In this document: positions 1 through 23,679 of the stretch, one piece after another | Numbering within the stretch: the first letter of the stretch is position 1 | How the letters are laid out: each line of letters opens with the position of its first letter | Source of the DNA: a virus | Strand: one strand, 5' to 3' | Virus record (IMG/VR): IMGVR_UViG_3300034105_001215 | Span: 1 to 23,679 of that record | DNA: 23,679 nt | The notes under the pieces: model-generated | The model's input: only the letters and a program-made list of their open reading frames with translations | Told to the model about the DNA's origin: nothing | Database searches by the model: none | Made by a program: the position numbers and the translations under genes

Positions 1-1
1 T

Positions 2-163
2 GGTAATAACTGCGAACTAAGTTCAACTTGTTACAGATATAAAGCAGAACCAAGTCAATATAGACAATCGTATTTTTGTAAACCACCAAATAATAATTTA
101 GAATGTGATTACTATTGGGAAATAAAAACTAAAGATGAAACAGAAGATAAAACCAATCCATAA
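2..163 (+). CDS. Cysteine-rich small protein, C-terminal part
   Basis: An open frame enters from the left edge and ends at TAA 161-163, giving the last 53 residues of a protein whose start is outside the window. It has four cysteines (NNCEL, STCYRY, YFCKPP, LECDYYW) and many tyrosines, a layout typical of a small metal-binding or disulfide-free Cys cluster protein. From memory, similar C-x-C-Y-R-Y proteins are common in Bacteroidetes phages, but no function is known to me. It overlaps the next gene by 29 bases in another frame. Because only part is visible, the coding call rests on the Cys/Tyr pattern and on gene density. Confidence 0.55.
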   Translation, partial: GNNCELSSTCYRYKAEPSQYRQSYFCKPPNNNLECDYYWEIKTKDETEDKTNP

Positions 164-272
164 ATTAAATGGTGGAATAGGTGCAACATTATGTCACACT
201 TGTAGCGTAATAATATCTATAGGATTAACAAAAGAATTATACTGTAATAACTGTAAACCAAAAACAAAATGA
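135..272 (+). CDS. 45-aa zinc-ribbon-like protein
   Basis: A short frame from ATG 135 to TGA 270-272 encodes 45 residues. Two CxxC knuckles are visible, LCHTCS (Cys20 and Cys23) and YCNNCK (Cys37 and Cys40), spaced about 14 residues apart. This is the geometry of a small zinc ribbon that binds one zinc ion. The stop overlaps the start of the next gene as ATGA, which suggests translational coupling. Zinc binding is inferred from the motif, and nucleic-acid or protein binding would be a further guess. No specific family was recognised. Confidence 0.65.
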   Translation: MKQKIKPIHKLNGGIGATLCHTCSVIISIGLTKELYCNNCKPKTK

Positions 273-508
273 AAGCAACATTAGAATTTAATTTACCTGA
301 AGATAACACAGAATATTTAGCAACAGTCAAAGCATTAGATATGGCGAACTTTATATTTGAATTGGTATATAATACAAGAAAAGGTTTAATCAATCAACTA
401 AACGATTCTATTACATCACAGTATCAACAAGATGGAATTGAAATAGTCTTTGATAAAATATGTGAACTATTGCAACATCATAATATAGCTATTGATGAAC
501 TGATATAA
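269..508 (+). CDS. Hypothetical phage protein (79 aa)
   Basis: The frame encodes an acidic, probably helical 79-residue protein with no membrane segment, cysteine cluster or motif I recognise. It begins by ATGA overlap with the zinc-ribbon gene and lies just upstream of the terminase genes. A weak AU-only hairpin follows its stop. The position, between accessory genes and terS, and the fact that it fills the space between neighbours support it being a real gene. Function unknown. Confidence 0.65.
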   Translation: MKATLEFNLPEDNTEYLATVKALDMANFIFELVYNTRKGLINQLNDSITSQYQQDGIEIVFDKICELLQHHNIAIDELI

Positions 509-510
509 AC

Positions 511-533
511 AATAAACAAAAATGTTTATTTTT
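511..533 (+). terminator. Weak hairpin between accessory genes and terS
   Basis: The inverted repeat AATAAAC (511-517) / GTTTATT (524-530) with a six-base loop is followed by three more T. The stem has a single G-C pair, so it may attenuate rather than stop transcription. Confidence 0.3.
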
Positions 534-559
534 AAATTGAATAATCAAATTATTTCAAG

Positions 560-820
560 ATGGAAAATAAAACTAATTACGGTGGCAAAAGAGAAAATGC
601 TGGACGTAAATCAAAATCAGAAGAAGTTAAGTTAATTGAAAAGTTATCTGCATTAGAACCTTTAGCATTTATGGCATTAGAAAAAGGATTAGAGAACGGT
701 GATTTTAAATTCACACAACTATTCTATAACTATTATGCAGGTAAACCAAGAGAAACGAAAGATATAACTGTAACAAATGAACAACCTATCTTTAATGTAG
801 ATATGTTTGATGACATTTAA
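560..820 (+). CDS. Probable terminase small subunit
   Basis: This 86-residue protein opens with a glycine and basic-rich segment (YGGKRENAGRKSKSEE, about residues 7-22). That segment is characteristic of small-terminase-like DNA-binding proteins of Gram-negative and Bacteroidetes phages. Helical sequence follows, and the tail is acidic (VDMFDDI). It would recognise the packaging start site and recruit the large subunit to the procapsid. The TerL gene begins 11 bases after its stop, which is the main support. The protein is shorter than many TerS proteins (often 130-180 residues), so it could be a minimal form or only the DNA-binding portion. The name is inferred from context and the N-terminal motif. 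Confidence 0.6.
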   Translation: MENKTNYGGKRENAGRKSKSEEVKLIEKLSALEPLAFMALEKGLENGDFKFTQLFYNYYAGKPRETKDITVTNEQPIFNVDMFDDI

Positions 821-831
821 GACATTATTAT

Positions 832-1998
832 ATGGAATTTATAGTAACTACTGCAATAAGAAAGTTATTACGTTTAAAGCAACGTATTAAGGTTATAAGA
901 GGTGGAACATCAGCAGGTAAAACATTTGGTATTCTACCTTTGTTAATTGACAAAGCAATAAAAGAACCTATGCTTGAAATAAGCGTAGTATCAGAATCAA
1001 TACCACATTTGCGTAGAGGTGCATTAAAAGACTTCTTAAAGATTATAATGGCGTTGGGTAGATATACTGACGCTAACTTTAATAAGAGTACTTTAAAGTA
1101 CACATTTGCAAATGGAAGTTATATTGAATTCTTTAGTGTTGACCAACCTGACAAATTAAGAGGTGCAAGAAGAAACATATTATACGTAAACGAATGTAAT
1201 AATATAGACTTTGATTCTTATTATCAAATGGCTATTCGTACTTCAGGCGATATATGGTTAGATTATAATCCTGCATCTGCATTTTGGGTAGACAAAGAAA
1301 TATTAACACAAGATAATATAGATTTTATTACATTGACCTATTTAGATAATGAAGCATTAAGTGATACTATAATAAAAGAAATAGAATCAGCTAAAGTAAA
1401 AGCATTAACTTCTTCATATTGGGCGAACTGGTGGCAAGTATATGGACTTGGACAAACAGGTAGTTTAGAAGGAGTTTGTATAACTGATTGGAATGAAATA
1501 GATATGCCTTCAGATGCAAGGATATTATGTTACGGTATGGATTTTGGTTACTCAAATGACCCAACATCTTTAGTAGCAATGTACAAATACAATGATGCTT
1601 ATATATTTGACGAATTGATTTATAAGAAAGGATTATTGAATAGTGAAATATCTAATCTATTAAAGGCAAATGAAATAGATACAATAATATATGCTGATAG
1701 TGCAGAACCAAAATCAATAGCAGAACTAAATACATACGGTCATAACATATTACCAGTATCAAAAGGTAAAGATTCAATCTTATATGGTATTAATTTAATC
1801 AATCAAAACAAAGTTTACGTTACATCAAGAAGTAAGAACTTAATTAATGAATTAAGAAACTATATATGGCTAACAGATAAAACAGGTGTTAAAATGAACA
1901 AGCCAATTGATTCGTATAACCACGCAATAGATGCTATGCGTTATGCTATAATGAGTCAATTAGAGAACCCAAATAAAGGAAACTATTTTATATATTAA
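832..1998 (+). CDS. terL: Terminase large subunit (packaging ATPase/nuclease)
   Basis: The 388-residue protein carries the full terminase layout. Walker A is RGGTSAGKT at residues 23-31. Walker B is ILYVNE at 116-121, ending in the catalytic Glu121. The coupling region DYNPAS lies at 144-149. The C-terminal RNase H-like nuclease has three acidic metal ligands: Asp237 in GMDFGYSNDPT, Asp289 in YADSAEP and Asp367 in SYNHAIDAMRY. It translocates DNA into the procapsid at the portal using ATP and cuts the concatemer. The length is on the short side for the family, but both domains are complete. It sits directly after the putative small subunit and is followed by a promoter-like box at 2006. Confidence 0.95.
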   Translation: MEFIVTTAIRKLLRLKQRIKVIRGGTSAGKTFGILPLLIDKAIKEPMLEISVVSESIPHLRRGALKDFLKIIMALGRYTDANFNKSTLKYTFANGSYIEFFSVDQPDKLRGARRNILYVNECNNIDFDSYYQMAIRTSGDIWLDYNPASAFWVDKEILTQDNIDFITLTYLDNEALSDTIIKEIESAKVKALTSSYWANWWQVYGLGQTGSLEGVCITDWNEIDMPSDARILCYGMDFGYSNDPTSLVAMYKYNDAYIFDELIYKKGLLNSEISNLLKANEIDTIIYADSAEPKSIAELNTYGHNILPVSKGKDSILYGINLINQNKVYVTSRSKNLINELRNYIWLTDKTGVKMNKPIDSYNHAIDAMRYAIMSQLENPNKGNYFIY

Positions 1999-2005
1999 AA
2001 TTGTA

Positions 2006-2013
2006 TATATTTG
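2006..2013 (+). promoter_or_regulatory. Bacteroidetes-type -7 box TATATTTG
   Basis: It matches the TAnnTTTG -7 consensus of the Bacteroidetes primary sigma factor and lies 27 bases before the start at 2040. No clear TTG -33 box was found at the usual spacing. Confidence 0.4.
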
Positions 2014-2039
2014 TATAATATTAAACTAATAATTAAATT

Positions 2040-2189
2040 ATGAGCTACGGACAAATGATTGCCACAATACAATGCTACTTACATCACGTTAAGAATGTAG
2101 AAGTAATGATTAACCTACCAAGAAATATAGGCGAAATTAAAAAGATGCAAGAAATGTATTTAATAGCTTCTGCTTATTTGAATAGTTAA
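2040..2189 (+). CDS. Small hypothetical protein (49 aa)
   Basis: A frame from ATG 2040 to TAA 2187-2189 encodes 49 residues beginning MSYGQMIATIQCYLHH. It is moderately hydrophobic at both ends and has no clear motif. It is flanked by two TATATTTG boxes, one upstream (2006) and one downstream (2227), so it may be a separately expressed monocistron. I do not recognise the family. The coding call rests on promoter spacing, a preceding A-rich leader and an otherwise empty 258-base gap. Confidence 0.5.
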   Translation: MSYGQMIATIQCYLHHVKNVEVMINLPRNIGEIKKMQEMYLIASAYLNS

Positions 2190-2226
2190 ATATTTGTTAA
2201 ATGTATTTTATTTAAAAGATAAGTAT

Positions 2227-2234
2227 TATATTTG
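2227..2234 (+). promoter_or_regulatory. Bacteroidetes-type -7 box TATATTTG
   Basis: This consensus -7 box lies 22 bases before ATG 2257. A T-rich stretch at 2206-2209 sits at about the right distance for the -33 element, although it lacks the G. Confidence 0.5.
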
Positions 2235-2256
2235 TATATAATTAAAAACAAAAAAT

Positions 2257-2463
2257 ATGAAAACAATTAAAGTAGCAGTAAATTATTGTGGTATAGAATT
2301 TGAAGTTAAAGGGTTCTATATAAAAGGTGATGACTATGATTATACAGGTAGTTGTATTGAAGATGTAGAAATATTAATAGAAGGTGTTGATGTATATCAA
2401 ATACTATCTACAAAACAAATGAATGATATAATAGATTTAGCAATACACGAAATAGAAGATTAA
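2257..2463 (+). CDS. Small acidic hypothetical protein (68 aa)
   Basis: The 68-residue acidic protein starts with two beta-like strands (MKTIKVAVNYCGIEFEVKG). A Tyr/Gly turn (DYDYTGSC) and a strand of the type EDVEILIEGVDVYQIL follow, with an acidic helix at the end. From memory this arrangement recurs in small proteins of many phages in which a short strand-rich core precedes an acidic helix, but the role is unknown. The gene has its own promoter-like box and an efficient terminator 30 bases after its stop. It is therefore probably a single-gene unit, perhaps expressed at a different time from the tail operon. Confidence 0.65.
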   Translation: MKTIKVAVNYCGIEFEVKGFYIKGDDYDYTGSCIEDVEILIEGVDVYQILSTKQMNDIIDLAIHEIED

Positions 2464-2492
2464 TTTAATTTGGTTAATTAAAGTGGAAATTA

Positions 2493-2519
2493 GACTTACA
2501 GAAATGTAGGTCTTTTTTT
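2493..2519 (+). terminator. Strong rho-independent terminator
   Basis: An 8-bp stem, GACTTACA (2493-2500) with TGTAGGTC (2505-2512), encloses a GAAA tetraloop and is followed by seven T. It separates the terminase-side genes from the tail module. Confidence 0.9.
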
Positions 2520-2526
2520 GTTTTAA

Positions 2527-2534
2527 TAGCTTTG
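2527..2534 (+). promoter_or_regulatory. Candidate -7 box TAGCTTTG for the tail operon
   Basis: TAGCTTTG fits TAnnTTTG and lies between the strong terminator and the tail chaperone gene, where a new promoter is expected. It also forms part of a small hairpin (AATAGC TTT GCTATT, 2525-2539). No convincing -33 box was seen. Confidence 0.35.
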
Positions 2535-2588
2535 CTATTTAGTTTAATACAATTACAACTTTATTTTATTATTATCAAAAACAATAAT

Positions 2589-3272
2589 ATGAAGTTAGAA
2601 ATTAGCATACCAACAGAATTAAACGAAATTAAGTTATCACAGTATCAGGCATTTTTAAAGATAGCTAAAGATAACACAGATGAAGAATTCTTACATCAGA
2701 AAATGGTACAAACGTTTTGTGGTATAGACTTAAAAGAAGTAGCGGAAATAAGATATAAAGAAGTAATAGAAATTACTGAGTCACTTGGTAAAATGTTTGA
2801 TGTTAAAAATCATAAATTTATCAGTAGATTTAAAATGGGTGGTGTTGAATTTGGATTCATTCCTAATTTAGATGATATGACCTTTGGTGAATATACAGAC
2901 TTAGACACGTATATAAACGATTGGGAGCAGATGCATAAAGCAATGGCAGTATTATATAGACCGATTAAAAAGAATGGCTTAAATGGGACGTATGACATTG
3001 AAAAATATAATGGTTCTATAACATATTCAGACGTAATGAAACACGCACCACTTGATGTTGTATTTGGTGCTAATGTTTTTTTTTACACTTTAGGCAACGA
3101 ACTATTGAAAAGTACGATGACTTATTTGGAGAACAGCAAGGAGATGAAGGATATTCTGCAACAGCACAATTCGGAAAACGGTGGGGATGGTATAGTTCAA
3201 TCTATGCTCTTGCTAAAGGAAACGTTACAGACTTTGATAGAATTACCGAATTACCGATTAACCAATGTTTAA
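2589..3272 (+). CDS. Tail assembly chaperone, zero-frame product (gpG-like)
   Basis: The 227-residue acidic protein is placed at the usual chaperone position, ahead of the tail genes and tape measure. The start at 2589 is chosen because the sequence from there (MKLEISIPTELNEIKLSQYQ) resembles known N-termini. The 19 extra residues from 2532 come from the terminator-promoter leader. Motifs include KFISRFKMGGVEFGFIPNLDD and a segment around VLYRPI. In phages such as lambda, two frameshift-related chaperones bind the tape measure and recruit tube subunits. A slippery run lies at codons 164-165. Sequence downstream of it is read in this frame to a TAA at 3270-3272 and in the -1 frame to 3337. Chaperone assignment is inferred from position, frameshift and family recollection. 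Confidence 0.75.
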   Translation: MKLEISIPTELNEIKLSQYQAFLKIAKDNTDEEFLHQKMVQTFCGIDLKEVAEIRYKEVIEITESLGKMFDVKNHKFISRFKMGGVEFGFIPNLDDMTFGEYTDLDTYINDWEQMHKAMAVLYRPIKKNGLNGTYDIEKYNGSITYSDVMKHAPLDVVFGANVFFYTLGNELLKSTMTYLENSKEMKDILQQHNSENGGDGIVQSMLLLKETLQTLIELPNYRLTNV

Positions 3273-3337
3273 CATATTTAACTTTTGAAAAGCAAAAGAA
3301 TCAAATAGAATCAGATTTAATAAAAAGAAATAAATGA
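2589..3337 (+). CDS. Tail assembly chaperone, -1 frameshift fusion (gpGT-like)
   Basis: If ribosomes slip back one base at 3077-3083, residues 1-165 of the chaperone are joined to 84 residues read in the -1 frame, for a total of 249. The -1 frame is closed by TAA at 3071-3073 just before the slip site, is then open to TGA 3335-3337, and contains no ATG of its own. Its product contains FGKRWGWYSSIYALAKGNV and ITELPINQCLTYL, which look like the C-terminal part of tail chaperones in related phages (from memory). Its stop overlaps the next gene as ATGA. That fits a translated frame, whereas the zero frame ends 61 bases earlier. Not proven without expression data. Confidence 0.7.
3077..3083 (+). 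promoter_or_regulatory. Programmed -1 frameshift slippery heptamer T_TTT_TTT
   Basis: Nine consecutive T (3076-3084) contain, in the zero frame, the canonical X_XXY_YYZ heptamer T TTT TTT. Both tRNA-Phe anticodons can re-pair after a -1 slip. The next zero-frame codon is TAC. Confidence 0.75.
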
Positions 3338-3789
3338 GTACATTCTACGAAATAACACAAGCTATAAAGAATCAATTACAGGAAGATATTTTTGTAAACA
3401 CAGTTACTATTGGTGATATATTTAAAGTTGATTTAAACAAGCAAACTATATTTCCTTTGAGTCATATAATTGTGAATTCAGTTTCATATCAAGGACCGGT
3501 ATTGAATTATAATATATCTATTCTAAGTATGGATATAGTAGACGAAAGTAAAGAAGAAGTTACAGATATATTTATAGGAAATGACAACGAACAAGATGTT
3601 TTAAACACACAATTAGCAGTTGCAAATAGATTCTTAGAAGTGTTGAACAGAGGTTCTTTAGGTGAAGATTATGAACTTGTAAATGGTACTGCATCAATAG
3701 AGTTCTTTACTGAAAGATTTGAAAATAAAATAGCTGGTGTTACTTATACATTTGATATTGCAATTCAAAATTCAATGACTATATGTTAG
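3334..3789 (+). CDS. Probable tail terminator / completion protein
   Basis: The 151-residue protein has an N-terminal helix (ITQAIKNQLQED), then alternating beta strands. A helical segment (NTQLAVANRFLEVLNRG) follows, and the C-terminal part is strand-rich and ends in an AGVTYTFDIAIQN strand. Small tail terminators of the lambda gpU / HK97 gp10-gp11 neighbourhood have similar size and composition. It starts by ATGA overlap with the frameshifted chaperone frame and overlaps the gp10-like gene by 7 bases. Such a protein caps the tube at the head-proximal end. The name is inferred from size, predicted fold and position, and a different minor neck protein is possible. Confidence 0.5.
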   Translation: MSTFYEITQAIKNQLQEDIFVNTVTIGDIFKVDLNKQTIFPLSHIIVNSVSYQGPVLNYNISILSMDIVDESKEEVTDIFIGNDNEQDVLNTQLAVANRFLEVLNRGSLGEDYELVNGTASIEFFTERFENKIAGVTYTFDIAIQNSMTIC

Positions 3790-4313
3790 AAGTAGAAAAG
3801 ACTATTAAGCGTTTTAGGGATTATGTTATTCAACAGTCAAGAAGTAACCTATCTAAAAGTGGTAAGAATAGTTCTAAAGAATTATATAATAGTTTAAAAG
3901 GTGAAGTAGTAACTGAAAACGGATATACTATTGTAGGATTTGAAATGGCTGATTATGGAGCATTTGTAGACCAAGGTGTTAAAGGTAAAACAAGTTCTAA
4001 TAAAGCACCGAATAGTCCATTTAAATTTGGTTCAGGTACTGGTAGAAAAGGTGGTTTAACAAAAGGAATAAATCAATGGGTTAAACAAAAAGGATTTCAA
4101 TTTCGTGATAGAAAGTCAGGTAAGTTCTTAAGTTATGATTCAACTGCTTATTTAATTACAAGAAGTATATTTCATAAAGGAATTAAACCAAGTTTGTTTT
4201 TTACAAAACCATTTGAAGCAGGTTATAAGAAATATATTGACGTTGATTTATTAAAAGCATTTGGACAAGATATAGAAACAATGGTAGATTATAATTTAAA
4301 AGATATAAAATGA
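3783..4313 (+). CDS. HK97 gp10-like tail/neck protein
   Basis: The 176-residue basic protein has the hallmark ADYGAFVDQGVKGKTSS near residues 56-72. This resembles the Y-x-x-FVE-x-G(T) region of HK97 gp10 family head-tail or tail-completion proteins. An N-terminal helix (KTIKRFRDYVIQQSRSNL) and an insertion rich in Gly/Lys (FGSGTGRKGGLTKG) are visible, and the C-terminal part is helical. Members of the family act at the neck during head-tail joining. It overlaps both neighbours (7 bases upstream, ATGA downstream). The gene is longer than typical gp10 because of the central Gly/Lys-rich loop. Confidence 0.65.
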   Translation: MLEVEKTIKRFRDYVIQQSRSNLSKSGKNSSKELYNSLKGEVVTENGYTIVGFEMADYGAFVDQGVKGKTSSNKAPNSPFKFGSGTGRKGGLTKGINQWVKQKGFQFRDRKSGKFLSYDSTAYLITRSIFHKGIKPSLFFTKPFEAGYKKYIDVDLLKAFGQDIETMVDYNLKDIK

Positions 4314-4471
4314 ACATAGTAAAAATTTATAAAGCAGATGATACAATTGAAACTTTTACAATTAAAAGCGAAAATACAATTGACTCAAATGAGTATGTAA
4401 TTTTGTGGGATTGCAAAGAAGAAATATATATAGATGAAGAATTAATTGATACAAAATATCACACAGTATGA
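4310..4471 (+). CDS. Small acidic protein in the tail operon (53 aa)
   Basis: A frame from ATG 4310 to TGA 4469-4471 fills the 154-base gap between two tail genes. It overlaps both by ATGA, a strong sign of a real coupled gene. The 53-residue product is acidic and strand-rich (MNIVKIYKADDTIETFTIK, then EYVILWDCKEEIYIDEELI) and has one Trp and one Cys. No family recognised. It may be a minor structural component or a small chaperone. Confidence 0.65.
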   Translation: MNIVKIYKADDTIETFTIKSENTIDSNEYVILWDCKEEIYIDEELIDTKYHTV

Positions 4472-5586
4472 AAGTAGTAAAAGTTAGAAGTCCATTTGTA
4501 ATTGAAGTAAGTGAAGTAGGTGCAATAGGTAGCAAAGTAGAATTATATATTTATCCTTACGGAAGTTCAGTTCCTGCAACTCCAACCTATACACTATCGA
4601 AATCAAATCCAAGTACAACACAATTAAACACGTCTTATAATGTTTCAAATTATGTTAAAGAATACATAGATAATATTAAAGCAACTTATGTTCCATTTTA
4701 TGGTGAACTTGAGCAGAATAACGAATGGGTAAAATTTCAAGTTAAAAGATATAAATTAGTAGGAAGTACTTATACTCTTTTAGATACAACTGATTATATT
4801 GGTGTAAATGGATTTACAGATTACACAAGTGGAAACCAAGAGCCAAGCGAAGTAAAAGTATTATTGTTATCAAATCCAAATATCAATAATTATTACTATA
4901 AACAAACAGCGTATCCAAATACATTAACGCAATATTTTAATTTGTTAGTTGATAAGCCAACAGCCACAACTACTACTATTAACGTAAAATACGAAAGGAT
5001 TGACGGAGTTGTTTATGAATATACAAATAATTTAGCGGTTGGTTTTACTGGTATATTTAATTTTGCTCAACCTATTACACCCGTTAAAGCAGACGGAAAC
5101 CTTGTTAATGGTTGTAAGGTAACAATCACATATACACCTGCAACAGGAAGTGCTATAATTTTACCTTCATTTTATACATACCCAATTGAAGAATGTAAAT
5201 ATACTCCCGTACTTTGTGACTTTATAAATAGATATGGTGGTTGGCAAACTATAACTTTTTTCAAGGCTCAAACAAATGCTGTAAACGTAAAAGGTTCAGA
5301 ATATAATTTACTACCTGATGCAATTGATTACAATGTGTATAAAGGTCAAAGCAAAGTTTTTAATATTAACGGAACACAAACCGTAAAATTAAATACTGGT
5401 TGGGTTGATGAAAATTATAATGAGTTAATAACTGATTTGTTATTAAGTGAAACTGTATTGTTAGATAACAAACCCGTAAAAGTTAAAACACAATCACACA
5501 CATACAAAACACAATTAAAAGATAAAATGATAAACTTTGAATTGGACTTTGAATATGCTTTTGACTTAATAAATAACGTAGTATAA
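4468..5586 (+). CDS. Tail tip structural protein (372 aa)
   Basis: This beta-rich 372-residue protein has many Thr/Tyr/Asn residues and no catalytic motif. Its N-terminus contains SPFVIEV and GAIGSKVELYIY, followed by a Pro/Ser/Thr loop (VPATPTYTLSKSNPS). From memory, similar openings occur in Bacteroidetes phage tail proteins encoded just before the large tail hub protein. Five Cys residues are not arranged as a metal site. The next gene begins one base after the stop. It is probably a distal tail or baseplate-like component, although an exact equivalent (for example Dit) cannot be named from the sequence alone. Confidence 0.55.
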   Translation: MKVVKVRSPFVIEVSEVGAIGSKVELYIYPYGSSVPATPTYTLSKSNPSTTQLNTSYNVSNYVKEYIDNIKATYVPFYGELEQNNEWVKFQVKRYKLVGSTYTLLDTTDYIGVNGFTDYTSGNQEPSEVKVLLLSNPNINNYYYKQTAYPNTLTQYFNLLVDKPTATTTTINVKYERIDGVVYEYTNNLAVGFTGIFNFAQPITPVKADGNLVNGCKVTITYTPATGSAIILPSFYTYPIEECKYTPVLCDFINRYGGWQTITFFKAQTNAVNVKGSEYNLLPDAIDYNVYKGQSKVFNINGTQTVKLNTGWVDENYNELITDLLLSETVLLDNKPVKVKTQSHTYKTQLKDKMINFELDFEYAFDLINNVV

Positions 5587-5587
5587 A

Positions 5588-7717
5588 ATGGTAAACGTTG
5601 GAATTTATATTTACACGGATAGCATAGCTGATTTGTCAAGTGTGTTTGTAGATAATTTTATAAGCAGGGTTCAAACTGATAGCGGTACTTTTGAGGCTGG
5701 AAATTGTTTACTAAGTGAATTACAAAACTTAGGTGGTTCTTTAGGCGTGGCTTTACAAGCTAAAAGAATTGAATTATTTTCAGACGAAAAAATAAGCGTT
5801 ACAAGTTCTATTCAAAATATAAATGATATAGGTAAAACATATACAGACTTTAGCCAAACGTTTACAGTTCCTGCTACTAAAAACAATAATAAGATTTTCA
5901 AACATTGGTATGAAAATTCAAATGAAAATGGATTTAGCACATTAGTTAAAGCTGATGCTTATATTGAATTAGATACAATCCCTTTTAGAAGTGGTAAGAT
6001 ACAATTAGAAAGTTGCGATATTAAAAACGGACAACCACAAAGCTATTCAATTACTTTTATTGGTATGTTAGGAAGTTTAAAAGATAAGTTTGGTGGCAAA
6101 AATTTAAATTTAATAGATTTATCTTCAAGTACATTATCTTATAATGGAACATTAGTTAAAAACAGAGTTCAAAATACAGGTACATTTAATGTTAGATTTC
6201 CATTAATATCTTCTGATAGATTATGGGCAGAAACAGGAACAACGCAAAACGTAACAACTACTGGTGGTGCTATAAGTTATTTAGAATTATTTCCTGCTAT
6301 AAAATTAAATAAAATATTTGATGCTATTGGTGCTTATTCTGGAGTTACCTTTAACGGTAACTTTTTAACTGATGCAAGATTTACAGATGCTTTTTTATAT
6401 TTAAAAAACGCTGAAGAATTTACATTAAAAACATTACCTACTGTAATTGATTTTACTACAACTTCGGGAGACATAACATTTGCAACATTTAACACTACAA
6501 CTGATAAAGCAACATTATCTAATTATGATGCACCAGTTGGTAACACCTATGTATCGGCATCAATTGATTTAAATATGAAATTTACTGTTGCAAATATTGA
6601 ATTTAATATTTTAGTTTATAAGAATGGAATTTTACAAAATACATTTACTAAGTTAACAAAAACAGTATTAACATCTTATAGAATTTTTAGTACTACTTCG
6701 CCTATTGGTGATTTTGCAGGAGAATATAATTATGTAATTACAGCTGAAGAGCCAGTTTCGTTTACTGATGCAAATATAAAATATAATTATATTTATAAAG
6801 ATGATATTACAAGTGTGCTAACAACAAAAACATTAACAGCTACAAAACCAGCAGCACCAACTGTAACTACAAATTTAAATATAGATTTGTCATCTTATAT
6901 TCCTGACATAAAAATAGAAGATTTCTTTAGTGGTATTTTAAAACAATTTAATTTAACTTGTTATTCAGAAACCGCAAATGTTTATACAATAAATACTATT
7001 GAAACTTATTATTCATTAGGAACAATTAAAGACATTACAAAGCATATTAAATCTGATAGTGTAAATTTAAATAGGTCAAAAACATATAAGAAAATAAATT
7101 TTGATTATGAGAAAAGCAATTGTTTTTTATCACAGAAATATCTTTCAAATAATGGTGTTGAATATGGAAATTTAAAAGCAGATTTGGGAACTGAAGGTGA
7201 AGATTATATTGTGAAACTACCATTTGAAAATTTATTGTTTTCAAAGTTTACAAGTCAAGATTTACAACTTGGATATTGTTTAGATAGTAATTATCAACCA
7301 TATATTCCTAAGCCAATTATATTATATAATTATGGAATTGTAAGTTGTAGTTTTTATATAAACGATGGTTCTGCTGATTATCTATTAACTAATTACAATG
7401 CATTTGGACAAGATTTATTAGTAAGTGGAATTAACTATTCTTTAAATTTTGGTTCAGATATTAGTAGTTTATTATTATACCCAATAGAAAATAGTTTATA
7501 CAATCAATATTACGAAAAATATTTAGTTAATATATTTAACTATAAAGCAAGATTAATTAAAGTTAGTGCTATATTACCAACATCAATATTAACTACGCTT
7601 AAATTGAATGATAGACTTATAATAAGAGATAAAAGATATATTATAAATTCTTTTACAACTGATTTAACAACAGGTGAAGCATCATTTGAATTATTAACTG
7701 ACTTAAGAACATTATGA
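5588..7717 (+). CDS. Large tail-tip/hub protein (709 aa)
   Basis: This is the largest protein in the window. Its N-terminus carries a short motif (NFISRVQTDSGTFEAGNCLL, residues 23-42) that recurs in the small fibre-region protein at 17643. After it, RIELFSDEKISVTSSIQNINDIG and TYTDFSQTFTVPAT suggest a beta-structured tail-hub domain similar to those attached to the tube end. The middle is Thr/Asn-rich beta sequence. The C-terminal region ends with LNDRLIIRDKRYIINSF, of the kind found in tail proteins whose last domain is an OB-like or hub fold. It lies between the 372-aa protein and the tape measure. Probable function: central tail tip in contact with fibres. Confidence 0.6.
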   Translation: MVNVGIYIYTDSIADLSSVFVDNFISRVQTDSGTFEAGNCLLSELQNLGGSLGVALQAKRIELFSDEKISVTSSIQNINDIGKTYTDFSQTFTVPATKNNNKIFKHWYENSNENGFSTLVKADAYIELDTIPFRSGKIQLESCDIKNGQPQSYSITFIGMLGSLKDKFGGKNLNLIDLSSSTLSYNGTLVKNRVQNTGTFNVRFPLISSDRLWAETGTTQNVTTTGGAISYLELFPAIKLNKIFDAIGAYSGVTFNGNFLTDARFTDAFLYLKNAEEFTLKTLPTVIDFTTTSGDITFATFNTTTDKATLSNYDAPVGNTYVSASIDLNMKFTVANIEFNILVYKNGILQNTFTKLTKTVLTSYRIFSTTSPIGDFAGEYNYVITAEEPVSFTDANIKYNYIYKDDITSVLTTKTLTATKPAAPTVTTNLNIDLSSYIPDIKIEDFFSGILKQFNLTCYSETANVYTINTIETYYSLGTIKDITKHIKSDSVNLNRSKTYKKINFDYEKSNCFLSQKYLSNNGVEYGNLKADLGTEGEDYIVKLPFENLLFSKFTSQDLQLGYCLDSNYQPYIPKPIILYNYGIVSCSFYINDGSADYLLTNYNAFGQDLLVSGINYSLNFGSDISSLLLYPIENSLYNQYYEKYLVNIFNYKARLIKVSAILPTSILTTLKLNDRLIIRDKRYIINSFTTDLTTGEASFELLTDLRTL

Positions 7718-7860
7718 TAAAACACATTTTAGAATTATTAGCATTGCACGAACACTACGGACAAAGCGAAGTAATAGAAATAGCGAAAGGAAAATATAAA
7801 TTAATAACTACTTGGAGTCAAGTATTTGAACAAATAAAAAGACAATGGAGAATAAGGTAG
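7714..7860 (+). CDS. Small protein before the tape measure (48 aa)
   Basis: A frame from ATG 7714 to TAG 7858-7860 overlaps the hub gene as ATGA and the tape measure gene by 16 bases. The 48-residue product (MIKHILELLALHEHYGQSE, and later ITTWSQVFEQIKRQW) is helical with His and Trp residues. Short proteins of this kind commonly sit between tail genes in phages of this group, but I do not know their role. The overlap at both ends supports a genuine coupled gene. Confidence 0.6.
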   Translation: MIKHILELLALHEHYGQSEVIEIAKGKYKLITTWSQVFEQIKRQWRIR

Positions 7861-9680
7861 TTACATTAAAAATAGAAAGCAATTTAGATAGTATTACTAA
7901 AGACGTTAAAAAATTAGGTAATTCTTTTGAAGATACTGCTGACGAAATAAAAGGCATACAACAATCAACTAAAAATGCTGAAGCAGGAGTTAAATCTTTA
8001 GCAGATGGATTTAAAGGAATGGGTTTAGCTATTAAAGCAATTGGTATTGGTTTAGTAATGGAAGCCTTTAATTTATTTAAAGAAGTATTAGGTAAGAATC
8101 AAAAAGTAGTAGACACATTTAATACTGTTATTGGTGCTTTGTCTATTGCATTTAATGATTTATTTGGTTTTGTAATGGATAATTTCCCTACAGTAATTAA
8201 AATTTTTAAAGATGTATTTGAAAACCCTACAAAATATTTACAAAAGTTTGGTGATTTAGTTAAAGAAAATTTAATTGAAAGATTTAATTCATTTTTAGAT
8301 ACAATAGGTTACGTTGGTGAATCAATTAAAAAAGTATTTGAAGGTGATTTTGCAGGCGCTATGGAATCTGTAAAGAAAGCTGGAAAAGAATCTTTAGATG
8401 TTTTAACAGGTGTTAATAATTCATTTGATAGAGGTAAAAAAATAGTTGGCGATGCTGCTGATGCAATTGGTAACTATGCAGTTAAAACTTATAATGCATC
8501 TGAAGCAAATATTAAACTACAAAATTCTGCCCTTATAGCTGCTGCTGAACAAGCTAAATTAGTTGAACAATATGATAGACAAGCAGAAAGTCAAAGGCAA
8601 ATTAGGGATAATGATTTATTATCTATTTCAGATAGAATAAAAGCTAATGATAAATTAAAAACTATATTAGAAAAACAAGAAGCGGCTATGCTTAAGGCAG
8701 CAAATTTACAAAAAGATGCTGCAGCAGCTACATATAATCTTAATAAAACAACAGAAAATAGAGTTGCGTTAATTAATGCTGAAGCAAATGTAGAAGGAGT
8801 ATTAGCACAAATTAAAGGTTTAAAAAGTGAACAACTTGCGAATGAAAATTCATTAACAAAAGAATCTAATGATTTATTACAAAGTCAAATAGATACAAAA
8901 AATGAATTAAATGTTAAATCAAAACAATTTGATTCAGAACAAGAATTAACTGAAATTAAAAAATTAGAAAAGCAAAGGGAAGTTATAACGTTACAACAAG
9001 AAATAGACAATGCTGAATTATTGCGTAAAAGAAAATTATATGCCGATGGAACACAAGCAAGAGTAGATGCTGAAAATGAGTTTTTAATTAAAAAACAAGA
9101 AACAGATAATGCTTTAGTTACTAATCAATCTGAAACTAATAAGAAATTAAAAGCAGATGCTGAAGCACTTAGAGATGCTAAATTAGCTATTAGAAATGCA
9201 GAATTAGATGCAGTTAGTGGCGGTATTAATATATTAAAAGGAGTATTTGAAAAAAATAAAGGGATACAAAAAGGATTATTAATAGCTGAAAATGCAGCAG
9301 GTATTGCTAAGATTATAATTAATACAATGGCTGCAAATGCAAAGGCATTATTATTAGGGCCTGTATTAGCACCGCCAACAATAACTGCAAACACTATTAG
9401 CGCAAGTATTGGTGTAGCTTCTTCAATTGCTGCAACTGCAAAAGGATTAGCTGCTTTAGGAGGTGGTTCTGCTGGTGGTTCAAGTTCAGTTAGTAGTGGA
9501 GGTATGGCTGCTCCTGCTGCTCCTAACTTCAATGTAGTAGGTGCAAGTTCAACAAATCAATTAGCACAAACAATTGGTTCACAACAACAACAACCTATAA
9601 AGGCTTATGTAGTAGCGAATGATGTGACAACTCAACAAGGCTTGGATAGAAATATAGTACAATCAGCAAGTATAGGATAA
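7845..9680 (+). CDS. Tail tape measure protein
   Basis: The 611-residue protein is mostly alpha-helical. It has long coiled-coil stretches (about residues 240-460), a hydrophobic N-terminal segment (GMGLAIKAIGIGLVMEAF, about 57-74) and a Gly/Ala/Ser-rich region near 515-560. The tail ends PIKAYVVANDVTTQQGLD, a C-terminal signature I associate with tape measures of Bacteroidetes phages. It sets tail length and is passed into the host envelope during DNA ejection. By the common ratio of about 1.5 angstrom per residue this would correspond to a fairly short siphovirus tail. That estimate assumes an all-helical protein. Confidence 0.85.
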   Translation: MENKVVTLKIESNLDSITKDVKKLGNSFEDTADEIKGIQQSTKNAEAGVKSLADGFKGMGLAIKAIGIGLVMEAFNLFKEVLGKNQKVVDTFNTVIGALSIAFNDLFGFVMDNFPTVIKIFKDVFENPTKYLQKFGDLVKENLIERFNSFLDTIGYVGESIKKVFEGDFAGAMESVKKAGKESLDVLTGVNNSFDRGKKIVGDAADAIGNYAVKTYNASEANIKLQNSALIAAAEQAKLVEQYDRQAESQRQIRDNDLLSISDRIKANDKLKTILEKQEAAMLKAANLQKDAAAATYNLNKTTENRVALINAEANVEGVLAQIKGLKSEQLANENSLTKESNDLLQSQIDTKNELNVKSKQFDSEQELTEIKKLEKQREVITLQQEIDNAELLRKRKLYADGTQARVDAENEFLIKKQETDNALVTNQSETNKKLKADAEALRDAKLAIRNAELDAVSGGINILKGVFEKNKGIQKGLLIAENAAGIAKIIINTMAANAKALLLGPVLAPPTITANTISASIGVASSIAATAKGLAALGGGSAGGSSSVSSGGMAAPAAPNFNVVGASSTNQLAQTIGSQQQQPIKAYVVANDVTTQQGLDRNIVQSASIG

Positions 9681-9747
9681 AAAGTGCACCACATATGATA
9701 TATAAAACAAATAAAAATTAAATTAATTATAATTAAAAAAATATAAG

Positions 9748-10338
9748 ATGCGAATAGTAGAATTAATAATAGATGAAAATGAAAAGTTAAGTGGAATAGA
9801 TGCAGTTTCAATTGTAGAATTCCCTGCAATAGAATCTAACTTTATTGCATTAAGCGAACATTTAGAACTTGCAAAAGTAGATGATGAAAAAAAGATTTTA
9901 ATGGGTGCTGCATTAATACCAAATAAAAACATTTACAGAAGAAATGGAAATGATGAATATTATATTTTCTTTTCAGAAGATACAGTACGCAAAGCAAGTG
10001 AATTATTTTTAATGAATAGCAATCAAAACAACGCTACATTAGAACACGAAAAGAAACTAAAGGATTTAACTGTAGTTGAATCTTGGATAGTTGAAGATAC
10101 TGAAATGGATAAATCTAAAAAGTATGACTTAAATGCACCCGTAGGTACTTGGATGGTATCTATGAAAGTAAACAATGAAGCTATATGGAATGACTTTGTG
10201 AAAACAGGAAAAGTTAAAGGCTTTAGCATCGAAGGATATTTTTCAGACAAATTAGAAATGAGTTTAGAATTTGCAAAAGAACAAGAACTATTAGATAAAA
10301 TAAAATCAATTATAAATAATGCTGAAATTAATAAATAA
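9748..10338 (+). CDS. Prohead protease, XkdF/S78-like
   Basis: The 196-residue protein matches the XkdF-like (peptidase S78_2) prohead protease layout. An N-terminal strand region leads to LMGAALIPNKNIYR (51-64). The candidate catalytic histidine is His100 in ATLEHEKKL. A conserved segment, VVESWIVEDTEMDKSKKY, leads to VGTWMVSMKV. The candidate nucleophile is Ser160 in GFSIEGYF. It would cleave scaffold and capsid precursors inside the procapsid. The position directly before the scaffold and capsid genes supports this. The third catalytic residue is not certain from sequence alone. A 67-base AT-rich gap precedes it. Confidence 0.8.
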   Translation: MRIVELIIDENEKLSGIDAVSIVEFPAIESNFIALSEHLELAKVDDEKKILMGAALIPNKNIYRRNGNDEYYIFFSEDTVRKASELFLMNSNQNNATLEHEKKLKDLTVVESWIVEDTEMDKSKKYDLNAPVGTWMVSMKVNNEAIWNDFVKTGKVKGFSIEGYFSDKLEMSLEFAKEQELLDKIKSIINNAEINK

Positions 10339-10342
10339 AATT

Positions 10343-10528
10343 ATGGGAAATAAAACAAGTTCACCAAAAGGTGGTAAAAGAGGTTGCGTATGTAAAGATG
10401 GAACATACAGTTCAAAATGTTGTAATGGTGAGTTATCAGAACAAGGAATTGGAAGTTTAACAAATCAACAAGTTGTTGTAACAACTAATACAGATAACAC
10501 AAGAACTATAACTAATGTAAGTTCGTAA
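10343..10528 (+). CDS. Small Cys-rich protein of the head module (61 aa)
   Basis: The start at 10343 is preferred over 10319, because 10319 would overlap the protease gene by 20 bases while 10343 follows its stop by four bases. The first part holds a Cys cluster (RGCVCKDGTYSSKCC, residues 12-26), then NGELSEQGIGSL, then a Thr-rich tail. From memory, proteins with CxC...YS..CC and Q-GIG are recurrent in Bacteroidetes phages next to capsid genes. A metal site or disulfide knot is possible. Function unknown. Confidence 0.65.
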   Translation: MGNKTSSPKGGKRGCVCKDGTYSSKCCNGELSEQGIGSLTNQQVVVTTNTDNTRTITNVSS

Positions 10529-10578
10529 TTTATAACAAATATAAATAATATTAATTTAAACTATAAATACTTATAAAT

Positions 10579-11127
10579 ATGAATGTGATTAACGAAATTA
10601 AAACGCTTTTGGGAATGGAGATAAAACTTGCCCAAATGAAACTTAAAGATGGTATTACAGTAATCGAAGCAGATGCTTTTGAACCTGAACAAGCTGTTTT
10701 TATAGTAAACGGTGAAGAACGTATTGCAATGCCAGTTGGTGAATACGAACTTGAAGATGGAATGATTTTAGTAGTAGCCGTTGAAGGTATTATTGCTGAA
10801 ATTAAAGAAGCTGCAATTGAAGAAGAATCACCTGAAGCAGAAGAAGAAGTTGAAGTTGAAGCACAAGCTGAAACAGTTGCAACTCCTAAAAGAATCGTTG
10901 AATCAGTTTCTAAAGAAATGTTCTTTGCTGAAATTGAAAAACTAAGAACTGAAATTGCTGAATTAAAATCAGTAAAAGAAGTTGTTAAAGAAGAATTAAG
11001 TTCAGAAGTTGTTGTTGAACCATTAACACACTCACCTGAAGTTAAAAACGAAGTTAAACTAAATAAAATATCAACTAATCGCCAAATGACTACACAAGAT
11101 ATAGTTATGGCAAAACTTTTTAATTAA
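10579..11127 (+). CDS. Probable capsid scaffold protein
   Basis: The 182-residue protein has a strand-rich N-terminal part (MKLKDGITVIEADAFE, then VNGEERIAMPVGEYE). A highly acidic Glu/Val/Ala linker follows at about 81-100 (EEESPEAEEEVEVEAQAE). A coiled-coil helix comes next at about 115-140. The C-terminus is basic (NRQMTTQDIVMAKLFN). Acidic, coiled-coil proteins immediately before the major capsid gene are usually scaffolds that guide shell assembly and are removed by the protease. The C-terminal basic end may contact the capsid protein. The gene is six bases from the capsid gene. Scaffold function is inferred from composition and position. Confidence 0.7.
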   Translation: MNVINEIKTLLGMEIKLAQMKLKDGITVIEADAFEPEQAVFIVNGEERIAMPVGEYELEDGMILVVAVEGIIAEIKEAAIEEESPEAEEEVEVEAQAETVATPKRIVESVSKEMFFAEIEKLRTEIAELKSVKEVVKEELSSEVVVEPLTHSPEVKNEVKLNKISTNRQMTTQDIVMAKLFN

Positions 11128-11133
11128 TAAACT

Positions 11134-12078
11134 ATGGCTACTACAACATCAATTACAACTACCTATGCTGGGGAGTTTGCAGGAAAATATATTTCTGCTG
11201 CATTATTATCAGGTTCTACAATCGCTAATGGCGGTATTGAAGTAAAACCAAACATTAAATACAAAGAAGTTATCAAAAGAATTGCTACTGACGGAATCGT
11301 TAAAAATGCAACTTGTGATTTTGATGCTACTTCTACTGTAACATTAACTGAAAGAGTAATTACTCCTGAGGAATTCCAAGTAAATTTACAACTTTGTAAG
11401 AAGGACTTCAAATCTGATTGGGAAGCGGTTCAAATGGGGTATTCTGCATTTGATAATTTACCTCCAAGTTTTGCTGATTTCTTATTAGCACACGTTGTTT
11501 CTAAAATTGCTGAAAAAACAGAACAAAACATTTGGAAAGGTGTTAATGCTACTGCAGGTGAATTTGACGGATTCTTAACTCTTGCTGCTGCTGATGCTGC
11601 TGTTCTTGATGTAGCTTCTCCTGCTTCGGGTGGTGTTACTGCTGCTAACGTAATTGCTGAACTTGGAAAAGTTGTTGATTTGATTCCTGCTTCACTTTAC
11701 GGAAAAGAAGATTTATATCTTTATGTTTCACAATCTGTAGCTCGTGATTATGTACGTGCTTTAGGTGGATTCGGAGCAAGTGGTTTAGGTTCAAATGGTA
11801 CTAACAATTTAGGTACACAATGGTTCAATAATGGTTCATTATCTTTTGATGGTGTTAAAATCTTTGTTTGTAACGGAATGACAAATGATTATATGATGGC
11901 TGCACAAAAATCTAACTTATATTTTGGAACTGGTTTATTATCTGACCAAAACGAAATCAAGGTAATTGATATGGCTGACATCGATGGTTCAGAAAATGTA
12001 AGAGTAGTAGCCCGTTTTACTGCTACTGTTCAATATGGTGTTGGTGCTGAAATCGTTCTTTACACACCTGCAGCATAA
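11134..12078 (+). CDS. Major capsid protein
   Basis: The 314-residue protein follows the protease and scaffold genes and precedes an efficient terminator, as expected for the most heavily expressed structural gene. It begins MATTTSITTTYAGEFAGKYI and has a mid-region of alternating helices and strands (EEFQVNLQLCKKDF). Gly/Ala-rich loops include ALGGFGASGLGSNG, and the C-terminus is strand-rich (VRVVARFTATVQYGVGAEIV). The codons are the least AT-skewed of the structural genes, and several alanine and glycine codons use GCT and GGT. HK97 fold is assumed because all tailed phages use it, although the sequence alone does not prove it. Confidence 0.8.
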   Translation: MATTTSITTTYAGEFAGKYISAALLSGSTIANGGIEVKPNIKYKEVIKRIATDGIVKNATCDFDATSTVTLTERVITPEEFQVNLQLCKKDFKSDWEAVQMGYSAFDNLPPSFADFLLAHVVSKIAEKTEQNIWKGVNATAGEFDGFLTLAAADAAVLDVASPASGGVTAANVIAELGKVVDLIPASLYGKEDLYLYVSQSVARDYVRALGGFGASGLGSNGTNNLGTQWFNNGSLSFDGVKIFVCNGMTNDYMMAAQKSNLYFGTGLLSDQNEIKVIDMADIDGSENVRVVARFTATVQYGVGAEIVLYTPAA

Positions 12079-12087
12079 TTATAAAAT

Positions 12088-12118
12088 AAAGGGTAGGTAA
12101 TATTATCTACCCTTTTTT
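12088..12118 (+). terminator. Terminator after the major capsid gene
   Basis: A nine-pair stem, AAAGGGTAG (12088-12096) with CTACCCTTT (12107-12115), is followed by T 12113-12118. It lies within the 64-base gap before the tube-like genes and probably sets the ratio of capsid to downstream transcripts. Confidence 0.85.
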
Positions 12119-12142
12119 ATTAACTTTAAAAATACATAGACT

Positions 12143-12694
12143 ATGCCTTGCGATATATCATTAGGACGTGCTGAACAATGTAAAAATTCAGTAGGAGGAT
12201 TAAAAGCAGCATACTTCATTAATTGGGGTGATGCTACAACGGTAACATATTCTGCAACTGCAGGACAAGAAGATGTTATAACTGCTTTAGGTGGTACACC
12301 AGTAGGTTATAAATATGAATTGAAGGGAACTTCAACTTTTGAACAAACTGTAACAAGTTCAAGAGAAAACGGTACTACATTTGTAGACCAAAAATTAAGT
12401 TTAAGTTTGAAAAAATTATCTATTGCTGACCACAAACAATTGAAATTACTTTCTTACGGAAGACCACAAGTTATCATTGAAGATAATAATGGAAGTTTCT
12501 TTATGGCAGGTTTAACTAAAGGTATGGATTTGGTAACTTCAACTATTTCAAGTGGTGCTGCAATGGGCGATATGAGTGGTTATAAAATTGAACTTCAAGG
12601 TATGGAACCTTTAGCAGCAAATTTCATAGTACCAACTGCTGGTACATTAGTTAGTGCAGTTTTAGCTTCTATCGTTGAAGGTACTGTAGCATAA
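12143..12694 (+). CDS. Tail-tube-like protein, paralogue A (183 aa)
   Basis: This 183-residue strand-rich protein begins MPCDISLGRAEQCKNSVGG and contains YKYELKGTSTFEQTV, the motif SSRENGTTF, LKKLSIADHKQLKLLSYGRP, EDNNGSFFMAGL and AAMGDMSGYKIELQGME. These are features I associate with a tail tube or tail-tube-like structural protein in Bacteroidetes phages. A strand-rich fold and its location after the capsid gene are consistent with that. It is clearly paralogous to the next gene. Tube versus head decoration cannot be settled from sequence alone. Confidence 0.6.
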   Translation: MPCDISLGRAEQCKNSVGGLKAAYFINWGDATTVTYSATAGQEDVITALGGTPVGYKYELKGTSTFEQTVTSSRENGTTFVDQKLSLSLKKLSIADHKQLKLLSYGRPQVIIEDNNGSFFMAGLTKGMDLVTSTISSGAAMGDMSGYKIELQGMEPLAANFIVPTAGTLVSAVLASIVEGTVA

Positions 12695-12717
12695 TATTAA
12701 TTTTAAAAAAGTAGACT

Positions 12718-13257
12718 ATGCCTTGTGATATAACCTTGGGAAGAGCGGAACAATGTAAGAATGTTATTGGTGGAATAAAAGCTGTTTATCTTTTTAATTA
12801 TCTTAGTAATGAAGTTATAACTGTTGATAGCAATGATGTAATACAAAATGTGGCAAATGCTACTGAAGCATCAGTATATAAATACGAGTTAAAAGGAGCT
12901 TCAACTTTTGAACAAACAATTACCTCATCAAGAGAAAATGGTTCGTCTTTTGTAGAACAGAAATTAACTTTACATTTAAAGAAATTATCTGTTGCTGACC
13001 ACAAACAACTTAAAATTTTAAGTTATGGTAGACCAAGAATATTTATAGAAGATAACAACGGTAACATATTTTTAGCTGGAAAAGAAAAAGGTATGGAATT
13101 AACTACTTCTACAATTTCTACAGGTGCATCAATGAGTGATATGTCAGGTTATAAATTAGAGTTTTTAGGAACTGAATATATTTCTGCTAATTTTATTCTT
13201 AATAACGATTTAGATTCTATTGGATTAGAATTTATTGTTGTAGGTACTGTAGCATAA
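12718..13257 (+). CDS. Tail-tube-like protein, paralogue B (179 aa)
   Basis: The protein repeats the pattern of its upstream neighbour: MPCDITLGRAEQCKN, YKYELKGASTFEQTI, SSRENGSSF, LKKLSVADHKQLKILSYGRP, EDNNGNIFLAGK, MSDMSGYKLEF. The block GRAEQCKN and the core from YKYELKG to MSGYK are strongly conserved, while residues 28-50 and the C-terminus diverge. The leader (TTAAAAA and GTAGACTATGCC) is also duplicated. This implies a tandem gene duplication. The second copy may be a minor tube or cap subunit. Two adjacent AUG starts with nearly the same context suggest similar translation levels. Confidence 0.6.
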   Translation: MPCDITLGRAEQCKNVIGGIKAVYLFNYLSNEVITVDSNDVIQNVANATEASVYKYELKGASTFEQTITSSRENGSSFVEQKLTLHLKKLSVADHKQLKILSYGRPRIFIEDNNGNIFLAGKEKGMELTTSTISTGASMSDMSGYKLEFLGTEYISANFILNNDLDSIGLEFIVVGTVA

Positions 13258-13280
13258 TATTATTATTTGTTTTTTTTATA

Positions 13281-13317
13281 AAAAGGTGTACTTTAATTAG
13301 TATGCCTTTTTTGTTTT
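13281..13317 (+). terminator. Terminator after the tube-like genes
   Basis: An 11-pair imperfect stem, AAAAGGTGTAC (13281-13291) with GTATGCCTTTT (13300-13310), contains two G-T wobbles. T-rich sequence follows (TTGTTTT). Confidence 0.75.
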
Positions 13318-13353
13318 AAAACAATTCTTATTTATATTTATTATAATTAAAAA
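13316..13353 (+). repeat. 38-bp direct repeat, copy 1
   Basis: It begins TTAAAACAATTC and ends TATAATTAAAAA. It is identical over 38 bases to 14209-14246, and the two copies enclose the four-gene reverse cassette. The A-tract at its right end doubles as the T-tract of the minus-strand terminator. Confidence 0.9.
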
Positions 13354-13378
13354 AGGGTAACTTAATTGATACCCTTTT
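13345..13378 (-). terminator. Terminator of the minus-strand cassette
   Basis: The stem is AAAAGGGTA (13351-13359) with TACCCTTTT (13370-13378). Read on the minus strand it is followed by a run of six T (13354-13349). The stem overlaps the last codons of the 64-aa gene. The plus strand also has T after it, so it may work in both directions. Confidence 0.75.
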
Positions 13379-13556
13379 CTTTTTGTAATTCTTCTAATAT
13401 TAAACGAATGTTAGTTATTTCAAGTTTAAGATTAGATATAATATTATCAGCAGCTTTTATTTTACCTTCTGCACTATATTTATATCTATCTAATGATTTA
13501 TTTTCTATTTTTAAATCTACTATTTCTTCTATTAAATATTTTACTACTTCTTTCAT
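13362..13556 (-). CDS. Cassette gene 4: coiled-coil protein (64 aa)
   Basis: This minus-strand gene encodes 64 residues, mostly one long heptad-like helix (YLIEEIVDLKIENKSLDRYK, then DNIISNLKLEITNIRLILEE), with Lys/Glu-rich polar faces. It starts one base after the stop of the 85-aa gene (TAA T ATG), so it is probably coupled to it. Its last codons lie in the terminator stem. No enzymatic residues or membrane segment are visible. A role as a dimeric adapter or binding protein is possible but is only inference. Confidence 0.6.
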   Translation of the reverse strand: MKEVVKYLIEEIVDLKIENKSLDRYKYSAEGKIKAADNIISNLKLEITNIRLILEELQKEKGIN

Positions 13557-13557
13557 A

Positions 13558-13815
13558 TTACTCTTTTATTGCTGTTATTAATTTATATAAAAATCTATAA
13601 TTTGTTTGTGAGTAAATATATTGAATAAAAGTTATTTTATAATCAATATATTCATTATTATTTTGAATAGTTATTATTTCATTTGTTTTATGATTTATTT
13701 GTTTATCACAAAAATATTCGTGTTCTAAATTACCTTTTTTAATTAAAACATATTTTGTTCTTGTTTTTAAACTTAAATCTATATTATCTAATCTTGTTTC
13801 TATTAATTTACTCAT
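13558..13815 (-). CDS. Cassette gene 3: hypothetical protein (85 aa)
   Basis: The 85-residue basic protein opens MSKLIETRLDNIDLSLKTR. Strand and loop sequence follows (KYVLIKKGNLEHEYFCDKQI), ending in an aromatic helix (TFIQYIYSQTNYRFLYKLI). It has one His and one Cys but no clear motif. The minus-strand leader AAATTAATGTAATG before its start is repeated at the start of cassette gene 2. I do not recognise the family. It lies in the same operon as the two coiled-coil proteins. Confidence 0.55.
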   Translation of the reverse strand: MSKLIETRLDNIDLSLKTRTKYVLIKKGNLEHEYFCDKQINHKTNEIITIQNNNEYIDYKITFIQYIYSQTNYRFLYKLITAIKE

Positions 13816-13842
13816 TACATTAATTTCTTAAAATTATAATAT

Positions 13843-14001
13843 TCATTGATTTACTAAAATTTCACACCAATAATTTAAAAGTGTGTTGTTTTCTTTTTTT
13901 AATTTATTATTTTCTTCTTTTAATTTTAAAATTTCTGAATATAATTTATTATTTATTTCTAAAAAATGCTCCATTTTTTTTTTATATTGTCCCTCGTTCA
14001 T
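13843..14001 (-). CDS. Cassette gene 2: coiled-coil protein (52 aa)
   Basis: The frame runs from ATG (14001-13999) to TGA (13845-13843). It encodes 52 residues: a short basic start, a Lys/Glu/Asn-rich helix (KLKEENNKLKKENNTLL, residues 27-43), then NYWCEILVNQ. The heptad spacing of Leu and Ile suggests a coiled coil of about 30 residues. A run of ten T on the plus strand (13974-13983) makes the Lys7-Lys9 region sensitive to indels. If that run is a sequencing slip, the internal Met10 could be the start. Stop and start of the upstream gene overlap by one base (TAATG). Confidence 0.55.
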   Translation of the reverse strand: MNEGQYKKKMEHFLEINNKLYSEILKLKEENNKLKKENNTLLNYWCEILVNQ

Positions 14002-14132
14002 TACATTAATTTATTTAAGTTAAACACAAATTGACTACCATCTTCAAATCTAAACAAACCAAAGTTTTTATTTGTTTGTATTAAAGTTACTATTGTATTA
14101 TTCCAAAACCTATACTTTGTTCCTATTTCCAT
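14001..14132 (-). CDS. Cassette gene 1: small beta protein (43 aa)
   Basis: This is the first gene of the minus-strand operon, 43 residues from ATG at 14132 to TAA at 14001. The sequence alternates strands and turns (GTKYRFWNNTIVTLIQTNK, then FGLFRFEDGSQFVFNLNKL). This resembles a small barrel of the SH3 type, but similarity to a named family is not established. A minus-strand promoter-like box lies 24 bases before the start. It is coupled to the next gene by a TAATG overlap. Confidence 0.55.
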   Translation of the reverse strand: MEIGTKYRFWNNTIVTLIQTNKNFGLFRFEDGSQFVFNLNKLM

Positions 14133-14156
14133 TTTTTTTGTTTTAAATTGTTTTGA

Positions 14157-14164
14157 CAAATATA
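14157..14164 (-). promoter_or_regulatory. Minus-strand -7 box for the cassette operon
   Basis: The plus-strand bases CAAATATA read TATATTTG on the minus strand, the Bacteroidetes -7 consensus, 24 bases before the first cassette gene. A TTG lies upstream at 15-base spacing, closer than the usual 19 or so. Confidence 0.55.
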
Positions 14165-14208
14165 TAAAACTTTATAATACAAAATCTACTTTAACAAATA
14201 TTTAACTA

Positions 14209-14246
14209 TTAAAACAATTCTTATTTATATTTATTATAATTAAAAA
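14209..14246 (+). repeat. 38-bp direct repeat, copy 2
   Basis: This is the exact second copy of 13316-13353. It ends six bases before ATG 14253. Recombination between copies would remove the cassette and leave one copy as the leader of the 137-aa gene. Confidence 0.9.
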
Positions 14247-14252
14247 TATTAT

Positions 14253-14666
14253 ATGATAATTTTAAAAGAGCAAATAGAATCACAAACTATAAAATTCATA
14301 CCGAGATTTTACTCGGCAGATACTCTTATTTTAAGAAACGAAACAACTAATATTTCAGTTACATTAAATCCTACATTTGTAGTTGATGGATATTATTTAA
14401 AATGTGATTTAGCTTTAGATTTAAAAGAAAATACTTTTTATAATTTAACTATTTTAAGTACTGCTTTGCCTTTTACTGCTGACAATGGAATTAAAACAGC
14501 TGATAATAATATATTAACTGCAGATATGACACAATTTAGTAGTGAGAATTCTTTAATTTATAGAGATAAAATCTTTTGTACAAATCAAAACAAGAATAAC
14601 TATACTGTTAATGAGAATCAATACGTAGCAAACGTTACAACAAACGAATTTAAAATATATGAGTAA
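14253..14666 (+). CDS. Pre-portal hypothetical structural protein (137 aa)
   Basis: The 137-residue beta-rich protein has FIPRFYSADTLILRNE near the N-terminus, then FYNLTILSTALPF, and a C-terminal part with LIYRDKIFCTNQN and NYTVNENQY. From memory, proteins with a terminal RDKIFCT segment are found just before the portal gene in Bacteroidetes phages. Its stop overlaps the portal start by 8 bases, so it is probably coupled. Function unknown. Head-associated or fibre-attachment roles are possible. Confidence 0.6.
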   Translation: MIILKEQIESQTIKFIPRFYSADTLILRNETTNISVTLNPTFVVDGYYLKCDLALDLKENTFYNLTILSTALPFTADNGIKTADNNILTADMTQFSSENSLIYRDKIFCTNQNKNNYTVNENQYVANVTTNEFKIYE

Positions 14667-16443
14667 TATATCAATTGTAAATTTAAGTGCTTACACAAGC
14701 CCTACAATACAAGAAAACAAGAAGAATAACTATATTGAATATGGTGCTGATAATAATTACTTTCAATATTTAATTGACAGATATTTATATAGTTCTACAA
14801 ATGGTGCTATTATTACAGGTGTTTCTAATATGATTTATGGTAAAGGATTAGATGCTTTAGATTCTAATAAAAAGCCAAATGAATATGCACAAATGAAATC
14901 TATTATAAAAGATTCTGATTTAAAGAAAATAGCTTTAGAAAGAAAACTTTTAGGAATGGCTGCTATGCAGGTTGTAATGGAAAAGAAACAAGTTAAACAA
15001 GTGCTTCATTTCCCTATGCATACATTAAGAGCAGAAAAATGTAATGATAAAGGACAAATTGAAAATTGGTATTATCACCCTGATTGGACTAAAAAGAAAC
15101 CAAGTGAAGAATTAAAACGCATTCCTGCTTTTGGTTTTGGTAACGGTAATGAAGTTGAAGTTTATATTTTACACCCTTACGTTAGTGGATTTGATTATTA
15201 TAGTCCAATAGATTATAGTGGTTCTTTGCCTTATGCTTTGCTTGAAGAAAACATTGCAGATTATCAAATCAATGATTGTCAAAACGGATTCAGTGGAACC
15301 AAAGTTATCAATTTCAACAACGGTATTCCTACTGAAGAAATGCGTGATAAAATGAAACGTGATGTACTTGGGAAACTAACAGGTGCACGAGGTGAAAAAG
15401 TTATTATTGCTTTTAATGCAAATGCTGAAAGTAAAACTACAGTTGAAGATTTACCTTTAAATGATGCACCCGCACATTACGAATATCTATCAAAAGAATG
15501 TTTTGAAAAATTAATTGTAGGTCATAGAGTTACTTCACCAATGTTATTAGGAATTCGTGAAACAGGTGGTGGCTTAGGTAACAATGCAGACGAAATAAAG
15601 ACTGCTACGCTATTATTTGATAACATAGTAATAAAACCATATCAATTAGAAATAACTGATGCCTTAGATGAAATTTTAGCTATTAATAATATATCATTAA
15701 AGTTATATTTTAAAACTATACAGCCTTTAGAATTTGTTGATGTATCAGGAATGAACGCAGAAACAACAGAAGAAGAAACTGGTGTTAAAATGTCTAAAGT
15801 TTGTTGTTCAACTGATAAAGATTTCACAGATGAAGAAGGTAATCAAATTCTTGAATTGTTAGAAGGAGAATCAATTAATGATGAATGGGAATTAGTAGAT
15901 AAACGTGAATATTCAGATTCAAACATATCTATTGAAGAATGGGCAAATTCTAAAATTAAAAATAAAGAAAATTTATTTGAAAAATTAGCAGGAGTTATTA
16001 AATCAAATCCAAATGCTAAAAGTTCTTTAGATAAAGGAAATTATAAAGTTCGTTATGAATATGCTGAAAAATATTCAAGTGGAAACTCAAGAGATTTTTG
16101 TAAACAAATGATGTCAAGAACTGCAAATGGAGTTGTATATAGAAAAGAAGATATAGACCAAGCAAGTTTTTCAGGAGTTAATATGGAATTTGGACATAAA
16201 GGTCAGAATTATTCACTTTTCAAATATAAAGGCGGAGTTAATTGTGGTCACGTTTTTAATGAAAATCTTTATAGATTAAAAACTAAAACAGATGGAACTC
16301 CATATGTAGATAAATCTTTATCTTCAAGTGAAGAAGTTAATTCTATTTCAGGTTATAATCCAAATCCTTCAGGATGGAAAGAAGCACAAATAGCACCAAT
16401 AGATATGCCTAATAGAGGACATCACCCAAATTATAAAGGATAA
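14659..16443 (+). CDS. Portal protein with extra C-terminal domain
   Basis: The first ~360 residues look like a portal: an N-terminal segment (KNNYIEYGADNNYFQYLIDR), hydrophobic stem-like helices, a HRVTSPMLLGIRETGGGLGN loop (289-308), and an EITDALDEILA helix. The portal ring is the gate for DNA packaging and the head-tail joint. Residues ~380-594 form a separate domain. It contains RDFCKQMMSRTANGVVYRKE (478-497), EDIDQASF, GHKGQNYSLFKYKGG and NCGHVF (Cys529, His531). The FC...GG.NCGH pattern resembles the C-terminal Cys/His part of Mu gpF-like minor head proteins. At 594 residues it is longer than usual, consistent with a fusion. The portal call is strong and the MuF resemblance tentative. 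Confidence 0.8.
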   Translation: MSNISIVNLSAYTSPTIQENKKNNYIEYGADNNYFQYLIDRYLYSSTNGAIITGVSNMIYGKGLDALDSNKKPNEYAQMKSIIKDSDLKKIALERKLLGMAAMQVVMEKKQVKQVLHFPMHTLRAEKCNDKGQIENWYYHPDWTKKKPSEELKRIPAFGFGNGNEVEVYILHPYVSGFDYYSPIDYSGSLPYALLEENIADYQINDCQNGFSGTKVINFNNGIPTEEMRDKMKRDVLGKLTGARGEKVIIAFNANAESKTTVEDLPLNDAPAHYEYLSKECFEKLIVGHRVTSPMLLGIRETGGGLGNNADEIKTATLLFDNIVIKPYQLEITDALDEILAINNISLKLYFKTIQPLEFVDVSGMNAETTEEETGVKMSKVCCSTDKDFTDEEGNQILELLEGESINDEWELVDKREYSDSNISIEEWANSKIKNKENLFEKLAGVIKSNPNAKSSLDKGNYKVRYEYAEKYSSGNSRDFCKQMMSRTANGVVYRKEDIDQASFSGVNMEFGHKGQNYSLFKYKGGVNCGHVFNENLYRLKTKTDGTPYVDKSLSSSEEVNSISGYNPNPSGWKEAQIAPIDMPNRGHHPNYKG

Positions 16444-16446
16444 AAA

Positions 16447-16947
16447 ATGGCACAAGGATTATTTATTTCAACAAACGATATAGTTAAATTCACTGTTTTA
16501 AATGGTAATTTAGACCCTGATATTTATACACAGTATATCTTTCAAGCACAGCAATTGCACATTCAGAATTATTTAGGAACTAAGCTATATAATAAGATTA
16601 ATGATGGTATTGTAGCAGGTAATTTAGCAGCACCATATACAACGCTTTTAAGCGTATATATTAAACCAATGGTAATACATTGGGCTATGGTAGAGTTTTT
16701 ACCTTATGCAGCTTATAAAGTATCTTCAAAAGGAGTATTTAAACATAATTCTGAAAACAGTACAACAGTTGAAAAAAATGAAATAGATTTCTTAATTGAA
16801 AAAGAACGTGATGTTGCACAAAGTTATACAAATAGATTCATTGATTATATGACTTTTAATCAATCTTCATTCCCTGAATATAATAGTAATTCAAATGCTG
16901 ATGTATATCCAGATAAAGATGCAAATTTTACAGGATGGGTGCTATAA
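16447..16947 (+). CDS. Head-tail adaptor-like protein (166 aa)
   Basis: The 166-residue helical protein has LFISTNDIVKFTVLNGNLD at the start, then FQAQQLHIQNYLGTKLY. Next come a hydrophobic helix with YIKPMVIHWAMVEFLPYAAYK and a C-terminal segment ESFIDYMTFNQ-like that reads RFIDYMTFNQSSFPEYNSN. From memory the set (IHWAMVE...ERDVA..Y..RFIDYM) matches a small family of head-tail connector proteins in Bacteroidetes phages. A gene three bases downstream of the portal is the usual site for a connector. It probably joins the portal ring to the tail. Confidence 0.65.
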   Translation: MAQGLFISTNDIVKFTVLNGNLDPDIYTQYIFQAQQLHIQNYLGTKLYNKINDGIVAGNLAAPYTTLLSVYIKPMVIHWAMVEFLPYAAYKVSSKGVFKHNSENSTTVEKNEIDFLIEKERDVAQSYTNRFIDYMTFNQSSFPEYNSNSNADVYPDKDANFTGWVL

Positions 16948-17036
16948 AAGAAACATATAAACCGAAAGAAGTAAACGTTAAGAAATTAGAAATTTTTTTA
17001 AATAAATTAGATAAAAGAAATGATACAAGTAATTAA
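16935..17036 (+). CDS. Small basic protein (33 aa)
   Basis: A short frame from ATG 16935 to TAA 17034-17036 overlaps the adaptor gene by 13 bases and the fibre gene by 17. The 33-residue product begins MGAIKETYKPKEVNVKKLE and ends KLDKRNDTSN. It is Lys-rich with a helical centre. The overlap at both ends fits the coupled style of this genome. However, the length is close to chance and no family is recognised, so it stays a moderate call. Confidence 0.45.
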   Translation: MGAIKETYKPKEVNVKKLEIFLNKLDKRNDTSN

Positions 17037-17640
17037 CATAGGAACAACTGCAAACGATGGAACTGGTGATACAGTAAGAAATGCTTTTGACAAAGTAAAC
17101 GATAACTTTACTGAAGTGTATTCTTTAACTTCAAATGGTTTATATGCACAAACAGCATTAAGTACACCAATAGTTTATGCAAGTGGCGAAGCATCTTTGA
17201 TAGGAACAGGAGTTGGCACATTAATTGTTCCTGCAAATGCTTTTAAAGTTGGTGATTCATTTGTTGCTAAAATGTGTGGACAATTAACAAACGCAAATAA
17301 CGAACAAATACATTTTAGAGTGCGTTCAAATGGTGTTGTTATTATTGATGCTTTAGTTTATACTTTAGCTACAGCTACAGCCAAGTATTTTGATTTAATA
17401 TTAGATTTTACAGTTTCTAAAATTGGAGGTGCTGGAGTTGCTGAACTAATGGCAAATGGTGTATTTACATATAATAAAAATGCAAGTAATGCAATTGAAG
17501 GAATTAACTTTGGTAAAATAAGTAATACTGTATTTAATACTACTATTTCAAATGAATTAAGTATTACTGCACAATGGATTACTTCATCTGCAACAAATAC
17601 AATACGTTCACAAAATTTCACACTAACTAAAGTTTATTAA
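17020..17640 (+). CDS. Tail fibre/spike-like protein (206 aa)
   Basis: The N-terminus carries INIGTTANDGTGDTVRNAFD and KVNDNFTEVY. This motif is common to tail-fibre and baseplate-wedge-associated proteins (IGT..NDGTGD..R.AF.K.N.NF.E.Y). The remaining ~170 residues are a Gly/Thr/Ala-rich beta domain with strands such as HFRVRSNGVVIIDALVYTL, typical of a jelly-roll receptor-binding head. It likely forms a trimeric fibre tip or adaptor at the tail end. The downstream small repeat protein and lectin-like spike make this the host-recognition block. Confidence 0.7.
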   Translation: MIQVINIGTTANDGTGDTVRNAFDKVNDNFTEVYSLTSNGLYAQTALSTPIVYASGEASLIGTGVGTLIVPANAFKVGDSFVAKMCGQLTNANNEQIHFRVRSNGVVIIDALVYTLATATAKYFDLILDFTVSKIGGAGVAELMANGVFTYNKNASNAIEGINFGKISNTVFNTTISNELSITAQWITSSATNTIRSQNFTLTKVY

Positions 17641-17642
17641 TT

Positions 17643-17891
17643 ATGGCAAATAATATAGGTTGGGGACAAGGTGCTGTAAATAACGTTATTGGTTGGGGAC
17701 AAGGTGCTATTAATAATATAATTGGGTGGGGTTCTATTTATATTTTAAGCTGGTCAGGTGAAACAGATATAGTAGGTTCGCCTGTTCCAACTATAATAAT
17801 TAATTTTAAGACAAGAGTTTTAGCTGATTTGGGTATATTTGAAGCAGAATCTTGTTTAAATACAACACTAACAAATTTAAATAATATATAA
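17643..17891 (+). CDS. NNxIGWGQGA repeat protein with tail-docking-like motif (82 aa)
   Basis: The first 30 residues are three imperfect copies of an 11-residue unit (NNIGWGQGA, NNVIGWGQGA, NNIIGWG). After SIYILSWSGETDIVGSPV comes a segment NFKTRVLADLGIFEAESCLN (54-73). Its 26-residue core (54-79) shares 14 residues with the N-terminus of the 709-aa tail-tip protein. The protein could be a linker that docks fibre components onto the tail tip. From memory, GWGQG-type N-termini are seen next to spikes in other Bacteroidetes phages. Its stop overlaps the spike start by one base. Docking is inference. Confidence 0.6.
   Translation: MANNIGWGQGAVNNVIGWGQGAINNIIGWGSIYILSWSGETDIVGSPVPTIIINFKTRVLADLGIFEAESCLNTTLTNLNNI
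17658..17734 (+). repeat. 33-bp tandem coding repeat (GWGQGA units)
   Basis: An 18-base unit GGTTGGGGACAAGGTGCT is exact at 17658-17675 and 17691-17708, a 33-base period. A diverged third unit follows near 17727. It encodes the NNxIGWGQGA repeats. Confidence 0.8.
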
Positions 17892-19156
17892 TGAGTTTAT
17901 TAGATAAAGCGAGTTTAATTGTAACTCCAAACGCATACAAAACAAGCAAATTATATTCAGTAGTTCCAAACACTACGTTAGGTGATATGGATGTAGTTCG
18001 TGGTACTACAGCAACGAGAATAAATAGTGCGGGATTAATTGAAAGCGTAGGAGTTAACATTCCACGAATAGATTACACAAACGCAAGTTGTCCTTCAATT
18101 TTAGTAGAGCCACTTAGAACGAATTTAATGTTAAGAAGTGAAGATATTGATAATGCGAGTTGGACAAAAGAATTTGTTTCAAGTTCAAATAACAATACAT
18201 TATCTCCAAGTGGAGTTTTAAATGCTTCTAAAATTTTTGCTAATTCAACATCAAACATATCTACAAGAAGATTAAGAGCAACGTCTATAGCAATAACAAG
18301 TGGAGTTTCTTATTCGGTAAGTTTTTTTGTTAAAAAAGCACAATATAATTTTATACACTTAAGATATTCTTATGGTGGCGGAGATATTGGTTTATGTTTA
18401 AATATGAATACTTTTGCAGTTACTCAAGGTTTTATTGATGGTAATATTCCGACTTCTTTTCCACCATCTTATTTTGTTGTAAATTATCCAAACGGATGGG
18501 TAAGAGTTGTTGCTACTTTTACAGCTCCTTCAACAACAAGCTTTATATTATTTGTTCAACCAAGTACTTCTGCAACAACAACATTACACACTCCAGTTTT
18601 AAATGATGGTTTTTTCTTTTGGGGAGCACAATTTGAAGCAGGAAGTTACCCAACTTCATATATCCCAACAGTGGCTACTGTAACTCGTAATGCTGATGTA
18701 ATATCTAAAACAGAAATAAGTAGTTTAATAGGACAGACGGAGGGAACTATATTTACTGAATTTAATTTTACAAATGTTGGTACTGAAAAATATATAGTAA
18801 ATTTAAAAGACGTAGCAAGTTCAAATGTAATATCTTTTAGAAGACTCACATCGGGAGAAATAAGATTTGTTTTAACTGCAACAACATCATCGGGAACAAC
18901 TAATCAATCAACTGCTGTATTGCCAAATGGTAATTATAAAATAGCTTATAAATACATAAGCGGAAGTATAAAGATTTTTATAAACGGCTCTTTACTTTTT
19001 ACTTTGACTCCAACTTTTACTTTTGGGTCAGCTATTTCAATAATTGAATTAGGAAATCAAGGCACATCAAGTCAAATAAATGATTATATAAAACAATTAC
19101 AACTTTATAAAACCGCCCTAACAGACCAAGAATGCATTAATCTAACAACACTATAA
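17891..19156 (+). CDS. Lectin-like receptor-binding spike protein (421 aa)
   Basis: The N-terminal region includes GTTATRINSAGLIES, NIPRIDYTNASCPSILVEP and RTNLMLRSEDIDNASW. This is a head-spike-fibre arrangement I associate with phage proteins whose next part is a carbohydrate-binding beta sandwich. A jelly-roll-like domain spans about 75-265 (SVSFFVKKAQYNFIHLRYSY, ANGWVRVVATFTAPS-type turn). A LamG/concanavalin-like domain spans about 275-421 (EGTIFTEFNFTN, SIKIFINGSLLF, FGSAISIIELGN). It probably binds host surface polysaccharide. No catalytic residues could be assigned. Confidence 0.7.
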   Translation: MSLLDKASLIVTPNAYKTSKLYSVVPNTTLGDMDVVRGTTATRINSAGLIESVGVNIPRIDYTNASCPSILVEPLRTNLMLRSEDIDNASWTKEFVSSSNNNTLSPSGVLNASKIFANSTSNISTRRLRATSIAITSGVSYSVSFFVKKAQYNFIHLRYSYGGGDIGLCLNMNTFAVTQGFIDGNIPTSFPPSYFVVNYPNGWVRVVATFTAPSTTSFILFVQPSTSATTTLHTPVLNDGFFFWGAQFEAGSYPTSYIPTVATVTRNADVISKTEISSLIGQTEGTIFTEFNFTNVGTEKYIVNLKDVASSNVISFRRLTSGEIRFVLTATTSSGTTNQSTAVLPNGNYKIAYKYISGSIKIFINGSLLFTLTPTFTFGSAISIIELGNQGTSSQINDYIKQLQLYKTALTDQECINLTTL

Positions 19157-19452
19157 TGGAAATATACAAACTTAATTATACAGACAAAGAAACTGCAATA
19201 GCTGATTTATTAGCTAAAGGAGTTTATGTAGAAACAGAAGAAGGACTTATCTACGGAGAAGGTGTACAAGCGATTGTTGAAATTGGTAAAATAGTTCTAA
19301 CGAATGGAACTTACGATGCTGATTTTAAAGAAATAACTGCTCCAATATTTGCTGATGGATATGCTTATGATATTATGAGTGAGCAAGAAATAGACTTTGG
19401 AATAAATGAGATATTCCCAAATAATCCAGTACACGGATTTGCAGGAGTTTAA
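19156..19452 (+). CDS. Putative fibre assembly/chaperone protein (98 aa)
   Basis: The 98-residue acidic protein begins MEIYKLNYTDKETAIADLL and contains GVYVETEEGLIYGEGVQAI, IVLTNGTYDADFK and the C-terminal NNPVHGFAGV. Small acidic genes with exactly this placement, one base after a receptor-binding gene (TAATGG overlap), are often fibre assembly chaperones. From memory, the sequence KLNYTDKETAIADL and the ending HGFAGV recur in such phages. It might also be a minor structural component at the fibre base. Confidence 0.6.
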   Translation: MEIYKLNYTDKETAIADLLAKGVYVETEEGLIYGEGVQAIVEIGKIVLTNGTYDADFKEITAPIFADGYAYDIMSEQEIDFGINEIFPNNPVHGFAGV

Positions 19453-19493
19453 CAAATTAAAGAAATAGATATGAAACAGGATATAATTTTCGA

Positions 19494-19676
19494 ATGAGCA
19501 AGGAGCAATTTGATATAATATTAAGTAAATGGATTTCACGCAAGTTACTTGTTTTTATGGTAGCTTGTGGGGGTTTATTTAGCGGTCAATTAACTTCAAG
19601 TGATTGGGTTATAATTGCAACTGCTTATATAGGAATAGAAGGAGTTACAACAATAGTAGAAAGATTAAGGAAATGA
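19494..19676 (+). CDS. Holin candidate 1 (60 aa, two membrane segments)
   Basis: The 60-residue protein has two likely membrane helices, LLVFMVACGGLFSG (about 18-31) and WVIIATAYIGIEGV (about 38-51), separated by a short turn (QLTSSD). The C-terminus is basic (VERLRK). It lies at the head of the lysis block. Holins form lethal membrane holes that release the endolysin, and small two-helix proteins next to an endolysin gene commonly have this role. The next gene overlaps it as ATGA. Function is inferred from topology and neighbourhood. Confidence 0.6.
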   Translation: MSKEQFDIILSKWISRKLLVFMVACGGLFSGQLTSSDWVIIATAYIGIEGVTTIVERLRK

Positions 19677-19837
19677 TTGATAATTTAAAAATTTATTTAT
19701 TGAATACAGGTGTATTTTTGTTTTCATTAAGTAAAGCAGAAGCAAATTTAAAAATAGTTTTACTATTAGTTTCAATAATATACACAGGTATGAAAATATT
19801 TGATTGGTTAAAAAGCAAAAAAGATGAAGTTAAATAA
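19673..19837 (+). CDS. Holin candidate 2 / antiholin (54 aa)
   Basis: The start at 19673 is chosen over the upstream 19604 because it overlaps the previous stop as ATGA. The 54 residues begin MIDNLKIYLLNTGVFLFSL and contain a second hydrophobic stretch, ANLKIVLLLVSIIYTGMK. The tail is basic (DWLKSKKDEVK). Two adjacent small membrane proteins often form a holin-antiholin or pinholin pair. Which one is the pore-former cannot be told from sequence. It overlaps the endolysin gene by 14 bases. Confidence 0.6.
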   Translation: MIDNLKIYLLNTGVFLFSLSKAEANLKIVLLLVSIIYTGMKIFDWLKSKKDEVK

Positions 19838-20270
19838 TTCTGGCTATCTTTTAATTACAGAATTTGAAGGATATAGTGCAAAGCCTTATTTATGTTCTGC
19901 AAAAGTACCGACAATAGGATATGGAAACACATATTATAGTGATGGTAAACGTGTGACTTTATTAGACAAAGAAATAAACAAACAACAAGCGTTTGAAATG
20001 TTTAAATTAATTGCGGATAGATTTGCTTCTAAAGTTTCTAATTTAGTTAAAACACCTTTAAATCAAAATCAATTTAATGCTTGTGTATCTTTAGCTTATA
20101 ATATTGGAATGGCTAATTTTATGAATAGTACACTTTTAAAATTAGTGAATAAAAATCACAATGATATTTTAATTGGCTTAGAATTTAAGAAGTGGAATAA
20201 AGTAAATAAAAAAGTAGTTGCAGGTTTAACAAGAAGAAGAAATTATGAAAGCGATATTTATTTTAGTTAG
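19824..20270 (+). CDS. Endolysin, GH24 (T4-type) lysozyme
   Basis: The 148-residue protein is a phage-type muramidase that cuts the glycan of peptidoglycan. The catalytic triad spacing E-8-(D/C)-5-T is present: Glu15 (EFEGY), Cys24, Thr30 in VPTIGYGNT. Cysteine replaces the usual aspartate, a variant seen in some GH24 enzymes. The helical region NQFNACVSLAYNIGMANFMNST and the C-terminal GLTRRRNYES block are also characteristic. No signal or SAR anchor is visible, so release should depend on the holin. Its end overlaps the spanin gene by 26 bases in another frame. Confidence 0.9.
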   Translation: MKLNNSGYLLITEFEGYSAKPYLCSAKVPTIGYGNTYYSDGKRVTLLDKEINKQQAFEMFKLIADRFASKVSNLVKTPLNQNQFNACVSLAYNIGMANFMNSTLLKLVNKNHNDILIGLEFKKWNKVNKKVVAGLTRRRNYESDIYFS

Positions 20271-20694
20271 TTTAATTTTATTTAGTTGTGGTTCACGAAA
20301 AGTAGTAATACAAGAAACTAAAAAAGATTCTTTGAAACAAATAGAAACTAAAATTGTTACAAAAGAAGAAACAAATATATTTATTAAAAATGATATTTAT
20401 ACTGATGAATTTACTATAACACCTTTAGACACTTTAAAAGATATTGTAGTAAACGGTATAACTTACAAGAATGTCATTTTAAGATACAAAAAAGTAAAAG
20501 ATAATAGTTTACATATTGAAAAGAAAATAGTGTCTAAGAATGAACTAAAAAAAGAATTAACTAAAACTTCAGTTAAAGAATTTAAAAAAGAAATAGATAA
20601 AAAAGCTAATTATTTTATTTACTTGTGGTTACTTTTAATTCCAGTAGTATATTATATTTATAAAAAACTAAGAGAAAAAATGTTTTATATTTAA
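20245..20694 (+). CDS. One-piece spanin (u-spanin) candidate
   Basis: The 149-residue protein begins with a lipoprotein signal (MKAIFILVSLILFSCGS) whose lipobox LFSC puts the modified cysteine at residue 15. A Lys-rich, probably helical and strand-forming periplasmic part follows. Near the C-terminus is a transmembrane helix (NYFIYLWLLLIPVVYYIY, 122-139) followed by a basic tail (KKLREK). An outer-membrane lipid anchor plus a C-terminal inner-membrane helix is the diagnostic topology of u-spanins, which join both membranes in the last step of lysis. Position directly after the endolysin supports it. Family membership is inferred from topology. Confidence 0.8.
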   Translation: MKAIFILVSLILFSCGSRKVVIQETKKDSLKQIETKIVTKEETNIFIKNDIYTDEFTITPLDTLKDIVVNGITYKNVILRYKKVKDNSLHIEKKIVSKNELKKELTKTSVKEFKKEIDKKANYFIYLWLLLIPVVYYIYKKLREKMFYI

Positions 20695-20753
20695 GTTCCT
20701 TATAGTACTTATTTTAAAATATTGTAATTGTTTAATTTTAAACACTTTAACAT

Positions 20754-20789
20754 TAAAAAAAGTTTACTAAATTTTTATAAGTTGTAAAC
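20754..20789 (-). terminator. Terminator of the minus-strand regulator gene
   Basis: The stem is GTTTAC (20762-20767) with GTAAAC (20784-20789). On the minus strand it is followed by T complementary to the A run 20755-20761. The stem lies at the 3' end of the gene, with its left side just beyond the stop codon. The T-rich sequence on the plus side might also slow transcripts coming from the spanin gene. Confidence 0.55.
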
Positions 20790-21185
20790 CTTTTTGATTT
20801 GTTTGCTAATTGCCATTTTACTTAAGTCTAATAATTTTGCTAATTCCATTGATTTAATATTAGGATTTATTTCAAATATAGCTTTTATTTTATCTTTAGT
20901 TTTTAAATCTTTATTTTTACAAATATTCTTAATTTGAATATCTTTTAATAATTCATTTAACATACTATCTAAATATGTATCTTTTTTTGTAAATTCTTTT
21001 TTATACTTATTTACCCAATAATATATATAAGATAATAATTCTTTATAATCTTTAAAACATTTAATAGAATGTAATTCAAAATCATTACCACGATTAGAAT
21101 ACCAAATAAAATCATAACCATCATATATAATTTTATGATTTTCTATATCTTTTAAATAACTTAATTCTTTTAATGTAAATGGCAT
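20775..21185 (-). CDS. HTH-containing putative regulator (136 aa)
   Basis: This is the only sizeable minus-strand gene outside the cassette. The 136-residue protein is basic and its last ~40 residues form a helix-turn-helix of the winged or resolvase type (KDKIKAIFEINPNI, then SMELAKLLDLSKMAISKQIK, residues 98-131). The N-terminal part is aromatic (HKIIYDGYDFIWYSNRG) and may form a small domain. It is divergent from the ninG-replication genes, which suggests control of early transcription. The name of the family is unknown to me. The GC is extremely low (8 G+C in 60 bases at 20881-20940). Confidence 0.6.
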   Translation of the reverse strand: MPFTLKELSYLKDIENHKIIYDGYDFIWYSNRGNDFELHSIKCFKDYKELLSYIYYWVNKYKKEFTKKDTYLDSMLNELLKDIQIKNICKNKDLKTKDKIKAIFEINPNIKSMELAKLLDLSKMAISKQIKKVYNL

Positions 21186-21209
21186 AATATTTTATTATAA
21201 ATTAATATA

Positions 21210-21217
21210 CAAATATA
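21210..21217 (-). promoter_or_regulatory. Minus-strand -7 box for the HTH gene
   Basis: CAAATATA on the plus strand reads TATATTTG on the minus strand, the Bacteroidetes -7 consensus. It lies 24 bases before ATG 21185, the same distance as at the cassette operon. Confidence 0.55.
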
Positions 21218-21288
21218 ATCTTTTAATATAACTTAAATAAATAAACTTATAAACAGTATTGTTAATAACATATAATTACATTTATATA

Positions 21289-21690
21289 ATGAAAAAGCCA
21301 AGTAGAAAATCATTAGTTGAAAAATTAGATAAAATCTTCAGTATTTATATTAGAAGAAGATATGCTATAAATGATATAGCAGAATGTTATACTTGTAATG
21401 CTAAAAACATTTATAAAAAGCAACAGGCAGGTCATTTTGCATCAAGAAGGCATTATTCAACAAGATGGAATGAATTTAACGTGCAAGTTCAATGCTATTC
21501 TTGCAACATTTGTAATCAGGGTTTACAATTCGAATTTGGTAAAAGATTATGTTTACAATATGGTGATAACTTTGCTGAAGATTTAATGATAGAATCTAAA
21601 AAAGTTGTTAAATTTGCAGACGTAGATTTGATAGATATGATAGAATACTATACTAATAAAATACTGGCTTTAGAAAGTAAAGAAAACTAA
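21289..21690 (+). CDS. ninG: NinG/Rap-type recombination protein
   Basis: The start at 21289 (MKKPSRKSLVEKL) is preferred, because the 10 additional upstream residues are AT-rich leader. The 133-residue basic protein has the zinc-knuckle and HNH-like arrangement of the NinG (lambda Rap) family: CYTC (33-36), GHFASRRHYSTRW (48-60), NVQVQCYSCNICNQG (64-78) and a C-terminal helix. NinG modulates branched-DNA recombination intermediates. It is one of a set of recombination genes here (ERF, SSB). The minus-strand HTH gene lies divergently upstream. Confidence 0.8.
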   Translation: MKKPSRKSLVEKLDKIFSIYIRRRYAINDIAECYTCNAKNIYKKQQAGHFASRRHYSTRWNEFNVQVQCYSCNICNQGLQFEFGKRLCLQYGDNFAEDLMIESKKVVKFADVDLIDMIEYYTNKILALESKEN

Positions 21691-21792
21691 AGGGAGTTCG
21701 CAAGTACTTTACAAATTGGTGGAACGGGAGCTAAACAAAGTAGTCATAATTAGCAAGTTAGTAAGATAGGTGGGAAAGGCTAACATTTTTTT
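21691..21792 (+). ncRNA. Candidate structured RNA after ninG
   Basis: A 90-base segment without a start codon has 37 G+C (41%) against about 30% in neighbouring structural genes. Three consecutive potential hairpins are visible. The first is AGTTC GCAA GTACT (21695-21708), with a GNRA loop and one U-U mismatch. The second pairs GCTAA (21730-21734) with TTAGC (21750-21754). The third pairs GTTAG (21757-21761) with CTAAC (21780-21784) and is followed by seven T (21786-21792). It could be a small RNA, a 3' UTR structure or a decayed gene. No known family was recognised and it is not a tRNA (no T-loop consensus). Confidence 0.35.
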
Positions 21793-21823
21793 AAAATTTT
21801 TTGTTTTTGTTTTTCTTTGTTTT

Positions 21824-21853
21824 AAAAGGCTACTGTAAAAGGTAGCTTTTTTT
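21824..21853 (+). terminator. Terminator before the replication operon
   Basis: The stem GCTAC (21829-21833) with GTAGC (21842-21846) is flanked by AAAA/TTTT and followed by seven T. A bulged G interrupts the extension. Confidence 0.75.
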
Positions 21854-21910
21854 ATTTGTTAAAGTTGTGTTAAAATATTTTAATATAGTTTTATATTCAA
21901 AAAACAGTTA

Positions 21911-21918
21911 TATATTTG
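21911..21918 (+). promoter_or_regulatory. Promoter of the recombination/replication genes
   Basis: The -7 box TATATTTG lies 31 bases before ATG 21949, with a TTTT stretch at 21889-21892 about 19 bases upstream in the -33 position. It follows a terminator, as expected for a new transcription unit. Confidence 0.65.
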
Positions 21919-21948
21919 CATAACAATAACAATTAAAAACAAAACATT

Positions 21949-22041
21949 ATGAAACAACATTTAAAAGATTTCGGATTATCATTAGCATTTATGGTTACAC
22001 TTACATTAATTTATTTAACACTAACTTTTTATTTTTTATAG
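21949..22041 (+). CDS. 30-aa single-pass membrane peptide
   Basis: A short frame from ATG 21949 to TAG 22039-22041 encodes 30 residues. After a basic start (MKQHLKDFG) the rest is one hydrophobic helix (LSLAFMVTLTLIYLTLTFYF). It is the first gene after the promoter, with an A-rich leader, and ends one base before the next start. These features argue for a real gene even though it is short. It might associate replication or early proteins with the membrane, or be a superinfection-related peptide. Function unknown. Confidence 0.5.
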   Translation: MKQHLKDFGLSLAFMVTLTLIYLTLTFYFL

Positions 22042-22042
22042 T

Positions 22043-22228
22043 ATGAAAGATTTAATAGACTACCAAAGATTTCAAATAGAAAGTTTACAGGCAAGAGTTT
22101 GCGAACTTGAAAATGTAAACAACGTATTATCAGGATATTGTTTTGAAGCATTAGACAAAGATTGCCCAAAAGAATACAAATTAATTATTAAAAAAGAAAT
22201 TTATAACTTAACATTAAAAACAAATTAA
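22043..22228 (+). CDS. Coiled-coil protein (61 aa)
   Basis: The 61-residue protein has a strong heptad-like helix (YQRFQIESLQARVCELENVN, residues 7-26), then VLSGYCFEALDKDCP and a basic amphipathic C-terminal helix (EYKLIIKKEIYNLTLKTN). It contains three Cys without a CxxC pair. It is an early gene of unknown role in this kind of phage, and it sits in the same operon as the ERF annealase. Confidence 0.6.
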   Translation: MKDLIDYQRFQIESLQARVCELENVNNVLSGYCFEALDKDCPKEYKLIIKKEIYNLTLKTN

Positions 22229-22229
22229 A

Positions 22230-22328
22230 ATGGAAAGTGAATGTTGTGGTGCAGGAGAATGGATAGAAGATACAGGAATATGTGCAGCTTGTAAAGAACA
22301 CGCTGAATTTATAGAAATAGAAGAATAA
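22230..22328 (+). CDS. 32-aa zinc-ribbon-like acidic peptide
   Basis: A short frame from ATG 22230 to TAA 22326-22328 encodes 32 residues with two Cys pairs: ECCGAGEW (Cys5, Cys6) and GICAACKEH (Cys18, Cys21). An acidic end follows (AEFIEIEE). The same A-rich leader (CAAATTAAAATGG) is used here and before the ERF gene, supporting real translation. From memory, very similar micro-proteins (CCGA...C..CKEH) occur in early regions of Bacteroidetes phages. Metal binding is inferred. Confidence 0.6.
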   Translation: MESECCGAGEWIEDTGICAACKEHAEFIEIEE

Positions 22329-22345
22329 CTTAAAAACAAATTAAA

Positions 22346-22888
22346 ATGGAATTAACATTAAATCAAAAACTGTCTTTAATTCAAAAAGAATTTAAAGCTA
22401 ACAAATCAAAATTTAATAGTTTTGGTAAATATAATTTTAGAAGTGCAGAAGATATTTTAGAAGCATTAAAACCATACAATGAAAAATACCAAGTAAACTT
22501 TACAATAACAGAATCAATAGTGGAATCACAATTTTTACAATTTCCAATGTTACGCTCAGTCGCTGCAATAAGCGATGATTTAGACACATTAACTGCTTCA
22601 GCTATAGTTGGTGTAGACTTAGAACAAAAAGGAATGCAAATGCCACAAAAGTTTGGTTCTGCAAGTTCATACGCTAAGAAATATGCATTGGGTAACTTAT
22701 TACTTATTGATGATACACAAGATTCTGATGCAACTAATAAAGGTGAAAAAGATGATAAAAAATGGTTAAACTTAAATACACCTGAATTTAAAAAAGCAGT
22801 TGAATACGTTAAAGGTGGTGGTTCTGTTTCTGCAATAGAATCTAAATATAAAATGACTAAGGAAGTTAAAGACGAATTAAGTGAATAA
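22346..22888 (+). CDS. ERF-family single-strand annealing protein
   Basis: The 180-residue protein matches the ERF family. It has LIQKEFKANKSKFNSFGKYN with NFRSAEDILEALKP at residues 12-42. A strand-rich middle leads to QKFGSASSYAKKYALGNLLL (about 101-120) and LIDDTQDSDA. ERF proteins anneal complementary single strands and promote circularisation or recombination-dependent replication of the phage genome. The C-terminal part (KAVEYVKGGGSVSAIESKYK) is an accessory region that probably binds SSB or other partners. It lies directly upstream of the SSB-like gene. Confidence 0.9.
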   Translation: MELTLNQKLSLIQKEFKANKSKFNSFGKYNFRSAEDILEALKPYNEKYQVNFTITESIVESQFLQFPMLRSVAAISDDLDTLTASAIVGVDLEQKGMQMPQKFGSASSYAKKYALGNLLLIDDTQDSDATNKGEKDDKKWLNLNTPEFKKAVEYVKGGGSVSAIESKYKMTKEVKDELSE

Positions 22889-22945
22889 TAAAAACTGAAT
22901 AGCTGACAACAGTAAAAAAAGGTAAGCAAATTAAATAAATAAATT

Positions 22946-23242
22946 ATGAGTGCATTAATTAATTTAAGTTTAAGAGTTGACAAATTACCAAAAGAGAAAT
23001 TTGTTCAAGGTAAAGATGGAGCTGTTTATTACAATTTTACTATTGGAGTAAATGATGAATCAAACCAATGGGGACAAAATGTTTCTGCAACAGATTCACA
23101 AACAAAAGAAGAAAGAGAAGCTAAAAAGCCAAAGTCTTATTTAGGTAATGGTAATGTAGTTTGGACTGATGGAAACATTAAATTAGCTGATAAAAAGGTA
23201 GAAGTTACTGCAAAAGAAGTAGAATCGGATTTGCCGTTCTAA
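22946..23242 (+). CDS. SSB-like single-stranded DNA-binding protein (98 aa)
   Basis: The 98-residue protein has a beta-rich N-terminal core (LINLSLRVDKLPKEKFVQG, then GAVYYNFTIGVNDESNQWGQ). A basic Lys-rich loop follows (EREAKKPKSYLG), and then a short linker. The C-terminal tip ESDLPF resembles the acidic DDDIPF tail with which bacterial SSB recruits partners. It probably coats single strands made during recombination. The core is shorter than in E. coli SSB (about 115 residues for the OB-fold), so the OB-fold is likely but not certain. It is placed right after ERF. Confidence 0.7.
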   Translation: MSALINLSLRVDKLPKEKFVQGKDGAVYYNFTIGVNDESNQWGQNVSATDSQTKEEREAKKPKSYLGNGNVVWTDGNIKLADKKVEVTAKEVESDLPF

Positions 23243-23250
23243 ATTTAATT

Positions 23251-23278
23251 GGGTAGTGTAAAAGCTACCCTTTTTTTT
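23251..23278 (+). terminator. Terminator after the SSB-like gene
   Basis: The stem GGGTAG (23251-23256) with CTACCC (23265-23270) is followed by eight T. It may reduce transcription into the ATPase gene, since a new RBS but no clear promoter box follows. Confidence 0.85.
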
Positions 23279-23297
23279 AAACAAAGAAAACAATAAT

Positions 23298-23679
23298 ATG
23301 GATAAAGAAGCACAAAGGTTATTAATGCAAATGTATGAAGAAGATTGCTTTATTAATCCATTAGAAAAAATAGAACATCCAAAACCTGCAATATCATTTG
23401 GAACTAAAAGTTATGAAACAAAAGATGGTGAAGTAAGTTATCCAGTACCTTTAGGAACATACGGAAATTTTAGCTTTATACAAGCACCACCAAAATCAAA
23501 GAAAACATTTTTTGTATCATTATTATCAGCAATTTATTTAGCTGAACATTTACAATCATTTTGCGGTGATTTAAAAGCAAATAGAGAAGACAAACATTTA
23601 GTACATTTTGACACCGAACAAGGGAACTTTCACGCTGCAATGGTATTTAAAAGACCAATTGATATGACTGGAATTAAAT
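23298..23679 (+). CDS. RecA/RepA-like AAA ATPase, N-terminal part
   Basis: A frame from ATG 23298 runs off the window after 127 residues. A Walker A-like loop is QAPPKSKKT (62-70), preceded by a strand (YGNFSFI), and a Walker B-like strand LVHFDTEQG is at 101-109. The layout, with an N-terminal region before a Q-x-PP-x-x-x-KT loop, is that of RepA-like or RecA-related hexameric ATPases (AAA_25). These commonly act as replicative helicase or loader in Bacteroidetes phages. The first glycine of the usual GxxxxGKT is replaced by alanine or proline. The end of the gene is outside the window. Confidence 0.7.
   Translation, partial: MDKEAQRLLMQMYEEDCFINPLEKIEHPKPAISFGTKSYETKDGEVSYPVPLGTYGNFSFIQAPPKSKKTFFVSLLSAIYLAEHLQSFCGDLKANREDKHLVHFDTEQGNFHAAMVFKRPIDMTGIK

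Follow-up and report, generated by a model that had tools for sequence, protein, structure and literature searches.

The phage gene at 2589-3337 of the window (the whole 23,679-nt stretch analysed here) is a real, conserved and dual-coded frameshift gene, and the placement of its T-like domain inside the G-like reading frame is unlike known systems. A conserved slippery site late in the upstream open reading frame, followed by a conserved extension in the -1 frame, was found in all 113 dereplicated lineages that we compared. The slip site and both reading frames beyond it are conserved, and the agent of the frame change, the ratio of the products and a tail-chaperone function are inferred. It is reasonably likely that the gene encodes a G/GT-like pair made by ribosomal slippage on a run of nine T (T9), with both C-terminal ends under selection. 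Such a gene would yield two proteins with the first ~163 residues in common. Most expression would read straight through and give a 227-aa 'G' form carrying the zero-frame tail, and a minority would shift to the -1 frame on the T9 and give a 'GT' form of ~249 aa that ends in a helical domain with a WGWY motif. The T domain would lie mostly inside the reading frame of G, and the overlapped tail of G would itself be a selected part of the abundant form. The features of the locus, all on the + strand, are as follows.

2589-3272, +: zero-frame (G-like) gene of 227 aa, from ATG 2589 to TAA 3270-3272; its C-terminal tail is conserved beyond the slip site
3071-3073, +: TAA shutting the -1 frame just 5' of the slip site, read from the sequence
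3076-3084, +: T9 slip site, with the in-phase heptamer T_TTT_TTT at 3077-3083
3077-3337, +: -1 frame extension (T-like domain), 86 codons from TTT 3077 plus TGA, with a conserved (K/R)WGWY core
3085-3269, +: dual-coding overlap of the zero-frame tail and the -1 domain, from selection, recoding test and codon-position variation
3091-3093, +: TAG shutting the third frame two codons past the T run, read from the sequence
3334-3337, +: ATGA, the -1 stop overlapping the start of the next gene (3334-3789), read from the sequence

The zero-frame codons across the T run are GTT TTT TTT TAC (3075-3086), and 62 sense codons follow the run up to the TAA at 3270-3272, not 63 as the title of the first-pass annotation had it. 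The other readings of that annotation agree with the sequence: the TAA at 3071-3073, the nine T at 3076-3084, a -1 frame of 84 codons to the TGA at 3335-3337 with no ATG, and the ATGA overlap at 3334-3337. Counted from 3074, the -1 frame has 87 sense codons (84 from TTA at 3083), and Met is absent from the translated extension. An ATGA or TAATG-type overlap with the next gene is usual among relatives. The overlap is also GC-rich, as had been noticed, with 38% G+C compared with 31% in the gene upstream and 18% after the zero-frame stop; the 32 G+C in the 70 bases at 3121-3190 are reached by only 0.6% of the 70-mers in a window of 27.8% GC.

Conservation of the slip site

Searched with the two proteins of the window itself, IMG/VR yielded 318 (zero frame) and 392 (-1 frame) relatives, and a broader-profile search raised this to at least ~590. 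Since the broader searches rely on patterns close to the N-terminus of the zero-frame protein and midway along it, they are unbiased towards the slip site. A further, distant set of 80 loci was reached through the -1 domain, using one distant member as query, and six related loci were found in GTDB genomes. Isolate phages are represented by four records, the two isolates being Nonlabens phages P12024L and P12024S; sequence searches of isolate phages, a consensus fusion query included, found no isolate beyond this pair. Altogether, hundreds of IMG/VR contigs and several host genomes show the arrangement, and the phage family is large and uncultured, its known relatives infecting Bacteroidota. 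The distant Bacteroidia prophage L404 likewise has T9 and ~57 overlap codons.

Dereplication gave 113 lineages for the slip-site counts, of which 97 have T9, 14 T10, one T12 and one T8. All 113 contain an in-phase T_TTT_TTT, a heptamer present in any T9 run. Among 303 loci with a closed zero frame, automatic detection gave a run of 9, 10 or 12 T in 300; the remaining three (L115, L145 and L147) are contigs cut inside the gene, for which the automatic search started downstream of the site, and T9 is present in each on inspection. The conserved Phe-Phe pair is coded TTT TTT in 77 of 77 lineages of one dereplicated set, for which the chance expectation is 7e-15 with TTC making up 19% of Phe codons. 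The offset of the -1 frame is the same in every locus tested. An upstream -1 stop lies within two codons of the T run in 11 of the 113 lineages, the median distance being 15 codons.

The T9 is not a sequencing slip, because near-identical contigs (L004-L010, 97-99% identity) from seven separate metagenomes all have it. The run length reported by the first-pass annotation thus recurs in independent data, and hundreds of independent contigs rule out sequencing error as the source of the frame change. Within the window's listed genes the T9 is the sole run of eight or more T; runs of eight or more A are absent from these genes, compared with about five predicted by synonymous recoding. Two codons past the T run, the third frame is closed in 92 of the 113 lineages (conserved TTTAR), a stop that may act as a safeguard or may be a by-product of coding for Leu (frame 0) and Phe-Arg/Lys (frame -1).

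Selection on both reading frames in the overlap

Purifying selection acts on both frames within the overlap. We used an omega estimator written for the purpose, in which each change is sorted by its effect in both frames. It gave the zero frame an omega of 0.48 (0.29-0.84) and the -1 frame one of 0.32 (0.18-0.56). In a single-coded control, the fake frames gave 1.14 (zero-frame control) and 0.97, and the real frame 0.09. Over the second half of the overlap, omega is clearly below 1 for both frames. Neither value is individually below 1 in the first half, where the case for dual coding rests on the recoding test and on lowered synonymous rates, which in both frames are ~1/4 of the single-coded rate.

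The recoding test asks whether distant relatives resemble each other in one frame more than the protein of the other frame would force them to. They do so in the zero frame (z 3.3 and 4.1 in two clades) and in the -1 frame (z 6.3 and 5.3), with upstream controls at z -0.3 to 0.8; the pairs compared are not independent, because the distant representatives are few (5 and 7). Furthermore, when random synonymous codons were drawn for the zero-frame protein, the -1 frame stayed open through the overlap in 0.09% of draws. Variation by codon position changes along the gene as well. Before the slip site it is concentrated at third positions (0.28 vs 0.08 and 0.05), after the zero-frame stop it moves to the -1 wobble position (0.26 vs 0.07 and 0.13), and within the overlap it is mixed over the positions (0.13, 0.20, 0.20). 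The suggestion that the same bases carry two selected proteins is thus upheld by the omega values and by the recoding test in two clades.

A zero-frame tail that is merely a passive by-product, open by chance over a -1 domain that alone is selected, is very improbable on these data. Such a reading can point to the zero-frame 'GDGI', which arises automatically from the WGWY codons, and to clades in which the zero frame ends after only 15-47 codons, Nonlabens phages P12024L and P12024S among them. However, when synonymous codons for the -1 protein were drawn at random, only 1.9% of draws kept 62 zero-frame codons free of stops, and in a second clade the probability of 55 open codons given the -1 protein is 0.005; nevertheless, the zero frame runs for at least 53 codons without a stop in 97.6% of 210 sequences. 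The zero-frame omega, well under its control, and the two zero-frame z values of the recoding test argue against a passive tail as well.

After the slip site, the overlap of 62 codons (186 nt) in the window equals the median of the first set of relatives, in which it ranges from 16 to 87 codons. Long overlaps occur over most of the tree, and short ones mainly in the Nonlabens/L227 pair and in an L310-like clade. The long overlap is probably old and was shortened in some clades, an age that is read indirectly, since the tree is unrooted. As the first-pass annotation had remarked for lambda, the overlap is unusually long: the annotated G and T of lambda overlap by 19 nt, the zero frame of P2 stops 20 nt past the slip site, and the SEA-PHAGES mean is 26 nt (PMC10885494), compared with the 186 nt of the window gene, over which both frames are selected. 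The hundreds of natural sequences now available allow long same-strand dual coding to be studied, and they provide a natural alignment for measuring how two frames share selection. Such dual coding, when conserved over many lineages, seems to be uncommon in DNA phages.

The two products and a putative role in tail assembly

The model of the zero-frame protein has an overall pLDDT of 80.5, with a well predicted core and values of 37-62 beyond residue ~183. The -1 product is modelled as a conserved helical domain with a WGWY core (pLDDT 87.2 in the best model, 70-78 in the others). In the PDB, profile searches by sequence matched neither product to a solved structure, and a fold search with the zero-frame model found no match. 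Structure searches did match both models to uncharacterised phage proteins. Four viral proteins of 240-267 aa (A0A516L611, A0A516L5A8, A0A6J7WJY4 and A0A6J5N0W0) match both, which suggests, from predicted structures, that some phages carry both domains in one frame; the fusion is deduced from length and the double match, as these matches come without target coordinates. The structural match to a Flavobacterium phage 6H protein (the 191-aa CDS 10352-10927, assigned by length and followed by a short ORF) was dropped, since a T run is missing there and profiles do not support a T domain.

A second case comes from prophage L405, in a genome from the bacterial family to which the Flavobacterium MAG also belongs. 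Here a -1-type domain is part of one ORF that sits after the terminase and before the tail genes, in the order terminase, domain gene, two small genes, two large genes and tape measure; the N-terminal part of this single-ORF protein is not recognisably related to the zero-frame protein. These cases suggest that the -1 domain exists elsewhere as an in-frame C-terminal domain, and the product pair is therefore most likely G/GT-like.

The extension is thus best described as the C-terminal domain of the upstream protein and not as a separate gene, the in-frame fusion of the viral proteins being itself deduced. That the -1 ORF is a gene of its own, with its own start and translated by coupling, is highly improbable. 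It is annotated in this manner, from an ATG, in the Nonlabens phages, and GTG or TTG codons are found in 32 of the 113 lineages. However, in 109 of the 113 the -1 frame has no ATG ahead of the WGWY core, the conservation of -1 coding starts right at the T run, and other proteins appear to have in-frame counterparts.

The Nonlabens phages P12024L and P12024S (Inhavirus) share with the window homologous proteins in both frames, the T9, the -1 offset and the position directly after the terminase, and differ in a zero frame that ends about 25 codons past the slip. Their gene pairs P12024L_40/41 and P12024S_38/39 are annotated as two separate hypothetical genes. P12024L_41 (L002 2588-2755) and its S counterpart are annotated in GenBank from an internal ATG, and are probably the tail end of the frameshift product. 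The present gene adds a two-frame gene of a kind that annotators now split, as in these phages, or miss. We found no description of a frameshift in this T9/WGWY phage gene family in the open-access literature.

With lambda G/GT the gene has in common a shared N-terminal domain, a minority -1 extension as a second domain and a tail-gene context; no sequence similarity to lambda G/GT was found. By analogy with lambda G/GT and with P2 E/E+E', the latter placed here with PF10109 (Phage_TAC_7) on the strength of the Pfam description, the G part would form a coat around the tape measure; the T domain would recruit tail-tube subunits, and the frameshift would set the G/GT ratio. Tail-chaperone identity is likely, by the analogy of architecture and synteny. 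Two genes of the window, one on either side of the frameshift gene, belong to this setting.

832-1998, +: terminase large subunit (phrog_2 1.6e-36, PF17288 7.3e-20)
7845-9680, +: probable tape-measure protein (phrog_21537 'virion structural protein' 5.6e-22; phrog_3336 tape measure only 0.049)

In prophage L405 the syntenic gene is clearly recognisable as a tape measure (phrog_3336 5.6e-21). In the window, the tape-measure-like gene lies ~4.5 kb downstream with several genes between, a spacing that is the same in L405, and the frameshift gene hence does not adjoin it between tail tube and tape measure; in lambda, by contrast, T is directly followed by the tape measure. Profile searches gave no significant tail-chaperone family match, the best being PF10109 at 0.043 in 3 of 56 members; phrog_166 'tail protein' reached 0.0043 in 8 of 57, and both PF10109 and phrog_166 are weak hits among many chance-level matches. 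A search of 295 Bacteroidia genomes for PF10109 gave no hit. The label of tail chaperone given by the first-pass annotation is hence putative in its strict sense. We consider it quite probable that the gene works like G/GT, and we do not claim formal family membership, because no significant chaperone-family match was obtained.

It is unlikely, though compatible with either mechanism of frame change discussed below, that the frame change and dual coding are real and the protein is some other tail or head-tail assembly factor. The missing family match and the distance to the tape measure speak for such a factor. Against it, the G/GT architecture, the size and the position between terminase and tape measure fit a chaperone, and what very weak similarity there is points to PF10109 and a tail PHROG.

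From 832 to 16947 the structural genes run terminase, frameshift gene, tail genes, tape-measure-like gene, XkdF-like protease (PF14550), capsid-like gene and portal (phrog_33693). This order is unusual, with the portal about 13 kb from the terminase. Two tandem paralogues at 12143-12694 and 12718-13257 (110 of 183 aligned columns identical, both phrog_19091) look tail-tube-like by eye, a putative function.

Ribosomal or transcriptional slippage

The ribosome is the probable agent of the frame change. U_UUU_UUU within the T9 would most likely act through a tandem slip of tRNA-Phe, unaided by a strong RNA stimulator. No downstream stimulatory RNA structure, a frequent though not universal companion of -1 ribosomal frameshifting, was found (z +1.15 in the window, mean z near 0 over 40 lineages). 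A known case with a similar site is P2 E/E+E', likewise a two-product tail gene with a T-rich -1 slip site (T_TTT_TTG), although with six T in place of nine and a zero-frame stop 20 nt and not 62 codons past the slip. We know of no characterised tail-chaperone frameshift that is not ribosomal. Known chaperone frameshifts are likewise described as ribosomal in the literature (PMC5009743).

The run nevertheless slides in phase yet keeps nine T, and RNA structure is absent, which makes RNA-polymerase slippage a live rival, although a tentative one. By this mechanism the same two products would arise when the polymerase slips on T9/A9, mRNAs with one extra U giving the GT form. Bacterial RNA polymerase slips efficiently on nine T in vivo (PMC5009743), and that of E. 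coli from about seven (PMC6260861). A conserved homopolymer of ~8-9 or more A or T, as expected for transcriptional slippage, is what we find: the whole run is kept, with nine or more T in 112 of 113 lineages and eight once. Moreover, each of the three possible codon phases of the run is represented among the lineages. All six lineages with no T after the heptamer have two T before it, and two of the three with none before it have two after it; by parsimony the registers (2,0) and (0,2) each take two to three changes, and the latter is also seen in prophage L404. Register shifts that keep the length point to selection on run length, which polymerase slippage would account for and which a heptamer requirement alone does not predict. 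The closed third frame would, in addition, limit other slippage products. Thermus dnaX-type transcriptional slippage (PMC5009743) offers a parallel in its run of nine T/A and its lack of an RNA stimulator, in a gene and function unrelated to the window gene.

Against slippage by the polymerase stand the mere six T of the P2 site, the coding that partly forces the flanking T (aliphatic-Phe-Phe-aromatic in frame 0, Phe-Phe-Leu in frame -1) and the confinement of the phase shifts to a few clades. An in-phase heptamer is automatic in any run of nine or more, so both mechanisms fit the data. What the first-pass annotation called a canonical U_UUU_UUU hence stands as an in-phase heptamer, and less so as a canonical ribosomal slip, given the conserved run length and the lack of downstream structure. 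Taken as a whole, an old and widespread phage family whose chaperone pair is made by RNA-polymerase slippage on a length-conserved T9, with ~55-62 codons truly dual-coded, appears rather unlikely to us, and ribosomal slippage remains our preferred reading. The gene poses a clear question: whether a tail-length regulator is set by the ribosome or by RNA polymerase.

Elsewhere in the window, a T10 on the + strand at 13974-13983 corresponds to an A10 in the minus-strand ORF 13843-14001, where it encodes Lys-Lys-Lys, and is a possible second slippery tract.

Follow-up and report, generated by a model that had tools for sequence, protein, structure and literature searches.

A moron-type cargo slot upstream of a phage portal operon, with a duplicated leader in one phage and cargo common to several slots

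The window, which denotes the whole stretch of DNA analyzed here, is an entire IMG/VR virus record of 23,679 bases, and the genome it represents is probably incomplete. Between two tandem tube-type genes and a 137-aa gene that precedes the portal protein gene, two exact copies of a 38 bp repeat (R) were found on the forward strand (Table 1). The repeat is maximal, with the flanking bases of the two copies differing on either side; no third copy exists in the window when up to three mismatches are allowed, and the chance expectation obtained from dinucleotide shuffles was 0. A looser R-like copy (79%) at 9702–9739 stands ahead of another structural gene, indicating that AT-rich leaders of this sort recur. 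The 855 bp between the two copies have a G+C content of 17.9%, compared with 27.8% for the window, and contain four small ORFs, all on the reverse strand (m43, m52, m85 and m64). A previous sequence-only reading of the window had reported the repeats, the four ORFs, the low G+C content, a promoter-like box and a terminator of their own, all of which were recovered, the last two as a putative -7-type box and a predicted hairpin.

Table 1. Features of the cargo slot and its flanks in the window
Feature	Position	Strand	Remarks
Two tandem related genes, tube-type	12143–13257	+	phrog_19091 (no assigned function; the label tube-type is adopted from the sequence-only reading); upstream of the slot
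Putative tube-type gene terminator	13280–13311	+	Identical in empty relatives
Left R copy	13316–13353	+	Corresponds to the sole copy (137-aa gene leader) in empty relatives
Predicted reverse-operon terminator	13349–13380	-	Hairpin after the 64-aa gene; -12.6 kcal/mol, z -3.4
m64, 64 aa	13362–13556	-	Charged; by eye, a probable coiled coil; related genes in slots A and B
m85, 85 aa	13558–13815	-	Without relatives in the search
m52, 52 aa	13843–14001	-	Resembles a coiled coil; L093 has a related gene at this place
m43, 43 aa	14001–14132	-	Modeled as a small SH3-like barrel; related genes in slots A, B and C and at an early-type position
Promoter region (putative)	14126–14217	-	Common to window 2174–2263 and 21873–21944 and to cassettes of relatives
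-7-type promoter box TATATTTG (putative)	14157–14164	-	Matches TAnnTTTG; would serve the reverse operon
Right R copy	14209–14246	+	Leader immediately 5′ of the 137-aa gene
137-aa gene	14253–14666	+	Downstream of the slot; precedes the portal gene
Portal protein gene	14659–16443	+	phrog_33693, E 1.8e-83; P12024S portal 34%

The two tandem tube-type genes share 72–74% DNA identity with each other; two such genes were also found in seven relatives (L024, L025, L029, L030, L044, L055 and L070; L numbers denote the compared loci), and one in most relatives. An ERF annealase, which the previous reading had also named, is encoded at 22346–22888 (PF04404, E 6.6e-27), and a NinG/Rap-like recombination endonuclease lies near it at 21286–21690 (phrog_5034, E 7e-22). 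Neither an integrase nor a lysogeny module was found among the window proteins scanned from this probably incomplete genome. A nucleotide search of the phage collection with window 11000–17000 gave zero matches, and the portal as a single-protein query found no relative among genome contigs. The portal is 34% identical to the portals of the cultured Nonlabens phages P12024S/L, and a portal-alignment search found relatives in two contigs binned as Flavobacteriaceae (L191 and L192), whose gaps between the tube-type and 137-aa genes, read by eye, are without an inserted gene set. Based on these two portal similarities, the host of the window virus is likely to be found among marine or freshwater flavobacteria.

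For m64, m85 and m43, none of Pfam, PHROGs and PADLOC yielded a family match that could be used, and low-level family matches of m52 were set aside as being of the coiled-coil type. No relative of m85 was found in viral contigs, and m43 was unmatched in the phage collection, as was the head protein described below. When six proteins were searched with PADLOC, the only match was a weak one, given by a helical head protein. The structure model of m43 (pLDDT 89) shows a four-strand SH3-like fold; Foldseek comparison with the PDB gave nothing at an E value of 0.001 or better, the best being 0.1 to Tudor/SH3-like structures, and therefore this predicted small barrel is called “SH3-like” and no more.

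The box upstream of the reverse ORFs fits TAnnTTTG, which PMC9723704 gives as the -7 consensus of flavobacterial sigma-A. A sigma-70 scan found 16 promoter-like sites in comparison with 12.0 in shuffles (sd 3.4), which is no clear excess, and thus the promoter call rests on the flavobacterial -7 box. A TTTTG is spaced 15 nt upstream of the box by hand count, which is no clear fit to the -33 element, and no -33 element is claimed. The reverse cargo would accordingly run from its own host-type, sigma-A-like promoter; judging from the promoter type and the variability of the genes, it is probably expressed early in infection and may act early on the host or on competing phages. The promoter region at 2174–2263 and 21873–21944 of the window stands before small forward genes.

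To place the cassette among its relatives, the interval from the tube-type gene to the 137-aa gene was treated as one slot (slot B). The portal query found 166 IMG/VR relatives, of which the best 80 were retained, and in total 164 sequences were scored, comprising these 80, a further 80 fetched by head-protein alignment, L086, L093, L094 and the window. While 71 of the 164 were unscorable, being fragments or having ends missed by the scoring rules (among them L071, empty, and L099 and P12024S, both occupied, by other inspection), 72 of the 93 scorable gaps were empty (92–103 bp) and 21 were occupied (403–1207 bp). After removal of identical copies, 78 unique sites were obtained, 63 empty and 15 occupied. 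The head-protein-fetched set is biased towards occupied sites; for the portal-fetched loci alone (best 80 of 166), six of 65 scorable sites were occupied. A typical empty gap of about 100 bp holds a terminator followed by an R-type leader.

Occupancy is scattered over the tree of portal N-termini, which was built from the 61 of 78 unique loci with a usable portal start. It requires 11 changes, compared with a mean of 12.0 for shuffled labels (129 of 500 shuffles were as low), and at least four changes are forced by strongly supported branches; recombination near the portal could inflate this count. The contents also differ: in L017 the slot B cargo is one predicted lipoprotein (9212–9484, reverse strand; signal and Cys by eye). 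Lipoproteins of this kind are known elsewhere for superinfection exclusion. Slot B is thus a cargo slot that in relatives is either empty or holds varied small gene sets, and the cassette is by no means conserved in all of them. In L052 (9024–9965) and L053 (3782–4723), the relative of the 137-aa gene encodes 313 aa because of an additional domain at the C-terminus, which may be FISUMP-like.

The promoter box recurs with the cargo. A reverse ORF was listed for 13 unique occupied sites. In 12 of them a TAnnTTTG box stands 60–92 bp from the start codon (ATG) of the 137-aa gene, and 11 of these 12 boxes are TATATTTG. The exception is L132, where the head gene is followed by 97 bp only, and its 77-aa reverse ORF is therefore read as antisense to the head gene.

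Exact copies of R were found in eight IMG/VR stretches, one copy in each, six with an empty slot (L004, L024, L025, L028, L054 and L086) and two with an occupied slot (L021 and L022). When the window flanks were joined at R, the product agreed with both L024 and L025 at 142 of 142 bases and with L086 and L054 at 139 of 142. This indicates that the window differs here from L024 and L025 by one insertion, namely the cassette plus one R, and R itself reads as the leader that natively precedes the 137-aa gene. The sequence-only reading had proposed that the removal of the cassette with one repeat restores a simple gene order and had suggested checking whether close relatives without the cassette keep exactly one copy, and these sites show both; no relative with both repeats and no cassette was seen.

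Its further proposal, that the cassette entered or can leave by recombination between the repeats, stands only in part. The exact empty form and the single R agree with it, but in empty relatives R serves as the usual leader in front of the 137-aa gene, which partly matches an outcome that the reading itself had named as refuting, and a repeat kept at other insertions, as a repeat-excised mobile cassette would have, was not found: all 14 other unique occupied sites have a single leader. At these sites the two ends shared exact matches of 8–12 nt at most, and local alignment of the leader with the left part scored 10.5–16.0, within the shuffle range, compared with 38 for the window. Occupied-site leaders track the backbone and not the cargo, as those of L069 and L109, which are identical to leaders of empty relatives at 48 of 48 bases. 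Thus, the duplicated R is peculiar to the window phage and resembles a scar rather than a mobility signal, most likely left by the recombination event through which the cassette arrived. The 25-mer across the left junction had no match elsewhere in IMG/VR, so this junction rests on one assembly.

The usual module of relatives is fuller than the window cassette and has the order terminator, leader, forward head gene, terminator region, reverse genes, promoter and leader. Head genes encode 93–144 aa (one is broken at 40 aa) with the motif MSELK..LFKTEL.S.KVEL, and the head protein of L095 was modeled as a long two-helix hairpin (pLDDT 88). The full module of L021 and L022 holds relatives of m64 and m43 (88% and 95%), and that of L093 holds m64, an m52-like gene and m43. 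The window slot has no head gene: its left R sits at the position of the head-gene leader, and at the left end of the cassette a terminator and leader of the empty type run directly into the terminator region of m64.

Modules built in this way were also found in two other gaps, slot A between the genes at 10319 and 10579 (L030, L069, L091, L092 and L178) and slot C between those at 9748 and 10319 (L187 and L188). Relatives of m43 occur at 16 loci, in slots A, B and C, at an early-type position beside the terminase in L189, and in L182. In the latter, a 64 kb contig, the m43 relative (74%) lies among small same-strand genes; none of the window's other genes was matched there and no anchor genes were found. 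Slot B of L032 and slot A of L069 share a 584 bp stretch at 96% identity; it covers a head-gene body and an 81-aa reverse gene, although the two head genes differ in their starts. The 63 distinct head proteins were distributed as 46 in slot A, 15 in slot B and two in slot C, and clustering of their C-terminal parts at 50% identity gave 14 multi-member groups and 22 singletons, with five of the 14 groups spanning more than one slot. Sequence comparison thus suggests that head-gene bodies and cargo move between slot B and at least two other slots.

A wider model can be put forward tentatively, with somewhat less than even confidence: at least three fixed late-operon positions would each be able to hold a forward head gene with a largely slot-specific short N-terminus, while the helical C-terminus and the reverse early-type genes would be exchanged between slots and phages via the conserved head and the shared promoter and leader ends, and the window would carry a module minus its head, re-joined at the leader. 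No description of such between-slot exchange was found in the open-access literature searched.

For the window itself, the account that we consider fairly probable is an exchangeable moron-type slot between the tube-type terminator and the leader of the 137-aa/portal operon, with reverse cargo under its own promoter and a repeat left by one illegitimate crossover. Cargo would be inserted between that terminator and that leader, and would be transcribed from the sigma-A-like promoter, probably early, to its own terminator; with both signals supplied by the cargo, the late forward operon would retain its order and leader. A single illegitimate crossover within an A-rich stretch of about 10 bases would have joined the leader of an L024-like empty site to an L021-like terminator region behind the head gene. 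As the donor would have brought its own leader at the far end, one crossover alone would yield the 38 bp direct repeat, which, once formed, could permit precise loss, for example via the ERF annealase.

The mapping of the window by blastn is consistent with this crossover. Window 9463–13353 matches L024 (91%) and 13344–13557, with the first gene of the cassette, matches L021 (92%), the latter alignment beginning at 13344 and the junction overlapping the reverse-operon terminator; the 10 bases of overlap (13344–13353) are identical to L021 at nine. A-rich microhomology is expected by chance in AT-rich DNA and is no proof of a crossover. Farther right, window 14001–15792 is 97% identical to L021, and beyond the slot L024/L025 match the window about as closely as L021 does (96–97%), so that a right-hand crossover cannot be placed. 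L021 is without the 85- and 52-aa genes, and the actual donor must therefore be an unsampled phage that carried both.

Two other accounts of the repeat are each rather unlikely. In one, R is a working mobility site, and the cassette with one R enters or leaves as a circle or fragment by homologous recombination at the leader, mediated by ERF. The sequence of L024 and L025, which is precisely the predicted empty site, and the ERF annealase of the window agree with it, but the single leaders at the 14 other occupied sites, the different left beginnings of the relatives' modules (terminator, leader, head gene) and a left junction found nowhere else speak against it. In the other, which we rate no higher, the occupied state is older and L024/L025-like empty phages are precise deletions between the repeats. 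The predicted product is exactly the form of these two phages; however, empty sites with diverged orthologous leaders make up 63 of the 78 unique sites and are spread through the portal tree. In the family as a whole, the empty state is therefore probably the earlier one, whereas locally the order of events could have been either.

An HNH-type endonuclease cut followed by a break repair that inserted the cassette and duplicated the leader is less probable again. Reverse-strand endonuclease-like genes with a WHLDHIKP motif (by eye) do lie in slot A of L052 (6232–6732), L067 (293–1051) and L083 (5688–6413), of which L052 alone has a family match naming a function (phrog_1035, endonuclease VII, E 1e-20), and these are possible homing drivers; but none was found among the listed slot B occupied sites or in the window cassette, and the cut site is not known. 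Least probable is an assembly chimera of coexisting empty and occupied phages, which would explain why the double repeat is confined to one metagenome record, since the left-junction overlap of about 10 bases is too short for usual assembly k-mers and the cassette differs from L021 in gene content. Two classes of mobile element were also rejected, a transposon or insertion sequence because the four ORFs gave no transposase match and the longest inverted match between the 100-nt ends was 7 nt, and a site-specific att reading by the family searches of the cassette ORFs and the comparison of the ends.

Returning to the favored reading of a moron-type slot, the cassette resembles morons in the lambdoid sense in that extra genes lie between genes adjacent in relatives, in its putative promoter box and terminator hairpin, in the deviating base composition and in its variable cargo. 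Unlike morons, no lysogeny module was seen among the scanned window genes and no sign of prophage expression was present, and the unit lies on the reverse strand, generally goes together with a forward head gene and is common to several slots per genome. Promoter–terminator (PeSL) cassettes of T4-like phages were reportedly described by Arbiol in 2010 and Comeau in 2014. These are cited in PMC4503421 and PMC3950731, and the likeness is that small modules, marked by hairpins and by an early-type promoter that recurs, are shuffled between places and phages. Here, too, the promoter sequence borders variable genes at several places (2174–2263, 21873–21944 and slots A and B of relatives); our case differs in having no composite promoter and stem-loop motif, with promoter and terminator about 800 bp apart at opposite cargo ends, in occurring in P12024S-related flavobacterial phages, and in exchange also through a conserved coding head. 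The P2/P4 variable hotspots of anti-phage genes (PMC9122126) likewise combine a fixed genome position and conserved neighbors with changing accessory genes; here, a defence role is at most possible, with one weak PADLOC match among the six proteins searched.

The closest cultured counterpart is Nonlabens phage P12024S (JQ823122), in which P12024S_04, a lone reverse 76-aa gene with a TATATTTG box, occupies the corresponding gap, with the tube-type gene on one side and the gene preceding the portal on the other, and another reverse gene follows the portal gene. It differs in its portal (34–35% identical), its cargo protein, the lack of an annotated head gene and of any 38 bp repeat seen. The empty relatives, the scattered occupancy and this gene together give good support to the moron-type cargo unit of the sequence-only reading. 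The locus is thus a moron-type slot, ordinary in size but well defined; the window phage bears an unusual scar in it, and exchange extends more widely between slots. What appeared as an isolated oddity becomes a defined locus with exact empty, occupied and truncated forms, a recognizable promoter and cargo moving between slots. Such slots are good places to seek small phage proteins that act on flavobacterial hosts, and tests are feasible since the cultured P12024S carries the slot.

Two further observations were made in the window. An in-frame 33 bp tandem repeat at 17654–17719 encodes IGWGQGA.NN within a small gene. A second reverse-strand gene of 136 aa and very low G+C lies at 20775–21185 and possibly marks another cargo slot; it has its own putative TATATTTG-type box (21217) and a weak helix-turn-helix signal that stays below threshold.
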